Positions 1 to 64,000 of a stretch of 64,000 bases of DNA are shown in pieces (position 1 is the first letter of the stretch; each line of letters opens with the position of its first letter). The stretch is from Prosthecobacter algae (GTDB lineage: Bacteria; Verrucomicrobiota; Verrucomicrobiia; Verrucomicrobiales; Verrucomicrobiaceae), in contig NZ_BAABIA010000002.1 of NCBI RefSeq assembly GCF_039542385.1, forward strand, positions 1-64,000, given 5' to 3'. The translations under genes were made by a program, and so were the position numbers. The notes beneath the pieces are model-generated. The model saw only the letters and a program-made list of their open reading frames with translations. It was not told the DNA's origin and did not search any database.

Positions 1-120
1 ATCACCACACGCCCCACCACATCACGTTTCAATATCGCTGCTGATGACTCATCCATAAGAGCCATAGCCTATGTCTATGCCTCTTACTGATCGACTATGA
101 TCCCACGGCGCTTGGCTTGA

Positions 121-468
121 CGGATACCGACTCCCTACTACATCCACAGATCAGACGACCAGCCGCTATGGTTGGCTGGCATCTGGGATGTTTGGGAGAG
201 CAATGCCGCAGATGACCAGGAAGAGCCGGTCATCACCTCAATGAGCGTGGTTACCACTCCTCCTGGAACCTATATGAGCAAATTCCACGACCGTAGCCCG
301 CTGGTTTTGGAAGGAGATGCCATTTCAAACTGGCTGAGGCCTGAACTTCCGGAAGCGGATCTACGGGCGCTTCTTGAGCCCTACGAATGCCCGCATTTGG
401 AGGAACCGAGGACCCACCACGCAACACTGATGCCGAGCCTTGGAGCGATCCTGAAATCTGGCAGATGA
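121..468 (+). pseudogene. SRAP (YedK/HMCES-like) peptidase, C-terminal remnant
   Basis: The reading frame is open from 121 to a TGA at 466-468 and lacks the N-terminal half of the family, including the catalytic Cys2. What remains matches the SRAP core: a PYYI strand, LAGIWDVW (canonical AGLWE.W), TSMSVVTTPP and KFHDRSPLVL (canonical HxRMPviL), then a WLRPEL helix. SRAP proteins form crosslinks to abasic sites and often sit in SOS cassettes with ImuB/DnaE2. A stop at 118 precedes the frame and I find no N-terminal half in the other frames. The last 20 or so residues no longer look like SRAP and overlap the DnaE-type frame, so a deletion junction lies near 400-447. Not expected to be functional. 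Confidence 0.7.
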
Positions 469-1886
469 TTGCCAGTGGCAATGGACGTGGAGTTCATCAT
501 ATCGAAAGCCCGGCCATGACCAGCCTGGCTTGCATGGCTGATGTGCGGGACATCGACAGGTTGGTCGCTATCGTCTCAGTCATCAGACCAGGTGCCGCAA
601 ACGGGCTTAAAAAAACCCAGTTTGCACGCCGGGCTCAGGGGCTTGAACCCGTTGATTATGTCCATGAAAGTCTGTCAAAAGTGCTGAGCTCAACCTTCGG
701 GGTTGTCGCATATGAAGAGCATATCCTCCAAATCTGCGAAGAATTTGCCGGACTACCAGGAGGCCGCGCTGATGTTCTGCGCCGTGCCCTGGTAAAGCAG
801 GATGAAGCCAAAATTGCGGAGGTGAAAGTTGAGTTCATGGCGGCAGCAAAAGCTCGCTCTCGTGATGCCTACAGCATCGCCCATGTCTGGGATCTAGTAG
901 CAGGATTTAAAGGCTACGCTTTTTGCCGGGCCCATTCCACCGCCTACGCGGTAGAAGCTTATCAAGGCGCATATGCCAAGCGCTACCACCCGGCTGAATT
1001 CATGGCATGCGTCCTAACCAATGGTAAGGGTTTTTATTCACCGCTGGTTTACACTTTGGAATGCAGGCGGCTTGGGATTGGATTTTTAAGCCCAGACGTG
1101 AACGCTTCCTCCCATGCCTTCACGGTCGAACCCGAGCATACGCCGAGCGGAACCCACGCGCCAGCTTTAGCAAAATCCATTCGCGTTCCTCTGCGGAGCA
1201 TTAAAGGCTTGAGTGAGACAACACTTGCTCGCTGGCGCAAAGAACGATGCAAAGCAACGTTTCAAAACGTGCGCGATTTCTGTGAGCGGGTGCATCCCCA
1301 AGGACAAGAAGCCCTCGATCTTATCCGGGTGGGTGCCTTTGACAGTCTGGGGGGCACCAGGATCGAGCAGTTTTGGCGCTGCCTGCATTCAGCGCGTGAT
1401 GCCGCTATTGATTCAGATTGGCTCTTCCTCAATACCAAGGAAGAAGCCATACGTGCTCAGTTCCGGGAGGAACCTGGCATCCTTCAAATGCTGCAAGATG
1501 AAACCGAGCTGCTGGGATACACAGTGAGCGGCCATCCGCTGGATTGCCATCCAAATATCCGCTGGGATACCTATTGCCCCATCTCCGAACTGCCCCGCTA
1601 TCATCACCAGAAGGTAACCGTTTGCGGTCTGATTATCGTCAGCCGCTCGCATCTCCAAGAGAATGGTGAGCCGATGAAGTTCATCTCCATTTGCGACAGG
1701 TCAGGCATTGTTGAATGTGAAATCTTTGCTGATGCATACCGCGCCTACGGTTTGGCAACGGTGCGCTATCCGATTGTTCAGGTTACGGCCGAGGTAACGC
1801 CCTTCGATAACCAAGCAGGATTCACTCTTGCTGTGCAACGCATTGAGAAAGCCAGGCACATCCAGATGACCAAAGCATCTTCGTAA
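387..1886 (+). CDS. DnaE-type DNA polymerase III alpha subunit, C-terminal half only
   Basis: 499 codons resembling the C-terminal half of error-prone DnaE/DnaE2 polymerases. Visible blocks are HIESPAM at about residues 38-44 (canonical FQIESPAM), VSVIRPGAAN at 63-72, a YEEHILQICEEFAG stretch near 109-122, GFKGYAFCRAHSTAYA at 173-188 (canonical GYGFNKSHAAAYA), a helix-hairpin-helix around 273-290, and a C-terminal OB-fold from about residue 405. The PHP domain and the catalytic-aspartate palm, normally several hundred residues upstream, are missing, and a stop at 375 closes the frame. Family similarity begins only around 447, so the first 20 residues are probably out-of-frame SRAP sequence. 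This is a truncated relic, although the frame itself is intact; polymerase activity is not expected. Confidence 0.75.
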   Translation: MPAFGGTEDPPRNTDAEPWSDPEIWQMIASGNGRGVHHIESPAMTSLACMADVRDIDRLVAIVSVIRPGAANGLKKTQFARRAQGLEPVDYVHESLSKVLSSTFGVVAYEEHILQICEEFAGLPGGRADVLRRALVKQDEAKIAEVKVEFMAAAKARSRDAYSIAHVWDLVAGFKGYAFCRAHSTAYAVEAYQGAYAKRYHPAEFMACVLTNGKGFYSPLVYTLECRRLGIGFLSPDVNASSHAFTVEPEHTPSGTHAPALAKSIRVPLRSIKGLSETTLARWRKERCKATFQNVRDFCERVHPQGQEALDLIRVGAFDSLGGTRIEQFWRCLHSARDAAIDSDWLFLNTKEEAIRAQFREEPGILQMLQDETELLGYTVSGHPLDCHPNIRWDTYCPISELPRYHHQKVTVCGLIIVSRSHLQENGEPMKFISICDRSGIVECEIFADAYRAYGLATVRYPIVQVTAEVTPFDNQAGFTLAVQRIEKARHIQMTKASS

Positions 1887-2021
1887 AGATGGCGAAAGTC
1901 ATGAGGTGATTCTCCCCTTTAGTGGTGTGTAGGACTGAGTGTCAGCGTTCACCTTAACCACGTTGAATGCGCTGCACGACCATCCTGATTGGCAAGCTAA
2001 AGCCCTCACTGGGCCGCTCAA

Positions 2022-2064
2022 ACAGATAATCGGTTCCCCCTGAAGGTCGCCCCCAATTATCTGT
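2022..2064. repeat. inverted repeat, 9-bp arms
   Basis: ACAGATAAT at 2022-2030 is exactly repeated in inverse as ATTATCTGT at 2056-2064, separated by 25 nt that are C-rich on this strand. It lies in the 275-nt gap between the DnaE relic and the next gene. It could be an operator or the ends of a decayed insertion; the rest of the gap (1887-2161) holds nothing else that I recognise. Confidence 0.4.
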
Positions 2065-2161
2065 CTTGCCCGCCACGCTGCGCTCCAGTCTAGCAGGACT
2101 TTTTATGCACTGCCATCAAGGCCGCGACAGGCGCAGCCACTAACAAGAAAGGAGAACTATC

Positions 2162-2374
2162 ATGACACAATCAACACAACCAAAACAGGCGACAGGCAAA
2201 TCACCAACTCACGTTGCCTATCACGTCCGCGAAAGAGCCAATAATGAATCATTCTGGACGCGTATTGGCAGCGCTTGGGCGCATTCCGACGGACAAGGTT
2301 TCAACATCCAGATTGAGACAGTCCCTCTCGATGGGCGCATCACCCTTCGCACAGTCTCAGAGCCAGCGAAATAA
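2162..2374 (+). CDS. small plasmid-type hypothetical protein (70 aa)
   Basis: A 70-residue protein with a conserved-looking core: THVAYHVRER, then SFWTRIGSAWAHSDGQGFNI and a VPLDGRITLR strand. Proteins of this appearance are common beside DNA-processing genes on plasmids and integrative elements of diverse proteobacteria, but I know of no assigned function. The start is well supported by a strong Shine-Dalgarno AGGAG at 2151-2155, seven nucleotides before the ATG. It is followed 55 nt later by a methylase with its own equally strong ribosome-binding site, which suggests co-transcription. No membrane segment or signal peptide is visible. Confidence 0.7.
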   Translation: MTQSTQPKQATGKSPTHVAYHVRERANNESFWTRIGSAWAHSDGQGFNIQIETVPLDGRITLRTVSEPAK

Positions 2375-2429
2375 ACACTCGAATCAACCGGGCGGGCCGC
2401 AGGTCCGCCGACATCAAAAGGAGAATATC

Positions 2430-3179
2430 ATGACATTTTCATCAGCCATCGTGAACCCGCATTATGCCGGAACACGTCATCAGCCAAGAACCAAACAAGC
2501 CGTATATGCGAGACTGCCAGACGCACCTATCAATGGCAGCCCCGTCCCTCATCTGACCAGCCTCTATCATAACAATGACAGGGATGCATACGGGGACCGC
2601 CGCTATCCCGGCAATTGCGGAGGAATGCTGATTCGGGATCTCATCACCTACTTTTCACCCGGAAATGTGCTCGACCCGATGACCGGCAGCGGCACTTGTG
2701 CCGACGTATGCAAAGAGCTTTCACTTCCATGCACTTCGCTGGACATCCGCTATGGCTTTGATGCCACCGACCCAGCCTGCTACGAGAAGCAACTCAATGG
2801 TGCCAAGTTTGACTTCATCTGGGCTCACCCACCTTACTGGAGACAAAAGCTCTATACCGTCAATTCACGGGATCTCTCGCGAACAGACTCCCTTCCTGAA
2901 TTCTTGGAAGGCTATGCCTCGTTCATCCGATGCTGTGCAGAGTCCCTCCAGCCCAATGGCAAATTTGCCATCCTCATGGGCGACTATAACGACAGGTCCG
3001 GTTTCATCCCGCTGGTTCATTACACCAAAGAACTCGCCTTCAAGGCAGGTTTACGCCAGCACTGCACTGACATCATTCGATTCAGCCACGGGGCGTCAAG
3101 CAGCCGCAAGGTCTATCGCAGCAGCTTTATCCCGGGTCTGCATGACGTGTGCATGATCTTCGAGAAGATTCCGCAATAG
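2430..3179 (+). CDS. putative DNA (cytosine-N4/adenine-N6) methyltransferase, orphan
   Basis: 249 aa starting at the ATG preceded by AAAAGGAG at 2417-2424; the frame is open further upstream but that part overlaps the preceding gene. An AdoMet-binding motif I reads VLDPMTGSGTCADV at about residues 74-87. The catalytic motif IV reads AHPPYW near residue 130, a variant of the usual D/N/S-PPY. A NGKFAILMGDY strand and DIIRFSHG follow. No restriction endonuclease gene is adjacent, so this looks like an element-borne orphan methylase that protects or marks DNA on entry, which would fit the ardC antirestriction genes carried further along. Target specificity cannot be read from the sequence. Confidence 0.75.
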   Translation: MTFSSAIVNPHYAGTRHQPRTKQAVYARLPDAPINGSPVPHLTSLYHNNDRDAYGDRRYPGNCGGMLIRDLITYFSPGNVLDPMTGSGTCADVCKELSLPCTSLDIRYGFDATDPACYEKQLNGAKFDFIWAHPPYWRQKLYTVNSRDLSRTDSLPEFLEGYASFIRCCAESLQPNGKFAILMGDYNDRSGFIPLVHYTKELAFKAGLRQHCTDIIRFSHGASSSRKVYRSSFIPGLHDVCMIFEKIPQ

Positions 3180-3660
3180 CGTGGCTTCTTCGCCGAAAGC
3201 CATAACAGGATGGCTGGTATCGATTCTCATCAAACGGTTTCGCTATCAGCCTTCCAGGTGAAGCTAGCTACCCTCCAGCAGCCTTAGGGAACAGGCATTC
3301 AGCGCGATGATTCCCGGAATGCTTTCGAACCAGCTCCGCACTGCCACCGCGAGCAATCCCCCATTCATCGGCTCGTTCGGGGCAAGCCCTTCACTCTCCG
3401 CCAAAAGGCCAGCTTGCTCCCCTCCTCCTCTTGGACCAAACCACGCCATGCAAGACAGCAACCACTTTGCCCACCTTCGCCCGCCTTTCTTGTCGCCAGT
3501 CTTTGCATCGGCTATGGTTACGTCCGCTCCTGAAATGCCCGCCCAGTTGAGCGGGGATACACAGGGCCTGGCCGACGTTGTTGCAAGCCTCCGCCAAAGC
3601 ATTATTCTCCGCATCCAGTGCGGTGAATAAGAGGCGTATTCGCCGCACTGGACATACGGC
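3180..3660. other. 480-nt stretch with no recognisable gene
   Basis: The open frames here (for example 3264-3707 on the minus strand) have compositions unlike the neighbouring proteins, no ribosome-binding site and no familiar motif. I see no tRNA, tandem repeat or convincing terminator. It separates the plus-strand methylase from the minus-strand AbiE operon, so both transcription units end into it. Confidence 0.5.
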
Positions 3661-4605
3661 TCACAGAGCTTTCGCGAATTCCTGAATTCGCTGAAGGATT
3701 TCAGCAAAGCTGGGACGCCCTTGGTAATACAGTGATTGGGTACTCTGATATGCCTTCTCGTAAATGCTGAAGACCTCCGAAGGACCGAGGATGAAGGCTT
3801 CGTTTGCAGTGATGTCGCGGTTTTCAGAACGAAACCGCCTCACCTTATGTGCATTATATTCATCCGTTCCGATGAATTCCTGAACAGAGATCTCACCGAG
3901 CAGGCAGTACACATCATAATAATGGCGCAGGAAGTTGGCAGGGAAATCGCCTGTCTCCTGCTGCTTGCGGAACTTCGTTGATATCGTCTGGAGCTTCTCT
4001 ACCAGAGTATAACCAGGATTATAACACAGCACGCCCATGGCACGGTTATCAATGAGTTTTACCATGCTGACCGCATGATCATACGCCCACGAACTGATGT
4101 CCCTGACCTCGTTCGGGGTTACATCATCAAAGCCGACCTCCAGCAAAACGCCGTCCTTGAGGTCGGACGCCATGCCAGTAACCTCTTGATAAGACAGTCG
4201 AATTCCGCCGCTGCGAAGGAGCTTCGTGTCATCGAATTCATAATCGCGATTTACCGCATGGATGCCGTCTATTTTAATGGCCTCACAAAGCCAGTCATAA
4301 AAGCGCCTACGGCTTTCGACATGAGCTTCCTTGTCATGGTTCCTGCCTGATTTCACCTCAAGATGTGGAGGCGGATCAATGCGAATATCAATATCCTCCG
4401 AAAAACGGTTGATGATGCCGAAGCCTTTTGAAAGGGAAGTTCCGCCTTTCAGTTCAAAGCGCATCCCAAGCTGCTGGAGACCATAAAGGCAATGCATGAT
4501 CCAATAATCCTTCTCAACCAGAACAGCCGCAATCCCCCTTTCATCTGAAACGATGCGAATGAGGTCTGCGAAATCCTTGTGGTTATGCAAAAAATCATCC
4601 GGCAT
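3661..4605 (-). CDS. abiEii: AbiEii-type nucleotidyltransferase toxin
   Basis: 314 aa of the AbiEii/MenA-like nucleotidyltransferase family, the toxin half of type IV AbiE phage-abortive systems. The signature is clear: ELKGGTSLSKG at residues 51-61 followed by RFSEDIDIRI at 67-76, which together provide the GS..K turn and the metal-binding acidic pair of the NTase fold. Characterised members modify tRNA or bind nucleotides and halt growth. The start codon lies inside the end of the upstream abiEi gene (11-nt overlap), so the two are translationally coupled, antitoxin first, as is typical. Length is close to family norm and no lesion is visible. Confidence 0.9.
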   Translation of the reverse strand: MPDDFLHNHKDFADLIRIVSDERGIAAVLVEKDYWIMHCLYGLQQLGMRFELKGGTSLSKGFGIINRFSEDIDIRIDPPPHLEVKSGRNHDKEAHVESRRRFYDWLCEAIKIDGIHAVNRDYEFDDTKLLRSGGIRLSYQEVTGMASDLKDGVLLEVGFDDVTPNEVRDISSWAYDHAVSMVKLIDNRAMGVLCYNPGYTLVEKLQTISTKFRKQQETGDFPANFLRHYYDVYCLLGEISVQEFIGTDEYNAHKVRRFRSENRDITANEAFILGPSEVFSIYEKAYQSTQSLYYQGRPSFAEILQRIQEFAKAL

Positions 4606-5188
4606 GACGAGTCCCCTCCATCATCGCAGCATCGAAAAACTTGCGTGTGCGCACCCTACCAAATTCATGGGCGATTTGACGCAGGGCTGTGCGATTTACC
4701 TGCCTTGCCTTTTCCTTGACCCTTGAAAGCAATGCAGCTCCATCTTCGGCCAGTTGTTCGATATTGTTCACCAAATCAACCAGCAGGAATTCCACAGAGA
4801 TCTTTTTCGGAAAGGACGGCCTGCGACGGAATTCAAAACTGCGCCCACCCAGCGTGAAATGCCCGTGGCGTTTGTGATTATACACAACGGTTTCGTTATA
4901 TAGCTGCGTAGCTCCGACTCCCAGGGTGTTGTAAGCATTGGGGGATGTGATCAAGAAACGATCATCTTTCAGAAACGCAGCTACGACGCTGGCGTTGTCA
5001 GCAGGCGCTTTGCCAAATGCAGTTTGCTTTGGATGCGAATACAAACCAGGAGCCAGCTTCACCAACTCACCCGAGGCCACAAGTTCTTTGATGTGTCGGT
5101 CCACGGCAGTTGACCACCTCGCCAGGTCTTCACGACGATACACCACCCCAGGCTTTAGGTGTTTGCGTAAAACATCCAGTTTATTCAT
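4595..5188 (-). CDS. abiEi: AbiEi-type antitoxin/transcriptional repressor
   Basis: 197 aa from the ATG at 5188; a GTG two codons earlier overlaps the Shine-Dalgarno sequence GAGG and is less likely. The N-terminal 60 residues form a winged helix (LARWSTAVDRHIKELVASG, then KLAPGLYSHP), followed by the AbiEi_4-like body with FLITSPNAYNTLGVG and VVYNHKRHG. AbiEi proteins bind inverted repeats in their own promoter and repress the operon. A good sigma-70-like promoter lies just upstream (5204-5232). It is coupled to the abiEii toxin by an 11-nt overlap. Confidence 0.87.
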   Translation of the reverse strand: MNKLDVLRKHLKPGVVYRREDLARWSTAVDRHIKELVASGELVKLAPGLYSHPKQTAFGKAPADNASVVAAFLKDDRFLITSPNAYNTLGVGATQLYNETVVYNHKRHGHFTLGGRSFEFRRRPSFPKKISVEFLLVDLVNNIEQLAEDGAALLSRVKEKARQVNRTALRQIAHEFGRVRTRKFFDAAMMEGTRHAG

Positions 5189-5203
5189 TTTCACCTCATA
5201 ACC

Positions 5204-5232
5204 ATCATATCAAACTGCTCTCCAGATTGCAA
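5204..5232 (-). promoter_or_regulatory. promoter of the abiE operon
   Basis: Read on the minus strand, a -35 box TTGCAA (5227-5232) is separated by exactly 17 nt from a -10 box TATGAT (5204-5209), about 15 nt upstream of the abiEi ATG. The same -35 box and spacing recur upstream of the excisionase-type gene and the phd/parE pair. Confidence 0.65.
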
Positions 5233-5303
5233 GACATTTTATCCAAAATCCATGCAACATGAATCAATCTTCCGCTTTGATACGAGTTGCTGAGCAGATG
5301 TCA

Positions 5304-5747
5304 TTAATACCTCATGTCGAGGCGTTGCCCCTCTGCCGCCAGTTCATCCAGAGCCTTGAGTCGGGCTTCCTTTTCGCGCTGTTTGTAAGCCAGCACATCC
5401 CTGGTATAGGCGCGTCTATGCGTTCCCACCTTGCGGCTTGGAAACGCTCCTTCATCAAACAGCTTTGATGCATAAGGGCGGGACACATTCAAAAGCTCTG
5501 CCGCTTCCTGAGGTGAGATCTCCTCATCCACCGGCATCATCGCCACGGTCTTTCCATCCGCCATCCCACTGATGGCTTCCACCAGCAAACGAAACGCACT
5601 GACAGGAATCGAGACCTCCTGACCTTCAATTTGCATTCCGATGGAATCTCTTTTTCCAAACTTCATGCTGCCAATCTGACGACGGGATTCACGCGCCATA
5701 AGCACATCCTTTTCCGTTGGGACGAGCGGTTCGTTAAGTGTGAGCAT
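5304..5747 (-). CDS. excisionase/MerR-type helix-turn-helix DNA-binding protein
   Basis: 147 aa when started at the ATG at 5747, which follows AGGAAGG with a 5-nt spacer; an upstream in-frame extension overlaps the promoter. Residues about 75-125 contain an excisionase-family HTH: EISPQEAAELLNVSRPYASK followed by KVGTHRRAYTRDVLAYK. The N-terminal part (SIGMQIEGQEVSIPVSAF) resembles prevent-host-death-like antitoxins that pair with PIN-domain toxins. No toxin gene follows: the 115 nt between this gene and the abiE promoter hold no PIN domain. It may be an orphan antitoxin or a regulator of element genes. The promoter has the same architecture as that of abiE. Confidence 0.75.
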   Translation of the reverse strand: MLTLNEPLVPTEKDVLMARESRRQIGSMKFGKRDSIGMQIEGQEVSIPVSAFRLLVEAISGMADGKTVAMMPVDEEISPQEAAELLNVSRPYASKLFDEGAFPSRKVGTHRRAYTRDVLAYKQREKEARLKALDELAAEGQRLDMRY

Positions 5748-5766
5748 AATAACCTTCCTTTTCGCC

Positions 5767-5795
5767 ATCATATCACACATCTGCAACAATTGCAA
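5767..5795 (-). promoter_or_regulatory. promoter of the excisionase-type gene
   Basis: Minus-strand TTGCAA (5790-5795), 17-nt spacer, TATGAT (5767-5772), located 19 nt before the chosen ATG. The -35, the spacing and the -10 plus following GG are identical to the abiE promoter. Confidence 0.65.
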
Positions 5796-5821
5796 TATCT
5801 GAAATAAATGAAACGGCTGGT

Positions 5822-5902
5822 GGAGGGAAAAGCCTTTCCCTCGCGCCTACGCTGTGCGGCGCTACCCATTCTAACGGGAGGTCTCCTGTAACGCCCTCGC
5901 CC
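5822..5902. repeat. dispersed 81-bp repeat, copy 1
   Basis: Starts GGAGGGAAAAGCCTTTCCCT and recurs with a few differences at 8543-8623. It contains two potential hairpins, GGAAA/TTTCC and ACGGGA/TCCTGT. Both copies lie in gaps between element genes, not inside any reading frame I believe. Confidence 0.8.
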
Positions 5903-5974
5903 GTCATATTCGAGCAGCTTGGATTTGGAACACCCTCTCAACAACCTTACCTGTCGCCGGTCTCCTGCGCTACT

Positions 5975-7066
5975 TTAGAACCGCACAGCGAAACCGAGGG
6001 TCATCAAATCCGATCCAATAAACCCTTCGTCTGGATTATCCCCTCTCGTGTATTTCGCTGTGATGCCAAAGTGTTGATCTCTCTGATCCAAAATGGTGTT
6101 GCGCGCCCTTTTTATATCAGGCGTGAACAACCAGTAGGTGAGGCCCGTTGTCCACGACCATTGTTCACGGTCATAGATGTCAAAGGCACCACTTCGGGAA
6201 ACATTATTCCAATAAACAATCTGAGAATCCACAGTCAGTCTGTTGCCTAGCATGTCAGGCAAGATGCTGGCTGATATTCCCAATCCGACGCGCACGGAAT
6301 ATCGTTCACCATCGGCGAACCCCTGCGCGCCGTTTCCAGTCGCCATCTGAGCACCAACGATGGGAGCCAGCATCACCTTCATGAGCTTGAGATCCAGCTC
6401 CCGGCCGATCCAGATTTCCGGGAAGTAAGGTATATAGTTCAAATCAGCTCCTATCCCCTCGCCGCCTATTTTGTTATCTCTCTTGAAGCCAAAAGTTGAA
6501 CGAAAGTAATGGGTCTCTTCAGCACTCTCATTGCCGATGATCCAGTCCAGCGAAAGGCCCGCCTGGAATGTGTCCTTCAAATTCGCTGCGGCTTCGTTGT
6601 AGTGATAGTCTGCCCATGCTCCGTACATAAAGTCTGATCCCAAGTCGCGGTTTACGGAAATTCCTCCATCTACCGCCCAAGTATCTTCACCACCCGCTGG
6701 CATGGAATAATTGAAAGTGGCTGGCAGATTAACCTTGTTCTTGTCTTTCAAATTCTCAGCAACCTTCAAATTCCACTTCTGTCCCCACTGGACCACCTTT
6801 CGTGCCAGACTGTCAGATACTGGCGTTAGGGTATGCGGCGGCTTGGCGTCCGGATGCAGTTGTTTCCATTTGGCTGCCCGGTACTCCTCAATCTTCTCCT
6901 GAACTTTTTTCAGATCCTCCAGCAATCGCTCCTCTTCATTTATGAGAGAGGACATTTCCGGATCAAATCGTGAATCTTCAGCAAGCTGAGCCCAGGCTGG
7001 GAAGTGAAGGATGCAGAGAAGCAATAACCAGCCGCATTGAAATGGTTTCATGATGAAATTAGACAT
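5975..7066 (-). CDS. secreted/outer-membrane beta-barrel protein, unknown function
   Basis: 363 aa. A signal peptide is evident (WLLLLCILHFPAWA, cleavage after about residue 26 when started at the first Met; a second Met at residue 6 is equally possible because neither has a good ribosome-binding site). A short coiled-coil segment follows (EEERLLEDLKKVQEKIEEYR, about 43-62). The rest is alternating aromatic beta-strand sequence, including TFNYSMPAGGEDTWAVDGGI and DFMYGAWADYHYNEAA, and it ends in TLGFAVRF with a terminal Phe, as expected for an outer-membrane barrel. I do not recognise a specific family. It stands alone between the regulator and the small Lys/Ala-rich protein. Confidence 0.7.
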   Translation of the reverse strand: MSNFIMKPFQCGWLLLLCILHFPAWAQLAEDSRFDPEMSSLINEEERLLEDLKKVQEKIEEYRAAKWKQLHPDAKPPHTLTPVSDSLARKVVQWGQKWNLKVAENLKDKNKVNLPATFNYSMPAGGEDTWAVDGGISVNRDLGSDFMYGAWADYHYNEAAANLKDTFQAGLSLDWIIGNESAEETHYFRSTFGFKRDNKIGGEGIGADLNYIPYFPEIWIGRELDLKLMKVMLAPIVGAQMATGNGAQGFADGERYSVRVGLGISASILPDMLGNRLTVDSQIVYWNNVSRSGAFDIYDREQWSWTTGLTYWLFTPDIKRARNTILDQRDQHFGITAKYTRGDNPDEGFIGSDLMTLGFAVRF

Positions 7067-7132
7067 CGATGTTCGTCAGGATGATTTCTAGGGCTATTCA
7101 GCCAACAATTCTTGGTCGAAATGAAATGAAGA

Positions 7133-7489
7133 TCAGGCGTTGGATTTTTTGTGAACCAGAGCGATAGCCTCGCCCACGGTTTTCAAATTTCTGGCCTCCT
7201 GAATTCCTATACGCACACCTTGGTAACTATCGATGATGCGGTTGTAGCTCGCCTTGAGTCGACCACGCCTGTCATCATCGAGTTTCAAATCGTCAAAAAG
7301 TTTCACACTCTCGCGCCCATTCACAACATCAATCGTCATCGGGTTCGCAGGATTAACATTATCTGCTACACGCACGATAGACCGGACAACCTTTGGTTTA
7401 ACCTCCACCCTGGAGACACGCTCTTGTGCGGCTGCTTTCTTCGTAGTGGCTTTAGCAGCTATTTTTTTCGTCGATGCTTTCTTAGCCAT
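7133..7489 (-). CDS. small basic hypothetical protein (118 aa)
   Basis: 118 aa with a Lys/Ala-rich N-terminus (MAKKASTKKIAAKATTKKAA) reminiscent of histone-like tails, followed by a more ordered part with IDVVNGRESVKLFDD and a helical C-terminus (LKASYNRIIDSYQGVRIGIQEARN). The N-terminus would suit nucleic-acid binding, but that is inference. No recognisable domain, no Shine-Dalgarno sequence. It precedes the beta-barrel gene on the same strand by about 65 nt and may share a transcript with it. Confidence 0.55.
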   Translation of the reverse strand: MAKKASTKKIAAKATTKKAAAQERVSRVEVKPKVVRSIVRVADNVNPANPMTIDVVNGRESVKLFDDLKLDDDRRGRLKASYNRIIDSYQGVRIGIQEARNLKTVGEAIALVHKKSNA

Positions 7490-7869
7490 GAATTCAGTTT
7501 CTATTAACTAGGTGATGGATTGAGGTGAGATCTGTGATATCTCCCAGAGATTTAAATTAGGAATTTTCCAAATAAAAGACAAAAGTTGGACCTCCTATCA
7601 AGAAATAAATCATCAAGTTCTTAAATCTGAAAATAGCAGATACGCCTAAAGACTAAGAATTGTCTATCGTCCGTGAATTCCTGACAAGTGAATCGCAGAG
7701 AATCCTGATCTTTTGTGGCTAAGCCGCCATCCCGTCATGGCTATGATCTTGCTGCTCTTCTCGACAACGCTCCCAGGAAGCGCAGGAGCGATTGCATCCC
7801 CGGTGGTCGATTTGTCCATTGAGCCCGTAGCTTGTTTCCGCTCATCATAAATGAAAACGCCTCTCATTT
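7490..7869. other. AT-rich intergenic stretch, no gene seen
   Basis: Visibly more AT-rich than its surroundings, with several A/T runs around 7540-7620. A 67-codon minus-strand frame at 7664-7867 directly follows parE but has no ribosome-binding site and no family resemblance. I see no repeats or terminator hairpin of note. Confidence 0.5.
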
Positions 7870-8193
7870 TTACAATTCCAGATCGCCTTCTTCCAGGGGT
7901 TTTCTCGCAGAACGTCGCACTGACAGGATCACGACGCGCTTTTTGTCGATGGTGTAGTAAATCCTGAATTGGCTTCGCCGCTTCCGAAACAGAAGCAGCC
8001 GAATTTCACGGGCAAACTTTTCGCTCTCCGGGGCCACTGGATGCCGAAGTGGATTCAGAGCAAGTTCGTCCACCTTCCCAATCAGCTCCTCTCTCCACTT
8101 CTCCGCAGCCAAAGGTGCCCTCTCCTTGATCCAAAGATAAGCATCCACAAGCTCACTCTGCGCATGGAGCGAGTATTCAACCCGGAAGCTCAC
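7870..8193 (-). CDS. parE: RelE/ParE-family toxin
   Basis: 107 aa of typical ParE length. The family pattern is visible: an N-terminal YSLHAQSELVDAYLWI helix, the KVDELALNPLRHPV segment, then beta strands REIRLLLFRKRRSQFRIYYTI and RVVILSVRRSARKPLE at the C-terminus. RelE/ParE toxins act on ribosome-bound mRNA or on DNA gyrase; which applies here cannot be told. The start codon overlaps the stop of the upstream antitoxin by 4 nt (ATGA), so the pair is translationally coupled in the usual antitoxin-first order. Confidence 0.87.
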   Translation of the reverse strand: MSFRVEYSLHAQSELVDAYLWIKERAPLAAEKWREELIGKVDELALNPLRHPVAPESEKFAREIRLLLFRKRRSQFRIYYTIDKKRVVILSVRRSARKPLEEGDLEL

Positions 8194-8465
8194 ATCCCTC
8201 GCAATGTTTGATGCACATCAGCCGCAGAAAGCGTCTTTCCGACTTCCATATCTGTCAGGCCCTGACGAATGGATTTAAGTGTCTCCAGCTCCTCCATAGC
8301 CTCGATCATTTTCTCATAAGAGCGTTTGCCCAGTAGCACGGCTTCAGCCTTTCCATTGACCGTTAATACCTCAGGGCGGCCTGTTTTGTTTACCCGCAGA
8401 AGATGCGCTTTGGCGTTACGCTGAAATTCTGTCAGCGGGTGTATGTCCTGGATGTGAATCGTCAT
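8190..8465 (-). CDS. Phd/YefM-family antitoxin
   Basis: 91 aa. The first 50 residues show the Phd/YefM fold: HPLTEFQRNAKAHLLRVNKTGRPEVLTVNGKAEAVLLGKRSYEKMIEA (quoted in parts: TEFQRNAKAHL, PEVLTVNGKAEAVLL, YEKMIEAME). The C-terminal tail would neutralise ParE. It also acts as autorepressor in characterised systems. Coupled to the toxin by a 4-nt overlap and transcribed from a promoter with the TTGCAA -35 box seen at two other loci of this element. Confidence 0.87.
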   Translation of the reverse strand: MTIHIQDIHPLTEFQRNAKAHLLRVNKTGRPEVLTVNGKAEAVLLGKRSYEKMIEAMEELETLKSIRQGLTDMEVGKTLSAADVHQTLRGM

Positions 8466-8497
8466 TTGTGAACCCCACTAAATAAGCATTGAATTTC

Positions 8498-8526
8498 ATG
8501 TTACCATATTTTTGGGTGAATTGCAA
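8498..8526 (-). promoter_or_regulatory. promoter of the phd-parE operon
   Basis: Minus-strand TTGCAA (8521-8526), 17-nt spacer, TAACAT (8498-8503), about 33 nt upstream of the antitoxin ATG. Confidence 0.55.
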
Positions 8527-8542
8527 GTTCTCATAAGCCATC

Positions 8543-8623
8543 GGAGGGAAAAGCCTTTCCCTCGCACCTACGCTGTGCGGCGCTACCCATTCTAACGGGA
8601 AGTGTCCCGTAACGCCCTCGCCC
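8543..8623. repeat. dispersed 81-bp repeat, copy 2
   Basis: Second copy of the 5822-5902 repeat, in the same orientation. The hairpin ACGGGA/TCCCGT is perfectly paired here, where copy 1 has a G-U pair, so the stem is preserved although the sequence changed. Confidence 0.8.
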
Positions 8624-8944
8624 ACCGCATGGCGCAGGCAGTCTCTCCAAAACCGCTACCGCGCAGGAGAGCCAGCCCACGCCATTGCAGCCTTCTGCAT
8701 CACCAGATGAAGCTGCCTGATACGCTCCCGGCAAAGCCGTCCACTGCTCATTCACTTCATCCCATGATGATCCTTCCTGCCTAACGGCAGGTATTGCCGC
8801 CGCCCCGTTTTTTTCATCACTCGGCGGCTCTGAAGCCTTCAGACGTTCAGCCCGTCAAGGGCATCCAAAGGCTGTCCCTAAAGGGCACCCTCCTTTGAAC
8901 CCTCCCTATGACTGTCTGCCCGTTCCTCCGGCGGTTGGTCGGTA
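8624..8944. other. 320-nt leader region upstream of ardC
   Basis: No believable gene. It holds a small perfect hairpin CCTGCC-TAAC-GGCAGG at 8776-8791 and a run of GC-rich sequence leading to the ardC inverted repeat. An in-frame extension of ardC to 8908 is open but lacks a ribosome-binding site. Confidence 0.5.
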
Positions 8945-8979
8945 GGTTTTGCGCGCGCGTGCGTGCTTTTCGCAAAACC
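8945..8979. promoter_or_regulatory. inverted repeat upstream of ardC (copy 1)
   Basis: GGTTTTGCG (8945-8953) pairs exactly with CGCAAAACC (8971-8979) across an alternating GC/GT loop, ending 5 nt before the AGGAGG ribosome-binding site. The second ardC copy has the equivalent structure at 63950-63982, which argues for a conserved operator or RNA hairpin. Confidence 0.65.
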
Positions 8980-8997
8980 GAAACAGGAGGAACTAAC

Positions 8998-9900
8998 ATG
9001 AAGACATCAGACATCTATGAACAAGTAACAGACCGCATCATCACCCAGCTCGAACAGGGCATCGCCCCCTGGAAGTCGCCTTATTTTTCCAAGGTCGGAT
9101 TCCCCCGGAATTTCTCCACAGGCAAAGCCTATCAGGGCATTAACGTCTTTTTGCTTGGAAGCCACCGCTTCACCTCGCCCTACTTCCTCACCTTCATTCA
9201 AGCCAAGGAGCTTGGCGGGCATGTGCGCAAAGGCGAACGCGGTTCCCTTGTCGTCAAATACGGCACCTACACGAAGCAGGATGAAGACGCGCCAGCCCAG
9301 AACGAGGAAGAAGCCGAAACACGCCGCTTCCTCATGGGCTACACCGTGTTCCATGCCTCGCAGATCGAAGGCATCGAGTTCCCTGCCCCGGAGAACTTGC
9401 CGGAGCTTTCTCTGACTGAAAAGACCGACCGCGCCCGCGAGATCATCGCCGGGATGCCGAAGCCCCCAGTGATCCGTTACGGCAGCGCAATCCCCTGCTA
9501 TCGTCCCGCAACTGATAGCGTTCACATGCCGGAGCCCGGCTTTTTCAGCAGTGAGGAGGCACTTTTCTCAACCCTCTTTCATGAACTGGCTCACAGCACC
9601 GGCCACGCCTCACGGCTTGCCAGAACGTCCCTGCTTGAGAATAAAGGCATTGATGCGGAAGGCGACACCGCCCGCAAAGTCTATGCCGAGGAAGAACTGG
9701 TTGCCGAGATGGCCGCAGCCTTCCTGAATGCCCATGCAGGCATCATGGAAGATGAACACGCCAACTCTGCCGCCTACCTGCAAAGCTGGATAAACGCTCT
9801 CAAATCCAAGGACGCCAAAGGCTGGGTTATCCGCGCAGCCTCTCAGGCGCAAAAGGCAGCTAACCACATCCTCAACATTCAACCGGAGGTGCAGCCATGA
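8998..9900 (+). CDS. ardC: ArdC-type antirestriction protein (ssDNA-binding plus zincin-like domain)
   Basis: 300 aa from the ATG eight nucleotides after AGGAGG (8985-8990). The N-terminal ArdC ssDNA-binding domain (SDIYEQVTDRIITQLEQG, then PWKSPY and AYQGINVFLL) is followed by a zincin-like metallopeptidase domain with HELAHSTGH at residues 195-203 and YAEEELVAEMAAAFL near 249-263. ArdC proteins protect incoming single-stranded plasmid DNA against host restriction during conjugation. It is coupled by a 4-nt overlap to a 69-aa gene, which in turn overlaps a 46-aa gene. A diverged paralogue lies at 63031-63930 in opposite orientation. Confidence 0.93.
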   Translation: MKTSDIYEQVTDRIITQLEQGIAPWKSPYFSKVGFPRNFSTGKAYQGINVFLLGSHRFTSPYFLTFIQAKELGGHVRKGERGSLVVKYGTYTKQDEDAPAQNEEEAETRRFLMGYTVFHASQIEGIEFPAPENLPELSLTEKTDRAREIIAGMPKPPVIRYGSAIPCYRPATDSVHMPEPGFFSSEEALFSTLFHELAHSTGHASRLARTSLLENKGIDAEGDTARKVYAEEELVAEMAAAFLNAHAGIMEDEHANSAAYLQSWINALKSKDAKGWVIRAASQAQKAANHILNIQPEVQP

Positions 9901-10106
9901 GCGCGGCACTTCTCCCCCTCGATGATGCCGAGCTGATTGAATCTGTCAGCTTGAGCGATGCCGAGTTTGACGAGCTGGAAAGCCAGCTCGCCATTCGGGC
10001 CGCCTGCCTTGGCTGGACAGGCGACCCCATGCGCCAACCCGTGGCAGTTGTAGCAGCCACGGTGCGCGGCATCCTCGCCAATCGCACAACCTCAGCCAGT
10101 CGATGA
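9897..10106 (+). CDS. small hypothetical protein coupled to ardC (69 aa)
   Basis: 69 aa, acidic at the N-terminus (LPLDDAELIESVSLSDAEFDELESQ) and more hydrophobic after it. Starts inside the ardC stop codon (ATGA) and its own stop overlaps the next start in the same way. No recognisable domain. The second ardC module lacks this gene, so it is not required for the core unit. The tight double overlap supports it being translated. Confidence 0.65.
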   Translation: MSAALLPLDDAELIESVSLSDAEFDELESQLAIRAACLGWTGDPMRQPVAVVAATVRGILANRTTSASR

Positions 10107-10243
10107 ACGCCGTTGTGCAAATCACCGCTCCCCATCTGGGGAGCGTAAAAATCTATCACCGCGTCGTGTCTCTTTCCTGCAACATGGCGCATGGCAGGAA
10201 GCTGCAACTGCATATCGAAGCCCTGCCCCGGTCATATCGTTAA
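10103..10243 (+). CDS. 46-aa conserved mini-protein downstream of ardC
   Basis: 46 codons from the ATG at 10103, which overlaps the preceding stop (ATGA), to TAA at 10241-10243. The peptide begins MNAVVQITAPHLGSV and ends VVSLSCNMAHGRKLQLHIEALPRSYR. A 72-aa homologue follows ardC copy 2 (62816-63034): it begins MNALVRMTGPHKGA and ends AVSLSCRMAHDRKLHLHMEALPR, with an extra 25-residue middle part. Conservation of both ends in an independent copy, and the coupled start in both, make this a real gene rather than a chance frame. Function unknown; the Cys/His content of the C-terminal half might bind metal. Confidence 0.65.
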   Translation: MNAVVQITAPHLGSVKIYHRVVSLSCNMAHGRKLQLHIEALPRSYR

Positions 10244-10358
10244 TGACGGGGGCAGATGCCCGGCAACAGAAGCACCGCTCTCATTCGCTCGCTTTGCCAA
10301 AGGCCTGGTGGAGTCCCCGCCCTGCCCCGCCCTTGGGTGGCCGCATGGATGCGGCAGC

Positions 10359-10388
10359 TTGACTTCGCAAAGCGAAGTTTGTTATACT
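10359..10388 (+). promoter_or_regulatory. promoter with embedded operator for the prepilin gene
   Basis: TTGACT (10359-10364) and TATACT (10383-10388) are spaced by 18 nt. A perfect 7-bp inverted repeat ACTTCGC-AAA-GCGAAGT (10362-10378) sits between the two boxes, where a repressor would block polymerase. Confidence 0.65.
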
Positions 10389-10408
10389 TCCCTCACAGGA
10401 GAGGGAAT

Positions 10409-11167
10409 TTGCAAAATCATCGTTCATCACGTCAGGGCTTCACGCTCGTTGAACTGTCCATTGTGCTGGTTGTTATCGGTCTGCTTATAGGTGGGGTGCT
10501 GATTGGACAGAGCTTGATTGAGTCAGCAAGAATCAATGCACAGATAAGGCAGTTTCAGCAATTTGAGGTGTTAATAATGAATTTTAAAAGCAAATTCAAG
10601 TATCTGCCTGGAGACTCACCGATGTTCACCCCAGCCGGAAATGCTTCTGGACTGGTTAGGGGGTGCTGGTCAGGTTGTGGACCTTCTGGCGAAAGCCAGG
10701 GTTGGAACTTTAACGCAGAGATTGCCGCTTTTTGGAAACATGTTTCTGACGCAGGTTTTGTAGAGGAGAACTACATATTCACGGCAAATGACGGAAGGCC
10801 AGGAATTAATGTTCCAATAGCCGCATATAATGAAAAACCCGATACTGGTGTTTATGCAGCAAACCCAAATGACGACATTTCAACATATCTGAATGTCTGC
10901 TCACACCCCTCCGCAAGCGACTTAATGTGCGCTGATAGCGCTAGTCATAACGCATTCTCTGCCATGACTACACTCGCTATAGATAAAAAACTTGATGATG
11001 GCAGGCCTCGTGCTGGAGCCGTAACAGTTATGACTGGTCCATGGAACAATATGGGGGGCGGCCCAGGATGTGTTACTGGCAATAGCAACAGCGATAACGC
11101 TACTTATGATATAACATCTTCAAATAAAAATGCTTGTAATTTACGCTTGCGCTTAAATAAAAATTAA
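10409..11167 (+). CDS. type IV prepilin-like protein
   Basis: 252 aa starting at a TTG three nucleotides after GGAGAGGG; this gives a 10-residue basic leader (QNHRSSRQG) before the prepilin peptidase site G/FTLVEL, with Glu at +5, followed by the hydrophobic helix SIVLVVIGLLIGGVLIG. The C-terminal domain is pilin-like, with several cysteines (GCWSGCGPS; then NVCSHPS and LMCADS) that could form disulfides. No assembly ATPase, platform or secretin genes lie nearby, so processing would depend on host machinery. The coding sequence is clearly more AT-rich than the flanking element genes, suggesting separate acquisition. It could act in surface attachment or DNA uptake. Confidence 0.8.
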   Translation: MQNHRSSRQGFTLVELSIVLVVIGLLIGGVLIGQSLIESARINAQIRQFQQFEVLIMNFKSKFKYLPGDSPMFTPAGNASGLVRGCWSGCGPSGESQGWNFNAEIAAFWKHVSDAGFVEENYIFTANDGRPGINVPIAAYNEKPDTGVYAANPNDDISTYLNVCSHPSASDLMCADSASHNAFSAMTTLAIDKKLDDGRPRAGAVTVMTGPWNNMGGGPGCVTGNSNSDNATYDITSSNKNACNLRLRLNKN

Positions 11168-11200
11168 TAATTAATCAAAAATTTATGATAGGCCGAAAGG

Positions 11201-12514
11201 TTACAGCTTTTCGCCCCATTCTTTGATTCCGAGTAGTCTGGTTGGCGGACGCGTGGTCTTTGCCACTTCTGCAAAATCGCTGCCATCCAGTTTGACGCGA
11301 TTCAAACCATGCCGCGTTACAAACACGACCTGACCCACTGACTTCATCACCAAAAACACCGGGCCAGCATTGCGCTCCACCAAGCAAGGCTCAGGTGTGA
11401 TGCGTTGCTCTGGCTTGCCCACTTTCTTGAGCCAAGTTCCGCGCAGGCTCGAATCGGGCACATTTCGCGGATACATCAGCGTTTCATCATCAAGCCAGAC
11501 AAACATATCCACACCGGTTGGCATCTCCTCAAACTCCATCGTGTTCAAATCCAACAGCCGCAATCCGGCACTGCTCACACAGAAGAGGCGCTGCCCAGTC
11601 GGTGAAGGGGCCATGACAGCCTTGCAGGGCAATGGCAGAGCTTTGTCTGTCTGCAACTTGCCAGTAGTTCTGTCGAAAATGGCAAGGCTTTTGCCATCCA
11701 CCAGCAACGCACAGCGATTACCGTCAATCCATTGTGCATCTCTTACCTGGCTTTTCCCAATCGGGAATTTGAGAACCTCATCCGTCTGCACGTCATAGTG
11801 ATACACCTCATTGCCTTGCTGCCCCAGCAGCACCCTGCCATCAGGTGAACGCCTCTTTTGGATTCCGTCAGTCGGGATCCGAGTCGGCTTGACCTCGCCT
11901 GTTTCCAGATTGACCCGCAATTGCTGATTCAGGTTCCTGACCGCAATCACCTTGTCGGTCGCCATGATCAGGTTCTCAGCGAAATACTGCTCCAGAAAAA
12001 TGCCCATCGTGGTGATTTGACGCTCATTAACCAGCTTGAGCGCCAAGAGATCCACATCCGCCATCCATACATCCTTGGCTTTCGGATACATGGCCTGCTT
12101 GAATCCATCGGTGAACCCCACCGTATAGCGAGTGCTCAGCGCCGCCTCCTGTGTTCCATCCATCCCGTAACGGGCGATTCCTCGGGGAAAGGTTGCCAGC
12201 AGCTTCTTCGATTCCTTGTCATAAAACAGATCCTTGGGTCTGTCCTCAGAGATCCAGTCCTTGAACAGCACCTCCCCTGTATCGACATCAAAGAGGTCGT
12301 CATCCGCCAGGAAAAGCCGGTCAATTCTCTCCTCAACAACAGCCACCTTTTCAGCCAAAACTTCTTTGGCTATCGTTTCTTGAACCACAGCCTGTTCTCG
12401 CTTTTCAGGAGTGCCAAACAGCCACCACCATGAAAATATGGCTGTGCTGATTCCGATGACCCCAAGAACCAAGGCGACTTTGGGGAATGCTTTGATGTAG
12501 CGCCAGTTGAACAT
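11201..12514 (-). CDS. membrane-anchored beta-propeller-like protein of the relaxase operon
   Basis: 437 aa. A single N-terminal transmembrane helix (VALVLGVIGISTAIFSWWWLF, about 13-33) is followed by a charged linker (EKREQAVVQETIAKEVLAEK) and then repeated short beta segments of about 40 residues such as VLLGQQGNEVYHYDVQTDEV, CALLVDGKSLAIFDRTTGKL and LFCVSSAGLRLLDLNTMEFE, which look like WD40/YncE-type propeller blades. The domain would lie in the periplasm or outside. I do not recognise the family. Its ATG overlaps the preceding stop (TAATG), placing it last in the relaxase operon, so a role in transfer or in sensing mating state is possible but unproven. Confidence 0.65.
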   Translation of the reverse strand: MFNWRYIKAFPKVALVLGVIGISTAIFSWWWLFGTPEKREQAVVQETIAKEVLAEKVAVVEERIDRLFLADDDLFDVDTGEVLFKDWISEDRPKDLFYDKESKKLLATFPRGIARYGMDGTQEAALSTRYTVGFTDGFKQAMYPKAKDVWMADVDLLALKLVNERQITTMGIFLEQYFAENLIMATDKVIAVRNLNQQLRVNLETGEVKPTRIPTDGIQKRRSPDGRVLLGQQGNEVYHYDVQTDEVLKFPIGKSQVRDAQWIDGNRCALLVDGKSLAIFDRTTGKLQTDKALPLPCKAVMAPSPTGQRLFCVSSAGLRLLDLNTMEFEEMPTGVDMFVWLDDETLMYPRNVPDSSLRGTWLKKVGKPEQRITPEPCLVERNAGPVFLVMKSVGQVVFVTRHGLNRVKLDGSDFAEVAKTTRPPTRLLGIKEWGEKL

Positions 12515-12948
12515 TATTCGGAGGGGGTTTCGTCTTCGTCTTCTGCAAACCCCTTCGGCGGGGTAATCGTGATCTTTGAAATGAAAGTCGAGTTCTCTTT
12601 ATGGTCCTGCAGTTCGTGGTCCGCTTCCTTCACCCAGGCGACTCGCTTCTGTTTGATGCCATCAAACAACCTCGGCACCAGCCCTCTTCCCTCTATCGTT
12701 ACCAGATAACCGCCAAACTCGATGTTCAGCCCATTATCCGGGTCATAGACAATCCAGATGATGTCTGAATATGAAAAGCAGGTGCGCAGCCCGTCCCGCG
12801 TCTGGATCTCAAAGAAATGCTCCTGACTGGTCTCACCCACCAGGATCGAGAAAAACTTATCCTCCTGCTCTGTCGGCTGGGATGCAGGCACCGCAGATTT
12901 TTCAGCCTGCTTTCGTCTCAGAATCTCTTCAATCGTGTCAGAAGCCAT
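12514..12948 (-). CDS. hypothetical protein of the relaxase operon (144 aa)
   Basis: 144 aa. The N-terminal 25 residues are charged and helical (TIEEILRRKQAEKSA), the centre is beta-rich (HFFEIQTRDGLRTCFSYSDI, then WIVYDPDNGLNIEFGGYLVTI), and the C-terminus is acidic. The pattern of a small beta-barrel-like body is visible but I do not recognise a family. It starts 6 nt after the relaxase stop and its stop overlaps the next start by 1 nt, so the three genes are almost certainly one transcript. Confidence 0.65.
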   Translation of the reverse strand: MASDTIEEILRRKQAEKSAVPASQPTEQEDKFFSILVGETSQEHFFEIQTRDGLRTCFSYSDIIWIVYDPDNGLNIEFGGYLVTIEGRGLVPRLFDGIKQKRVAWVKEADHELQDHKENSTFISKITITPPKGFAEDEDETPSE

Positions 12949-12954
12949 AATTCT

Positions 12955-15900
12955 TTATTTGCGTGGAGTTGGCGGCGGCGGAGTTGCTGCCTTCTGTTTC
13001 ACTTCCTGTGCCACCTTAGCAGCTTGCTGAGTTGCCTTGCTAGCCTCGACGGCTTTTTGCTTCGTCGAATGGTCAGCAACTTTTGACAAGTTGCTTTGCT
13101 GCAACGCTTTTGGCTTTGCCTGAGTTTGCTGCACCGGCTTTGCCATGCCCTGGGTCGCCGTTTTTGTAGGCCCTGCCTTCTTTTGCTGGTTGTCGTTGGC
13201 GCTTTTGGCTGGAGCCACAGCCTTATCCCAGCCCGTCTTTTCCTTGAAGTGGGAAACAGCCGATTTGTAGGCGTTCACAAGCCGGTTCTGGCGGGGATTG
13301 GTCGCCTGCTTTGCCTCGCCCTTTTCAGCTTTAGGCTCTGGCTTCTTTTCGACCTCAGGAGATTTTTTATTGGTCTCCTTCCCTGCCTGCATTTTCTCTT
13401 TGGTCGAAGTTTTTTGCTCAGTCGGGCGGAGAAAACTCCGCCTCTTGTTGGCGAGGTTCACGCTCTTTTTCTCGGTCCCTTGCGGATGACCTTTGGAGCG
13501 GCTTCGACCATCTGCACTGACCAGCCCGCGCCGCATCTCGACATATTGCCGCCAGCTCATATCGGCATCTTTCTTCGACACATCTTGCTTACGTGCATCC
13601 AGAAGGTTTTTCACATGGTTGCGAGCCTCCCCCTCAGCCTTGCGACTCTGGACGACCTCGCGCCACTGCTTGTTTGGGAGGTCAGAATTCATAGAGGAAA
13701 TATCGCGTTTGCTTATCCCTGCCAGCTCCAGCGCCGATTGGCGGGTCGCTGTATTGCCGACCGCCTCTTGCAGTCCAAGGCGGCTGTCTGTGTAGATCCT
13801 GATGCTCTCTTTGCCACGGCTGACGGAAACATAAAACTGCTCCCGTGAGCTGGCAACGAAGGAATCCTCGCTTTGTGCAACCAAAACGTCGCGAACGCTT
13901 TTGCTCTGTGAAGAGTGCGAAGTCTGGCAATAACCATAGGTGAAGTGTCCGTGGTTGCGGTCCAATTCAGCGCCGTTTGAAAGCACGATGTCGCCGTTCT
14001 TTTTGAACTTCTCGACCGTGAAAACATTGCCATTATTAAGCCTACGATCATTGGCGCTTTTTCCATTACGTGTGATTCGAATTTGCTCACCTTTGCCGAC
14101 ACGGATTTCGCGTTCCTCAAAGACCTGAAATCGCTCCGCGAATTTAATCGGCAGCGGCATCTCACGACCCGTTGAAGACCTTACCAAGGTAATACCGTTT
14201 TCAGAGCGTCCTGTAACAGAAAATATCTCCCCACGGCGGATGCCCTGCGCATTTTGATGGAACTGAAGGACCTGCCCCTCGCGGTAATTCTCCATCCGCT
14301 TCTTGTCTGCACTCTCCCACTGCAAGTTATGCAGCCGGATGAAACTGCGCTCCTCCCCCAGTTTCCCAGCGCTGCGCTTCGCATCTCGAATGGCATCTGT
14401 AACCTTGGCGCTTTCGGCATGAGTTGGAGACACCACCAGTGGCGGGGTGCCTTTGCGGCTCAATTCCATGAAGTCCGCCGCCAATGCCCGGTATCGTTCG
14501 CCATCATCCGCCACCTCGATGATGGCGCCAAGCTTATCCAGGCTCATGAAGGCATTTGGCAAATCGCCCCGGCTCAATGCCGCCACCGCCTTTTTATAGA
14601 CCTCGCCTTCCTGGCGGCGAATTTCGGTTACTTCGGCAATTTTCAGTCCGGCATATTTTTGCAGGAGGCGAAAGGCATCCCCACGAGCGACAGGCGCATG
14701 CTGCCCACTATCGCCTGTCAGGATGATCCTGGTGGAGCTTCCGGCAACCTGCATCAGTTCCCACATTTCACGGGCACCCAGCAAACCCGCTTCATCAATC
14801 CAGATGACCTGTCCCCGCGTCTGGCGTTGCAGGTTTTTGTTCAATAGCAAATGCGCGACCGTGTTAGCCCCAGCGAAACCAGACTCTTGCAGCGTCTCGC
14901 GTGATGCAACTGCCGAGGGAGCAAAAGCAAAGACGCGGCGTCCACTCGCCTCTATTTGCTCAGCCGCTTCCTTCATGAGTGTGGTCTTGCCAACCCCAGC
15001 TCCACCCCTGATGGCAATGACCTGATCCGTTGAGCCCAAGATGTGGCGGACTGCCCCTTTTTGCTCAGCCGACAGCTTCTCATTCCCAAAATGGATTCCG
15101 CCTTTGTTGATGGCGGCACACATGCCCCGACCAGACCGGACAAAGTTGATCAAAGCCACCTCCTCAGCCAACACGTCTAAAGAGGTGCAGAGAACCGTGT
15201 CCTTCACCTTGCCCACGACCATTTCCCGGCGAGACAATTCCCGCCAAACTTGCTCCGGGGTAATTTGCCCCACCCCATAGCGGAGCGCCTCAGCAACCAG
15301 CCGCCTTTGCTCGACCACGGAATTTCTGGCAAACATCTTCTCGGTCGCGTAATCCACCGCCAAAGAAGCCGTGATTTTCTCCGCAGGGCGATTCCCGTCC
15401 CGGTCGAAACGCACCTTCGAGATGATGACCTTTTCTGATTCTGTCAGACGCACTCCCCAGGCGGCAAGCAGGTCGGTATAGGTCATACCATGCCGTTTGC
15501 CCTCACGGGTGGCAGCCCCTAACCCATCTTTCGATTTGGCATCTGTGATGCCTTTTTCTTCCGCAAAGCGCTCAATCTGAGCCGTCCGGCGTGAGAACTT
15601 ATCAATGACAGATTGAGGGATGCCTTCGATTTCCCAGCCTGCCTTCGTCCGGCGGATGCCATAGCCGATGTCCGCCAGTTTCGCCGTCAGTCTGGCATGA
15701 AAGGCAGCCTCACTGTATGGAGCCTCCTTTTTGATGTCGCCGAATTGGGCGGCTTTCCAGCGCTGCTCAACCCCATCAAAAGTGGCATTGAAGGTGAAGC
15801 AGTGGACATGCAGATGAGGGTCGGGAATGCCCCCCACGGGACGGGCAGTGAAATGCACAAACTCAGCCCAGGCAAGATTCCCGGTGGTGCGGTTGACCGC

Positions 15901-16299
15901 CGCCCCGGAGCGCCTGACTCTTGCCCCTGCCCGCTCTTCCATCTCGGTCATGGTCTCTTGAACTGCCGACCTGAACAGCCTCAAGATGTCATCATCACCC
16001 GTGAGGGCATGCAGCACAGAGAGACTTTTTGGCGCATGAAAGTTGATGTCATAACCTACCCGCCGGTCCGCTTTAGTTCGCGGAGTCAGCCGCTCGCCAG
16101 TCGTCGGATGACGGTTTTCAACCAGGGCTGCAAAAGCCTCAGGAGTAACCCCGCCAGAAAGTCCAAGCCTCTCTGCCGCCTTGCCATACCACTTGCCCGC
16201 GACTTCCTGCCCCTCCGAATAATAGTCCTCTCGCTTCAGCCCTTCGGCATAATATTGGCGGGCAGCCGCCGCGCTCTGATGAGACACGACTCGTAACAT
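12955..16299 (-). CDS. MobF/TrwC-type conjugative relaxase with helicase domain
   Basis: 1114 aa. The N-terminal TrwC relaxase domain has tyrosines YY at 16-17 and 26-27 (candidate nicking residues) and the metal-binding HUH motif in PDPHLHVHCF at 159-168. A RecD-like helicase domain follows, with Walker A GGAGVGKTT at about 432-440, Walker B VIWIDEAGLL near 498-507 and downstream helicase motifs including GYCQTSHSSQSKSV. The last 200 residues are low-complexity, rich in Lys, Ala and Gln. It nicks oriT, stays bound to the 5' end and unwinds the strand during transfer. The upstream gap (16300-16581) is the likely oriT. First gene of a three-gene operon. Confidence 0.95.
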   Translation of the reverse strand: MLRVVSHQSAAAARQYYAEGLKREDYYSEGQEVAGKWYGKAAERLGLSGGVTPEAFAALVENRHPTTGERLTPRTKADRRVGYDINFHAPKSLSVLHALTGDDDILRLFRSAVQETMTEMEERAGARVRRSGAAVNRTTGNLAWAEFVHFTARPVGGIPDPHLHVHCFTFNATFDGVEQRWKAAQFGDIKKEAPYSEAAFHARLTAKLADIGYGIRRTKAGWEIEGIPQSVIDKFSRRTAQIERFAEEKGITDAKSKDGLGAATREGKRHGMTYTDLLAAWGVRLTESEKVIISKVRFDRDGNRPAEKITASLAVDYATEKMFARNSVVEQRRLVAEALRYGVGQITPEQVWRELSRREMVVGKVKDTVLCTSLDVLAEEVALINFVRSGRGMCAAINKGGIHFGNEKLSAEQKGAVRHILGSTDQVIAIRGGAGVGKTTLMKEAAEQIEASGRRVFAFAPSAVASRETLQESGFAGANTVAHLLLNKNLQRQTRGQVIWIDEAGLLGAREMWELMQVAGSSTRIILTGDSGQHAPVARGDAFRLLQKYAGLKIAEVTEIRRQEGEVYKKAVAALSRGDLPNAFMSLDKLGAIIEVADDGERYRALAADFMELSRKGTPPLVVSPTHAESAKVTDAIRDAKRSAGKLGEERSFIRLHNLQWESADKKRMENYREGQVLQFHQNAQGIRRGEIFSVTGRSENGITLVRSSTGREMPLPIKFAERFQVFEEREIRVGKGEQIRITRNGKSANDRRLNNGNVFTVEKFKKNGDIVLSNGAELDRNHGHFTYGYCQTSHSSQSKSVRDVLVAQSEDSFVASSREQFYVSVSRGKESIRIYTDSRLGLQEAVGNTATRQSALELAGISKRDISSMNSDLPNKQWREVVQSRKAEGEARNHVKNLLDARKQDVSKKDADMSWRQYVEMRRGLVSADGRSRSKGHPQGTEKKSVNLANKRRSFLRPTEQKTSTKEKMQAGKETNKKSPEVEKKPEPKAEKGEAKQATNPRQNRLVNAYKSAVSHFKEKTGWDKAVAPAKSANDNQQKKAGPTKTATQGMAKPVQQTQAKPKALQQSNLSKVADHSTKQKAVEASKATQQAAKVAQEVKQKAATPPPPTPRK

Positions 16300-16581
16300 T
16301 CCACCACCCTATCAGAAGAAAAAACTCGCTTCCACTCTTGCGAGTAAAATCGCATGCGGGGTTGAAAGATTGCTACGTTGAGAGGTCGCAAGTGATGTTG
16401 CAATGTAACAACATCACAACAGAGATTGCCCCGTTGCCAGCAGACAACCTCGCGATGTTGCGAGGTTGCAATATTGCAATTTTTTTCATTCAGACATCTC
16501 CCCTAAGCACAGCTTAGGATGTCAATTCAGCTCGCCCAGTGGCCCCAATCCAGCTAGATTCAATTCGACCCATTTTGCCGC
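16300..16581. promoter_or_regulatory. candidate oriT / divergent control region
   Basis: 282 nt between the divergently transcribed relaxase and coupling-protein genes, packed with inverted repeats: ACTCGC/GCGAGT (16324-16345), GTGATGTTG/CAACATCAC (16392-16417, 9-bp arms), CAACCTCGC/GCGAGGTTG (16445-16468, 9-bp arms), the palindrome TTGCAATATTGCAA (16466-16479) and CCTAAGC/GCTTAGG (16502-16518). Position next to a MobF relaxase plus this repeat density is what is expected of an origin of transfer; the nic site cannot be assigned by eye. Some repeats may be operators, because a related palindrome recurs before parA. Confidence 0.6.
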
Positions 16582-18138
16582 ATGGACCGACCTCCGCCCC
16601 CTTTAAATAGTCGAACTGGCCATGGGCATCCGACCCAGCAGGTCGTCAAAGACTGGCCGGATAATGACGAGGAGCTTCTCGATTTCAGCCCCGACGCCAA
16701 GAACCGGCAGAGGGAGAATTTGTGGCTGATGAAGGATGCCTTTGAAGGGGTGCAGATCTTCGGTGGGACAGGTTCCGGCAAATCCTCAGGCAGCGGGCAG
16801 GCCATCGCCCGCGCTTTCATGGAAGCCAATCTGGGAGGCTTGGTTCTGACGGCAAAAACCGATGAGGTGCTTACCTGGAAACAATACGCGAAGGAGGCAG
16901 GGAGAGAGACAGATTTGCTCATTGTGGAGCAGGGCGCACCGCTCAAATTCAACTTCCTCCGGTATGAGCTGAGGCGTCCAGGCATAGGGGCAGGGCATAC
17001 GGAAAATCTTGTTAATCTGTTTTGCAGCGTCCTCGAGGCCTCAGACCGGAGGCATGGTCAGGGCGGGGGCAATGACAGCTATTGGCAGCGAACTTTGAAA
17101 CAACTTTTGCGCAACGCCATTGATCTGGCCATCCTGGCGGCTGACGATGTGGACCTGCCATCGCTCTATAAAATCATCGCCACCGCACCGCGTTCGATTG
17201 CCGAGGCCGCAGACGAAAAATGGCAGGCTGATTCGGTCTGCTTCACGTTGATCGAGCACTCCAGAGACAAAGCCAAGGAAAAGGGGAGGATGCAGGATTA
17301 CGAACTGACGCGGGATTATTGGCTCAAGGAGTTTCCAGGCCTGGCCATCGAAACCCGCTCTGTGATTGTCTCCACCTTCACCAGCATGGCCGATTGTTTC
17401 CTGCGCGGCATGCTTCGGGATCTGTTCTGCACGGATCTCAATTTCACCCCAGAGGACAGCTTTAACGGCAGGATCATCATTTTGAATCTGCCCGTGAAGG
17501 AATACAACGAGCTGGGCCAATTCGCCCAGGTGCTATTCAAATTCGTCTGGCAGAGGGCTGTCGAACGCCGAATCCCGCCAGGCGTTCCCCGCGCTCAGGC
17601 AGAGAAAACCATCCGGCCGGTTTTTCTTTGGGCGGACGAATCCCAGTTCTTCGTCAATTCTTATGACGCTTTGTTCCAAAGCACCGCCCGCAGCTCGCGG
17701 GCTTGCACCGTTTACTTGACGCAAAATCTGCCCAGCTACCTGGCCACCTTTTCCGGTGCCAATTCCAGGGCCGAGGCGGAGACGTTTCTGGGCAATCTCC
17801 AGACCAAGATTTTCCACGCCAATGGCGACCCGACCACCAATAATTGGGCGGCTGACTCCATCGGAAGAACACGGCAGGTTCAATTTTATGGTGGCATGTC
17901 CGAGGGGACCGGAGCCCGAGGCGGGGGAGGGATGAACCAGAGTGCAGGGGGCAGCCAGGTCTTTGAGTATCTGATTCAGCCCCAGGAGTTTACCATGCTG
18001 CGCACAGGCGGGGAGGAATGTGATTTGCAGGTCGATGCCATCATTTTCCAAGGAGGGCGGCGTTGGGTTACCGCCAGCAAAACCGCCAAGACAACGCAGA
18101 ACTTTATCCGGCATGTCTTCCCCCAGCTTTATTCATGA
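16582..18138 (+). CDS. TraD/TrwB/VirD4-type conjugation coupling ATPase
   Basis: 518 aa. Walker A is FGGTGSGKSSGSGQ at about 60-73 and Walker B RPVFLWADESQFF at about 345-357. The segment FHANGDPTTNNWAADSIGRT followed by glycine-rich GGMSEGTGARGGGGM matches the C-terminal part of the TraD/TraG-like superfamily. Coupling proteins bring the relaxase-DNA complex to the secretion channel. I see no N-terminal transmembrane pair, which most VirD4 proteins have; the following overlapping gene encodes a membrane protein that could supply the anchor. No VirB-type channel genes are in the window, so transfer would need a helper system. Confidence 0.88.
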   Translation: MDRPPPPLNSRTGHGHPTQQVVKDWPDNDEELLDFSPDAKNRQRENLWLMKDAFEGVQIFGGTGSGKSSGSGQAIARAFMEANLGGLVLTAKTDEVLTWKQYAKEAGRETDLLIVEQGAPLKFNFLRYELRRPGIGAGHTENLVNLFCSVLEASDRRHGQGGGNDSYWQRTLKQLLRNAIDLAILAADDVDLPSLYKIIATAPRSIAEAADEKWQADSVCFTLIEHSRDKAKEKGRMQDYELTRDYWLKEFPGLAIETRSVIVSTFTSMADCFLRGMLRDLFCTDLNFTPEDSFNGRIIILNLPVKEYNELGQFAQVLFKFVWQRAVERRIPPGVPRAQAEKTIRPVFLWADESQFFVNSYDALFQSTARSSRACTVYLTQNLPSYLATFSGANSRAEAETFLGNLQTKIFHANGDPTTNNWAADSIGRTRQVQFYGGMSEGTGARGGGGMNQSAGGSQVFEYLIQPQEFTMLRTGGEECDLQVDAIIFQGGRRWVTASKTAKTTQNFIRHVFPQLYS

Positions 18139-19013
18139 AGGACAGGCAATCCCCACAAACGCCGCTGCAAATGCGGGTGCCATTTGTCAGCGCGGCACTG
18201 CACTGCATTTCGATGACGGTCATCGTGTTTCTGCGCAGTTCCTTCGGCTACTCCTACCTGCGGCCAAAAAGCGTCTTCTTTGCCTTCGCTTGGGCCTTCG
18301 TGCTGTTTTTCATTTATGCCTGGAAGGAAAAGGATGTTTGGCAGGAATATCGTCTGATGTGCCTCTATGGCGCGGCCAGCATCTTCCTTTATCTCACCCA
18401 TATGCTCAGAGCATTCTTCGGTGAGCTGTTCCGCGGGGGAGCACATGATAATGACTCAGGCACACCGCATACGCTTCGGGTGCTGCGGATGCTCGGCAGA
18501 CCTTGCACACCGAATTTCGAGATGAAATGGCATATCTGGGTCGAGCCGATTTTTGTTTTCCTGGCAGGCCTTTTTCTGGGCGTGGTCGTTAAAGAACGCC
18601 ATCTCTCTTATTGGCTCGTCTTCACCGCTCCCTGTCTTTCTGTCAAAGAGTTGCTCAACTACTGGTTCCAGGTTCGCCAGAAAAAGAGGCATAAAGACTC
18701 CAGAGACGATGCTGAAGACATTTTCGAGGATGAACCCACCACCACCCCAGTGGATGCCCCCAAACCTATCGGGAAAGCTAAAATCCGCCGCGCCAGATCC
18801 AGCACCCGTTCAGCAGCTCACGAAATCACAGAAAGGCAGCATGCCCAGGTTTTGAGGCTGATGCCTCCTTATCGTTTGGATGAAGCGGAGCGGAATTACG
18901 ATAAGTTGATCAAGCAAGCTCATCCTGATCCAAATGAGGATCTCGACTCAGATGAAGGACTTGTCGCACAGCTCAATGAAGCGATTTCATTTTTTCGCCG
19001 AACCCACGGTTGA
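18135..19013 (+). CDS. membrane protein with C-terminal J-domain-like segment
   Basis: 292 aa from the ATG that overlaps the coupling-protein stop (ATGA); earlier in-frame starts would overlap that gene heavily. Three to four hydrophobic helices are visible (for example VFFAFAWAFVLFFIYAW, then IFLYLTHMLRAFFG and PIFVFLAGLFLGVVV) within the first 200 residues, then a basic/Pro-rich linker, and a C-terminal segment (about 240-292) reading LDEAERNYDKLIKQAHPDPNE, with the AHPD that matches the HPD signature of DnaJ proteins, followed by LVAQLNEAISFFRR as helix III/IV. A J-domain would recruit DnaK. The pairing suggests a split coupling protein in which this gene supplies the membrane part. Function is inference. 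Confidence 0.7.
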   Translation: MKDRQSPQTPLQMRVPFVSAALHCISMTVIVFLRSSFGYSYLRPKSVFFAFAWAFVLFFIYAWKEKDVWQEYRLMCLYGAASIFLYLTHMLRAFFGELFRGGAHDNDSGTPHTLRVLRMLGRPCTPNFEMKWHIWVEPIFVFLAGLFLGVVVKERHLSYWLVFTAPCLSVKELLNYWFQVRQKKRHKDSRDDAEDIFEDEPTTTPVDAPKPIGKAKIRRARSSTRSAAHEITERQHAQVLRLMPPYRLDEAERNYDKLIKQAHPDPNEDLDSDEGLVAQLNEAISFFRRTHG

Positions 19014-20189
19014 GCTGGACCCTTTCTTCGATGACTTCACCTCAAAGCGGATGGCTTTCAGATCGTAACCCAAGCTCTCCCATGCCTGCATGAGCCTCGG
19101 CTTGTATTGGATTTCCACGGTATCGACAATGAACTGTGTCGATGCGCGATAGGTGAGGGTGCCATCCTCATAGCCGACCAGATTCAAGATCCTGATCCAG
19201 GCATTCACCGTCGCATCCCCAAGATGTTTGTTGAGGATTTCCAAAACGTTCTCCCACGCCTCTTCCAGAGGCGTTTTCTCAATCAATGCCATTTGCACCT
19301 CCCGGTCAGCAGCGGGCAATTTCTCCGCGAGAGGTCTTTTATCCGTCCTCTCCATCAAGAGCATATCTTTGCCTTGAACGGAGCTGACCTTTTCAAGGCG
19401 AACCCCAGGAAGCTCATTCTTTTTGATCAGCTTCCTCAGCGTGCTGGCATAATGTTTGTATTCCTGCTGGGAAGCCGATTTGAGATAAAGACTTTTGAAC
19501 GTCTCTTTCCAAATGCCAGCACCTCCTCCGGTGGCTTTACGGGCATACAAATACAACCAGCGTTCCACTCCCCCAGGAATCTCAAAATATCGCTTATCCA
19601 GAGTCAGGACATGAAAGTTCTGGATGCTCTCAAATAACCATTCAGCGAGTACCACCTCAATGCCGCGCACTTCGCCTTGCTCCTCTGTGATCTCCCATTC
19701 TGTGATCCACGAAAACTGTTTAATTCGGTTTCGTGTCCGTTTGCCAATTTCGGCGCGAACCGTGGTCTGAATATTGGTCGTTTTCAAACGGTTAAGCGCG
19801 TCCTTGAGTCGGTCATAGGCTGTCCCGTGGGGAGCTATTTTCAACCAGGCAAAGAACTGATACGGCGTGAAGTGAATCCTTCGGGATGTTGCCAGGCCCA
19901 GGCGTTGAGCATCTACCCATTGGGAAATGGCAAATAGCAGCAAGTCTTGGTCATGGATCGTGGCGATACCTCCATGCTCTCTGCTTCCTGTAATCCGAAC
20001 TGACTCAGTCATTCCAGTTTTCTGATCCACATATTTGTGATCAATAGGCTCCGTCCTGCCCGGAACTAAACTAAACCAATTGCGCGACATCAAGTCTATC
20101 TGGTCTTTTGCAGCGACATCGGCAGCGGAAACTGTAAACCGTGTAAGGTCTTGATGTTCCTTGATTCCACCCTCGATTTTCCTGCCCAT
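18987..20189 (-). CDS. RepA-type plasmid replication initiator
   Basis: 400 aa. The N-terminal two thirds resemble the replication-initiator A (RPA) family: LMSRNWFSLVPGR, then GIATIHDQDLLLFAISQW, RIHFTPYQFFAWL and a winged-helix region with YFEIPGGVERWLYLYARKAT. The C-terminal 80 residues (EEAWENVLEILNKHLGDATV, then WIRILNLVGYEDGTLTYRAS) look like a DnaA N-terminal domain, a fusion that would contact DnaB or DnaA. Immediately upstream lie eleven iterons and an AT-rich stretch. The 3' end overlaps the convergent J-domain gene by 27 nt. The start codon is embedded in a small inverted repeat (20184-20198), suggesting autoregulation. Confidence 0.88.
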   Translation of the reverse strand: MGRKIEGGIKEHQDLTRFTVSAADVAAKDQIDLMSRNWFSLVPGRTEPIDHKYVDQKTGMTESVRITGSREHGGIATIHDQDLLLFAISQWVDAQRLGLATSRRIHFTPYQFFAWLKIAPHGTAYDRLKDALNRLKTTNIQTTVRAEIGKRTRNRIKQFSWITEWEITEEQGEVRGIEVVLAEWLFESIQNFHVLTLDKRYFEIPGGVERWLYLYARKATGGGAGIWKETFKSLYLKSASQQEYKHYASTLRKLIKKNELPGVRLEKVSSVQGKDMLLMERTDKRPLAEKLPAADREVQMALIEKTPLEEAWENVLEILNKHLGDATVNAWIRILNLVGYEDGTLTYRASTQFIVDTVEIQYKPRLMQAWESLGYDLKAIRFEVKSSKKGSSSTVGSAKK

Positions 20190-20198
20190 TACATGGGC
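20184..20198. promoter_or_regulatory. inverted repeat over the rep start codon
   Basis: GCCCAT-TAC-ATGGGC, 6-bp perfect arms, covering the rep ATG (20187-20189, minus strand). Could act as operator or as an RNA hairpin sequestering the start. Confidence 0.4.
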
Positions 20199-20225
20199 AT
20201 AGCATACTTCATTTAGAAAAACAAT

Positions 20226-20631
20226 ATCGTGGGGCTAACGACCTTTTTGGTGTTTTGGGTGTGGCATTTTTGTTATCGGGGTGCCAGCGACCCTTGATAT
20301 CGGGGGACTAACGACTCCGTGAAGATTTCACAACAAACATATCGGGGTGGCAGCGACTTTTCAGGTATTCTGGATGTATCCTTTTTGCCGTTAGGTGCCA
20401 AAAACCTATCATTTTGGGCTTAAAACGCCTGTGTTCGTGGGATATCATCACCCTGTCGGGGTGCCAGCGACTTTTCGCCCATTCAGGATATATCCTCCTG
20501 CTATCGGGGGACCAGCGACCTTTGATATCGGGGGGCTGACGACCGTATCGGGGGACCAGCAACCAGAGGTCGGGGTGGTAACGACCTTACCATCGGGGGA
20601 CCAACGACCCTTTATCGGGGTGCCAGCGACT
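20226..20631. repeat. iteron array of a plasmid replication origin (11 copies)
   Basis: Eleven direct 18-bp repeats with consensus ATCGGGGTGCCAGCGACC (positions 9-10 vary T/G and G/A) start at 20226, 20275, 20299, 20341, 20455, 20503, 20527, 20547, 20569, 20592 and 20614. Spacing is uneven, with tight clusters of 20-24 bp between the last six and a 114-bp gap in the middle. A second short motif (ATTCTGGATGTATCCT near 20369 and ATTCAGGATATATCCT near 20481) sits between iterons and contains the palindrome AGGATATATCCT. Iterons bind the initiator encoded next door. Confidence 0.9.
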
Positions 20632-20654
20632 CAAATCACCCTCAAACATTGAGC

Positions 20655-20720
20655 CACTGGGCTTTAGCGTAACCTGAAACCTATTTAAACTAATTCTTAA
20701 ACACTTAAACGCCGCTGGCA
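20655..20720. other. AT-rich segment beside the iterons, candidate unwinding element
   Basis: Contains ACCTATTTAAACTAATTCTTAAACACTTAAAC-like sequence (20680-20711, quoted here in parts: TATTTAAACTAA, TTCTTAAACACTTAAAC), clearly AT-richer than its flanks and directly adjacent to the last iteron, the usual place for a DNA unwinding element. Confidence 0.45.
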
Positions 20721-20799
20721 GGCGGCAAGCCATAAGATAGGCTCGCCTGCCAACGCCAAGAGGAGGGCAACTCAACCTCCAGTAATCAAATTACAACCT

Positions 20800-20854
20800 T
20801 TGCGAGAAAACTCGCAAGCTCGCAAACGTGATTGCGGTGTTGCAACATTGCAAC
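20800..20854. promoter_or_regulatory. inverted repeats upstream of parA (possible parS/operator)
   Basis: TTGCGAG-AAAA-CTCGCAA (20800-20817) and GTTGCAA-CA-TTGCAAC (20839-20854). The second is nearly the same as GTTGCAA-TA-TTGCAAT at 16465-16480 beside the relaxase, which suggests one DNA-binding protein controls both the transfer and the partition genes. Confidence 0.55.
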
Positions 20855-20936
20855 CGACCCCAAAATACGAAGCTTCAGGAGGATGCAAAAGCTCAGGAAG
20901 CTTCCGAGGCCAATCACATTCATTTATGATGACCGT

Positions 20937-21560
20937 ATGATTTACGGTCTAACAAATTCTAAAGGCGGCGTTGGCAAAACGACGATTGCCGTCCACTTAG
21001 CAGCTTGGCTGGTCAAAAAGAAACGGACAGTCATTTTCATTGATGCTGATCCTCAATCTTCCGCCTCGCAGTGGATCAATGAACTCGATCTGGATATTCA
21101 GCTCGAAAAACTGTCCGAACCGGAGGAGATAATTCGTCGAGTCGCAGAACTGGCGACTGACGCTAATGACATCGTCATCGATGGTCCCGCTGGGCTTTCC
21201 ACAACCACACGGGCGATCATGTTGCGGTCAGACCGTGTATTTCTTCCCTGTGGGCCATCCATTCTCGATCTCCGCGCAGCTTCCAAAGCCGTGGTTTTGC
21301 TGCGTGAAGCCCAAAAATCTCGGAAGGGTCCTCCTATTGGAACTATCATTCCGAACAAACTGCAAAAACGTGGTCGCCTCAGCCGTGAAATGCTCGGCGC
21401 TGCACAAAAGCTCGGTGTTCCTTTGTTGGCCGGACTCTCGCAGCGCCAGAGCTTTGTCGATGCAGCAGGGCAGGCGAAAGTGGTCTGGCAAATGGGAGCC
21501 TCAGCGCTCGTGGCTTCTCACGAAATGCAGCAACTCATGAAGGAGATGACCCGTGGTTAA
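20937..21560 (+). CDS. parA: ParA-family partition ATPase
   Basis: 207 aa from the ATG at 20937; the frame extends upstream but the extension lacks resemblance to the family and crosses the operator repeats. The deviant Walker A SKGGVGKTT occupies residues 8-16, followed by VIFIDADPQSSASQW (Walker A' region) and IVIDGPAGLSTTTRAIMLRS (Walker B region) near 77-96. Short ParA proteins of this type segregate low-copy plasmids together with a small DNA-binding partner. The next gene overlaps its stop by 8 nt and is that likely partner. Confidence 0.92.
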   Translation: MIYGLTNSKGGVGKTTIAVHLAAWLVKKKRTVIFIDADPQSSASQWINELDLDIQLEKLSEPEEIIRRVAELATDANDIVIDGPAGLSTTTRAIMLRSDRVFLPCGPSILDLRAASKAVVLLREAQKSRKGPPIGTIIPNKLQKRGRLSREMLGAAQKLGVPLLAGLSQRQSFVDAAGQAKVVWQMGASALVASHEMQQLMKEMTRG

Positions 21561-21912
21561 ACGCAGAACACTTGATGATGGATTAACTCCAGAGGAAATG
21601 GCCTTTCTCAATGATGCACCAGAGGCTTCTAAAATAATCCCTGAAAAGGACAGCAACCAGGACAGATCAAATACTGCCTCACGACCAAAGAAGGAAATGA
21701 TTACCGCTCCTGAACCAGAGGTTATTGCATCGACACATGTTCACATCGGAATGGTGGGTTTGAATACCCGCGTCGAGCCGCACATCAGTGCGGCACTTTT
21801 GAGGGCTTCAACCGACCGGAAGATCGAGCGCAGATCACGGGCAGCGGTTCAGGACATTGTGAACGAGGCATTAACAGAATGGTTGAAAAAAGCGGGTTAC
21901 ATTAATAATTAG
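21553..21912 (+). CDS. putative small partition partner / ribbon-helix-helix-like protein
   Basis: 119 aa, GTG start seven nucleotides after AGGAG, overlapping the parA stop. The N-terminal 50 residues are charged and probably disordered; the C-terminal part (VGLNTRVEPHISAALLRAST, then SRAAVQDIVNEALTEWLKKAG) has the strand-helix-helix pattern of ribbon-helix-helix proteins such as ParG or CopG. Position after parA supports a centromere-binding or regulatory role; the shared GTTGCAA palindromes would be natural targets. No direct evidence beyond the pattern. Confidence 0.7.
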   Translation: MVKRRTLDDGLTPEEMAFLNDAPEASKIIPEKDSNQDRSNTASRPKKEMITAPEPEVIASTHVHIGMVGLNTRVEPHISAALLRASTDRKIERRSRAAVQDIVNEALTEWLKKAGYINN

Positions 21913-22066
21913 ATGTGTTAACTGGATTTATTGCTTCTGCGATGCGCCCACAATCTCAGATGACATAGGCGCTTGGGGGGCGGAACACGATGAAGCGGCA
22001 GCGCGGAGGGTGATGTAGGAGTTGTATCCGCGTGTCGCTGGCACAATCGGCCGTGGTGTGATAAAC

Positions 22067-22116
22067 GGCAAAAAACTTTGTCCACCTTTCGCGGGTTCAT
22101 GGAACATCCCTTTGAA
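22067..22116 (+). promoter_or_regulatory. conserved upstream motif of the DUF1553 relic
   Basis: A 50-nt segment beginning GGCAAAAAACTTTGTCCAC and ending near CCCTTTGA that matches 27006-27054 upstream of the DUF1501 relic at roughly four out of five positions. Probably a promoter or leader shared by this gene class. Confidence 0.5.
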
Positions 22117-22554
22117 TGTCCCGTGAATCCGAAATCATCCAGCGTGCGGCTGCCGAGTTTATCCATGACCGGCACCGCGGACGCGATGCATGGCGAGGGT
22201 TATGTCACCGGCGTGCAGACGCAGAATCGCGGTCCGCTCGATCAAATCTCGCCGCATCGCTCCATCTATCTGCCCGTGATGCGCAATCTGCCGCTGGAGT
22301 CGCTCTACCTGCTAAACAGCCCCTGCGTGATGAAAGCCGCCGAGTTCGTCGCGCAGCGCCTCCTCACCGACCGCCCGAAGAGCGAGCCGCATCGCGTGAA
22401 GCTCGCCTACGAACGCATCTTCAACCGCCCGCCCACCGAGGCCGAGATCTAGGCCGCACTCAAGTTTGTGAAAACGTAACCCGATGCCGCACAAGGCTGG
22501 GCCGCCCTCTGCCAGAGCCTCTGGGCGAGCCATGAGTTCCTCGCACGCAGCTAA
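22117..22554 (+). pseudogene. DUF1553-family protein, C-terminal relic
   Basis: Frame 1 encodes the end of a DUF1553 protein: RSIYLPVMRNLPLESLYLLN near 22258-22317, then AAEFVAQRLLTDRP, RVKLAYERIFNRPPTEAEI, and after the stops AALKFVKT and QGWAALCQSLWASHEFLARS, ending in TAA at 22552-22554. Two in-frame stops interrupt it (TAG at 22450 in place of a likely CAG, and TAA at 22477). The first 80 percent of the gene, including DUF1549, is gone, with the upstream motif fused almost directly to the remnant. Confidence 0.75.
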
Positions 22555-22568
22555 ACCGAAGCTTTGCA

Positions 22569-22883
22569 CCCATCGCCCGTCCCGATCCCCGCCCCCGCGC
22601 CCACGCGCCGCCCCTCCAGCGCGATACACCCACGCTCCGGCGAGACGCAACAACCTCCCAGAGCGACTCACCCGCCCTCCAACTCGTCATCCCCACCATC
22701 CAGATCGTTGTGGCGACCCTCCAACTTGTTGCGCCAACCCGCGATTTCGACCCGAAAACCCAAACTTTCGTCCCGCCAGCCATCGAAACCGTTCCGACGA
22801 CCATCCAAATCGTTATTTTCACCTCACTGATCGTTGTTAAAACCCTAACTTTCGGTGTGGAAGGCCAAATTTGGCTCCAAACC
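22569..22883. repeat. degenerate 21-bp tandem repeat array
   Basis: About 12 to 15 units in strict 21-nt phase, most beginning ACC/GCC: units start at 22674, 22695, 22716, 22737, 22758, 22779, 22800, 22821 and 22842, with more diverged units before. Typical units read ACCATCCAGATCGTTGTGGC and ACCATCCAAATCGTTATTTT (first 20 nt). Translated in the open frame they give heptapeptides such as TIQIVVA, TLQLVAP, TIQIVIF. There is no start codon with a ribosome-binding site, so coding status is unclear. It begins right after the DUF1553 relic. Confidence 0.65.
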
Positions 22884-23051
22884 TCACTATTTTAGTTGAT
22901 GAACGGCCTCCGTGAGCAATTTCAGAGGATCAACGACCTCTTCCGAGGCATTAAGACTGACCAAACGAACATTTATGCCCGATCGCCGTGACGCCAGCAG
23001 GAGCAGAGAGAGCTTGCACCTCGAATTCTACTGGCGCAGCATCGTTGACTG

Positions 23052-24791
23052 ATGAAACGCACTACCTACATACCTGCGGAACGCATTTTTGTCTCGTCCA
23101 CCGTTTACGATCAGAGAGACTTTCGGAATAGCCTAATGCGGGAACTGGAACGCCAGGAATACAAGCCATACACATTCGATACGGAAGGTGTCCTTCCAGA
23201 CCCCGAAGCCCAATCTCATGATCAGTGCCTAGACTTGGTAGAAAATGCTGACTGCGTTATCGCAATAGTTGGTGAGCGGCCGGGAAATCCCTATCTCGGA
23301 ACAAAGAAGAAGGATTTGTTTGCCTCGTTAGGAACTCCACAAACTCTCACCGTAACGCAGGCGGAGGTTGTTTATGCACTAGAGTTGAAGAAACCAACGA
23401 TCATCCTAGTGAGGAAAGGCGTGTGGGATCTTCGGAACAAGAAGGCATTGAAAGAGCCTGTTGCGGATTTCCTAACCTACATAACCAGACGCGAACAAGG
23501 CAACTGGTTGGAGATAGATGTGGATGACATAGAAATGGCCATCGGCTTGGTTGGTAAGCGGTTAATCCCCTCAAGTAGGCTGAGAATGCTAGGCCAAGCA
23601 ATGGCTGGCATGGGGTGGAACGGCGAAGAATTTTTCCCGCGAAAAGAAGTGACTATCACCAACGGCAAGAATGACGGGTTCACTTCATTGTTGTCTCTCA
23701 GAGTAGAAAATCGTCATTTAGCAGGTAAAAGAGGCAGGCTTAGATGGCTGATTTCCCTCCTTGCGGACACAGCAATGACTCAAGAGGAAATTGAGTTTCT
23801 CTACTGCTTCATTCTTGACTATTTGAGTGCAGAAAATCCTTCAAGCCATGCCGACATTGCCCGAAATAATCGCGCTATTGCGTTGTTGGGCAGATTGTCC
23901 TTTGGAGAGGATTATGTATTTGGGGAGTTCAAGTATTCTTGGGACGGAAAGAAGCCTTCAACACTGACATGGCCGGATGATGCCCAGAAATGGTCGCCTC
24001 ACGGTAGGGTCGAGTTTATCCTGTATGCGTTGCAGATGGAAGACGGCTTCCCTTTGAATTTGAGGCACATGATTGAATTCAACGGTGCGATCAATACTGA
24101 CAAGGGAGCCGGGTTTGTCGCGCACTACAGTCGAAAACCAGTGACAGTGGGTTGCCGCAACGCCTGCCGGGTGAGACTTCGAAAGGCAAATGGGGTTCGC
24201 GGCATACCCATGGAGCTGGAGATGAAGTCTATGATCTATGTTGCTTCATCAAACGGTAGGTTTTGCTTGGTTGCCGCGCATGGCGAGGGGGACAAATATG
24301 TCGATGAGGAAAAAGTGCTGGCGACACTGAGTCAGAAATGGGCCTCAAAACACGGTCTTGAGCCAGTTGATCCAGTCTGTCTCGACGACTATTTGCGGGC
24401 AACCATGTCACCGATGCCCAAAGATGTTATCTACAAAGGGCGGAAATTGAGTTTGGATGGCGCTCAGCAAATGATCGGATTGTATGCTTCTGCAATTAAC
24501 CCAGTGTCAATCTTGAAGAGCGTTGACTTCAAATTCGGGTATCTCGAACAGCTCACCAACTGTGCCTCATTTGACGTCATGATGTTCTGGGACAATGGAG
24601 TCCTAGATCTCGATGAATGCTACAACAATGCGGGTAGCCCAACATGGGGAGTTCGCTTTTCTCCAAAGCAGATGTTTGAACATGTGCGATTAAATGCCGA
24701 TGCGATGATTCGAAGGCACTCGACGAATGGGTTTGAAGCGAGGTTTGACATCACATCAGGGGATTTTTTCAATTCGACACCAAGCGACTGA
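23052..24791 (+). CDS. DUF4062-domain protein
   Basis: 579 aa. Residues 10-110 match DUF4062: ERIFVSSTVYDQRDFRNSLM, then ADCVIAIVGERPGNPYLG and TQAEVVYALELKKPTIILV, a flavodoxin/TIR-like fold found at the N-terminus of many signalling and defence proteins. The remaining 460 residues, including WLISLLADTAMTQEEIEFLY and FSPKQMFEHVRLNADAMI, are not recognised and would be the effector part. Base composition is more AT-rich than the chromosomal genes, which suggests transfer. Its stop overlaps the next start by one nucleotide (TGATG), so it forms a unit with a dicarboxylate symporter and a 124-aa protein. A role in phage defence or stress signalling is an inference from the domain only. Confidence 0.8.
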   Translation: MKRTTYIPAERIFVSSTVYDQRDFRNSLMRELERQEYKPYTFDTEGVLPDPEAQSHDQCLDLVENADCVIAIVGERPGNPYLGTKKKDLFASLGTPQTLTVTQAEVVYALELKKPTIILVRKGVWDLRNKKALKEPVADFLTYITRREQGNWLEIDVDDIEMAIGLVGKRLIPSSRLRMLGQAMAGMGWNGEEFFPRKEVTITNGKNDGFTSLLSLRVENRHLAGKRGRLRWLISLLADTAMTQEEIEFLYCFILDYLSAENPSSHADIARNNRAIALLGRLSFGEDYVFGEFKYSWDGKKPSTLTWPDDAQKWSPHGRVEFILYALQMEDGFPLNLRHMIEFNGAINTDKGAGFVAHYSRKPVTVGCRNACRVRLRKANGVRGIPMELEMKSMIYVASSNGRFCLVAAHGEGDKYVDEEKVLATLSQKWASKHGLEPVDPVCLDDYLRATMSPMPKDVIYKGRKLSLDGAQQMIGLYASAINPVSILKSVDFKFGYLEQLTNCASFDVMMFWDNGVLDLDECYNNAGSPTWGVRFSPKQMFEHVRLNADAMIRRHSTNGFEARFDITSGDFFNSTPSD

Positions 24792-26014
24792 TGACCAAAT
24801 TGTTTTTCACAAATCGGTCATATTTGAGTGGTCGTATTCTGCTGGCCATAGTGATCGGATCGTTAGCTGGGATTATATTTCAGGAACAAGCTGGTGAATG
24901 GGGAAAGCCAACGAAGCTTGTCATTATTGCCATCAAGGCCCTGGCGCTGCCCCTGATTCTCTTTGCCATCACGCATGTGCTGATGACAGCGCAAGTGCAG
25001 GGGGCCAAGGTGGGTAAACTGGCGCGGCTGCTGCTGACCAATACGGCGATGGCCATCGGAATTGGCCTGTTGCTGGCGAACGTGATCCAGCCGGGTGTCC
25101 ACTCCCCCAAACCAGCAGTGGAGGCTGGGGACAGTGTGGCGAGTGGAAGCCTGCTCGGGATGCTCGAAGACTCCATTCCGAAGAGCTTCCTGGGGCCGCT
25201 GGGAGACCAGGGCAAGCCGCTGTCGGTGATCGTGATCGCCATCGTGCTGGGGCTGGCACTGAGAACACAGAGGCAGAACCCCGCCTTTGCCACGGTGGAG
25301 GGTTTGGTGAAGCTGGCCTTGGCAACTTTGACGGTAATCCTGAAATGGGTGGTCGAGCTGCTGCCGCTGGCGGTGCTGGGCATCATCGCCTCCAAAGTAG
25401 GCACCGGCTCGACGAAGCAGTTTGCGGCTCTGGGTTGGTTCGTGGTGACGGTCTGCGCCGGGCTGCTGCTGCAGTCTGCCTATTACCTGCTGCGCGTCTG
25501 GCGTGGGTCCTGGGTGACGCCGCTGCAAATGCTGCAAGGCTGCCGAGATGCGCTGCTGACGGCCTTCTCCACCGCCAGCTCCACCTGCACCATGCCCATC
25601 ACCTACACCAGCCTGCGGGAGAAGGTGGGGCTGCGTGAGGACTCGGCCAATCTGGGGGCCATGGTGGGCACCAACTTTAACAACGATGGCACGGCCCTCT
25701 ATGAGGCGGTGGCCGCCTTGTTCGTGGCGCAGATGGTGGGAATCTCGCTCGGCCTGCCGGCGCAGTTGGTGATCGTGCTCACCTCCATGCTGGCGGCGAT
25801 GGGCGCTGCGGGCATCCCCGAAGGCGGTGCGGCCACCCTAGCGCTAGTGCTCTCCAGCGTGAACCTGCCAGTCGAATATGTGGCACTGCTGCTGACGGTG
25901 GATTGGTTTGTGGACCGCTGCCGCACAATGGTGAACGTGATGGGCGACTGTGCGGTGAGTTGCATTCTTGACGGTAAGACGCGAGGTTCAGAGTATCCTG
26001 CGGCTCCGATATGA
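24791..26014 (+). CDS. dicarboxylate/amino acid:cation symporter (DAACS/SLC1 family)
   Basis: 407 aa of family length. Multiple transmembrane segments (GRILLAIVIGSLAGIIFQ, then LVIIAIKALALPLILFAITH) and the re-entrant-loop and substrate motifs are visible: FSTASSTCTMPITYTSLREK (HP1 serine-rich loop), VGTNFNNDGTALYEAVAALF (the NMDGT-like motif, here NNDGT), AAMGAAGIPEGGAATLALVL (HP2) and VDWFVDRCRTMVNVMGD (DRxRTxxNVxGD). It imports C4-dicarboxylates or acidic amino acids with sodium or protons. The first 100 nt are AT-rich like the upstream gene while the rest is GC-rich like the chromosome. Overlaps both neighbours. Confidence 0.92.
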   Translation: MTKLFFTNRSYLSGRILLAIVIGSLAGIIFQEQAGEWGKPTKLVIIAIKALALPLILFAITHVLMTAQVQGAKVGKLARLLLTNTAMAIGIGLLLANVIQPGVHSPKPAVEAGDSVASGSLLGMLEDSIPKSFLGPLGDQGKPLSVIVIAIVLGLALRTQRQNPAFATVEGLVKLALATLTVILKWVVELLPLAVLGIIASKVGTGSTKQFAALGWFVVTVCAGLLLQSAYYLLRVWRGSWVTPLQMLQGCRDALLTAFSTASSTCTMPITYTSLREKVGLREDSANLGAMVGTNFNNDGTALYEAVAALFVAQMVGISLGLPAQLVIVLTSMLAAMGAAGIPEGGAATLALVLSSVNLPVEYVALLLTVDWFVDRCRTMVNVMGDCAVSCILDGKTRGSEYPAAPI

Positions 26015-26385
26015 ACCAAGAAATGCCAGACATCTCTGCAACACCTACGGTGTTCGGGCAATTTTTGACGGAAATCGAAAGGCTAAACAACACCGACTTT
26101 CAAAAGCTGCATGAATGGATTTGCAGGCGCTATGATCAAAAGGTGACGCAAACCGTTGTTGAGGTTATTGAAAGCGATCAAATTGACGATACGCGCGTTG
26201 TTGTTTCGATTGACGGCTTTGGGATCATTCGGTGCCGACTCCAATGTCTGAGCGAGAGGGATAACGAAGGTCCGGGGATCTATTATGATTGGAAAGACAC
26301 CGGAATTGGTGAGGGCTCTTTTTTTGCAGATCTAGACGTAGCGATTAAAGAGGCGCGTAGGATGTTGTTGCGTAGTAGTTTATGA
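26011..26385 (+). CDS. hypothetical protein (124 aa) downstream of the symporter
   Basis: 124 aa, soluble, starting inside the symporter stop (ATGA, 4-nt overlap). Contains TEIERLNNTDFQKLHEWICR near the N-terminus and a beta-rich middle (VVEVIESDQIDDTRVVVSID), then FFADLDVAIKEARRML. No recognisable domain. Codon use returns to the AT-richer style of the DUF4062 gene, which supports the three genes having been moved together with only the symporter looking host-like. Confidence 0.6.
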   Translation: MNQEMPDISATPTVFGQFLTEIERLNNTDFQKLHEWICRRYDQKVTQTVVEVIESDQIDDTRVVVSIDGFGIIRCRLQCLSERDNEGPGIYYDWKDTGIGEGSFFADLDVAIKEARRMLLRSSL

Positions 26386-26409
26386 ATCGCAGATAAACCC
26401 AGACCCAAT

Positions 26410-26574
26410 ATGATGAGTCATCGTTTCACCAAAGTTCTCGCCATCGCCTCCATTGTCGGTTCGGCAGTCTGCATCCTCTCGCATCAAACTGGGCATCTAT
26501 CCGAACAGGCTATGTGGCTCGCGCTCTTCATCATGGGCCTATGCGTCGGGCTATGGCGTGTCACGCAACGGTAG
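26410..26574 (+). CDS. 54-aa membrane peptide
   Basis: 54 codons, ATG at 26410 (a second ATG follows directly) to TAG at 26572. Two hydrophobic helices are predicted by eye: VLAIASIVGSAVCILS and MWLALFIMGLCVGLW, with a short polar loop (HQTGHLSEQA) and a basic end (RVTQR). No recognised family. Its 3' end overlaps the convergent acetyltransferase relic by 14 nt. No clear ribosome-binding site, so the call is tentative. Confidence 0.4.
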   Translation: MMSHRFTKVLAIASIVGSAVCILSHQTGHLSEQAMWLALFIMGLCVGLWRVTQR

Positions 26575-26968
26575 ACAACTCCTTGACCATTTTTCGGTGA
26601 GGGATGCCGACCTCTGTAAACTCCTCTCCCACGGGCAGATAGCCAAGACGCGAGTAGAAGCCTAAGACGCTGCTGCGTGCATGCAGCGTGAACTGACGGA
26701 CGCCCTCCCGTTGCAAAACCTCCTCCACGGATTGAACAATCTGTCGGCCCAGGCCCTGGCCTTACAGGGCGGGTAGAACAGCCATTTGTCTGAGCTTTGC
26801 TTCGGTGGAGGATAGTCTAATGGCTTGCAAGCACGCGACGAGATGCTGCTCGCGATCAAACAGACCAAAGTGAAGGTTTGAGCTCTCGCCCGCGAGGTTT
26901 TCGTCATAGAGGCTCATCCCCAGCGGAACACGCAGAACCGCATGACGCAGAGCGCACTCGGCATTGTA
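26561..26968 (-). pseudogene. GNAT-family acetyltransferase, broken
   Basis: Translating the minus strand from 26968 gives a GNAT protein: ECALRHAVLRVPLGMSLYDE, LFDREQHLVACLQAIRL, then KLRQMAVLPAL followed by a stop and GQGLGRQIVQSVEEVL, which together form the acetyl-CoA-binding motif A (R/Q-x-x-G-x-G/A). The TAA at 26762-26764 replaces an expected CAA codon by one transition. It continues FTLHARSSVLGFYSRLGYLPVGEEF to TGA at 26561. The 5' end is missing behind a stop at 26969-26971. Confidence 0.75.
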
Positions 26969-27005
26969 TTAGGGTGAGCAGCGTCGCGGTGATGCAACAC
27001 CAGGA

Positions 27006-27054
27006 GGGAAAAAACTTTGTCCACGTTTGGCCGGTTGAAGGAACAATCCTTTGA
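27006..27054 (+). promoter_or_regulatory. conserved upstream motif of the DUF1501 relic
   Basis: Second copy of the 22067-22116 motif (GGGAAAAAACTTTGTCCAC ... CAATCCTTTGA), ending over the TTG that starts the DUF1501 frame. Confidence 0.5.
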
Positions 27055-27924
27055 CCGCTAATGACTCCACCACCGCACTCCCCGCCTTCTCCCGTCGCGA
27101 ATGGCTGCAACGCACCAGCGCGGGCTTTGGTTATCTCGCCTTGAGTGCGCTCGCAGCGCAGCGTGCTCTCGCTGAAGTTGCGCCACCGCTCGCACCTAAG
27201 CAACCGCATTTTCCCGCCAAGGCCAAACGCATGCTCTTCCTCTGCATGGACGGCGGGCCATCGCATGTGGACAGCTTTGATTACCCTAAAAACGGAAATG
27301 GAAAATGAGCATTAAGCACATCGCCTTGGTGTTCAATGAATTCCCATCGCTCCGCGATGAACTTATTGAGTGATAACTCACTTATCTCCAAGTGTTTGAG
27401 AATGAGGGTAATGCGATCAAATTTGCGCACTCCATTCCGGTTTTTAGGATTACAAGCCCGAGCTGGCGAAATACGCGGGCAAGGCCATCGGCAAAGGCAA
27501 GGTGCCCACCGGCAATCTCATGGCCCCGGTGTGGGAGTTCAAGCAGCGCGGCCAGAGCGGCCTGTGGATCAGCGAGCTGTTCCCGCAGAGCGCCGCGCAC
27601 GCGGACAAGCGCTGCCTCATTCGCAGCATGAAGACGGATGTGCCGAATCATCCGCCCGCCTTCCTGCAAATGCACTGTGGCATTCCCACCGCGCCGCGTC
27701 CCAGCATGGGTGCCTGGATCACTTACGGACTCGGCAGCATGAATGAAAACCTGCCTGGCTTTGTCACCCTGAGCCCCAATCCCGGCAACGGCGGCTCCGC
27801 GAACTACGGCAGCTCGTTTTGCCCGCCATTTATCAAGGCACGCGCATCGGCAACGGACGCCAGCCCATCGCCCAGGCCAAGATCAGCAATCTGTATGATT
27901 TGGAGACCCGGCTGCCGCAAAGTC
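27051..27924 (+). pseudogene. DUF1501-family protein, interrupted and truncated
   Basis: The N-terminus carries a twin-arginine-like signal ([20 protein letters not shown]) and [21 protein letters not shown] as in the intact homologue at 40184. After SFDY the gene is broken by a 164-bp insertion, then resumes with KPELAKYAGKAIGKGKVPTG, FKQRGQSGLWISELFP and GIPTAPRPSMGAWITYGLGS. A one-base deletion near 27820 shifts the frame (NYGSSF continues as LPAIYQGTRIGNGRQPIAQA in the next frame). Similarity ends around 27920, so about two thirds of the gene is lost. Confidence 0.82.
27285..27448. mobile_element. MITE-like insertion in the DUF1501 relic
   Basis: 164 bp with near-perfect terminal inverted repeats: the left end reads CCTAAAAACGGAAATGGA and the right end, reverse-complemented, CCTAAAAACCGGAATGGA. 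It is flanked by a 5-bp direct repeat ATTAC (280-284 and 449-453 within the 27 kb block). Removing the element plus one repeat (169 nt) restores the continuous protein SFDYKPELAKYAGK, which fixes the boundaries. No transposase is encoded, so it would need one in trans. Confidence 0.82.
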
Positions 27925-27945
27925 TGAATAAACGACTTTGTATCA

Positions 27946-28126
27946 GCGCCAGGAAACGACCATGAAAATTCACGGTCGTTTTCTACGGTCTGCTGAAAAA
28001 CTGGCGCAAATCAGTGCAAAGCTGCGCAAAAACAGGCACTCAAAATTGGCCCTGAAAACATTTTTTCATCAGTGTTCCACATGCTTTTTCAAAGCTATGC
28101 AAAACTGCGTAAATCGTTGATTTTCA
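27946..28126. other. possible integrase attachment-site remnant
   Basis: Between the truncated DUF1501 relic and the half tRNA lies an AT-rich, repeat-rich stretch: nested inverted repeats GCGCCAG/CTGGCGC (27946-27952, 28001-28007) and AAACGACC/GGTCGTTT (27954-27961, 27974-27981), and a 16-nt direct repeat TGCAAAGCTGCGCAAA at 28015 versus TGCAAAACTGCGTAAA at 28098. The direct repeats could be integrase arm-type sites next to a tRNA crossover point. No gene is visible. Confidence 0.4.
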
Positions 28127-28166
28127 ATTAGAAATCCGGTGCTCTAATCCACTGAGCTACGGGCGC
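28127..28166 (-). pseudogene. tRNA-Arg(TCT) gene, 5' half only
   Basis: On the minus strand from 28166 the sequence is GCGCCCGTAGCTCAGTGGAT and then TAGAGCACCGGATTTCTAAT: acceptor 5' strand, D-arm, and anticodon stem CCGGA with loop TTTCTAA (anticodon TCT). It then diverges exactly where the 3' strand of the anticodon stem (TCCGG) should begin. The T-arm and acceptor 3' strand are absent from the following 200 nt. This is a typical crossover point for tyrosine recombinases in tRNA genes. Confidence 0.82.
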
Positions 28167-28245
28167 TTTTGAGGGGATTGAAGGGAGGGATTAAGCGCAG
28201 ATGCGGGCTTTCGCAACCGGCTTTGGATAGCCGCTCAGCGGTAAA

Positions 28246-28286
28246 ATTAAAATTCCCCTCCTGAAAAGTTTCAGAAGGGGAATTTT
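28246..28286. terminator. strong, bidirectional intrinsic terminator
   Basis: AAATTCCCCTCCTGAAA pairs with TTTCAGAAGGGGAATTT (one unpaired C) around a 2-nt loop, with A-runs on one side and T-runs on the other. It sits 31 nt after the stop of the minus-strand hydrolase gene and would end its transcript. Confidence 0.8.
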
Positions 28287-28316
28287 AGTAACCTTTAAAT
28301 TAGATCCATCCGGGGA

Positions 28317-30317
28317 TCACTTCTTCCACTCCCAGGTCTCACCAAAGAAGCCTGCATCACTGATGCCGCCTGGGGCGCGGGTGGACTTCGGCAGAGTGAA
28401 ATCCACAATGGCCCAATCGGGCAGCTTGGCGACCTGACGGGCATTGTTCAGGTAATCGTATTCACGGTAAGTGAAGCTGCTATTGATGACGACGTAGCGT
28501 TTGGGGTTCAGCGGATTTGGATACACCAGCACGGGGGCGTGGGTCTTCGTGTCATAGGTTTTGCCATTGGCGATCAACTTGTCCTGCGTCCACTGGATGG
28601 GCAGCTTGGCGATGATCTTGGCCAGCACCGCATTGCTCTGTGGGTCGCCCCAGAGAATGAGGTTGTTGTTGGCCATGTCAGCCTCGCTGATGTCCATGTC
28701 TGCCTTGGCTGGGGCATCCCCACGAAACTGGCGGCGCCACTCAAAGACGGCGCGTTCCATTTCCGCCTTGGTCCAGGCTCCCACTTTGTCGTTCAGAGCC
28801 GTGCCCGTCGGTTTCACATAAAGGAAGCTGCCCATGAAGGCATCATCAATCGGACCGGAGAGGCCATGATGTTTGGTCAGCTTGCCCTCTTCTTGGGCAC
28901 TGGCGACGACCGCCCACTTCCCATCTTGCTTGCGCAAATGCACCAGCCAGGAGCGATCCGACTTGGGCTTGGCCACCGTCAGTTCCTTGCCATCAATTTT
29001 CACCACCGGCGCTTCCTGCACACTGAATGGGCAGTGACCCGCAGGCATGTCCAGGCTCAGGGCCGTGACGTTGGTGGTCTTCACCGTGACTTCTTTCGCA
29101 CCCGTGATTTTGGCATCCACACGCGCCTGCTTCCAGCTTTCGCCCAGGCCATTCACGGTCACCCAATGCATTTTGTTATACCGGAGGAACCAAGTGGCGA
29201 AATGAATCTCGTCCGGGCTGCGATCCCGACCCACGGCGGCAATGTCTGCCAGACGGCGCTCAATCTCGATGAGGGAATCGGGATGGATCTTGTGACCGGT
29301 CTGCGGTCCGATGATATGGACAAGGTCAATGTTCTCGGCCTTCAGGTATTTCTCCATGATGTCAGCCGCCTGCTTCTGCTTATCAATCTCCCCGCTGTAA
29401 GCCACGGTGGGAGTGTTGAAGAGATTCACCGCGCTATCGGTGGCATTGTACCAGTGCCACAGGGTCTTCTCATACCAAGGCACTTTGGTGACGTCTTCGG
29501 TCTGGAAGACATTGAGGAATTCAGGGGTCTCTGAGAAGCCCGCACCGGGATTCGCGGCGCACCATTTGTCCGAGTAATTCACGGCGAACTGCCACGCTGC
29601 CGCACCGCCCATGCTGAAGCCACGCACGATGGTGCGGTCTTCATCCACATGATAGAATTTCTTGGCATGATCCAGCGCCTCCAGCAGGTCCATTTCACCG
29701 GCAAACTTATTGGCGCAGCAGTAGCGGCCGTAAGGGTGCAGGACGATGGTGTTGGCCGGAGCCACATTGCCTGTTTGTTTACGACGCTGATCAATGAAGG
29801 AAAGCTCGCTCAGGGTCTCACCACGGCCATGGCACCACACGTCCAGACGGGTGGCCGCACCATTGTAGCTGTCTGGAATCACCAGGCCATAGGGCTGCAC
29901 GGAGCCGTCAATCTTGGAGCGATAACCACGCACCACGAGGCCCTTTTGTGTCGTCCAGGGAGACTGGCCATTTTTGAGCTGTTCTGCGCGCAGCTTGCCT
30001 TCCGCCAGAGTTTCCAGGGCCGATTTGATCTCGGCAGGTTTATGGATCTCTTTGAACTTTAATGCCCAATCCACGCCCTTATAAAAGATCTCCACATCGG
30101 GAGACAGATCGGCCAGCTTGGGATTTTTCGCTTGGGCTTTGACCGCAGCGTCAATGGCGGTACGCAGCTCGCTCAGGCCCTGGGTCAGCGCCTTGACATC
30201 GGCCTCAGGCACATCAATGCCGATGGGGGGCACAGGGCGGACGTTATCGGCGAGGTTATCCTTGGGCCCATCGGCCAAAGCCAGAACGGGGAGGAAAAAA
30301 AGAGGAAGATACTTCAT
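28317..30317 (-). CDS. secreted prolyl-oligopeptidase-like serine hydrolase
   Basis: 666 aa from the ATG at 30317, giving a signal peptide MKYLPLFFLPVLALADG; an open extension to 30647 overlaps the next gene and has no signal. The alpha/beta-hydrolase core has GLVIPDSYNG, LDVWCHGRGE, and the nucleophile elbow RGFSMGGAAAWQFA at about residue 230 (Gly-x-Ser-x-Gly). A His in IIGPQTGHKIHPDS near 320 is a candidate for the triad. The C-terminal 300 residues are beta-rich and unassigned. It would hydrolyse esters or peptides outside the cytoplasm. Substrate is not evident. Confidence 0.8.
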   Translation of the reverse strand: MKYLPLFFLPVLALADGPKDNLADNVRPVPPIGIDVPEADVKALTQGLSELRTAIDAAVKAQAKNPKLADLSPDVEIFYKGVDWALKFKEIHKPAEIKSALETLAEGKLRAEQLKNGQSPWTTQKGLVVRGYRSKIDGSVQPYGLVIPDSYNGAATRLDVWCHGRGETLSELSFIDQRRKQTGNVAPANTIVLHPYGRYCCANKFAGEMDLLEALDHAKKFYHVDEDRTIVRGFSMGGAAAWQFAVNYSDKWCAANPGAGFSETPEFLNVFQTEDVTKVPWYEKTLWHWYNATDSAVNLFNTPTVAYSGEIDKQKQAADIMEKYLKAENIDLVHIIGPQTGHKIHPDSLIEIERRLADIAAVGRDRSPDEIHFATWFLRYNKMHWVTVNGLGESWKQARVDAKITGAKEVTVKTTNVTALSLDMPAGHCPFSVQEAPVVKIDGKELTVAKPKSDRSWLVHLRKQDGKWAVVASAQEEGKLTKHHGLSGPIDDAFMGSFLYVKPTGTALNDKVGAWTKAEMERAVFEWRRQFRGDAPAKADMDISEADMANNNLILWGDPQSNAVLAKIIAKLPIQWTQDKLIANGKTYDTKTHAPVLVYPNPLNPKRYVVINSSFTYREYDYLNNARQVAKLPDWAIVDFTLPKSTRAPGGISDAGFFGETWEWKK

Positions 30318-30336
30318 GGTTGGGAGTGAGGGAGAG

Positions 30337-30951
30337 CTACGCTGAACGACGGGTCTTTTTGGCAGGTTTCGACTTCGCTGGGGCAATGAGTGGGCAGGTG
30401 TGGATTTCAAACGGGGCACCGGTGCCGCCATCAAACTCCGCCGAGGCCTGGAGCCCAGCTTTGACGATGTCCACCACGTCCTCATACTGATCATACACGG
30501 TGTGCATGGCTCCGAGGGCAAAGTCACGCCCGGAACCAGCGGCCCAGAATTTGTGAAACTGCTGCGCGCTGCGGTAGGAATACAGAGCAAAGATACCGTG
30601 AGGATTGGCGATGAGACCATAAAACTGGGTGGTCTCATACTCCTCACCTTTGTCGGGTTGAGTGGCCATGAAGTACTCGGCCTTCATCCAGTGATGCGCA
30701 TGGCGGAAGGTCTCAAAGATCATGTCCGTGGAGGAGAAATCTCGCGGACGCTCAGGGTTGGCAAAGTAGCTATTCATCACCACCAGGCTGGTGGTGGTGC
30801 CGGTGAGGCCCACGTAGGTATCTCCCAGTTTCGTGATCTTGCTTTTATTCACCACATGGTGAGCGCGCTGGCGCAGGGAGCCGAGGCTGCTCATGGTATC
30901 TGCGCCGATGCAGGCGACTCCGTTCTTTAGGGCGACGACGATGGTGGACAT
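30337..30951 (-). CDS. HslV/20S-proteasome-like Ntn hydrolase
   Basis: 204 aa from the ATG at 30951. The N-terminus MSTIVVALKNGVACIGADTM followed by SSLGSLRQRAHHVVNKSKIT and GDTYVGLTGTTTSLVVMNSY resembles the HslV/proteasome beta fold, in which a mature N-terminal Thr or Ser is the nucleophile and Lys near 33 assists. Here Ser2 or Thr3 would have to be exposed. The C-terminus carries a Lys-rich tail (KSKPAKKTRRSA). No hslU partner is adjacent. It starts 20 nt upstream of the serine hydrolase gene on the same strand. Family identity is a resemblance, not certain. Confidence 0.65.
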   Translation of the reverse strand: MSTIVVALKNGVACIGADTMSSLGSLRQRAHHVVNKSKITKLGDTYVGLTGTTTSLVVMNSYFANPERPRDFSSTDMIFETFRHAHHWMKAEYFMATQPDKGEEYETTQFYGLIANPHGIFALYSYRSAQQFHKFWAAGSGRDFALGAMHTVYDQYEDVVDIVKAGLQASAEFDGGTGAPFEIHTCPLIAPAKSKPAKKTRRSA

Positions 30952-31082
30952 GATGGACGGGGAGTGTGGCAGGTCTTGATTTTTGCGCAAGATGGAGAAC
31001 GCCTGACCCATTGGTAGCCCCTGGCCGTCTTGACAGTTCATTGTGCCTCGCAATCATCGAGCGATTCACGTCCGAACTCCGC

Positions 31083-31463
31083 ATGCCCACTCCCGAAGAC
31101 AAGCTCCAGTCCATTCAGGATCAGTTGAATTCCAAAATTCACTGGGATGCGAACGAGATCGAAGTGGAGGAATGGCTGGAGGAAAAACATGGAATCTCAG
31201 GGGAGGCTGCAGAAGCGATGCTTATGACGGCTAAAAGAAAACGCCGGGCCGCTATTCGAGAGCGAGCTCTGTATCAGATGATTTTCGCCGTGATCGGCAT
31301 GAGCATTCCCGGCTCGTATTTAACAATGCAGTGGATGACCGGTCGGATATCGCTGTTTATCACGCCCCTTTCAGCGATCCTATTCTTGTTGGCCTTTTCT
31401 TTTTTTCTCAGAGGTCTGTCTCGATTTCTATCGGGACAAACAGATGCATCCATTGACTCGTAA
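31083..31463 (+). CDS. small membrane protein, unknown (126 aa)
   Basis: 126 aa from the ATG at 31083. The N-terminal 60 residues are charged and helical (DKLQSIQDQLNSKIHWDANE, then VEEWLEEKHGISGEAAEAML), and two hydrophobic helices follow (QMIFAVIGMSIPGSYLTMQW; ISLFITPLSAILFLLAFSFF). No recognisable family. It is divergent from the Ntn hydrolase and precedes the cytochrome gene by about 90 nt. Confidence 0.6.
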   Translation: MPTPEDKLQSIQDQLNSKIHWDANEIEVEEWLEEKHGISGEAAEAMLMTAKRKRRAAIRERALYQMIFAVIGMSIPGSYLTMQWMTGRISLFITPLSAILFLLAFSFFLRGLSRFLSGQTDASIDS

Positions 31464-31550
31464 TGTAAGCATTCCTTGAAATCGCTGTGCGCATTTTGCG
31501 CTCCGGCTGAGCAGCGAGAGACTTTATCAGAGGCTAACGTTTACTATTTC

Positions 31551-32192
31551 ATGCCTCGATTCCTCACGCTTTTCCTTCTCATCTCCCTCGCGCTGAGATG
31601 CCCCGCCGAGGAGATGGGAGCGCAGCTTTTTCAAACGGTGTGCGCGGCCTGCCACGGGCCCAAGGGTGAAGGCAAAGATGACCTAAAGACACCTTCCATC
31701 GCCAATCTACCGGAGTGGTATGTGCTGCGGCAACTGACCAACTTTCACGAAGGCAGACGGGGTGAGAATGGGCAGGTGGACCCACAAGGAGCCCTGATGG
31801 CGGCCATCGCTAAGACGCTAAAACCCGAGCAGATGACGGCGGTGGCCAATCACGTGCAATCCCTGGCCCTGGTGGTGCCGAAAGAACGCACGCTGGAAGG
31901 TGCCCAAGTGCAGGCTGGCCAGGAGCTGTTTTACGAACGCTGCATGGAATGCCATCGCTACAATGCCAGTGGCGAACAGCTTTTCGGCAGCCCGCCTTTG
32001 GTCGGCCGCCAGGGGTGGTACCTGCTGGCTCAGCTCAAGAAATTCAAGAGCCTCCACCGCGGCAATGCCAAGGGGGATGACAAGGGGGCGAAGATGGTGA
32101 TGATGACCACGCTTTTCATAGAAGATGAGCAGGTGATGAAAAACCTGGTGGGCTACATTTTGACACTGAATCCAGAGCCCGTTAAGCCCTGA
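31551..32192 (+). CDS. diheme c-type cytochrome
   Basis: 213 aa with a signal peptide (MPRFLTLFLLISLALRCPAE) and two heme-binding CxxCH motifs, CAACHG at 31-36 and CMECHR at about 131-136, each followed by a domain of the class I cytochrome c553 type. Candidate axial methionines follow in each half (ALMAAI; KMVMMTTLF). It acts in periplasmic electron transfer. The frame is open upstream to 31476, but the later ATG gives the signal peptide. No oxidase genes are adjacent. Confidence 0.88.
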   Translation: MPRFLTLFLLISLALRCPAEEMGAQLFQTVCAACHGPKGEGKDDLKTPSIANLPEWYVLRQLTNFHEGRRGENGQVDPQGALMAAIAKTLKPEQMTAVANHVQSLALVVPKERTLEGAQVQAGQELFYERCMECHRYNASGEQLFGSPPLVGRQGWYLLAQLKKFKSLHRGNAKGDDKGAKMVMMTTLFIEDEQVMKNLVGYILTLNPEPVKP

Positions 32193-32250
32193 ATCCATCC
32201 CCAAGCCAAAGTATATCCGCCCCACTGCCGACAACAGGCGTAAAGTGGCC

Positions 32251-33186
32251 ATGCCCAAAATCGCCATCATCGGAGCCGGACTCGCCGGCATAGCCTGCGC
32301 TCGACGTCTGAAGCAGGAAGGAATGCCCGTGACGGTGTTTGAAAAATCGCGTGGCTATGGCGGGCGCTGCGCCACCAAACGCTGGCAGGACTGCCGCGTG
32401 GACCATGGCGCGCAGTATTTCACGATGCGTGATCCCGGTTTTAAAGAGGCGGTCCAGGAGGTCTGTGGCGACCAGGTGCAGTCCCTCACGGCCCCTGTGC
32501 TTCACCTTGAAAATGGCCAGTCATCCTGTCCCCCGCGCTACTACCATGTGAAAGGCAATAGCCACCTGTGCCGTGATCTGGCGCAGGGACTAGAAGTTCG
32601 GTTCGAGCAAACCCTCGCCCCCGTGACGGCCCACGGGGAGGCTTGGCAGATCCAAAATGAAGTTTATGACCAAGTGATCAGCACGGCACCACTGCCACAG
32701 ACGCTCAAGCTGTTTAACCAACCCGCCACCGTGGATCCCTATGTACCCTGCCTGGCCATGCTGGCCCTGTATCAGCAGCCGCCGCAGGGCAAAACTGCCG
32801 AGCTCTTCGGCATGATGGGAAGCCCCACCGACGACATCGCCTGGTCCGCATGTGAGAATCATAAGTTAGGCCGCATCACACCAGGGAATATCGTCATGGT
32901 GGTACATGCGGGGGAAAGATTCAGTTACGAGCACCTGGAATCCCCGCCCGAGGAATGGTCGGCGCTTTTACGGGAGCAGCTAGAAACGCTGTGGGAACTG
33001 CCACCGCAAAACTTTACGGCCCAGCTCACGCACCGCTGGCGATTTGCGCGCGTGAACGAACCTGTGAGCCCACCCAGCCTCCCGGCAGGCCTGCATTTCT
33101 GTGGGGATGCCCTGGGGCAATCGCGCGTTGAGGCCGCTTGGTTGCAAGGTGTATCCCAGGCGGAAGCGCTGCTAGCAACCTTTTAA
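32251..33186 (+). CDS. renalase-like FAD-dependent amine oxidoreductase
   Basis: 311 aa from the ATG at 32251 (a GTG two codons earlier is possible). The FAD-binding Rossmann motif IAIIGAGLAGIACARRLKQE lies at residues 4-23, followed by VFEKSRGYGGRCATKR and the DHGAQYFTMRDPGF block typical of bacterial renalase-like proteins. The C-terminal GLHFCGDALGQSRVEAAWLQ is the second flavin-contact motif. Renalases oxidise dihydro-forms of NAD(P). The stop overlaps the convergent LacI gene stop by 4 nt. Confidence 0.88.
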   Translation: MPKIAIIGAGLAGIACARRLKQEGMPVTVFEKSRGYGGRCATKRWQDCRVDHGAQYFTMRDPGFKEAVQEVCGDQVQSLTAPVLHLENGQSSCPPRYYHVKGNSHLCRDLAQGLEVRFEQTLAPVTAHGEAWQIQNEVYDQVISTAPLPQTLKLFNQPATVDPYVPCLAMLALYQQPPQGKTAELFGMMGSPTDDIAWSACENHKLGRITPGNIVMVVHAGERFSYEHLESPPEEWSALLREQLETLWELPPQNFTAQLTHRWRFARVNEPVSPPSLPAGLHFCGDALGQSRVEAAWLQGVSQAEALLATF

Positions 33187-34217
33187 CTCTGGCGCGCCCG
33201 GACCGAGGGACCTTCGATCCACTCGGGTGGGATGAGGATCTGACGAGGCACCTCAGGAACGCCACTTTCATTTTGCAAAAGCTGCGTGGCCACCAGGTCC
33301 ACCCCCGCAGCCGCCACATGGTCGCGCCTTTGATAAATGCCCGCGTAACCTTTCATGGTGGAGGTCCAGTCATGGACGACGAGGCCGATGTCCTCCGGCA
33401 CTCGCAGGCCCATTTTTTGCAGCCAGTCGGGAACATGCTGATCGAAGGTGATGAGGGCATCTGGGCGCTCTCTTTGCATCCACTCCATGAACTCCTTCCG
33501 GCAGCGGCTGAAGTCATTGTGCGGGAACAGTAAAACGGGGATGCGCTGGGCCAGCGGGATGGCCTGCTGCACATGCAGCATGGCCCCACTGTAAGCCCCT
33601 TCAGCCCGATGATCCACCCACTGAGTGACCGCCAGACCGATGCGCTGATAACCCCGCGCCTGCAGCTCCTTCACCGCGAGCTGGATGCCGAGGTTCATGT
33701 TTCCGGCTGCGCGATGCAGCGAGGGCTGCGTGAGGCCAAAACCAAAGGTGGCTGCGGCAAAGGGGGCGTAGTCCAACTGCGCGCACAGCATCTGCGAAGA
33801 CTGGGGCGAAACGATGATGCCCTCGATGCCACGCGCCTGGAGGATGCCCACCAGACGTGCAGGATCGAGCCCATCTTTGCCTAACCAAAATTCCTCCGCG
33901 TGATACCCGTGCTGGCTGGCGCGACGGCGGATGTCCTCGATGGGCACGTATTGATAGGTGCTGCTGTGCAGCGCATCCTTAGGCACCGTCTCACGAATGA
34001 CGGCGATCACGGCGCGGACACGTGATTTTTTGCGCCCGCGTACCATCGTCATCATGCGGGCCAGGTGCGGGTCTGGCTGATAACCCAGAGCCGCAATGGC
34101 CTGCTGCACGCGCTCGCGTGTCTTTGCCGAGACACGGGGCGAGTGGTGCATCACCCGCGAGACCGTCATGGCGGAGACGCCTGCCGTCTGGGCGATTTGC
34201 TGGAGGGTGACCGACAT
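33183..34217 (-). CDS. LacI-family transcriptional regulator
   Basis: 344 aa. The LacI HTH is at the N-terminus (VTLQQIAQTAGVSAMTVSRV, residues 3-22), with hinge helix region QAIAALGYQPDPHLARMMTM, followed by a periplasmic-binding-like effector domain (for example GIEGIIVSPQS, RIPVLLFPHNDFS and PEDIGLVVHDW). It starts 24 nt after the stop of the sialidase/acetylesterase locus on the same strand, so it probably regulates that locus in response to a sugar ligand. Confidence 0.9.
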   Translation of the reverse strand: MSVTLQQIAQTAGVSAMTVSRVMHHSPRVSAKTRERVQQAIAALGYQPDPHLARMMTMVRGRKKSRVRAVIAVIRETVPKDALHSSTYQYVPIEDIRRRASQHGYHAEEFWLGKDGLDPARLVGILQARGIEGIIVSPQSSQMLCAQLDYAPFAAATFGFGLTQPSLHRAAGNMNLGIQLAVKELQARGYQRIGLAVTQWVDHRAEGAYSGAMLHVQQAIPLAQRIPVLLFPHNDFSRCRKEFMEWMQRERPDALITFDQHVPDWLQKMGLRVPEDIGLVVHDWTSTMKGYAGIYQRRDHVAAAGVDLVATQLLQNESGVPEVPRQILIPPEWIEGPSVRARQS

Positions 34218-34241
34218 GCCCTTCGCTCTACGCGAGAAGGG

Positions 34242-35561
34242 TTACTTCTGCAAAAGCTTCATCGCCGCCGCATATCGCTGGCCAAAGGTTCGCAGTGAAG
34301 GAGTGTCGAAGTGAACTTGGTCGCCTTTGTGTTTGAGATCCGTCGATTCGACCACGGCGGTTTTCGGCACACGGGCAGGGATGGAGGCGATCTGTTCATT
34401 CACCAATGGCCAGTAGCTGGGCTGTTTTTCTTTGGTCTCCAGAGCCAGGAACTTACCCAGTTTCCCCGCCACGAATGGCAGCTCGCCAGAACCGAGATCC
34501 GCCCGCAGATCCACGATCATTTGGGCCAAGCGGTCAGCATAACTTTTGGACTTACCTTCATGGCCCGAGTCCCCTTCCCCCTGGTGCCAAAGGATGCCCT
34601 TGAAGGTGCCGTCCTTCATGGCCAAACGGGCACGCTCCAGCGCCTGGGCATAGAGGTCACCGCCTTTTTCCCAACGCTCCAGTGGCGTGCCCCCGACGGC
34701 GCAGGGGATCAAACCGATGGTGGCCTCAGGATACGCCTCCGCCATCTCACGGGCAAAGCTCATGCCCAGTCCTGCGCCGACCGCCGCCGGTTTGTCATGA
34801 TGCAGGGGCTCGATGCCGTGAGTCCACTTGTTGTTAGGCGAGAACTTCAGCACGCGCTGCCGGGAGAGGCGCTTTTCCGTATCCAGCACGCCGCGTCCGG
34901 CCATGTTGGACTGACCGATGAGTAGGTAGAGATGCAGCTTTTCCTTGGGCGGTAGTTTGGCAGCCACTTCGGCCTCCGTGCGTTTGTCTGAATGGTTGCC
35001 ATAACCCAGCGCACGATTCACCACCAGACGCTGGGCCGAGCCTTGGGAAACAAATTTGCCAGCACGCAGATCTTCTTCACGGACGATGGCGACCAGCACC
35101 TCCTTTTCACCCGCATTGTAGCGCCCGTGATCATAGGTGATGTAGATGCGACCATCAGGAGCCTGGATGGCATCGGGGTAAGAGACGCTGCTGCGCTCAT
35201 CTACCAGGAGTCGGTGCGGCCAGGTGCGGCCTTCATCGTCCGAAAGCCAGGCCGTGAGGCGGGTGCGGGGATAGGCGCCACTCTTCAGCTTTTTAGCATC
35301 GTGGTAAATGAGGAGAAAAGCGCCCGAAGCCAGCTTCATCATGCAGGCGCGGGTGGAGGGCCCTTCAAACTGCGGCATGGCGCTGGCTTCGGACCAAGTT
35401 TTCCCCTCGTCTTTGGAAGTGCTTTCGTAGAGTCCTTTGGAGGTGCGGATGACCATCCAAATGCTGCCATCTTTTCGCTGGGCCAGGGTGGCCTCGCTGA
35501 AATTCCTCAGCGGCATCCGGGATGCTGGTGCCGCCGTGCCATTCCCAGGATTCACCTTCAT
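34242..35561 (-). CDS. sialidase C-terminal part fused to sialate O-acetylesterase-like domain (downstream half of a frameshifted gene)
   Basis: The first 140 residues continue a sialidase/BNR propeller: NFSEATLAQRKDGSIWMVIR, SKDEGKTWSEASAMP with an Asp-box, SYPDAIQAPDGRIYITYDHG. From about residue 210 a SGNH-type sialate O-acetylesterase (SASA, formerly DUF303) domain begins with LYLLIGQSNMAGRGVLDTE, containing the Ser of block I, then PCAVGGTPLERWEKG and ILWHQGEGDSGHEG. The C-terminal DQVHFDTPSLRTFGQR holds the Asp/His pair. The frame lacks its own signal peptide and ribosome-binding site because the 5' half lies in another frame (35365-36156). Either one bifunctional gene with a frameshift or a sequencing error. 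Confidence 0.82.
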   Translation of the reverse strand: MKVNPGNGTAAPASRMPLRNFSEATLAQRKDGSIWMVIRTSKGLYESTSKDEGKTWSEASAMPQFEGPSTRACMMKLASGAFLLIYHDAKKLKSGAYPRTRLTAWLSDDEGRTWPHRLLVDERSSVSYPDAIQAPDGRIYITYDHGRYNAGEKEVLVAIVREEDLRAGKFVSQGSAQRLVVNRALGYGNHSDKRTEAEVAAKLPPKEKLHLYLLIGQSNMAGRGVLDTEKRLSRQRVLKFSPNNKWTHGIEPLHHDKPAAVGAGLGMSFAREMAEAYPEATIGLIPCAVGGTPLERWEKGGDLYAQALERARLAMKDGTFKGILWHQGEGDSGHEGKSKSYADRLAQMIVDLRADLGSGELPFVAGKLGKFLALETKEKQPSYWPLVNEQIASIPARVPKTAVVESTDLKHKGDQVHFDTPSLRTFGQRYAAAMKLLQK

Positions 35562-36156
35562 TCAGGCTCAGGAGAGTGCAGGTCTCCGGCCTGCCCGCCT
35601 GGTTTCCCATGAGGAAAAAGGGTGCCAACCAGCCGCCACTGGCGCGGATGATGGGCTTGCCAAAAAGGATGCCGTCTTTGGCTACTAGAAAAGGGGCGGA
35701 CCAGGTAGGCGTGGCCTTGTCCGGATCGTCACAGCGGATGGCGCAGGTGCCGCGCAGGGTGGGGCTGGTGGCAGTCTTTTCGGTGAGCTGATTGTAAAAC
35801 ACCCACAGCCTCCCTTTGGGGTCCAGCCAGGGGATCGGGTCGCCGATCTTGGTGCCCTTCGGCCCTTCGATAATGATGGGTTTCGACCAGCGTTTGCCAT
35901 CGTCTCCGCTGGTGGCCACGAGGGCGTAATTGCCGATCGCGCCCTCGCCTTCATCACCGCTGTACCAGGTGGACCAAAGGCGGCCCTTGGGGGCTCTCTC
36001 GATGCCCGGGATGCCCTGCCAGACACGGGCGGTTTCACTGTAATCCGGTCCAGGAGAGAGGATGACGGTGGCTTGTGGCAGGGCGAGGTCTTCAGCCAAG
36101 GCGGTGACCATAGCCGCACCAGCCAGAAGGGACGTAAGAAAGAGACGACAAATCAT
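35365..36156 (-). CDS. sialidase N-terminal part (upstream half of a frameshifted gene)
   Basis: Starts with a signal peptide (MICRLFLTSLLAGAAMVTAL) and the beginning of a sialidase-like propeller: RVWQGIPGIERAPKGRLWST (the RIP-like arginine region), LVATSGDDGKRWSKPIII (Asp-box), WLDPKGRLWVFYNQLTEKTA. Similarity ends after EWHGGTSIPDA near 35515, where the next frame continues as NFSEATLAQRKDG; the last 45 codons are out-of-frame and meaningless. A net one-base loss or two-base gain between 35505 and 35520 explains it. Together with 34242-35561 it forms one locus for removing and de-acetylating sialic acid or related sugars. Confidence 0.8.
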   Translation of the reverse strand: MICRLFLTSLLAGAAMVTALAEDLALPQATVILSPGPDYSETARVWQGIPGIERAPKGRLWSTWYSGDEGEGAIGNYALVATSGDDGKRWSKPIIIEGPKGTKIGDPIPWLDPKGRLWVFYNQLTEKTATSPTLRGTCAIRCDDPDKATPTWSAPFLVAKDGILFGKPIIRASGGWLAPFFLMGNQAGRPETCTLLSLNEGESWEWHGGTSIPDAAEEFQRGHPGPAKRWQHLDGHPHLQRTLRKHFQRRGENLVRSQRHAAV

Positions 36157-36258
36157 GCGCCCGTGGAAACGCCAACAGCGCGAGCTTTCGCGCAGCTATC
36201 TTCGAGGAATCCCCAGCCGCACTTTGACATCCCCATCACTCCCGCCACTCTACCTTAT

Positions 36259-37365
36259 ATGTCCGATGCCCCGCTCCTCCGCACGCCCCTTTATGACAGC
36301 CATGTGGCCCTGGGAGGGAAAATTATTCCTTTCGCCGGCTGGGAGATGCCGGTGCAATACACGGGCATCGTGCAGGAGCACCACGCGGTGCGGAAAGCCG
36401 TGGGCGTCTTTGACATCTCACACATGGGCCAGTTCATCGTCAGTGGCGGAGATGCGCTGAGCTTTTTGAATCGGGCCCTGACCAATGATGTGTCCAAGCT
36501 CGAGATCGGCCAAGGGCAGTATTCCTTGCTGCTCAATGAACAAGGCGGGGTGATTGATGACCTCATCCTTTACCGCACCACGGCCAAGGAATTTTTCCTC
36601 GTGGTCAATGCCAGCAAGATCGCCGAAGATTGGTCGCAGTTGCAGAGCCTGCTCACTGAGGCGGACGATGTGCAGATGGCGAACCTCAGCGATGCCACGG
36701 GCGGTCTCGCCATCCAGGGGCCGAAAAGCCGCGCCGTGTTTGAAAAAGTCTTCGGCCAGGAGGCTCCTTTCCCGCCGCACAACAGCATCTTCGTGGCAGC
36801 GGGTGAAGCCGGTTTCATGTGGCTCTGCGGTACCGGCTATACCGGTGAAGAGGGTTTTGAATTCTTCATGCCTGCCGCCGCCGCCACCGAGTGGTTTGAC
36901 CGACTCGTCACCGCCGCCCGTGAGGAAGGTGGACTGCCCTGTGGCCTGGGAGCCCGTGATACGCTGCGGCTGGAAATGGGCTACCCGCTGAATGGCAACG
37001 ACCTCTTCCCTGATAAGACGCCACTCCAGGCAGGACTCGGATTTTTCGTCGCTTTCGACAAAGAAGACTTCATCGGCAAAGCGGCCCTGGTGGCCCAAAA
37101 AGAAGCGGGTCTGCCCAGCAAGCTCGTGGCTTTCAAGATGACTGGCACAGCCCCTCCGCCACGCCCGCATTACCCCGTTCTGTTCAACGGTAACATCGTG
37201 GGCGAAGTCGCCAGTGGCACGCAATCCCCGAGCCTGAGCACTGGCATCGGCATGGCTTACCTGCCTCTGGAGGCTGCTAAAATCGGCACCACGATTGAGA
37301 TCGAAATCCGAGGGAGAAACTTTCCAGCCGAGGTGGTGAAGAAGCCGTTCTGGAAAAAGTCGTAA
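36259..37365 (+). CDS. gcvT: glycine cleavage system T protein (aminomethyltransferase)
   Basis: 368 aa from the ATG at 36259, matching the usual GcvT length. Diagnostic blocks: RTPLYDSHVALGGKIIPFAG, GWEMPVQYTGIVQEHHAVRK, VGVFDISHMGQF, then ALTNDVSKLEIGQGQYSLLL, GGVIDDLILYR, TGYTGEEGFEFF, and GLGARDTLRLEMGYPLNGND. It transfers the methylene group from the H-protein-bound aminomethyl to tetrahydrofolate. No gcvH or gcvP is adjacent. I looked for a glycine riboswitch in the 100-nt leader and saw none. Confidence 0.96.
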   Translation: MSDAPLLRTPLYDSHVALGGKIIPFAGWEMPVQYTGIVQEHHAVRKAVGVFDISHMGQFIVSGGDALSFLNRALTNDVSKLEIGQGQYSLLLNEQGGVIDDLILYRTTAKEFFLVVNASKIAEDWSQLQSLLTEADDVQMANLSDATGGLAIQGPKSRAVFEKVFGQEAPFPPHNSIFVAAGEAGFMWLCGTGYTGEEGFEFFMPAAAATEWFDRLVTAAREEGGLPCGLGARDTLRLEMGYPLNGNDLFPDKTPLQAGLGFFVAFDKEDFIGKAALVAQKEAGLPSKLVAFKMTGTAPPPRPHYPVLFNGNIVGEVASGTQSPSLSTGIGMAYLPLEAAKIGTTIEIEIRGRNFPAEVVKKPFWKKS

Positions 37366-37524
37366 TCACGTCAGAGACGAGTTCAGGGGAACCTTGGAAT
37401 GCCACCTCCCGGCCGCTGACTCGCCCCCTAAGAACTTTAAAGAACGACTGCAAGTGTCCTTGTGTCTTGGCGGGGATCAAGGAATTGTGTTCGTTTAGTC
37501 CAGCCTTACCTTTCGATCCCACCC

Positions 37525-39198
37525 ATGTCAGACCCCATCTACGTCATCGGCCACCGCAATCCTGATACGGACGCGATTTGCGCGGCCATCGGTTATGCCG
37601 CTTACTTGCGCTGTGTGCGCGAGGATGAAGTTATCGCGGCCTGTTGCGGCGAGATCAATGCGCGGACGAACTGGGTGTTGAAGCTCGCCGGGGCCGCCGC
37701 GCCTAAGCTGCTGCTGGATGTGCGCCCAACGGCAGCCCTCGTGGGCCGCAAGGAAGTGCTGACGGCCTCTCCCAATGAGACGTTCCTCTCCGTCTATCGC
37801 AAAATGCTGGAGCACAATTTCCGCTCTATTCCCGTGGTGAATGGCGAGCAAAAGCTCATCGGCATGCCGACGATCCAGGAAATGGCGCAGCTTTTCCTGC
37901 CCAGCGAATCCACCCACAAAGCGGCCAACCGCGAAGTGCGCACCTGTGTGAGAAACATGGTCACGGCCCTCGGCGGGCAGTTGATCGGAAATACCTCAGG
38001 CGTAGATGAGGTGGAAGACTTGATCCTCGTCGTAGCGGCCTCTAGCGAAAACACCTCCCGCGACCGAGCTAAACAATTTCCGCCACGCCAGCTCGTGCTC
38101 GTCACGGGAGATCGCCCAGAGATTCACAAACTGGCGCTGGAGCTGGGCGTTCGTTGCCTCGTCGTCACCGGTGGTTTCATGCCCCACGATGACCTGCTAA
38201 AACAGGCCCAGGAAAAGGGCATCTGCGTGATCGTGGCCCCACAGGATACGGCCAGTGCCTCGCAGCTCATCCGTTTCTCGCGCCCCATTGGTGAGGCCGC
38301 GCATGAATATCTCTCCTTCACCTCGCGCACCCCGCTGCGTGAGATCATCCATGTGGTGCAAAATTCGCATCAGCCTCTGTTCCCCGTCATCGATGAGGAA
38401 ACGGGCAAACTGGAAGGGGTGTTTTCCAAGTCCGACCTCGTGGAGGTGCCGCGCACCAAACTGGTGCTGGTGGATCACAATGAATTCAGTCAGGCCGTCG
38501 CCGGGGCAGATGAAGCCGAGATCATTGAGGTGATTGATCACCACCGCCTCAGCGGAAATCTGCGCACGAAAGAACCCGTGCGTTTCATCAATGAACCCGT
38601 GGGCAGCACAAGCACCATCGTGGGCATCATGTATAAGATGCGCGGGCTGACACCCGATAAGTCCACCTCCATCTGCCTGTGTGCGGGATTAATCTCTGAC
38701 ACGCTGAATCTCACCAGCCCGACCACGACGAACACGGACCGGGAAATCCTGGCCTGGCTGGCCGAGGTGGCGGGCATTGATGCCGCACAGTTTGTGAAGG
38801 ACTTCTTTGCCGCTGGCTCCCTGCTTCGTGAGGCCACCCCGGCCCGAGCCATCGAGGGAGATCGCAAAGTCTTCGAGGAAAACGGCTGGCGAATCAGCAT
38901 CAGCCAGATCGAAGAAATGGGTCTGGACGAATTCTGGAAAAAGCAGGCCGAGCTTCACGCCGCCCTGGTGGCCCTGTGTGCCGCGCATGACCTTCATTTT
39001 GCCTGCCTCATGGTCACGGACATCACCGCTCATCACAGCGTGCTGCTGGTCGCCGGGGATAAGCGGGTGGAGGCCGCCATTGACGTGGACTACCACGAAC
39101 GCAGCCCACAGATCTATGACATGCCGGGCGTGGTCAGCCGCAAGAAACAACTCTTCCCTTACTTGAGCAATCTGGTCAGCAAGCTGACGCCGCCTTGA
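37525..39198 (+). CDS. CBS/DRTGG-containing family II inorganic pyrophosphatase
   Basis: 557 aa, longer than simple family II enzymes (about 310) because regulatory domains are inserted. The DHH catalytic motifs are VIGHRNPDTDAICAAIGYAA at residues 6-25, LVLVDHNEFSQAV and IIEVIDHHRLSGNLR near 315-340, and the DHHA2-type C-terminal domain with SDTLNLTSPTTTNTDRE. Between them lie a first CBS motif (TASPNETFLSVYRKMLEHNF), a DRTGG-like domain (LVLVTGDRPEIHKLALELGV) and a second CBS motif (LFPVIDEETGKLEGVFSKSD). It hydrolyses pyrophosphate with Mn/Co, regulated by adenine nucleotides in known members. Confidence 0.93.
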   Translation: MSDPIYVIGHRNPDTDAICAAIGYAAYLRCVREDEVIAACCGEINARTNWVLKLAGAAAPKLLLDVRPTAALVGRKEVLTASPNETFLSVYRKMLEHNFRSIPVVNGEQKLIGMPTIQEMAQLFLPSESTHKAANREVRTCVRNMVTALGGQLIGNTSGVDEVEDLILVVAASSENTSRDRAKQFPPRQLVLVTGDRPEIHKLALELGVRCLVVTGGFMPHDDLLKQAQEKGICVIVAPQDTASASQLIRFSRPIGEAAHEYLSFTSRTPLREIIHVVQNSHQPLFPVIDEETGKLEGVFSKSDLVEVPRTKLVLVDHNEFSQAVAGADEAEIIEVIDHHRLSGNLRTKEPVRFINEPVGSTSTIVGIMYKMRGLTPDKSTSICLCAGLISDTLNLTSPTTTNTDREILAWLAEVAGIDAAQFVKDFFAAGSLLREATPARAIEGDRKVFEENGWRISISQIEEMGLDEFWKKQAELHAALVALCAAHDLHFACLMVTDITAHHSVLLVAGDKRVEAAIDVDYHERSPQIYDMPGVVSRKKQLFPYLSNLVSKLTPP

Positions 39199-39275
39199 TT
39201 TCATTCCTTTGGTTAGGCTGAAAAAATCGGTCTCGCCTGATCAATCTCCCTGTCCCTCACCGTTCGCTTCTTCCC

Positions 39276-40118
39276 ATGCGCTTTTCCCTTCTCCTGCCTG
39301 CTCTTCTCGCCACGGCCACTGCCTCTTGGGCAGCCGACCAACCTGCCGCCCTGCTCCTCTGGGAAAAAGGTGCCCCCGGCTCCGAAGCCCGCGCTGCAGA
39401 GCCTGAGAAGCAGGAAGGCAGCAATGTAATGAATGTGCATGCGCCGACGATCACGCCTTACATCCCGACGAAGGATGCCACAGGAGTGGCTGTCATCATC
39501 GCCCCTGGCGGTGGGCATTCCAAGCTTTGCCTGGGCCACGAAGGTTACGCCCTGGCGGAGTGGTTTCGCGACCATGGCATCGCCGCGTTTGTTTTGAAGT
39601 ACCGCCTCGCCCGTGAAAAAGGCAGCACCTACACCATTCAGGATCACGCCATGGCGGATGCCCGCCGCGCCATCCGCACCGTGCGCAGCCGCGCCCAGGA
39701 ATGGGGCATCAATCCTGAACGCATCGGCATCATGGGCTTTTCCGCTGGAGGTGAACTGGCTGCCTTTGCCGCCATGAAAAATGACCCCGGTCAGGCCGAT
39801 GCGGCCGATGTCATCGAGCGCGCCAGCAGCCGCCCGGACTTCCAGGCGCTGATCTACCCCGGCACCTCCGGCCTCTTCTCCGCTGAAAAAGGCATGCCAC
39901 CTCTCTTCATCGCCTGTGGTTACAGCGACCGCCCCGACATCTCCGAAGGCATGGCGTCTCTGTATCTCAAATACAAGGCAGCCGGCGTGAAAGCGGAACT
40001 GCACATTTACAGCGAAGCCGGTCACGGTTTTGGCTACAAGCCCGGCACTAAAACCGCCGCAGGCCGCTGGCCCCAGCGCTTCACGGAATGGCTGCAAGAC
40101 AGCGGACTGATGAAGTAG
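39276..40118 (+). CDS. secreted alpha/beta hydrolase (acetyl-xylan-esterase-like)
   Basis: 280 aa with a signal peptide (MRFSLLLPALLATATASWAA). The hydrolase core shows VAVIIAPGGGHSKLCLGHEG (oxyanion HGGG-like region), a GIAAFVLKYRLA strand, and IGIMGFSAGGELAAFAAM with Ser156 as nucleophile. A late GHGFGYKPGTK holds the catalytic His. This subfamily (esterase/lipase of the BD-FAE type) deacetylates plant or algal polysaccharides. Neighbours are not co-directional partners with a tight overlap, so it is probably its own unit. Confidence 0.85.
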   Translation: MRFSLLLPALLATATASWAADQPAALLLWEKGAPGSEARAAEPEKQEGSNVMNVHAPTITPYIPTKDATGVAVIIAPGGGHSKLCLGHEGYALAEWFRDHGIAAFVLKYRLAREKGSTYTIQDHAMADARRAIRTVRSRAQEWGINPERIGIMGFSAGGELAAFAAMKNDPGQADAADVIERASSRPDFQALIYPGTSGLFSAEKGMPPLFIACGYSDRPDISEGMASLYLKYKAAGVKAELHIYSEAGHGFGYKPGTKTAAGRWPQRFTEWLQDSGLMK

Positions 40119-40183
40119 ATTGCCCTTTTGCATCTAAATTGGTTAGAAGAGGTCTTGTGCGTTCGTCTTGTTCGCATCCGACC

Positions 40184-41578
40184 ATGACTGTCGATTTTTC
40201 ACCTGCCTTTTCACGACGCCGATTCATCGGCGGAGCATGCGTGGGGTTGTCCAGTGTGGCCTTTTCGCAGTTGTTGGGTTCGGAGTCGCTGCCCGTTCAG
40301 CGCTCGCACTTTCCGGCGAAGGCCAAACGGGTGATCTGGCTCTTCATGCATGGCGGGCCTAGCCATGTGGACTTGCTGGATCCAAAGCCGGAACTCATCA
40401 AGCACGCGGGAAAACCTTTGCCCGAAAGTTTTGGTGCGGTGGAGACAAGGCGCAAGGTCGCACAGAATCCTTTGTTAGGCCCTGTGAAACCCTTCCGCCC
40501 CCGAGGGCAGAGCGGGATCGAGATCAGCGACTTCCTGCCACACATGGCGGAGTTGGCGGATGAGATGTGCGTGATCCGCAGTTGCCATGGCGACAGCGTC
40601 AATCACCCGCAGTCGGTCTATCAGATGAACACAGGGTCCATCCTCATGGGCAAACCTAGCCTGGGAAGCTGGGTGGCGTATGGACTGGGATCGGAGAACC
40701 AAAACATGCCCTCCTTTGTCGTGATGCCGGACCCTGGCGGCGGTCTCAAAGGTGGTCCTCCAGCCTGGGGCAATGGCTTCCTGCCTGCCACTTACCAGGG
40801 CATCACCATGAGACCGGGTGCGAACCCCATCTTGCATTTACAATCAGCCTCCGAGCGCTCGCCAGCGAGGCAGCGGGCGACCCTGGATCTGGTGAATCAA
40901 TTCAACGCGATGCATCAGGCGCAGCGCGGAGCCGACTCACACCTAGAGGCCCGCATTCGCGCTTATGAGCTGGCTTTCCGGATGCAGTCCGATGCGCCTG
41001 AGGCGGTGGACATTTCCGAAGAATCCGCAGCGACTCAAACCCTCTACGGTCTGGATGACCCGACCACCAAAGAATTCGGCACCCGCTGCCTGCTGGCCCG
41101 GCGCATGATCGAGCGGGGCGTGCGTTTTGTGCAGCTTTACTCAGGCGATACGAATGGCTGGGATGCCCATGAAGATGTGCTGAAAAACCACACCGAGTAT
41201 TGCGCCCGCACGGACAAACCGGTGGCGGGTCTCATCCGAGATCTCAAACAGCGTGGACTGCTGGAAGATACGCTGGTCATCTGGGGCGGTGAATTTGGCC
41301 GCATGCCCATGAGTGAAAAGGGTGTAGGCCGGGACCACAATCCGTGGGGTTACAGCACCGTCTTTTTCGGGGCAGGCGTCAAACATGGTCACGTGCACGG
41401 GGCCACCGATGATGTGGGCCTGCGCGCTGTGCAGGACAAAGTGCACGTGCATGATCTGCACGCGACCATCCTGCATCTGCTGGGAATGGACCATGAAAGC
41501 CTGACCTACCGTCACAATGGCCGCGATGAACGCCTGACGGATGTGGCGGGCCACGTGGTGAAGGGCATCCTGACCTGA
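40184..41578 (+). CDS. DUF1501 family protein (sulfatase-like fold), Tat-exported
   Basis: 464 aa from the ATG at 40184. A twin-arginine signal is present (FSRRRFIGGACVGLSSVAFS). The body shows the family blocks AKRVIWLFMHGGPSHVDLLD, GISDFLPHMAELADEMCVIR-like sequence, PSLGSWVAYGLGSENQNMPS, and a late DTLVIWGGEFGRMPMSE, GRDHNPWGYSTVFFGAGVKH. DUF1501 proteins belong to the alkaline-phosphatase superfamily and almost always pair with DUF1549/DUF1553 proteins in Planctomycetes and Verrucomicrobia; their chemistry is uncertain. The partner starts 4 nt after the stop. Confidence 0.92.
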   Translation: MTVDFSPAFSRRRFIGGACVGLSSVAFSQLLGSESLPVQRSHFPAKAKRVIWLFMHGGPSHVDLLDPKPELIKHAGKPLPESFGAVETRRKVAQNPLLGPVKPFRPRGQSGIEISDFLPHMAELADEMCVIRSCHGDSVNHPQSVYQMNTGSILMGKPSLGSWVAYGLGSENQNMPSFVVMPDPGGGLKGGPPAWGNGFLPATYQGITMRPGANPILHLQSASERSPARQRATLDLVNQFNAMHQAQRGADSHLEARIRAYELAFRMQSDAPEAVDISEESAATQTLYGLDDPTTKEFGTRCLLARRMIERGVRFVQLYSGDTNGWDAHEDVLKNHTEYCARTDKPVAGLIRDLKQRGLLEDTLVIWGGEFGRMPMSEKGVGRDHNPWGYSTVFFGAGVKHGHVHGATDDVGLRAVQDKVHVHDLHATILHLLGMDHESLTYRHNGRDERLTDVAGHVVKGILT

Positions 41579-41582
41579 GGCC

Positions 41583-43397
41583 ATGAAGCTGATTCTTGTC
41601 ACCCTTCTGATGGGCCTGGGACTGACCTCCGCCCATGGACGTGCCATTCGTGCCTCGACCGATCCTGTGAAGGACGAACCCCCGATCACAGCCAAAGATC
41701 AAGAGCACTGGGCTTTTCAACAACTGAACACGCAGGCCGATGGGAAGGCCGCAAAAACGCTGGACACCTTCATTGAGGCCAAGCTCACCGAGGCAGGGCT
41801 CAAACGATCTCCCCCGGCCTCGGCGGAGACGTTGATCCGACGAATCACCTTTGACCTCACCGGTCTGCCACCAGCGCCGGAGGAAGCCGCAGCTTTTCAG
41901 GTAGCCTTTCAAAAATCCCCTCAGCCAGCTCTGGATGCACTTACCAACCGGCTGCTGGCCAGTCCCCAATATGGGGAGCACTGGGCTCAGTGGTGGCTGG
42001 ACATGGCCCGCTTTGCAGAGACCGATGGCTTTGAGCATGATCGCGAACGCAGCCGCGCTTGGCAGTATCGGGACTGGGTGGTACAGGCGCTGAACAAGGA
42101 TCAGCCCTTCGATGACTTTGTCCGCCAACAGATCGCCGGCGATCTGCTGCCCGATGGTGAAGAAGTGGCCACCGGATTTCTCTTCGCCGGGCCGGACATG
42201 CCGGATCTCAATAATCAAGACGAACGCCGCCATGTCGTGCTGAATGAAATCACCACCACCGTCGGCTCGGTTTTCCTGGGCCTAACCATTGGTTGTGCAC
42301 AATGCCATGACCATGCTTATGATCCCCTAAGTCAGGCCGATTTTTATCGATTGCGGGCTTTTTTTGACAAGGCCGTGCTTCCCAAAATCGACCGCCAACT
42401 CGGCCCGTCCGTCCGTGAATACACTGAGGGTGTGCCTGCCAGCGTGGTTTATGTGCGGGGTGATTTCCGCCGCCCTGGCCCTGCCATTGATCCAGGTTAC
42501 CCACGCATCGGCGGCGGATTGGATCTGCCTGCCCAGGACCGCGCGAGCCTCGCCCACTGGGTCACGCGCCCTGACAATGCCTTGTTCCTGCGGGCCACGG
42601 TCAATCGCCTTTGGCTGCAGCACTTTGGCAAACCTCTGGCCCCAACCCCCGGCGATCTGGGGGTGCAGAGCCAGGTCCCCACGCATCCGGAACTGCTGAA
42701 CTGGCTAGCAGCGGAACTGCCACGCCAGGGATGGAGCCTGAAAAAAATGCACAAGCTCATCCTTATGTCTGCCACCTACCAGCAGGCCACCCAGCCACCG
42801 GGAATGAGAGAAGAGGCCGTCAATCTGTATGCCGCGATGCCACGGCGCCGACTCAGCGGCGAGATGCTGCGCGATGCGATGCTGAGCGTCACCGGGCAGC
42901 TCAATCTCAAAACGGGCGGCCCTGGGGTGCATCTGCCCCTGCCCAAGGAGATCAGTGGCACGCTGCTGAAAAAGCAGGCTGCCGTGACGGACGATAACAC
43001 CGAGCAAAAGCGCCGAAGCCTCTACATCTTTGCCCGGCGAAATGCCCGCCAGCCTATTTTTGACCTCTTCGACCGCCCCGATGCCCTTGCAAGTTGCTCA
43101 CGCCGTGAGCAATCCACCACAGCACCACAGGCATTGCTGATGATGAATTCTGAGTTCACCCAGTCCATGGCCTTCTCCTTGGCCCAACAAGCGCAGGAAC
43201 GGCACGGTTCAGACACTCAAAGCATGATCACCTGGATCACGCAGCGCTGTTTCTCACGGCAGGCTACGGAGCAAGAGCAAAAGCTGGGAGAGGACTTCAT
43301 CCGAGCACAGATTCCCCTAGCAGGCAGTTTCCAGGGAGCTTTGGCCGATTATTGTCTGGCGGTGTTGAATGCGAATGAGTTCGTCTATATAGACTGA
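41583..43397 (+). CDS. DUF1549/DUF1553 domain protein
   Basis: 604 aa with a signal peptide (MKLILVTLLMGLGLTSAHG). DUF1549 covers about 45-260 (LDTFIEAKLTEAGLKRSPPA, LIRRITFDLTGLPPAPEEAA, YGEHWAQWWLDMARFAETDG, and GCAQCHDHAYDPLSQADFYR). DUF1553 follows from about 310 (LAHWVTRPDNALFLRATVNR, PTHPELLNWLAAELPRQGWS, RRLSGEMLRDAMLSVTGQLN). The GCAQCHDH motif has a CxxCH and may bind heme. The N-terminal cytochrome domain (PSCyt1) of many relatives is missing. Forms an operon with DUF1501 upstream and a small membrane protein downstream. Confidence 0.92.
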   Translation: MKLILVTLLMGLGLTSAHGRAIRASTDPVKDEPPITAKDQEHWAFQQLNTQADGKAAKTLDTFIEAKLTEAGLKRSPPASAETLIRRITFDLTGLPPAPEEAAAFQVAFQKSPQPALDALTNRLLASPQYGEHWAQWWLDMARFAETDGFEHDRERSRAWQYRDWVVQALNKDQPFDDFVRQQIAGDLLPDGEEVATGFLFAGPDMPDLNNQDERRHVVLNEITTTVGSVFLGLTIGCAQCHDHAYDPLSQADFYRLRAFFDKAVLPKIDRQLGPSVREYTEGVPASVVYVRGDFRRPGPAIDPGYPRIGGGLDLPAQDRASLAHWVTRPDNALFLRATVNRLWLQHFGKPLAPTPGDLGVQSQVPTHPELLNWLAAELPRQGWSLKKMHKLILMSATYQQATQPPGMREEAVNLYAAMPRRRLSGEMLRDAMLSVTGQLNLKTGGPGVHLPLPKEISGTLLKKQAAVTDDNTEQKRRSLYIFARRNARQPIFDLFDRPDALASCSRREQSTTAPQALLMMNSEFTQSMAFSLAQQAQERHGSDTQSMITWITQRCFSRQATEQEQKLGEDFIRAQIPLAGSFQGALADYCLAVLNANEFVYID

Positions 43398-43400
43398 CTC

Positions 43401-43823
43401 ATGACACCCCCTACCCCGGAACGTGGCGCCTTGCTGGCCAAAATCGGCGCCTTCCTACAGCCTGCCCAGGTGATCGGCTTCATGCTAAGTTGGTTCAGCA
43501 TGCGCGAGGCGATGAGCCTGGGGGCCTCTGCGGTGCCGGAGGGTGGCGTGGTCATCAAGGACGTCACGGCCGATGCCAGCCAAGCTTTCGACTATTTCCT
43601 CTTTGGCATCGGCATTGCTGTGGTGGGGCTGATCCTGGTCATCATCGCCGCCACCTGGTTTCGCTACCGGGCGAGCTGGTTCTTCTGGTTCATGTGCATC
43701 TACGGCGGTGCGATGATCATGTCCTACATGGCCCCTTTTGGCCTCTTTTTGGTGATCTATGCGCTGGTGAAAAAGCGCGAGTTCCCCCTGGACCCACCGC
43801 CCACACCTGGGACGATGGTTTAG
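43401..43823 (+). CDS. small integral membrane protein (140 aa)
   Basis: 140 aa starting 3 nt after the DUF1553 stop. Three hydrophobic helices are visible: VIGFMLSWFSMREAMSLG, FGIGIAVVGLILVIIAATWF and WFFWFMCIYGGAMIMSYMAP with the following FGLFLVIYALV. Not a recognised family. The close spacing suggests the same transcript, but a functional link to DUF1501/DUF1553 is not established. Confidence 0.65.
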   Translation: MTPPTPERGALLAKIGAFLQPAQVIGFMLSWFSMREAMSLGASAVPEGGVVIKDVTADASQAFDYFLFGIGIAVVGLILVIIAATWFRYRASWFFWFMCIYGGAMIMSYMAPFGLFLVIYALVKKREFPLDPPPTPGTMV

Positions 43824-43846
43824 CGCCCCAAGATGGGAAAGGCAGG

Positions 43847-45319
43847 TTACTTCTTTTTGCCCTTTTTCTTCTTTTTACCCGGGGCACCGTCCTTGGCTGC
43901 CGCTGTCTTCATTTGAGGTTTAGCCTCTGGATGGGTGGCCAGGATGGCTGCCAATTCTGTGACGATCTCCGGGCGCTCGCTTGCCAGGTTCTTGGTTTCC
44001 AGCGGGTCTTCCTGGTAGTCGTAAAGTTCAAAGGCATCCGCAGGCTCGCCGCTGCCGGGCTTTTTCCATTCCACCAGTCGGTAGCGGTCCGTGCGGATGG
44101 CCCGCCCTAACAAATTGTTACGTGGATAGACATGGATGACACTGTCGCGGCTCTTCAGCGCCGGGTCTTTCATCACCGCAGCAAAGCTTTTGCCATCCAG
44201 CCCTGCGGGTGCTGGCAGGCCTGCGAGGTCGCTGAGAGTGGGGTAAATATCCACCGTCTCGATGAATGAAGCCGACTTCACACCCGCCGCAGCCCCAGGA
44301 GCGGCGACGATGACGGGGATGCGAGCTGCCTGCTCATAGTTCGTGTGTTTGCACCACATGCTGTGGTCTCCCAAATGCCAGCCATGGTCGCCCCAAAAAA
44401 CAATGATGGTATTTTCAGCCAACCCACTAGCATCCAGAGCATCCAGCACGAGACCTAGCTGCGCATCCATGTAGCTGGTAGCGGCATAATAACCATGGAT
44501 GAGGCGGCGAGTCGTCGTGTCATCGATCGGACCTGTCTGCGGCATGTCGCTGTATTGACGCAGCTCACCGCCCGGCTGGCCGGCATAGGCAGGGGCACCC
44601 TGTGGAGCGTCTTTGACCTGGGGCATGGGCAGCTTCGCCGGATCATAGAGGTCCCAGTATTTTTTTGGAGAAACAAAGGGCAGATGCGGGCGGATGAAAC
44701 CGACGGCCAGGAAGAAAGGTTGATCAGATTTTTTCGCAGCGGATTCAAGACGTTTCACCGCCTCACGGGCGACAAGCCCATCCGCATAAGTGTCATCCGC
44801 TGTCTCCGCTTTTTCGGTGGCCCAGCCCCGGTCCCCGCCGACTTTGGCCTCACGAGTCACGGCGGTACTTTCCTCATTCACATAGGTCTGGGCTTTCGGT
44901 TTCCAAGAGGGCACCGACCACGAGGCAGCATCATCCACGTTACCATGGCCCACGTGCAAGATCTTGCCCAGCCCCTCGGCCTTGTATCCCTGCGCCATGA
45001 AGTGCTGGGTCATCGTGACCGCATTCGGCGCGGCCTTGCGGAAATTCGTCATGAGCTCATAGATGCCGAGCGATTGTGGCCGCAGGCTGGTCATCAGGGC
45101 ATTGCGCGAGGGCGAGCAGACAGCCTGGTTGCAATAGGCTTTTTCAAACAGCACGCCGCGTTTGGCCAGCCGGTCAATGTTGGGCGTTTGAGCCACGGCA
45201 TCTCCGAAACAGCCGATATTGGGCTTCAGATCGTCCACACAAATCATCAGGACGTTCGGCTTGGCAGCCTGGGCCGTTGCGACAGCGATAAGGGAAAGAA
45301 AAATCTGGCGAACATGCAT
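43847..45319 (-). CDS. iduronate-2-sulfatase-like secreted sulfatase
   Basis: 490 aa from the ATG at 45319, which yields a signal peptide (HVRQIFLSLIAVATAQA). Type I sulfatase signature CSPSRNALMTSLRP at 68-81, in which Cys68 would be converted to formylglycine, with metal ligands in NVLMICVDDLKPNIGCFGD at the start and IIVFWGDHGWHLGDHSMWCK later (DH...K). The segment KPNIGCFGD and FIRPHLPFVSPKKYWDLYDP match the iduronate sulfatase subfamily. The tail is a run of Lys/Gly (KKKKKGKKK), unusual for an exported enzyme. It removes sulfate from glycosaminoglycan-like or algal polysaccharides. Confidence 0.92.
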   Translation of the reverse strand: MHVRQIFLSLIAVATAQAAKPNVLMICVDDLKPNIGCFGDAVAQTPNIDRLAKRGVLFEKAYCNQAVCSPSRNALMTSLRPQSLGIYELMTNFRKAAPNAVTMTQHFMAQGYKAEGLGKILHVGHGNVDDAASWSVPSWKPKAQTYVNEESTAVTREAKVGGDRGWATEKAETADDTYADGLVAREAVKRLESAAKKSDQPFFLAVGFIRPHLPFVSPKKYWDLYDPAKLPMPQVKDAPQGAPAYAGQPGGELRQYSDMPQTGPIDDTTTRRLIHGYYAATSYMDAQLGLVLDALDASGLAENTIIVFWGDHGWHLGDHSMWCKHTNYEQAARIPVIVAAPGAAAGVKSASFIETVDIYPTLSDLAGLPAPAGLDGKSFAAVMKDPALKSRDSVIHVYPRNNLLGRAIRTDRYRLVEWKKPGSGEPADAFELYDYQEDPLETKNLASERPEIVTELAAILATHPEAKPQMKTAAAKDGAPGKKKKKGKKK

Positions 45320-45420
45320 GGCCCCGAAAACGATGGAACGCAGAGGCATCTTGCATCGGAAGCCCCTGCTCCACGCGGCCAAAGCTGCGCAGAGCAGGTG
45401 TCATAGTGAAAACTCCACTT

Positions 45421-48400
45421 TTAGCCCAGACGCAGATCCAGGGTGAAGGGAAACTCAGGCACGCTGGGGATGATGATGGGATCAATCTTGCCAGGCGTGT
45501 GCCCCGTAATCGTGAAACGGGAACGACGGCGGCTTTCGGCCTCGTAACCATTCACGGGGAAGGTATCAAAACTCCGGCCCCCGGGATGGGTGACATAGTA
45601 ATTTCCACCGCCCAGACTGCGATTGTTCCAGGTATCCACAAGATCAAAGATCAACGGAGCGTGGATGCCGATGGTGGGTTGCAGCGCATTCGGTGGCTGC
45701 CACGCACGATAGCGGATACCAGCGACATATTCACCTGTTATGCCTGAAGGGTGCAGGGGAACCTGACGTCCATTGCAAGTGACGATGTAACGATTGTTCA
45801 CCAAGCCTGCGGTCTTGATCTGCACGCGCTCCAGGCTGCTGTCCACATAGCGGGCGGTACCGCCAGCGGTAGCTTCTTCACCCAGGACATGCCAAGGCTC
45901 CAGAGCGGTACGGATTTCCAGATTCACCCCACGCTGCGTGATTTCCCCGATGCGAGGAAACTTGAATTCAAAGTGAGGTTCAAACCAGTCAGGTGTGAGG
46001 CCGTAACCCGCACTTTTGAAGTCATCCATGACATCCTTGAAATCATCCCAAACAAAATGGGGAAGGAGGAAACGGTCATGCAGCTCCGTGCCCCAGCGCA
46101 CGAGTTTTTGCTCATAAGGCTCCTTCCAGAAACGGGCGATGGCAGCCCGCATGAGAAGCTGCTGGGCCAGGCTCATTTCAGGATGTGGCGGCATTTCAAA
46201 GGATCGTAGTTCTACCAGCCCCAGACGACCTGTGCTGCTGCCAGGATCAAACATCTTATCGATGCAGAACTCGGTGCGGTGAGTGTTGCCGGTGACATCC
46301 GCCAGCAAGTTTCTGAAGATGCGGTCCACCAGCCAAGGCGTGGTGTGGCCATGCGCAGCGGTGTTGCGATCCAGCTCCTTAAAGGCCAGTTCCATCTCGA
46401 AGAGCGCATCATTGCGCGCCTCATCAATGCGTGGATGCTGGCTGGTGGGCCCGATGAAAAGCCCACTGAAGAGGTAACTGAGAGATGGGTGATTGTGCCA
46501 GTAGCCTAACAAGGATTTCAACAAATCCGGTCGGCGTAGGAACGGCGAATGACGCGGCGACTCGCCCCCCATCACAATGTGGTTGCCCCCGCCCGTGCCT
46601 GTGTGGCGACCGTCCACCATAAACTTCTCTGTGCCCAGGCGAGTCTGACGAGCTTCATCGTAGATGATTTGAGTGTTCTCTACGAGCTCATTCCAGGTTT
46701 TCACAGGATGGGTGTTCACTTCGATCACCCCTGGGTCAGGAGTAACCTTGAGCACTTGCAGCCGGGGATCATAGGGTGGGGGTGTCCCCTCCACAATAAG
46801 CGGCATCTTCAGCGTGGCGGCCACGTCCTCCACCGCAGCGACGAGATCCAGGTAATCTTCCACCTCCTCCACCGGTGGCATGAAGACATGCAGGCGTCCT
46901 TCACGGGCCTCAATGCAAAGAGCCGTGCGAATGATCCAGGGGGCAGACTCCTGTGAAGCCGGGAACTTTTCTGGAGGATTCTCGGTCTGCTCTTCCGTCA
47001 GAGGATCCAATCTGCGGCGCTCAGGTTTGCCCTGGCCGGAGTAACCTCCTTCAGCGTAGCTGGCAGGGGCTTGGGATAAACTGTCAAGCATGTCGCCGAT
47101 GCCGCTGAGAAACTGCTGACGGCTATCAGGGCGCGGGGGCAGATCCGGCCAGTCTTTGTTGGGATCCGTCGGGTAAATCCACGGGAAGTCGGCAGCACTC
47201 ACCCAGGGGATGGAATCCAGAGGCAAACGCAGCCCCATCGGTGAATCCCCTGGGATCAGGTACATCGTATCATCTCGCACGTACCAAGGGCCGCTTTCCC
47301 ACTTAAGTTCGTTTCCGGATACACTCCGCTGCAGAGGCAGCGCGTAGCCGACCACCTTATCAAGTCCCTCTTCAAAGATGCGCGCCAGGCGCTTGCGCTC
47401 GTATTCGTCTTTGAGGTTCGATTTCAGCGGATCCACGTTCACCGGCATGCGCTTCTCTTTCCACAGGTAGTAGAAAGCATCTTCGTAGCCTGGCTTTAAC
47501 CACTGGGGACTCACACCCAGAGCCGCCGCTAAGGCCACCCCAAAACGCTGGGCGTTGGTTTCATCGTGGCCGTAGCTTTTCGATTCATCGGCAATGAGAG
47601 AGTCATCTGCCCAGACGGGCACTCCATCCTTGCGCCAATAACAGCCTAACGACCAACGTGGCAATTGCTCCCCTGGATACCATTTGCCCATGCCGTAATG
47701 GAGCAAGCCCCCAGGACCAAAACGATGCCGGAGACGCTTGATAAGCTGACCGGAAAGCAGGCGCTTGGTGGGGCCCACAGCGGCGGTGTTCCATTCGTCC
47801 CCTTCCATATCATCAATGCTCACGAAGGTCGGCTCCCCCCCCATGGTGAGGCGGACATCGCCCGCCACCAGTTCATCATCAATCTGATATCCCAAGGCCT
47901 CGATGTCTTTCCACTGCTCTGGCGTATAGGGCTTCGTCACGCGCGCAGTTTCAAAGATGCGCGTCACAGACATTTCGTGATCGAACTCGACCTCGCACTT
48001 GTCAATCAGACCGTCCACAGGGGCGGCGCTGGAGGGGTCCGGCGTCGCGGCCAGGGGGATGTGGCCTTCCCCAGCAAAGAGGCCGGAGGTCGGGTCCAGT
48101 CCCACCCAGCCTGCGCCGGGGAGATAGACTTCACACCACGCATGGAGATCGGTAAAATCCACTTCGGCACCGCTTGGACCATCCAGGGATTTCACATCCG
48201 CCTTGAGCTGAATGAGGTAACCGCTGACGAAGCGGGCCGCGTAGCCCAGGTGGCGGAAGATCTGTACCATCAGCCACGCACTGTCGCGGCAGGAGCCGCA
48301 GCCGAGTTCGAGTGTCTCCTCCGGCGTCTGCACCCCTGGCTCTAGGCGGATGTTGTAGCTGATGTCTTTCCAGAGCATCTGGTTCAGCATGACCAGAAAA

Positions 48401-48846
48401 TCATTCGTCCGCATCGGCTCCTTGCCCGCCGTCATCTGCTGGCGCACCCCGCGCAGATAGCCGCCGATGAGCGGCGTGAGGGGGAGCTTGCGGTGGTAGG
48501 GCTCCAGCTCATGAGCCAGAATTGGATCGTAACGAAACGGCACTCGTTCCGCCTCCGGTTCCAGAAAGAAGTCAAAGGGGTTGTAAACGGCCATGTCAGC
48601 CACCAGATCCACCTCCACACAGAGTTCAGTGGCTTTTTCGGGGAAGACCAGCCGGGCTAGGTAATTGCTTTGCGGATCCTGCTGCCAATTGATGAAATGC
48701 GTGTCTGGCTTGATCGTCAGGGAGTAGGCCAGGATGGGGGTGCGGCAGTGCGGGGCGGGCCGCAGGCGCACGATGTGGGGTGAAAGATTCACCGGGCGGT
48801 CAAACTTATACCGCGTGACGTGACGGAGTGCGACGTGAATGGACAT
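45421..48846 (-). CDS. transglutaminase-like / DUF2126 protein
   Basis: 1141 aa. The N-terminal 290 residues are a bacterial transglutaminase-like region: HVTRYKFDRPVNLSPHIVRL, then the catalytic LGCGSCRDSAWLMVQIFRHL with Cys near 184, and DLHAWCEVYLPGAGWVGLDP supplying His and Asp. The rest is DUF2126 (for example VRLTMGGEPTFVSIDDMEGD, HTGTGGGNHIVMGGESPRHS, TEFCIDKMFDPGSSTGRLGL). Such fusions are widespread but poorly characterised; some sit with circularly permuted ATP-grasp and alpha-E proteins thought to make peptide modifications. Those partners are not visible here. Confidence 0.92.
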   Translation of the reverse strand: MSIHVALRHVTRYKFDRPVNLSPHIVRLRPAPHCRTPILAYSLTIKPDTHFINWQQDPQSNYLARLVFPEKATELCVEVDLVADMAVYNPFDFFLEPEAERVPFRYDPILAHELEPYHRKLPLTPLIGGYLRGVRQQMTAGKEPMRTNDFLVMLNQMLWKDISYNIRLEPGVQTPEETLELGCGSCRDSAWLMVQIFRHLGYAARFVSGYLIQLKADVKSLDGPSGAEVDFTDLHAWCEVYLPGAGWVGLDPTSGLFAGEGHIPLAATPDPSSAAPVDGLIDKCEVEFDHEMSVTRIFETARVTKPYTPEQWKDIEALGYQIDDELVAGDVRLTMGGEPTFVSIDDMEGDEWNTAAVGPTKRLLSGQLIKRLRHRFGPGGLLHYGMGKWYPGEQLPRWSLGCYWRKDGVPVWADDSLIADESKSYGHDETNAQRFGVALAAALGVSPQWLKPGYEDAFYYLWKEKRMPVNVDPLKSNLKDEYERKRLARIFEEGLDKVVGYALPLQRSVSGNELKWESGPWYVRDDTMYLIPGDSPMGLRLPLDSIPWVSAADFPWIYPTDPNKDWPDLPPRPDSRQQFLSGIGDMLDSLSQAPASYAEGGYSGQGKPERRRLDPLTEEQTENPPEKFPASQESAPWIIRTALCIEAREGRLHVFMPPVEEVEDYLDLVAAVEDVAATLKMPLIVEGTPPPYDPRLQVLKVTPDPGVIEVNTHPVKTWNELVENTQIIYDEARQTRLGTEKFMVDGRHTGTGGGNHIVMGGESPRHSPFLRRPDLLKSLLGYWHNHPSLSYLFSGLFIGPTSQHPRIDEARNDALFEMELAFKELDRNTAAHGHTTPWLVDRIFRNLLADVTGNTHRTEFCIDKMFDPGSSTGRLGLVELRSFEMPPHPEMSLAQQLLMRAAIARFWKEPYEQKLVRWGTELHDRFLLPHFVWDDFKDVMDDFKSAGYGLTPDWFEPHFEFKFPRIGEITQRGVNLEIRTALEPWHVLGEEATAGGTARYVDSSLERVQIKTAGLVNNRYIVTCNGRQVPLHPSGITGEYVAGIRYRAWQPPNALQPTIGIHAPLIFDLVDTWNNRSLGGGNYYVTHPGGRSFDTFPVNGYEAESRRRSRFTITGHTPGKIDPIIIPSVPEFPFTLDLRLG

Positions 48847-49009
48847 GTTGGGTTGGTTGTCCTTAGCCTCTAAAGCATAGCGCGTGCCAGCGACGAAATG
48901 GAAACTTTATTCCTTCCCCGCCTGCCCCAGATGCCAAAAATAGCGTCAGCCAGAGGCCTCTAGCCAAAGTTTTGCCAGGCAATCTTCGTGCAAGGATCGC
49001 GCTTGCCAG

Positions 49010-49486
49010 TTAACAGCATCCGCTGCCAGGCGCACAACCGAGCAGATTTAGCTTCGGCGCAGGGCCACAGACGCCAGGAAGGCACAGTTCCTTGGCCAGA
49101 CAGTCGGTGTGCTTCAGTCCCAATTGAAAGGCCAAAGAATCTTCCACTACTTGGGCGCCTGTAATCGGAAACTGGCTGACGGAAAAGTCTTCATATTCCA
49201 CCTCGACGGGTAATTCATGGTTAGGCAAAACATCCCCTGCTTTGCCAAAAATCATGTCCAGCTTTCCTGCGATCAGACGGTGATCCACATCATCCGCCAC
49301 CCACGTTTGCAGCAGGCAGGCCTCTGTGCTGCGTCGTGTTCCACCGCAGTCAATGAAATTCTTTTTTACGTGTCCCACTTCCGTGATGTGAAAGTGGGCC
49401 GGGATGCAGCCACCATCGGGTAAAATGAAGAGCAAAGGCTTGTCTGAGTGAGACCTCAGATGGGACAGGAATTCGGTAATGTTCAT
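49010..49486 (-). CDS. DUF6428-type protein of the ars locus
   Basis: 158 aa. Starts NITEFLSHLRSHSDKPLLFI with a GHVKKNFIDCGGTRRSTEAC core and RLIAGKLDMIFGKAG, a pattern I associate with DUF6428 proteins next to arsR in Bacteroidetes and Verrucomicrobia. The C-terminus is Cys-rich (CLAKELCLPGVCGPAPKLNL, ending GSGCC), suggesting thiol or metalloid binding. It follows arsR on the minus strand after a 20-nt gap, so it is controlled by the same operator. Confidence 0.75.
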   Translation of the reverse strand: MNITEFLSHLRSHSDKPLLFILPDGGCIPAHFHITEVGHVKKNFIDCGGTRRSTEACLLQTWVADDVDHRLIAGKLDMIFGKAGDVLPNHELPVEVEYEDFSVSQFPITGAQVVEDSLAFQLGLKHTDCLAKELCLPGVCGPAPKLNLLGCAPGSGCC

Positions 49487-49506
49487 GGTAGAATTAATGG
49501 CATAAA

Positions 49507-49836
49507 TCAGTCGCAGCAGCTTGTTCCACAGGCATCCACTTCAGGCACCAGTTCATCCAGGCAACGCAAAAAGGTGCCCAGGCAGGTGCAGGCCAGGCTG
49601 TAATAAATGTTCAGCCCGCGCTTCTCACAGGTCAGCACCCCTGCCTTGCGCATGAGGGTGAGATGTTTGGAAACGGTGGACATATCGGCCCCCACAAGCA
49701 CCTGCAAATCGCAGACACATTTTTCACCACTCATCAGCGTTTCAGCAATGAGCATCCGCGAAGGATGGGCCAGAGACTTGATGACCTCCACACGGCGAGT
49801 AATCGAGTCTTGTTGAGATGAATGTGACTTCGGCAT
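49507..49836 (-). CDS. arsR: ArsR/SmtB-family repressor
   Basis: 109 aa. Winged-helix ArsR fold with the metalloid-sensing motif EKCVCDLQVLVGADMSTVSK at about 37-56 (CVCDL equals the ELCVCDL signature) followed by the recognition helix region and the wing (VLTCEKRGLNIYYSL). A further Cys cluster at the C-terminus (DACGTSCCD) may add ligands. A perfect 11-bp inverted repeat overlapping the start codon is its probable operator. Confidence 0.92.
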   Translation of the reverse strand: MPKSHSSQQDSITRRVEVIKSLAHPSRMLIAETLMSGEKCVCDLQVLVGADMSTVSKHLTLMRKAGVLTCEKRGLNIYYSLACTCLGTFLRCLDELVPEVDACGTSCCD

Positions 49837-49862
49837 CTATTTGGCATAATCGCCAAATAGAT
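49835..49862. promoter_or_regulatory. ArsR operator at the arsR start
   Basis: ATCTATTTGGC-ATAATC-GCCAAATAGAT, 11-bp perfect arms, overlapping the arsR ATG on the minus strand. The TTTGGC half-site recurs in the second operator region near 50531. Confidence 0.75.
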
Positions 49863-49936
49863 TTAAATTTGCAAGCTACAATTTCACGTTGATGGCCTTG
49901 CCTTCCTCTTCAGTTCCGTCTTTTCTTGAATTCCGC

Positions 49937-50431
49937 ATGAGAACTACCTCTAACTTCCTCCTCGTCGCCACCCTTGGGATTGCCGTTGGTCTCACTAGCT
50001 GTGGAACCGCTCCCGAAGAGCCGGCTGCCAACAGTGGCAGCCCCGCTTCGGCCACCAGCGCAGCCCCGGCCACCAACAACGCCGGGGACATCACCGATCC
50101 AAATCAGGCCGTAAACCGCAGCCACTTCTCCAAAGCTGCTGCCCAAATCCAGGATGGTGTGACGACCAAACGTGACGTCATTCGCAAGCTCGGCCTCATG
50201 TATAAAAAAGGCACCGACGCCACCGGCCGCGCCACGGCCACCTGGACCTTCAAGCAGAGCAAATCTACCGCCAAATCCTTCATCCCCGGATCCGCCTTCA
50301 TCCCTGGGGCTTTGCTCACCTACTACCAGTCCGTCAGCATTGTCCTGGATGCGAATGAAGTCGTGACTTCCCATAGCTTTCTCGAAAGCACTCAAGAGAA
50401 AACAGGACTCGGCTTCAGCTACGGCTCCTGA
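49937..50431 (+). CDS. lipoprotein with BamE/SmpA-like domain
   Basis: 164 aa from the ATG at 49937. A lipoprotein signal (TTSNFLLVATLGIAVGLTSC) ends in the lipobox LTSC. A low-complexity Ala/Ser/Pro/Asn linker follows, then SKAAAQIQDGVTTKRDVIRK, a pattern like the IxxGxTxxxVxxxLG of BamE/SmpA proteins, with beta strands ATATWTFKQSKSTAK and SVSIVLDANEVVTSHSF. It lies between the two ArsR-type operators without being an ars gene. A clear terminator follows. Confidence 0.7.
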   Translation: MRTTSNFLLVATLGIAVGLTSCGTAPEEPAANSGSPASATSAAPATNNAGDITDPNQAVNRSHFSKAAAQIQDGVTTKRDVIRKLGLMYKKGTDATGRATATWTFKQSKSTAKSFIPGSAFIPGALLTYYQSVSIVLDANEVVTSHSFLESTQEKTGLGFSYGS

Positions 50432-50451
50432 TTTTTCACAATCAATGTGAG

Positions 50452-50484
50452 AAGCGCACCGGGTGATTCCGGTGCGCTTTTTTT
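50452..50484 (+). terminator. intrinsic terminator after the lipoprotein gene
   Basis: GCGCACCGG (50454-50462) pairs with CCGGTGCGC (50469-50477) around a 6-nt loop, followed by seven T. Confidence 0.88.
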
Positions 50485-50530
50485 GCGCTCTTCTCCTGCC
50501 CAAGAAAGCGGTAGAAGAGCCTTTCCAAAC

Positions 50531-50579
50531 TTGGCAAAAATGCCAAATAGCTATTTACTTGGCTTTTTAGCCAAGTAAA
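50531..50579. promoter_or_regulatory. ArsR-type operator region upstream of acr3
   Basis: TTGGCA-AAAA-TGCCAA (50531-50546), palindrome AAATAGCTATTT (50545-50556) and TTTACTTGGC-TTTTTA-GCCAAGTAAA (50554-50579, 10-bp arms). The TTGGC/GCCAA half-sites match the arsR operator, so both transcription units are likely under ArsR. Confidence 0.7.
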
Positions 50580-50626
50580 ATCGCCTCATCTTGCAATAGG
50601 CACACCTCACGAGCTGCACACATTCC

Positions 50627-51682
50627 ATGTCCTCATCCGTCGCTAAAAACATGTCCTTCATGGACCGTTATCTCACCCTCTGGATTTTCGCCGCCATGGG
50701 CGTGGGGGTTCTGGTGGGGCAGTTCGTGATCTCAGACCCCGAAGCCTTTTTTGCCCCCTTGACGGTGGGCACAACCAACCTGCCCATCGCCATTGGCCTC
50801 ATCCTCATGATGTATCCGCCGTTGGCGAAAGTGAAGTATGCCCAGTTGCCCCAAGTCTTTGCCAACAAACGCATCCTCGGACTTTCCCTGCTGCAAAATT
50901 GGATTGTCGGCCCCCTGCTGATGTTCCTGCTCGCCATCACCTTTCTGCGCGATCATCCAGACTACATGGTGGGACTCATCCTGGTCGGGATCGCCCGCTG
51001 CATCGCCATGGTGCTGGTCTGGAATGAGCTGGCCCACGGCAGCCGCGAATATGCGGCGGGCCTGGTGGCCTTGAACAGCATTGCCCAGATTCTCTTTTAC
51101 AGCGCTTTTGCCTGGCTGTTCATCACGGTTCTCCCGCCTTTCTTCGGCCTTCAAGGCCGGGTGGTGGAGATCGCCCTGATGGATATCTTCTGGAGTGTCA
51201 TAATCTATCTCGGCATCCCGTTCGCGGCAGGGGTGCTCAGTCGAGTTCTTCTGGTGCCTCTCAAAGGGGAGGAGTGGTACGAAAAAAAGTTCATCCCGCG
51301 CATCTCGCCGATCACACTGACAGCTCTTCTCTTCACAATTGCCGTGATGTTTACCTTCAAGGGAAAAGCCATTGTTGATCTGCCGCTTGATGTCCTGAGA
51401 ATCGCCCTCCCCCTCACGATCTACTTTGTGGTGATGTTTTTTGTCAGTTTCTTCATGGCAAAAAAGCTCGGTGCCGACTACCCGCGCAGCACCTCGCTCG
51501 CCTTCACCTCATCGGGCAATAATTTCGAACTGGCCATCGCCGTGGCCATCGCTGTTTTTGGCATCCATTCACCCGTCGCTTTTGCCACGGTGGTCGGCCC
51601 GCTGATCGAGGTGCCCGTGCTGATTGCATTGGTTCACGTTGCACTCAAGTTGCGTTCAAAATTTGCCCCTTCAGCCCGTTAG
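50627..51682 (+). CDS. acr3: ACR3-family arsenite efflux permease
   Basis: 351 aa with about ten hydrophobic helices. Family blocks: [59 protein letters not shown] (with the essential conserved Cys in GIARCIAMV), and [20 protein letters not shown] near the C-terminus. It exports arsenite, driven by the proton gradient. Promoter region carries two ArsR-type inverted repeats; arsC follows after 41 nt. Confidence 0.95.
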
Positions 51683-51723
51683 GAGCCTGAATCCACACGA
51701 CATCCTCAAATGCTTTCGACGAC

Positions 51724-52182
51724 ATGCCCATGAACAAACCCACCCTACTCATCCTTTGCACCGGAAACTCCTGCCGCTCCCACTTAGCCGAAGGCATCCT
51801 CCGGGCAGCGCTCAATGATGACTACATCGTGGCCAGCGCCGGATCCAAGCCCGCAGGCTACGTCCACCCGCTGGCCATCAAGGTGATGGCCGAAATCGGC
51901 CTCGACATTGCCAATCACACCTCCAAGCACCTGAATGAGTTTTTGAATCAGAATGTGGAGACCGTGATCACGGTCTGCGGAAACGCGGATCAGGCCTGCC
52001 CCATGTTCCCAGGCCAGGTCAACCGCCACCATTGGGGATTTGACGACCCCGCCCATGCAACAGGATCCGAAGAGGAGCAGTTGACCGTTTTTCGCCGGGT
52101 ACGTGATGAAATCCGGAGGGTCTTTGAGGCCTATGCACAGGGGCGTCTTGATGAAGCCGCTGTCAGCCGTTCCATTCCGTAA
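51724..52182 (+). CDS. arsC: arsenate reductase, thioredoxin/LMW-phosphatase type
   Basis: 152 aa (the ATG two codons later is also possible). The P-loop CTGNSCRS at about 11-18 is the CX5R active site of low-molecular-weight phosphatase-like ArsC, followed by [20 protein letters not shown] and [20 protein letters not shown], which holds the resolving cysteines near 82 and 89, then [18 protein letters not shown]. It reduces arsenate to arsenite for export by Acr3. Confidence 0.95.
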
Positions 52183-52297
52183 TGGTGCAGATGCAGTTGC
52201 AAAGAAATCGTCGCGCAAGAAGCCTCCCCTGAAGCCTCATGCGATGCAATACTCGATGGGGGGGAGCGTTTACTCCACCCCACTCACCCCCAACCTG

Positions 52298-53950
52298 ATG
52301 AAGTTCAAGTTTCTCGCCTGTGCCCTGTCCTTATCCTTGTGCTTCGGCAGCACCCACGCAGCTCCGCCCAAAGCCCCAAAGCTGGTGGTGGCCATCGTGG
52401 TGGACCAGTTGCGTTATGACTACCTGGAGCGATTTCATCATCAGTTCACCGAAGGCGGCTTTCGCCTGCTGACTGACCAGGGAGCCTTCATGACCTTCGC
52501 ACAGTATGATTACTCCCCCACCATCACCGCTCCAGGTCATGCGAGCTACTTCAGCGGCAGCCCACCGATGGCGCATGGAATCATTGGCAATGAGTGGTTC
52601 GACAAACGCACTGGCCAACCGATGTACTGCGTCAGTGATCCCGACGTAACAGGAGTCGGCACCGCCCCGGATGCCAAAGCAGGCAAGATGTCCCCTCGCA
52701 ACTTCATTGGAGCGACCGTGGCCGACCAGATGCGCCTGCATTGGGGATCCAAGGTGGTCGCCATTTCCGTGAAGGACCGTGGTGCCATCCTGCCCGGCGG
52801 GAAAAAGCCAGCCGGGGCCTACTGGTTTGAGTCGGCCACAGGCCATTTCATCACCAGCAGCTACTACATGCCCGAGCTGCCCGATTGGGTCAAAACCTTC
52901 AACGACAGCAAGCAAGCTGAGGCCATGATCGGCCAGACTTGGGAGCGGCTTCTGGATGAAAAAGAATACCCAACGCCCGACGATGGCGCAGGTGAATCCC
53001 AATTGACAGGCGAAAGCACCAGCACTTTTCCCCACAAGGTCATCAAGGAAGAAAAGGATGGTTATGAGTCTATCCTCTCCACCCCTTTTGGTAACCAGTT
53101 GCTGGCTGAGTTCGCCAAGGCCGCAATCGAAGGCGAAAAACTCGGCCAAGGCAGCCGGCCAGACCTGCTCTGCGTCTCCTTCTCCTCCAATGATTACTGC
53201 GGTCACAAATTTGGCCCTTATTCTCACGAGGCCCAGGACATCACACTGCGTCTGGACCGCCAGTTTGCAGACTTTTTTGCTTACCTTGACAAGAAGGTGG
53301 GCCTGGCCAACATCGCCATCGTTCTCACTGCCGATCACGGCGTTTGCCCCGCTCCTGAGTATGCTCAATCACAAGGTCTGGACGGCGCAAGACCTGCGGT
53401 TTCGGATCTGATGAACGAGCTGCAAAACAAGCTGGTTGAGCGCTTCGGCCCTGGCCGCTATTTCCTGGGGGCGAAGATCGGTTTCAAACCGCGCCTGACC
53501 GATGGTAACCTTTACTACAACCACCCCGTGCTGGTGGAAAAGCAGCTCGCCCCAGAAACCGTCACCGCATTTGTGCGCGAATGGGCCCTCTCGACTGGCG
53601 TCTTCCACGCCGTCTATGGCCGGGAACAGCTTCTGGATGGGCGGGCCCCGGGCGTCATTGGGCAACGGGTGATGAACGGCTTCAATGGCGAACGCAGCGG
53701 CGACATCGTCTTTGTGCAAAAGCCCTTCGCCATCCCTGGCAGCGGGAAACCAGGCACGGGCACCACGCACGGCAGCCCCTTTTCTTACGACACTCACATT
53801 CCGGTGCTCTTCTATGGCAGCGCCTTCAAAACAGGTCGTTATGCCGATGAGTTTCACATCACGGACATCGCCCCCACCCTTTCCGCAGCCCTCGGCATCC
53901 AGGAGCCACCGAGCTGCATGGGCAAGCCGATGGTGAAAATCCTGAAGTGA
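52298..53950 (+). CDS. PafA-like alkaline phosphatase superfamily enzyme
   Basis: 550 aa from the ATG at 52298, giving a signal peptide (KFKFLACALSLSLCFGSTHA). The N-terminal LVVAIVVDQLRYDYLERFHH has the first metal-binding Asp; DYSPTITAPGHASYFSGSPP at 71-90 contains the nucleophile Thr and the GHASYFSG block of the PafA group; IVLTADHGVCPAPEYAQSQG gives the ADHG metal ligands, and a late SPFSYDTHIPVLFYGSAFKT a His ligand. It hydrolyses phosphate monoesters in the periplasm. Neither pho regulation nor a partner gene is evident. Confidence 0.9.
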   Translation: MKFKFLACALSLSLCFGSTHAAPPKAPKLVVAIVVDQLRYDYLERFHHQFTEGGFRLLTDQGAFMTFAQYDYSPTITAPGHASYFSGSPPMAHGIIGNEWFDKRTGQPMYCVSDPDVTGVGTAPDAKAGKMSPRNFIGATVADQMRLHWGSKVVAISVKDRGAILPGGKKPAGAYWFESATGHFITSSYYMPELPDWVKTFNDSKQAEAMIGQTWERLLDEKEYPTPDDGAGESQLTGESTSTFPHKVIKEEKDGYESILSTPFGNQLLAEFAKAAIEGEKLGQGSRPDLLCVSFSSNDYCGHKFGPYSHEAQDITLRLDRQFADFFAYLDKKVGLANIAIVLTADHGVCPAPEYAQSQGLDGARPAVSDLMNELQNKLVERFGPGRYFLGAKIGFKPRLTDGNLYYNHPVLVEKQLAPETVTAFVREWALSTGVFHAVYGREQLLDGRAPGVIGQRVMNGFNGERSGDIVFVQKPFAIPGSGKPGTGTTHGSPFSYDTHIPVLFYGSAFKTGRYADEFHITDIAPTLSAALGIQEPPSCMGKPMVKILK

Positions 53951-53961
53951 TCTGGCAAGGC

Positions 53962-53992
53962 GGTGAACCCACTTTCACAGAGCGGGTTCACC
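53962..53992. terminator. hairpin between convergent genes
   Basis: GGTGAACCC (53962-53970) pairs with GGGTTCACC (53984-53992) across 13 nt. It lies between the phosphatase and kdgK, which converge. No strong T-run, so its strength as terminator is uncertain. Confidence 0.5.
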
Positions 53993-54042
53993 TATTCTGA
54001 CAAGCTGCGATGGCCACCAGCCTAACAAACAATACTCACACC

Positions 54043-55104
54043 TCAGCGCTTCACACGGCCCGAGGCATCTCCGGCCATGAGCGCCTCCACTTCCTCACGG
54101 CTGCTGTAATTAAAATCCCCGGAAATCGAATGTGCGAGACAGGAAGCTGCGACCGCAAAGGAAACCGCCCTTTCGGGAGATCTGAGCTCTGGAGTCGTCA
54201 GGGCAAAGAGCAGACCTGCGGTGAACGCATCGCCTCCGCCAAGCCTGTCCACAATATCAGTAATGGCATAGGGCTGGTAACGACCTGTCTGCAGAGGCGC
54301 TCGATAGCTCTGACCCGAGGCGGCTTCATAAAGCATCCCACCCCAGTTATTGTGCGTAGCGGAGACACCTTCGCGCAGGGTCATGGCCACGTATTGTAGA
54401 CGGGGGTAAGCCGCCACGATCTGTCTGGCCAATTCCTCCGGTGTTGTCTCGCCCACCTCCATGCCCAGCATCTGCACGGCATCCTCACGCCCGCCAATAA
54501 AGAGATCCACCAGCGGGATCAGTTCCCGCATGGTGCGGGTAGCAAGATCGCGAGGAGAAAGCCCCGGCTCCCACTGCCACAGCTTGCTGCGAAAGTTCAT
54601 GTCGCAGGCAATTTTGACACCACGCCCCGAAGCCTCTCTCATGGCCGCCTTCGCCACCTCGGCTGCGTTTTTAGAAATCGCGGGAGTGATGCCTGAGATG
54701 AGAAACCACTCCGCCCCGGCAAAGATGGCCTCCCAATCGTAGGCCTCCGGAGGAGTGAGGGCCATCGCCGAGCCTTCTCGGTCATAGATCACCTGACCCG
54801 GACGCTGATTGGCCCCGGTCTCCAGAAAATAAAGGCCCAGCCTTCCCTGAGGAGTGCGCAGGATATGCCGCGTCTCCACCCCCACTGAGCGCAGGTTTGC
54901 CACACAGGCATCGGCGATCGCATGCTGAGGCAGGGCCGTGACGAACGAAGCCTCACCACCGAAGTGGGCAATGGACATTGCCACGCTGGCCTCCGCCCCG
55001 GCAAAGGTGACCTCCAGCGCCCCTGGCATCGTTTGCTGAAAACGCAGGTGCCCGGAAGCGGCCAGCCGCGCCATGATCTCGCCCAGCGTGACAATCCGGC
55101 TCAT
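54043..55104 (-). CDS. kdgK: 2-keto-3-deoxygluconate kinase (PfkB family)
   Basis: 353 aa. PfkB-type ribokinase fold with MSRIVTLGEIMARLAASGHL at the start, EVTFAGAEASVAMSIAHFGG (substrate motif GG/GAxxN-like), and DRLGGGDAFTAGLLFALTTP carrying the catalytic Asp and anion hole. It phosphorylates 2-keto-3-deoxygluconate to KDPG. The start overlaps the stop of eda by 4 nt, so the two enzymes that act consecutively are translationally coupled. Confidence 0.9.
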   Translation of the reverse strand: MSRIVTLGEIMARLAASGHLRFQQTMPGALEVTFAGAEASVAMSIAHFGGEASFVTALPQHAIADACVANLRSVGVETRHILRTPQGRLGLYFLETGANQRPGQVIYDREGSAMALTPPEAYDWEAIFAGAEWFLISGITPAISKNAAEVAKAAMREASGRGVKIACDMNFRSKLWQWEPGLSPRDLATRTMRELIPLVDLFIGGREDAVQMLGMEVGETTPEELARQIVAAYPRLQYVAMTLREGVSATHNNWGGMLYEAASGQSYRAPLQTGRYQPYAITDIVDRLGGGDAFTAGLLFALTTPELRSPERAVSFAVAASCLAHSISGDFNYSSREEVEALMAGDASGRVKR

Positions 55105-55772
55105 GCCTGGCCTCCACGCAACAGGTTCACCATCGTTTTGACCCGGCGTGCATTGGTGGTGATGGCGGCCCAGTTTTGTGTTCGGATGAGCGGCTTCGAG
55201 GCCAGCCAGGACCCGCCCAGTGCGAGCACCGAAGGTTCCTTCAAATATTCCTCCGCATTGTCAGCCCCCACACCGCCTAACGGAATGTATTTCACTCCCA
55301 GGTGGGCAAAGGGCGCTGCAATGCTGCGCAGGTAGTCCAGACCTCCGCAAGGCTCGGAAGGAAAAAATTTCAGCAGCCTGCAGCCCTGCTCCAAGGCCAG
55401 TTCGATGTCCGTCGGCGTGCAGATGCCAGGGGCAAAAGGCAGCCCGATGCGCACGGCCTCCGCCACCACCCGAGGGTTCATTCCAGGGGCCACGCCAAAA
55501 GCGGCCCCGGCCTCCTTCACCTCGTTCACCTGGGTCAGGTTCAAGATCGTGCCCACGCCGATGTTCATCTCCGGAACCTCCGCCCGGATGACCCGCAGAA
55601 CCTCCATCGCCACAGGCGTGCGCAGGGTCAGCTCGATGCAATCCACCCCTCCGGCGAGCAGTGCCTGTGCGGTAGGAACTGCATCGGCCACGTCATCAAT
55701 CATGAGCACGGCGATGACGCCCGTTTGATAAAGATGGGTCTGCAATGAATCAGGAAAGGCGGTAGAAGACAT
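55101..55772 (-). CDS. eda: KDPG/KHG aldolase
   Basis: 223 aa of family length. Motifs: TGVIAVLMIDDVADAVPTAQ, GGVDCIELTLRTPVAMEVLR (Glu catalytic base), NIGVGTILNLTQVNEVKEAG (GAGT-like, here GVGT), FGVAPGMNPRVVAEAVRIGL, and RLLKFFPSEPCGGLDYLRSI where LKFFP contains the Schiff-base Lys. It cleaves KDPG to pyruvate and glyceraldehyde-3-phosphate. Second in an operon after the propeller protein at 55787-56956. Confidence 0.95.
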   Translation of the reverse strand: MSSTAFPDSLQTHLYQTGVIAVLMIDDVADAVPTAQALLAGGVDCIELTLRTPVAMEVLRVIRAEVPEMNIGVGTILNLTQVNEVKEAGAAFGVAPGMNPRVVAEAVRIGLPFAPGICTPTDIELALEQGCRLLKFFPSEPCGGLDYLRSIAAPFAHLGVKYIPLGGVGADNAEEYLKEPSVLALGGSWLASKPLIRTQNWAAITTNARRVKTMVNLLRGGQA

Positions 55773-55786
55773 GGTTATAAAAAGGG

Positions 55787-56956
55787 TTATTCCAGAATGC
55801 CGAACATGATGCGCTCCTTGCGGCTGGCATCTTTGTCCCCCTGGGTCACGGAGAGATAGATGCGGCCTTCATGCTCACGAAAAACAGGATACTGGAACGA
55901 CTTCTCCGTTTCAAAACGGTATTTGCGCTCCCAGGTTACCCCATCTTTGGAGACATCCAGATTGAAGACGGATCGGCTCGCCCCGTTGATCTGCGCTGCA
56001 TCCTGCCAGCCTAGATAGTACAGGCCCTTGAGACGGTCGAAGGTCGGTTTGGAAGACGTGCCATTGGGCACAAACGCACGGTGCTCATTGGGCGACCACG
56101 TGCGCCCATCACGGCTGGTGGTGAAGGTGTAATTGCGGTTGCCCCCTTCCTGGCGGCAGATGGCCATCCAGGTCCCATCGGGCAGGCGGTTCACCGCAGA
56201 CTCCGTCAGCTTGAGGTTGCCCGGTTCGTTGTAGTGGCCCACGACCTCGAAGACATCCAGAGACGCATTGACACGTGCCAGAGCATTTTGCCCCCCAGGA
56301 TAGTTGTTCAGCGCCACATAGGTCTGGCCATCGAAAACCTTGAATGAATCAAAAAGGTAGAGACCGAAATCCACGGCCGGTTTGGTGAAGCCCTGCACCA
56401 CAGCATCATGGTGAAAGTGCTGGGGCTGCATGTCAAAGGTGCCTGCTGCGGTGTTGATCTTCGCCTTGTGCAGGGTGTTTTCGAAGCTGCCCTGCGTCAG
56501 GTCGTAATCCAAAAACCACGTCTGCGCCTGCCGTTGTTTGGGCGATTCGCTGGCAAAATAGCAGCGCAGCGTGCTCGCATCTTTTTGCAGGATACGCGGG
56601 ACAAAGCAGGCCCCGGCAGGCAGCGTCACATTGTCGAATTTCTGCTCGGATCTCGCAAAACAGACGCTTTTCTCCACCCGCAGCGTCTTCACATTCACCA
56701 CGGCGAGGGTGACATAGACAAAGGGCCAGTCCGCACTCTCTCCACCCTGCACATCATTGGCCTCTGCCACGATGTAGGCGTGATCACCCACGATGGCCAT
56801 CTCCGCATCATGCGCGCCCTTCACCTGCGGCTCCGTCGTATTCACCAGCCCCGCCATCACCTTGTCAGCAGCCGCTTTGGCATCCCAGCCGGGCGGCAGG
56901 ATTTCGGCAGCAGAAATCAGGGGCAAAAGAAGAAAAAGGCAGGGAAGTCGGAACAT
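55787..56956 (-). CDS. secreted sialidase-like beta-propeller protein
   Basis: 389 aa from the ATG at 56956; signal peptide FRLPCLFLLLPLISAAEILP. Propeller-like repeats with a sialidase flavour: NVKTLRVEKSVCFARSEQKF, RLPDGTWMAICRQEGGNRNY, YTFTTSRDGRTWSPNEHRAF (Asp-box) and FNLDVSKDGVTWERKYRFET (second Asp-box). It would bind or hydrolyse a sugar outside the cytoplasm. Only 14 nt separate it from eda, so it leads the eda-kdgK operon and may act on the uronate-containing polymer feeding that pathway. Catalytic residues are not certain. Confidence 0.75.
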   Translation of the reverse strand: MFRLPCLFLLLPLISAAEILPPGWDAKAAADKVMAGLVNTTEPQVKGAHDAEMAIVGDHAYIVAEANDVQGGESADWPFVYVTLAVVNVKTLRVEKSVCFARSEQKFDNVTLPAGACFVPRILQKDASTLRCYFASESPKQRQAQTWFLDYDLTQGSFENTLHKAKINTAAGTFDMQPQHFHHDAVVQGFTKPAVDFGLYLFDSFKVFDGQTYVALNNYPGGQNALARVNASLDVFEVVGHYNEPGNLKLTESAVNRLPDGTWMAICRQEGGNRNYTFTTSRDGRTWSPNEHRAFVPNGTSSKPTFDRLKGLYYLGWQDAAQINGASRSVFNLDVSKDGVTWERKYRFETEKSFQYPVFREHEGRIYLSVTQGDKDASRKERIMFGILE

Positions 56957-57155
56957 ACGGCAGCGCAGTGCGATCCACACCACAATCAGTGTGCATCGGC
57001 AAGTAAGGATACTGAGGAACCTTGCCCATCTATCGCTTTTCTGAGCGTCTAACGGCGCTTGCCCCCGACAGCTCGACGTGGGGTTTTCTCTCCAACACAA
57101 AATCCTTCACAATTTGCCGCCAGGAATCTCTCCCTTCATCGTTTCTCAAGCGATC

Positions 57156-59255
57156 ATGAAGCTTCTTCTCTCTTTACTCTGCCTCCTGTGCCTTCATCTG
57201 GCCGCTGCGGACCGGCCCAATATTGTCGTCATCCTCGCTGATGACTTTGGCTACGGCAGCACCGGGGCCTACGGTGCGGATCCAGCGCTGGTCCGCACCC
57301 CGCATTTGGACCGGCTCTCACGCGAGGGCCGCCGCTTCACTGATGCCAGCACCACCTCATCGGTCTGCTCTCCCACCCGCTATTCCCTGATCACCGGCCG
57401 CTACTGCTGGCGCACCAGCGAAAAGAGCGGGGTCCTCGGCACCTTCTCCCCGCTCCACATTGAAACGACTCGCCTGAACATGGCCTCCCTGCTGAAAAAG
57501 CATGGATACAGCACTGCCGCCATCGGCAAATGGCACCTAGGCTACGGCACGGCAGATGATTCCCCCCAGTGGCGTACCGACTACACGGCTGAGCTTTCGC
57601 CTGGGCCGCTGGACATCGGTTTTGACTACCACTTTGGCGTGCCTGCCAACCATGGAGACCTCACTGGCATATACGTGGAAAACCGTTTTGTCTATGGCCT
57701 CCGCCAAGGCAAAATCCCCGCCGGCATGAAGGTGCCTGGGACCGACTCTGACGGCCCCGACTTCAAAACCACCTACACCCCCGAAGACACGGAATCTGGC
57801 CGGGCCACAATCCTCGATCTGGATGCTCCACGGCGCGTCAATGAGCGCGTGATGCCCCTGCTCACCCGAAAGACAGCGGACTGGATCCGGCAACAGAAAA
57901 AGGACCGTCCGTTCTTTCTCTACTACACTCCAGTGGCCGTCCACAATCCCGTCACGCCGGACAAAGATCTGGCGGGAAAGAGCAAGGCTGGCCCATATGG
58001 TGACTGGATTCACGAGCTGGACCGCAGCATCGGCGGCGTGCTCGCAGCCTTGGATGAAACCGGCCACGCAGAAAACACGCTTATCCTTTTCACCAGCGAC
58101 AATGGCGGCGTCTTCAAACCTGAACGCGACATGCCGCAAACCGATGCCTTCAAGGCAGGCCTGAAGGTGAATGGCGCTCTCCGTGGAGGCAAGCACACCG
58201 TCTGGCAGGGCGGCTTCAAGGTGCCCTTCATCGCCCGCTGGCCCGGCAAGATCCCCGCCAACAGCGTGTGTGATGAAATGGTCAGCCTGGCAGACATCCT
58301 CGCCACCACGGCGGCCATCATTGGCGAGAAGCTCCCGGCTGCCCAGCAGGCAGCCGAAGACAGCCACAACATCCTCCCTGCCCTGCTGGGAGAACAAGCC
58401 GCTCCGGCTCGCAACCATCTCATCGTTCACAGCTCAGATGGCGTGTATGCGATTCGCAAAGGCCCCTGGAAATGGGTGGAGGGCATCCCTGCAGCGGGCA
58501 TCAAACGCACCCGCTCGGACGAGTTCATCCCCACGCTCTTCGATCTGGAAAAAGACCCCGCAGAAACCAAGGACATAAGCGCTCAGCATCCCGAAGTTGT
58601 GCAGGAACTCTCCGCCTTGCTGAATCAGTATCGCAATGGCGGCTACAGCCGTGAGCTACCACCTCTTCATGAAACAGGGCAGCCTAAAATCGCCACACTG
58701 CCCCCCCTCCCAGGCAGCCCGTTGCTGGAGGCCCCTCTTGCCAGCCTCCCCGACAAACCCTGGGCCATCACCAGGGGCACTTGGAAAGCGGAGGACAAGG
58801 CTGTTTGGGGTATTCAAAAAGGACCCAAGGATGCAGGGGCTACCTTGCGCGTCCCAGTCACCTTCACAGAGGGCGTTCTCGACTATTCCATTCAGTTTCA
58901 GGGGGCCAACCGCCATTCACTGCGCATTGAGGCCGGCGAAGAACACCACAGCTTCCGCATTGAGATCAGCCCCTCATACATTGGCCTCACCAAAAACCCG
59001 GATCCTGGCCAGTCAAAAGAGCAGACCGTGCCCCTGGCCCGCAAGTCACTCGAACTCCAGACCGGCATCTGGTATCCTGTGCGCATCACCTTTCATGGCA
59101 GTGAAGTCACCGTCCAAGTCAATGACACTCGTATCACCGGCACGCACACCCTCCTGATAGAACCGAAAAAAGCACTCAACTTCCTCGTCTTCGGCGACCG
59201 CGCTGGATTTAAGGATGTTCGCCTGATCCAGACTCAGCCCCAGTCCAAGCCCTGA
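57156..59255 (+). CDS. secreted arylsulfatase with C-terminal lectin-like domain
   Basis: 699 aa from the ATG at 57156 with signal peptide MKLLLSLLCLLCLHLAAADR. Sulfatase core: NIVVILADDFGYGSTGAYGA (metal Asp pair), VCSPTRYSLITGRYCWRTSE at 70-89 with formylglycine Cys71, HGYSTAAIGKWHLGYG, and LILFTSDNGGVFKP. After about residue 520 a 170-residue beta-rich domain follows (YSIQFQGANRHSLRIEAGEE, PVRITFHGSEVTVQVNDTRI), of concanavalin-lectin/DUF1080-like appearance, likely for carbohydrate binding. Divergent from the eda operon, with 200 nt of shared control region. Confidence 0.92.
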   Translation: MKLLLSLLCLLCLHLAAADRPNIVVILADDFGYGSTGAYGADPALVRTPHLDRLSREGRRFTDASTTSSVCSPTRYSLITGRYCWRTSEKSGVLGTFSPLHIETTRLNMASLLKKHGYSTAAIGKWHLGYGTADDSPQWRTDYTAELSPGPLDIGFDYHFGVPANHGDLTGIYVENRFVYGLRQGKIPAGMKVPGTDSDGPDFKTTYTPEDTESGRATILDLDAPRRVNERVMPLLTRKTADWIRQQKKDRPFFLYYTPVAVHNPVTPDKDLAGKSKAGPYGDWIHELDRSIGGVLAALDETGHAENTLILFTSDNGGVFKPERDMPQTDAFKAGLKVNGALRGGKHTVWQGGFKVPFIARWPGKIPANSVCDEMVSLADILATTAAIIGEKLPAAQQAAEDSHNILPALLGEQAAPARNHLIVHSSDGVYAIRKGPWKWVEGIPAAGIKRTRSDEFIPTLFDLEKDPAETKDISAQHPEVVQELSALLNQYRNGGYSRELPPLHETGQPKIATLPPLPGSPLLEAPLASLPDKPWAITRGTWKAEDKAVWGIQKGPKDAGATLRVPVTFTEGVLDYSIQFQGANRHSLRIEAGEEHHSFRIEISPSYIGLTKNPDPGQSKEQTVPLARKSLELQTGIWYPVRITFHGSEVTVQVNDTRITGTHTLLIEPKKALNFLVFGDRAGFKDVRLIQTQPQSKP

Positions 59256-59304
59256 GCCAGACACAGACCTGGAGCCAATCATCACAGCCAGCAGGACCTT
59301 TACG

Positions 59305-60909
59305 TTGGGCCCCTCTGGCGTTATATCGCGACTGTTGCAAAAGACTTCATCCTCCTCACTGCCTCCTATTGAGAGGCCCGCTCCAGTCACCTGGGAGCCG
59401 GGGCTCATCCTGGATCTGGAGCAGCGCATCCTGCCACGCTATCTCCCCCAGTGCCGCTGGTTCGGTGGAAAATCGCTTTCTCTTCAGGCCACGCAAATCA
59501 TTCAGGACACGGTCTTCCCCGGGACCGATGTCCATGTCCTGCTGGTTAAGACAACCTTCTCCGACGGACCGCCTGAGCAATACCTGCTTCCCCTTTGTTT
59601 GCTTCACGGATCCGAGGCGGCAACCTTCAATGCTGCGTTTCCCAACAAAGTGTTAGGCCATTGGGGGAATGCTGGGATGCTGTGCGATGCCCTGCAAACT
59701 TCAGAGTTTCAAAGAGCCCTCTTCGTGGCACTCATCGGCAGGGAACCTTTGAATTCCTCTTTCGGCCTCATCCTCGAATCGCCACCTCGACATGACGAAG
59801 AGGAGCTAGATCAGGCAGCCTCGCAAGCACGCATCCTGAGCGGGGAACAGTCCAACACCTCCATCAGCTACGCGGATCGGTGGCTGGTGAAATTCTTCCG
59901 CAAATTTGAAGTGGGCATTCATCCAGAGGTGGAGATGACCCAGCATCTCACCCGGCACCATTTTCAGGTGCCCCCATTCCTCAGTGCACTGAATCTTCCT
60001 CTCGATGCTGACACTGGCGTGGCGGCCATGCTGACCCATTACACCCCGCATCAGAACGACGGCTGGACCTTTACACTCGAGGCCTTGCGACAGCTTTTTG
60101 CGCAAGTCATCGAATCCCCTCCCTCCCATCATACCGACAGGCAGGACGAAATTATTGGTGCCTCCTACCCTGCGCGTGCCGCCCAGCTCGGTCGCCTCAC
60201 CGCCCGCATGCACATCGCCCTGGCTGCAACCTCGGACGATCCCAACTTCCATCCCCAGCCCTTCACGCCACAAGACAGCCGCAGCCTTTGCGTAGCCATG
60301 CGGGCCAATGCCACCCGCGTGCTGGCCGAACTGCAATGTCAACTCACTCGCCTGTCTGAGGCATCGCAGACCATGGCTCGTGAGGTCTTGGAGACCCGGC
60401 AGGTTTTCCTGGAAGCTTTTGATAAGCTGAGCCAAAAGATCATCGAGTGCAGCCTCATCCGTGTGCATGGCGACTTCCATCTGGGCCAGACCCTCAATAC
60501 CGGGACAGATTTTGTGATCATTGACTTTGAAGGCGAACCGCGTCTGCCTCTTGACCAGCGTCGTCTGCCACGCCCCGCCCTGAGGGATGTCGCAGGCATG
60601 GTTCGTTCCTTCGAGTATGCGGCTTCCGCCGCACTTGACCAAGCCCACGATGAAGAGCGAGATTCGCTCGCCCCCTGGGCCCAAGCCTGGGCGGATGTGG
60701 TGATCAAAAACTATCTTTGTGCTTACTTCGAGACAGCCCAGGGCCAAAAATTCCTTCCCCAGTCCCCAACAGACGCCCAATTCCTTCTCGACCTCCACAT
60801 TCTCGACAAGGCCCTCTATGAAGTCGGTTATGAGCTAAGCTACCGCCCTCATTTAGTCTCCATCCCCTTGAGAGCCATCTCCCGCCTTCGATCAACCTTG
60901 GAGCCGTGA
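59305..60909 (+). CDS. maltokinase-like phosphotransferase (free-standing)
   Basis: 534 aa from a TTG at 59305; a TTG at 59335 is also possible, and no ATG fits. The N-terminal cap has LPQCRWFGGKSLSLQATQII, the RWFGGK signature of maltokinases and of TreS-fused Mak domains. The aminoglycoside-phosphotransferase-like core follows, with VHGDFHLGQTLNTGTDFVII near residue 388 (catalytic HGDxHxGQ) and IDFEGEPRLPLDQRRL (Mg-binding D). It would make maltose-1-phosphate for GlgE-type alpha-glucan synthesis. TreS and GlgE genes are not adjacent. No homologous neighbour overlaps it. Confidence 0.87.
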   Translation: MGPSGVISRLLQKTSSSSLPPIERPAPVTWEPGLILDLEQRILPRYLPQCRWFGGKSLSLQATQIIQDTVFPGTDVHVLLVKTTFSDGPPEQYLLPLCLLHGSEAATFNAAFPNKVLGHWGNAGMLCDALQTSEFQRALFVALIGREPLNSSFGLILESPPRHDEEELDQAASQARILSGEQSNTSISYADRWLVKFFRKFEVGIHPEVEMTQHLTRHHFQVPPFLSALNLPLDADTGVAAMLTHYTPHQNDGWTFTLEALRQLFAQVIESPPSHHTDRQDEIIGASYPARAAQLGRLTARMHIALAATSDDPNFHPQPFTPQDSRSLCVAMRANATRVLAELQCQLTRLSEASQTMAREVLETRQVFLEAFDKLSQKIIECSLIRVHGDFHLGQTLNTGTDFVIIDFEGEPRLPLDQRRLPRPALRDVAGMVRSFEYAASAALDQAHDEERDSLAPWAQAWADVVIKNYLCAYFETAQGQKFLPQSPTDAQFLLDLHILDKALYEVGYELSYRPHLVSIPLRAISRLRSTLEP

Positions 60910-60979
60910 AAAGACGAGGTTGGCAAAATCAATTGTGCCTAAGTAAGGCTGAAACCTCTATCCACATTGGTTCTCAACG

Positions 60980-61009
60980 TGGAGCGGGCGATGGGAATCG
61001 AACCCACGT
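60980..61009 (-). repeat. 3' end of tRNA-Gly, duplicated attachment site (attL)
   Basis: On the minus strand 61009-60980 reads as the T-arm and acceptor 3' strand of a tRNA: GTGGGTTCGATTCCCAT then CGCCCGCTCCA. The discriminator T and the CGCCCGC strand fit tRNA-Gly. The 5' two thirds of the tRNA are missing. In the geometry of tRNA-targeting elements the fragment marks the junction distal to the intact tRNA, so the element lies to the right, where the integrase begins. Confidence 0.82.
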
Positions 61010-61066
61010 TTCGGGTGTGGTGGTTTTCAGTGGTGAAAAGTGGTCGATTTCACTGGGAAAAACGGG

Positions 61067-61094
61067 GTTTGTGCAGTATGTTTACTGCACAAAC
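61067..61094. promoter_or_regulatory. 12-bp perfect inverted repeat before the integrase start
   Basis: GTTTGTGCAGTA-TGTT-TACTGCACAAAC, ending 12 nt before the integrase ATG. Could be an autoregulatory operator or a stem in the leader RNA. Confidence 0.65.
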
Positions 61095-61106
61095 TGCACT
61101 GCAAAA

Positions 61107-62144
61107 ATGGCTTCGCTCTACCGCAAAAAACAGTCTCCATATTGGTTCATTCAATACACTGATTCAGAGGGCGTCCGCCGCAATCGGTCCACTGAATTGA
61201 GGACCGATGATCCCGGCGAGACGGTCAAGGCTCGCACACTGCGGGCGGAAATGGAAGCCAAAGAACTGTCCCGGTCGGGAAGCACCGTCACCGGGGAGGC
61301 TTGGGATAGCTGGGTGCCGAAATACTTGGAGCGGCACTGTGACAGTGAAAAGACGCTGGTGCGCTACACGGGCATCTGGAAATGGGTCGCGCTCTGGCTT
61401 CAAGACAAGCACCTGCATTCGCCCCGTGCCATCACCTACCGGAACGCCATTGAATATCTCGACTGGCGGACGGGCTACAAAAAGAAGACCGGAAAGACGG
61501 TCGGACGGAACACCGCGATTCTGGAACTGAAAATCTTCGCGATGATTATGGGCGAAGCGGTGCGCCTGGGGCACGCTGACGCCAACCCGCTCACGAGCCT
61601 CAAGCTCAAGCGGGACAAGTCGGCAAAAAAACCGGAGCTGACGGATGACGAAATCCGCACGATTCGGGAGGCTCTGAAGGAGGAACCCGAATGGATGCAG
61701 ACGGCTTTTGACATCGCTCTGCACACGGGCTGCCGTCTCCAAGAAACCCGCATCCCCCTGAGCTGCATCGACTTCGAGGAAAACAAGATCACCTTTCCCT
61801 CACCCAAGGGCGGCGAGGATCGGGCCTTTTCGATTCCGATGCCCTCGGCGCTGCATCCTCTGTTTGAGAAGCTGCGCCGCCTGAAAAAGAAAGTCACGCT
61901 GGAGTTCCCCTTCCAGCCTTCACGGCGCTGGCAGCAGTTCTTCGCCAAGGTGAAGATGCCGCATCTCTGCTTTCACTGCCTGCGCGTGACCTACGTCAAC
62001 CGGCTGCGGCGTGCAGGCGTGCCGCGTGAAGTGTCCATGCGGCTCGTGAATCATGCTTCAGAACTGATTCACAAGGTTTACCAGCGCGAGAAGGCCGAAG
62101 ATGTCGCGCAGTGGCGTGATGCCGTAAAGTTTGAGCCAGCTTAA
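61107..62144 (+). CDS. int: tyrosine-recombinase integrase
   Basis: 345 aa from the ATG at 61107; the longer open frame back to 60906 runs through the tRNA fragment and the inverted repeat and is not coding. The N-terminal SAM-like core-binding domain spans about 50-150 (WVPKYLERHCDSEKTLVRYT). The catalytic pentad is visible: Arg in IALHTGCRLQETRIPL (about 210), Lys in FPSPKGGEDRAF, HCLRVTYVNRLRRAGV (HxxR), His in LVNHASELIHKVYQRE and the nucleophile Tyr in HKVY. It catalyses integration at the tRNA-Gly 3' end immediately upstream. Tail overlaps the convergent 153-aa gene by 4 nt. Confidence 0.92.
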   Translation: MASLYRKKQSPYWFIQYTDSEGVRRNRSTELRTDDPGETVKARTLRAEMEAKELSRSGSTVTGEAWDSWVPKYLERHCDSEKTLVRYTGIWKWVALWLQDKHLHSPRAITYRNAIEYLDWRTGYKKKTGKTVGRNTAILELKIFAMIMGEAVRLGHADANPLTSLKLKRDKSAKKPELTDDEIRTIREALKEEPEWMQTAFDIALHTGCRLQETRIPLSCIDFEENKITFPSPKGGEDRAFSIPMPSALHPLFEKLRRLKKKVTLEFPFQPSRRWQQFFAKVKMPHLCFHCLRVTYVNRLRRAGVPREVSMRLVNHASELIHKVYQREKAEDVAQWRDAVKFEPA

Positions 62145-62602
62145 ACGGGCGTGGTGGACGTGAGCAATCGGCAGGAATACTGGCGCTCACTCCAATGCAC
62201 CGCGCAGGTTTCCGAAACCACATACCACTTGCCCGGCGGATTGCCTGAACCGTGATTCGCTCCCATGCAAGAGCACTCGCAATTAAGTCCAACGGCATCC
62301 CAACAAGCGGGAGCGCATTTCTGCTGAACTTGGAAAGGGTGAATCACATAGATTTTTCCATATCGAGCCAGCGACCGTTTCACCACGTCTTCAAACCATG
62401 CTTTGGGCAGTTCCCAGCACTTCCACTGCGGATTCCAGTTTGGCTGGTTCCGATGTCCCTCCTTCAGCCATTCGCGATTGCTCTTGTCGAATGGAAGCCT
62501 CAGCAAAACGGGTTTGCGTCCAGGTTGCCTGAAGGCAACAGGAATCAGTTTTTGATTCCAGACAGCTTTGAGCTTGGGGTCTTGATTGGTGTTTTGAGAC
62601 AT
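62141..62602 (-). CDS. Cys-rich hypothetical protein of integrative elements (153 aa)
   Basis: 153 aa. The middle reads WNPQWKCWELPKAWFEDVVK followed by YGKIYVIHPFQVQQKCAPAC and WDAVGLNCECSCMGANHGSG. The CAPAC, CECSC and nearby His residues make a likely zinc site. Proteins with this CECSCMGxNHG pattern occur on phages and genomic islands, but I know of no assigned function. The N-terminal half (VAFRQPGRKPVLLRLPFDKS) is basic. Convergent with the integrase, with 4 nt of overlap. The start has no convincing ribosome-binding site. Confidence 0.7.
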   Translation of the reverse strand: MSQNTNQDPKLKAVWNQKLIPVAFRQPGRKPVLLRLPFDKSNREWLKEGHRNQPNWNPQWKCWELPKAWFEDVVKRSLARYGKIYVIHPFQVQQKCAPACWDAVGLNCECSCMGANHGSGNPPGKWYVVSETCAVHWSERQYSCRLLTSTTPV

Positions 62603-62815
62603 AGGAGTGACACCTCCACCTTGTTATGCAGTCTCCAGTCTAAACCTGCTGAAAGTGTCATGGAAGGGCGAAAAGCGTCGATTCAGTTACTTCGCAGACC
62701 TGCGAAGAATAGGCCGCGACAGCGGCCCGTTGGGGTTGGCGTGGGCGGGCAAATCCAAAAAGTATTCGCAGAGCGAGCAAGCGAGCGGCGCGTCTGCTGG
62801 AAAAATCCGCTGCCC

Positions 62816-63034
62816 CTATCGGGGCAGCGCTTCCATGTGCAGGTGCAGCTTTCGGTCGTGCGCCATACGGCAAGAGAGCGAAACGGCGCGGCGGTAGCTG
62901 AGGCAATGATAAACCGTTGTGCGCGGCTGGCGGTCTTGGGTCGAGATGACGGCGACACGCCACGCGGGGCGCTGCCTGCCGTTCACGGTTGCGGCCCCCT
63001 TGTGGGGGCCGGTCATTCTGACGAGTGCATTCAT
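62816..63034 (-). CDS. 72-aa mini-protein coupled to ardC copy 2
   Basis: 72 aa, starting inside the ardC stop (ATGA overlap) and ending with TAG at 62816. Homologous at both ends to the 46-aa protein at 10103-10243 (MNALVRMTGPHKGA versus MNAVVQITAPHLGS; AVSLSCRMAHDRKLHLHMEA versus VVSLSCNMAHGRKLQLHIEA). The extra middle part (RQRPAWRVAVISTQDRQPRT) is either an insertion here or a deletion in copy 1. The downstream sequences of both copies also resemble each other for about 60 nt. Function unknown. Confidence 0.65.
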   Translation of the reverse strand: MNALVRMTGPHKGAATVNGRQRPAWRVAVISTQDRQPRTTVYHCLSYRRAVSLSCRMAHDRKLHLHMEALPR

Positions 63035-63930
63035 GGGCGAGCTTGCTCCTGCTCAAGGTTCAAGATGTAGTTGGCGGCCTTCTGCGCCTGCGATGCGGCG
63101 CGGACAATCCAGCCTTTGGCGTCCTTGCTTTGCAGGGCATGAATCCAGCTTTGCAGGTAGCCGGCGGAGTTGGTGAGTTCATCCTCAATGATGCCAGCAT
63201 GGGCATTCAGGAACGAAGCGGCCATTTCTGCCACAAGCTCTTCCTCGGCGTAGGTCTTGCGGGCTGTGTCGCCGTCGGCGCTGATGCCGCGATTCTCCAG
63301 CAAGGTCTTGCGGGCAAGCCGTGAAGCATGGCCGGTGCTGTGGGCCAGCTCATGAAACAGCGTGGAATAATAAGCCTCCTCGCCTTCGAAGAATCGCCCC
63401 TCCGGCATGTGGACGCTATCAGTTGCGGGGCGATAGCAAGGAACCGCTGCCCCTTCGCGGATGGCTGGCGCGTTGGGCATAGCTGCCACGATAGCGCGGG
63501 CACGGTCGGTCTTTTCGGAAAGCGAAAGCTCTGGCAGGTTCTCCGGCGTGGGAAACTCGATGCCTTCAATCTGTGACGCATGGAACACGGTGTAAGCCTT
63601 CAAGAAGCGGCGTGTCTCGCCCTCCCCGTCCTCGGCGTGGCTGCCCTCGTCCTGCTTGTTGTAGGTGCCGTATTTGACGACAAGCGAACCCTTCTCGCCT
63701 TTGCGGACGTGTCCGCCAAGCTCCTTGGCCTGAATGAAGGTCAGGAAAAACGGGGAAGTGCAACGCAGACTCCCCAAAAGAAAGACGTTAATCCCCTGAT
63801 AGGCTCTGCCGGTGGCAAAGTTTCGGGGAAAACCCACCTTTGAAAAATAAGGCGACTTCCAGGGAATAACCCCGGCTTGTAGTTGGTCGATGATGCGGTC
63901 TGTAACCTGTGCGTAGATGTCTGATTTCAT
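63031..63930 (-). CDS. ardC: ArdC-type antirestriction protein, second copy
   Basis: 299 aa from the ATG at 63930, eight nucleotides after AGGAGG; an upstream extension to 63984 runs into the inverted repeat. Same architecture as the copy at 8998: SDIYAQVTDRIIDQLQAG, PWKSPYFSKVGFPRN, AYQGINVFLL, then HELAHSTGH at about 193-201 and YAEEELVAEMAASFL. The two proteins are close over their whole length but differ in the variable loop near residue 95-110 and at many single positions, so they are diverged homologues rather than a recent duplication. Coupled to the 72-aa mini-gene without an intervening gene. Confidence 0.93.
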   Translation of the reverse strand: MKSDIYAQVTDRIIDQLQAGVIPWKSPYFSKVGFPRNFATGRAYQGINVFLLGSLRCTSPFFLTFIQAKELGGHVRKGEKGSLVVKYGTYNKQDEGSHAEDGEGETRRFLKAYTVFHASQIEGIEFPTPENLPELSLSEKTDRARAIVAAMPNAPAIREGAAVPCYRPATDSVHMPEGRFFEGEEAYYSTLFHELAHSTGHASRLARKTLLENRGISADGDTARKTYAEEELVAEMAASFLNAHAGIIEDELTNSAGYLQSWIHALQSKDAKGWIVRAASQAQKAANYILNLEQEQARP

Positions 63931-63949
63931 GATGATTCCTCCTGTTGCG

Positions 63950-63982
63950 GTTTTGCGCAAAGCACTCGCTCGCGCGCAAAAC
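63950..63982. promoter_or_regulatory. inverted repeat upstream of ardC (copy 2)
   Basis: GTTTTGCGC (63950-63958) and GCGCAAAAC (63974-63982), 9-bp perfect arms, ending (on the minus strand) 8 nt before the AGGAGG. Equivalent in position and sequence to 8945-8979. Confidence 0.65.
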
Positions 63983-64000
63983 ATGCGTGCCCACTGCCGG

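Follow-up and report, generated by a model that had tools for sequence, protein, structure and literature searches.

The 64,000-nucleotide stretch of Prosthecobacter algae DNA analysed in this work (hereafter the window; it forms the beginning of a contig of 828 kb in a genome of 6.1 Mb) contains two copies of a small gene unit, the parts of which, i.e. a structured leader, the anti-restriction gene ardC and the short open reading frames sORF-A and sORF-B (the latter also referred to as the mini-gene), recur in this order in sister genomes, with a terminator-like hairpin in many copies. We interpret the unit, with a probability of roughly 0.55, as a transfer-establishment (anti-restriction) operon in which sORF-B encodes a second, independent anti-defence protein; as a part of the same reading, and with the same confidence, the carriers are interpreted as plasmids or plasmid-like elements with a TrwC-type relaxase in Verrucomicrobiaceae. 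According to this model the leader would provide for early, transient expression upon entry of the element into a new cell, ArdC would blunt type I restriction, and sORF-B, produced along with ArdC, would serve as a second protective protein and not as a part of ArdC.

Both ardC genes that had been recognized in a sequence-only reading of this DNA were borne out by profile searches, and both translations contain the sequence HELAH, which we take to be the HExxH motif of the zincin-like metallopeptidase domain. In copy 1, on the plus strand, the order is leader, ardC, sORF-A and a 46-aa ORF, while in copy 2, on the minus strand, ardC is followed directly by a 72-aa ORF (Table 1). The two mini-gene products are alike at both ends, as had been noted. 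The earlier reading also placed the start of the mini-gene on the stop codon of ardC (ATGA) at both loci, which is correct for copy 2; in copy 1 sORF-A had been missed, and thus the ATGA overlap there connects the 46-aa ORF with the stop codon of sORF-A and not with that of ardC. The small genes of the ardC unit are likely to be skipped by routine annotation.

Table 1. Features of the two ardC units and of the neighbouring mobile-element genes (window positions, except where stated).
Feature	Position	Strand	Remarks
Leader hairpin H1, copy 1	8796..8828	+	GCCGCC/GGCGGC
Leader hairpin H2 / core box, copy 1	8852..8912	+	CCGTCAAGG...TCCAAAGG-CTGTCCCTAAAGGGCACCCT-CCTTTGAA...TGAC
Leader hairpin H3, copy 1	8945..8979	+	9-bp inverted repeat of the sequence-only reading; just 5' of the ribosome-binding site
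ardC copy 1, 300 aa	8998..9900	+	PF08401 5e-35, PF18818 4e-27
sORF-A, 69 aa	9897..10106	+	ATGA overlap with the stop of ardC copy 1; GGAGG upstream
sORF-B (mini-gene) copy 1, 46 aa	10103..10243	+	derivative with 29-codon internal deletion, probably decaying
Terminator-like hairpin, copy 1, over the mini-gene end	10223..10255	+	by sequence inspection
TrwC-type relaxase/helicase	12955..16299	-	PF08751 6e-70; element carrying copy 1
Coupling protein (VirD4/TraD type)	16582..18138	+	PF12696 and PF02534, 2e-6 each
Replication initiator (RPA family)	18987..20189	-	PF10134 1e-55
ParA-type ATPase	20832..21560	+	
Terminator-like hairpin, copy 2, over the mini-gene stop codon	62809..62828	-	GCTGCCCCGATAGGGGCAGC then T-run; sequence inspection
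sORF-B (mini-gene) copy 2, 72 aa, intact	62816..63034	-	ATGA overlap with the stop of ardC copy 2
ardC copy 2, 299 aa	63031..63930	-	PF08401 2.5e-32, PF18818 3e-28
Leader hairpin H3, copy 2	63950..63982	-	9-bp inverted repeat
Leader hairpin H2, copy 2	contig position 64016-64077		just beyond the window

Analysis of the genomic neighborhood revealed that the order of ardC unit, two unknown genes and relaxase gene is found again in six other genomes. The relaxase gene of the window's element is oriented opposite to ardC, so that a leading-region position of the ardC unit is no more than putative. A contig of 35,519 bp from a sister genome (G399:C15) contains genes for ArdC (60% identical), TrwC relaxase, coupling protein, RPA initiator and ParA; because of an exact 95-bp terminal repeat, it very probably represents a circular molecule of 35,424 bp. 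Of its three leaders, one precedes a gene for a 92-aa protein, one a degraded gene, and the third runs over the junction of the circle directly into ardC. All three share the orientation of the genes for relaxase and coupling protein.

ArdC of plasmid R388 is described as a ssDNA-binding metalloprotease that is required in the recipient and counters the hsdRMS system (PMC7213743). Like R388 ArdC, both proteins encoded in the window match PF08401 and PF18818, and copy 1 is situated near transfer genes. As a difference, ardC is followed here by one or two small genes that belong to no known family, whereas a word search in the R388 article (PMC7213743) showed nothing comparable.

The leader is 84% identical over 172 bases between the two window copies and is conserved in sister genomes too. 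The 9-bp inverted repeats reported earlier ahead of AGGAGG were found at both copies (GGTTTTGCG/CGCAAAACC at 8945-8953/8971-8979 for copy 1, GTTTTGCGC/GCGCAAAAC within 63950-63982 on the minus strand for copy 2); they constitute one hairpin (H3) of this larger conserved leader, which had been overlooked in the first reading. When up to 2 mismatches were allowed, a 36-bp box of the leader was found 14 times, in a total of 12 of the 68 genomes of the family (reversed-pattern control: 0). The box precedes ardC at nine of these 14 sites; at the others it precedes the mini-gene (G394), the 92-aa gene and the degraded gene (G399), the place of a missing ardC (G410) or a contig end (G420). Four leaders (G396:C275, G408, G427 and G388) have in place of the box another sequence able to form the same stem, and the box of G066 is intermediate between the two forms. 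A comparison of the window region 8400-10400 with Rfam returned a single chance match, so that we do not assign the leader to any known RNA family. The palindromes might also suggest an oriT, which is unlikely because three copies are present on one contig.

Pairing in stems P1 and P2 of hairpin H2 was counted over 14 leaders (164 cells, including row L100, which is about one column out of register in A8 and partly in A9 and was kept in both strand counts) and amounted to 97.6% for the template strand vs 90.2% for the coding strand, the difference arising because A-C and C-A pairs of the coding strand are G-T pairs on the template strand. A hand count of stem P2 in 19 leaders yielded G-T pairs in 15/152 cells for the template strand and in 0/152 for the coding strand, although in only three distinct states. 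On both strands the paired cells, the doubly changed cells and the covariation score of P1 and P2 exceeded those of 500/500 shuffles; as many doubly changed pairs (3) were, however, obtained in 7 and 8 of the 500 shuffles, and as many pair types in 60 and 28. The covariation score of the coding strand was 0.130 and, after sliding by one column, 0.129, and all five doubly changed cells occur in two related leaders (G396 and G388). Altogether, the covariation evidence for the leader stems is thin. A counterpart of H3 (5-12 bp) was recognized by eye in 19/19 leaders (those of G394 and G399 being unrelated in sequence there), and arms of H1 were drawn by eye in 12/19 (in G406 the script placed H1 and the 5' arm of H3 at other sites); the nearly perfect pairing of these hairpins (H1: 68/68 cells; H3: 153/156 cells) is no test, because their arms were chosen by eye. 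The predicted folding energy was lower for the template strand in 7/9 cases, a figure that we leave out of account, as this strand is G-rich and the value is uncontrolled by shuffling.

How the leader would act may be considered in the light of the conjugative plasmid systems to which it can be likened. According to the pLS20 study (PMC8708921), structured, repeated sequences named EGeRS1 precede ardC and other establishment operons of that plasmid and block read-through, gene 81c follows ardC in its operon, and most genes of the establishment operons have no known function. By its description EGeRS1 is similar to our leader in having several inverted repeats just 5' of the ribosome-binding site and in being present in several copies per plasmid; the leaders differ in length (about 200 bp here vs 420-751 bp in pLS20) and come from different phyla. 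We therefore find it quite conceivable, at somewhat less than even odds, that the leader acts as RNA, i.e. as an attenuator or an anti-read-through element like EGeRS1, and H3, which in the leaders of ardC is located directly 5' of the ribosome-binding site, agrees with this; the wobble pairs, which favour the template strand, speak against it.

A tentative alternative is a single-strand promoter of the Frpo/ssi kind, in which case the leader would be active on the incoming DNA while this is still single-stranded. Leading regions of plasmids hold anti-defence genes, some of them under Frpo/ssi single-strand promoters (PMC11541004), and, likened by that description, our leader shares with those islands a hairpin region ahead of anti-restriction genes that occurs several times per plasmid. 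The conserved hairpin before several candidate anti-defence genes, the odd pairs of the H2 stems that become G-T on the template strand (with the pairing difference given above) and the common orientation of all three G399 leaders with the relaxase and coupling-protein genes are consistent with this possibility. On the other hand, independent changes in the H2 stems are few, ardC and the relaxase gene are oppositely oriented in the window's element, and the pLS20 authors (PMC8708921) deemed a single-strand promoter highly unlikely for similar sequences. A difference from pLS20 is that its incoming strand is given as the non-template strand, whereas the wobble pairs observed here hint at the template strand.

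Of the 14 complete, closely related ardC genes, nine are followed by a full-length sORF-A; it is broken in G190, reduced to a scar in G417, and absent in copy 2, G434 and G440, where ardC and the mini-gene overlap directly. Its length in the family genomes ranges from 64 to 69 aa. The median pairwise dN/dS is 0.19 and the maximum 0.47 (9 sequences, 35/36 pairs usable), which shows that sORF-A is a protein under purifying selection. The structural model predicts three helices (pLDDT 82), with no match of E <6 in a fold search, and comparisons with Pfam, NCBIfam, PHROGs and PADLOC assigned sORF-A to no family (best PHROG E-value: 0.088).

Full-length sORF-B is represented by 10 copies in the 68 family genomes, the window's copy included, as determined by a search with a four-sequence profile (matches in G417:C1051, G397, G394:C19 and G435, with E-values of 0.007-0.06, were left out of the count). 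Nine of the ten are located downstream of an ardC gene 79-100% identical to ardC copy 2, six with sORF-A in between and three directly (copy 2, G434 and G440). The frame is thus conserved beside other ardC genes, namely at nine of the 14 close and complete ones. Among the ten 72-codon copies the pairwise dN/dS is 0.05-0.29 for those pairs that yielded a nonzero ratio, and the pooled pN/pS is 0.28 in frame as compared to 0.45-1.89 in the other five frames, in four of which it exceeds 1. The 72-aa sORF-B is a real protein under purifying selection. The proposal of the sequence-only reading that the mini-protein is a genuine component is thus supported for the 72-aa form and not for the 46-aa form, which is probably decaying (see below).

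The AlphaFold2 model of the 72-aa protein (pLDDT 90.1, from 8 sequences) comprises a strand (residues 3-17), a second strand (20-31), a short strand (42-44), a helix (47-61) and a final strand (64-69), i.e. a predicted small beta-beta-alpha-beta fold without a clear relative. Database searches with the window copies gave a best Pfam E-value of 0.077 (12.9 bits vs the cut-off of 23) and no match in NCBIfam or PADLOC; the best PHROG match (E-value 0.004) was obtained for 2/10 members and has no named function, and the best PDB match by sequence has an E-value of 1.2. Among the best structural matches of the predicted model are YegP, presumably a DUF1508 protein (VIA-align Z 5.6, rmsd 2.5 over 61 residues), and the anti-CRISPR protein AcrIF5 (Z 5.5 in the same comparison, with an rmsd of 3.1 over 60 residues, tied with unrelated folds), with 8-12% sequence identity and with Z values that, being below 8, can reflect a mere common arrangement. 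None of the fold matches (NDUFS4-like chains, Foldseek best E-value 4e-3; YegP; AcrIF5; viral proteins) is strong enough to indicate a function.

The 46-aa product of copy 1 corresponds to codons 1-17 and 47-72 of the 72-aa form plus three extra residues; having lost the 29 codons 18-46, it lacks two of the four strands of the fold. It also carries the changes G9A, A14S, A50V, D60G and H64Q, all at positions that do not vary among eight full-length sequences. In G187 the same deletion is accompanied by loss of the ATG and of the frame, and in G417 both small genes have shrunk to a scar behind an intact ardC. Because of the lost codons, the five changes at invariant sites, the broken G187 copy and the scar in G417, we read the 46-aa ORF as a leftover of sORF-B, probably decaying and inactive.

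Searches of the 68 family genomes revealed 39 ardC matches in 28 of them. Adjacency was counted only for the 14 complete genes at 77-100% identity (G396:C300, 81% identical and cut by the contig end, was excluded); for the remaining 24 matches the absence of a full-length mini-gene rests on the profile search of the same 68 genomes. Nine of the 14 are accompanied by an intact mini-gene, one by the 46-aa form, one by a relic (G187) and three by none (G066, G190 and G417), and hence the mini-gene is dispensable, as 5/14 complete close ardC copies have no intact one. Conversely, in G394 sORF-B stands behind the common leader without an adjacent ardC, with a coupling-protein gene next downstream, and the sole ardC of that genome is 49% identical and located on another contig. 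Beyond the family, two distant relatives of sORF-B, 35-37% identical to copy 2, were detected in 387 genomes of the phylum (a match in G146, with an E-value of 0.005, was left out of this count): in G038 the gene order is RadC (PF04002, 4e-39), mini-gene, ArdA (PF07275, 9e-25), and in G101 it is RadC, mini-gene and a weak DUF2958 match. No ardC match was found in either of these genomes, and of the eight genomes in the family of G038 only G038 itself matched the mini-gene. A further candidate, G130/L005, was dismissed, as its frame is interrupted by stops and runs antisense to a 672-aa ORF that encloses it. sORF-B is therefore not strictly tied to ArdC.

Among the same 387 genomes 24 have ardC, of which only the window's genome and G187 gave a mini-gene match. 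Inspection of 30 ardC loci showed that distant ardC genes carry different neighbours, 25 of the 30 being of this more distant kind; two of these (L025 and L029) have hardly any downstream sequence, and beside the others no mini-gene was seen. The named close relatives of sORF-B, retrieved in a pattern-limited scan, are all from Verrucomicrobia (7 loci: Verrucomicrobiaceae, 4; Phragmitibacter, 1; Verrucomicrobia, 1; Verrucomicrobiales, 1) and all from metagenome assemblies. The search with the mini-peptides, proposed with a view to other ardC-containing plasmids, thus recovered the adjacency to ardC in the family genomes and no relative in a collection of 72,556 plasmids (best tblastn E-value for sORF-B about 2), in which the leader and the small genes were not found either; pattern-limited scans of viral contigs detected neither the small genes nor the leader.

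These data bear on what sORF-B may do. The idea that it is a dedicated partner of ArdC (a chaperone, an inhibitor or the cofactor suggested by the sequence-only reading), with translational coupling to keep the synthesis of the two in step, draws on the nine of ten full-length copies that lie in an ardC unit and on the start of sORF-B on the ardC stop in copy 2, G434 and G440. It is weakened by the existence of the mini-gene without a neighbouring ardC in G394, G038 and G101, because of which a partner of ArdC alone is not our main reading, and by intact ArdC without intact sORF-B in G066, G190, G417 and G187; we regard it as unlikely. Small mixed alpha/beta folds are often nucleic-acid binders, and the predicted fold of sORF-B would suit a small protein that regulates the establishment genes via the leader or its transcript, as would G394, which keeps sORF-B and the leader without ardC beside them. 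Nevertheless, leaders persist without any sORF-B match in G190, G399, G066 and G410, and sORF-B matches no DNA- or RNA-binding family, which makes such a role quite improbable. That DNA hairpins (at codons 9-14 and at the stop codon) gave rise to the mini-gene as a mere by-product which encodes no protein, as might be imagined from the palindrome CTGCCCCGNTAGGGGCAG that constrains the final codons, with the stop codon, in 6/10 full-length copies, is scarcely credible given the low dN/dS across sORF-B, its confidently predicted fold and two remote relatives that retain the protein pattern without the palindromes. The hairpin at codons 9-14 is perfect in copy 2, G434, G440, G406, copy 1 and the G187 relic, and we do not claim it as a feature because it is not kept in six genomes (G396, G408, G388, G403, G427 and G394). 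For sORF-B it is the context that favours a putative role as an anti-defence peptide, as in our main reading of the unit as a transfer-establishment operon.

Establishment units that counter restriction and are headed by a structured leader are of a kind already known, while the small proteins and the leader appear to be new: among the matches listed in the open-access literature, the titles and the beginnings of the abstracts contain no description of these small genes or of the leader. A bolder proposal, which we consider doubtful, is that Verrucomicrobiota plasmids possess an establishment regulon of their own, under a single-strand promoter unrelated to Frpo, and that sORF-B is the founding member of a new family of small anti-defence proteins, the genes of which move together with those of ArdC, ArdA or RadC.

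With this analysis, two small-protein families under selection join the known components of anti-restriction units on mobile elements, and this in Verrucomicrobia, the plasmids of which have apparently received little study. The hint as to the strand turns the choice between a single-strand promoter and an RNA element into a testable question. Finally, the 36-bp box provides a sequence signature for candidate establishment and anti-defence genes, and the genes behind it are direct candidates for activity against restriction or other defences.

The element that carries ardC copy 1 also encodes an orphan DNA methylase (N6_N4_Mtase), a homologue of which directly follows the mini-gene in another of the compared genomes (G403). 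Methylation could serve as an additional anti-restriction measure. The window also contains an AbiE-like pair composed of an AbiEii nucleotidyltransferase (PF08843) and a DUF6088 partner. The stretch separating the AbiE genes from the ardC unit (5.9-8.5 kb) is flanked by two units of an 81-nt repeat, 95% identical to each other. ORFs resembling the translations of this repeat again adjoin small cargo genes in other genomes, as judged by eye, and the repeat may mark cassette borders.

Within the mini-gene, codons 9-14 form a hairpin that pairs perfectly in copy 1, copy 2 and the broken relic of genome G187, with different letters, even though two of these three mini-genes encode a protein that is probably in decay. 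In three genomes the gene downstream of the ardC unit encodes a protein that includes a prepilin-like stretch, GFTLVELSIVLVVIGLLIGG or a similar sequence. Two further genes (437 and 144 aa), to which no function has been assigned, come after the relaxase gene in the seven loci in which their clusters turned up.

Copy 2 has an integrase gene in its neighborhood. Nearby are the HsdR, HsdS and HsdM genes of a type I restriction system, in which hsdR and hsdS are separated by the gene for an AAA_13 protein; the same neighborhood thus contains both a restriction system and a gene that counters restriction.

Coordinates of features associated with the ardC units (window positions unless a locus or contig is named)
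Feature	Position	Remark
Orphan methylase	2214-3179; L065:1541-2296	
AbiE-like pair	3661-5194	
81-nt repeat	5822-5902; 8543-8623	
In-gene hairpin	10127-10144 (copy 1)	same place in copy 2 and G187
Prepilin-like-stretch protein	10256-11167; L066:5383-6144; L008	in L008, downstream of ardC
437- and 144-aa genes	11201-12948	
Integrase	60906-62144	
Type I restriction system	L052:9985-19383 (contig 69984-79382)	beyond the window
92-aa protein gene	L095:12825-13103 (G399:C15:22824-23102)	preceded by leader

The very probably circular contig of genome G399 encodes a 92-aa protein with the sequence pattern SGDWG...WIITE.DRS.TT.LLP, for which neither a Pfam match (in the stretch submitted) nor a PHROG match was obtained. 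Proteins that look alike by eye are encoded downstream of other, distant ardC genes in two loci (L014 and L019). The 92-aa protein is a candidate for a further establishment gene.
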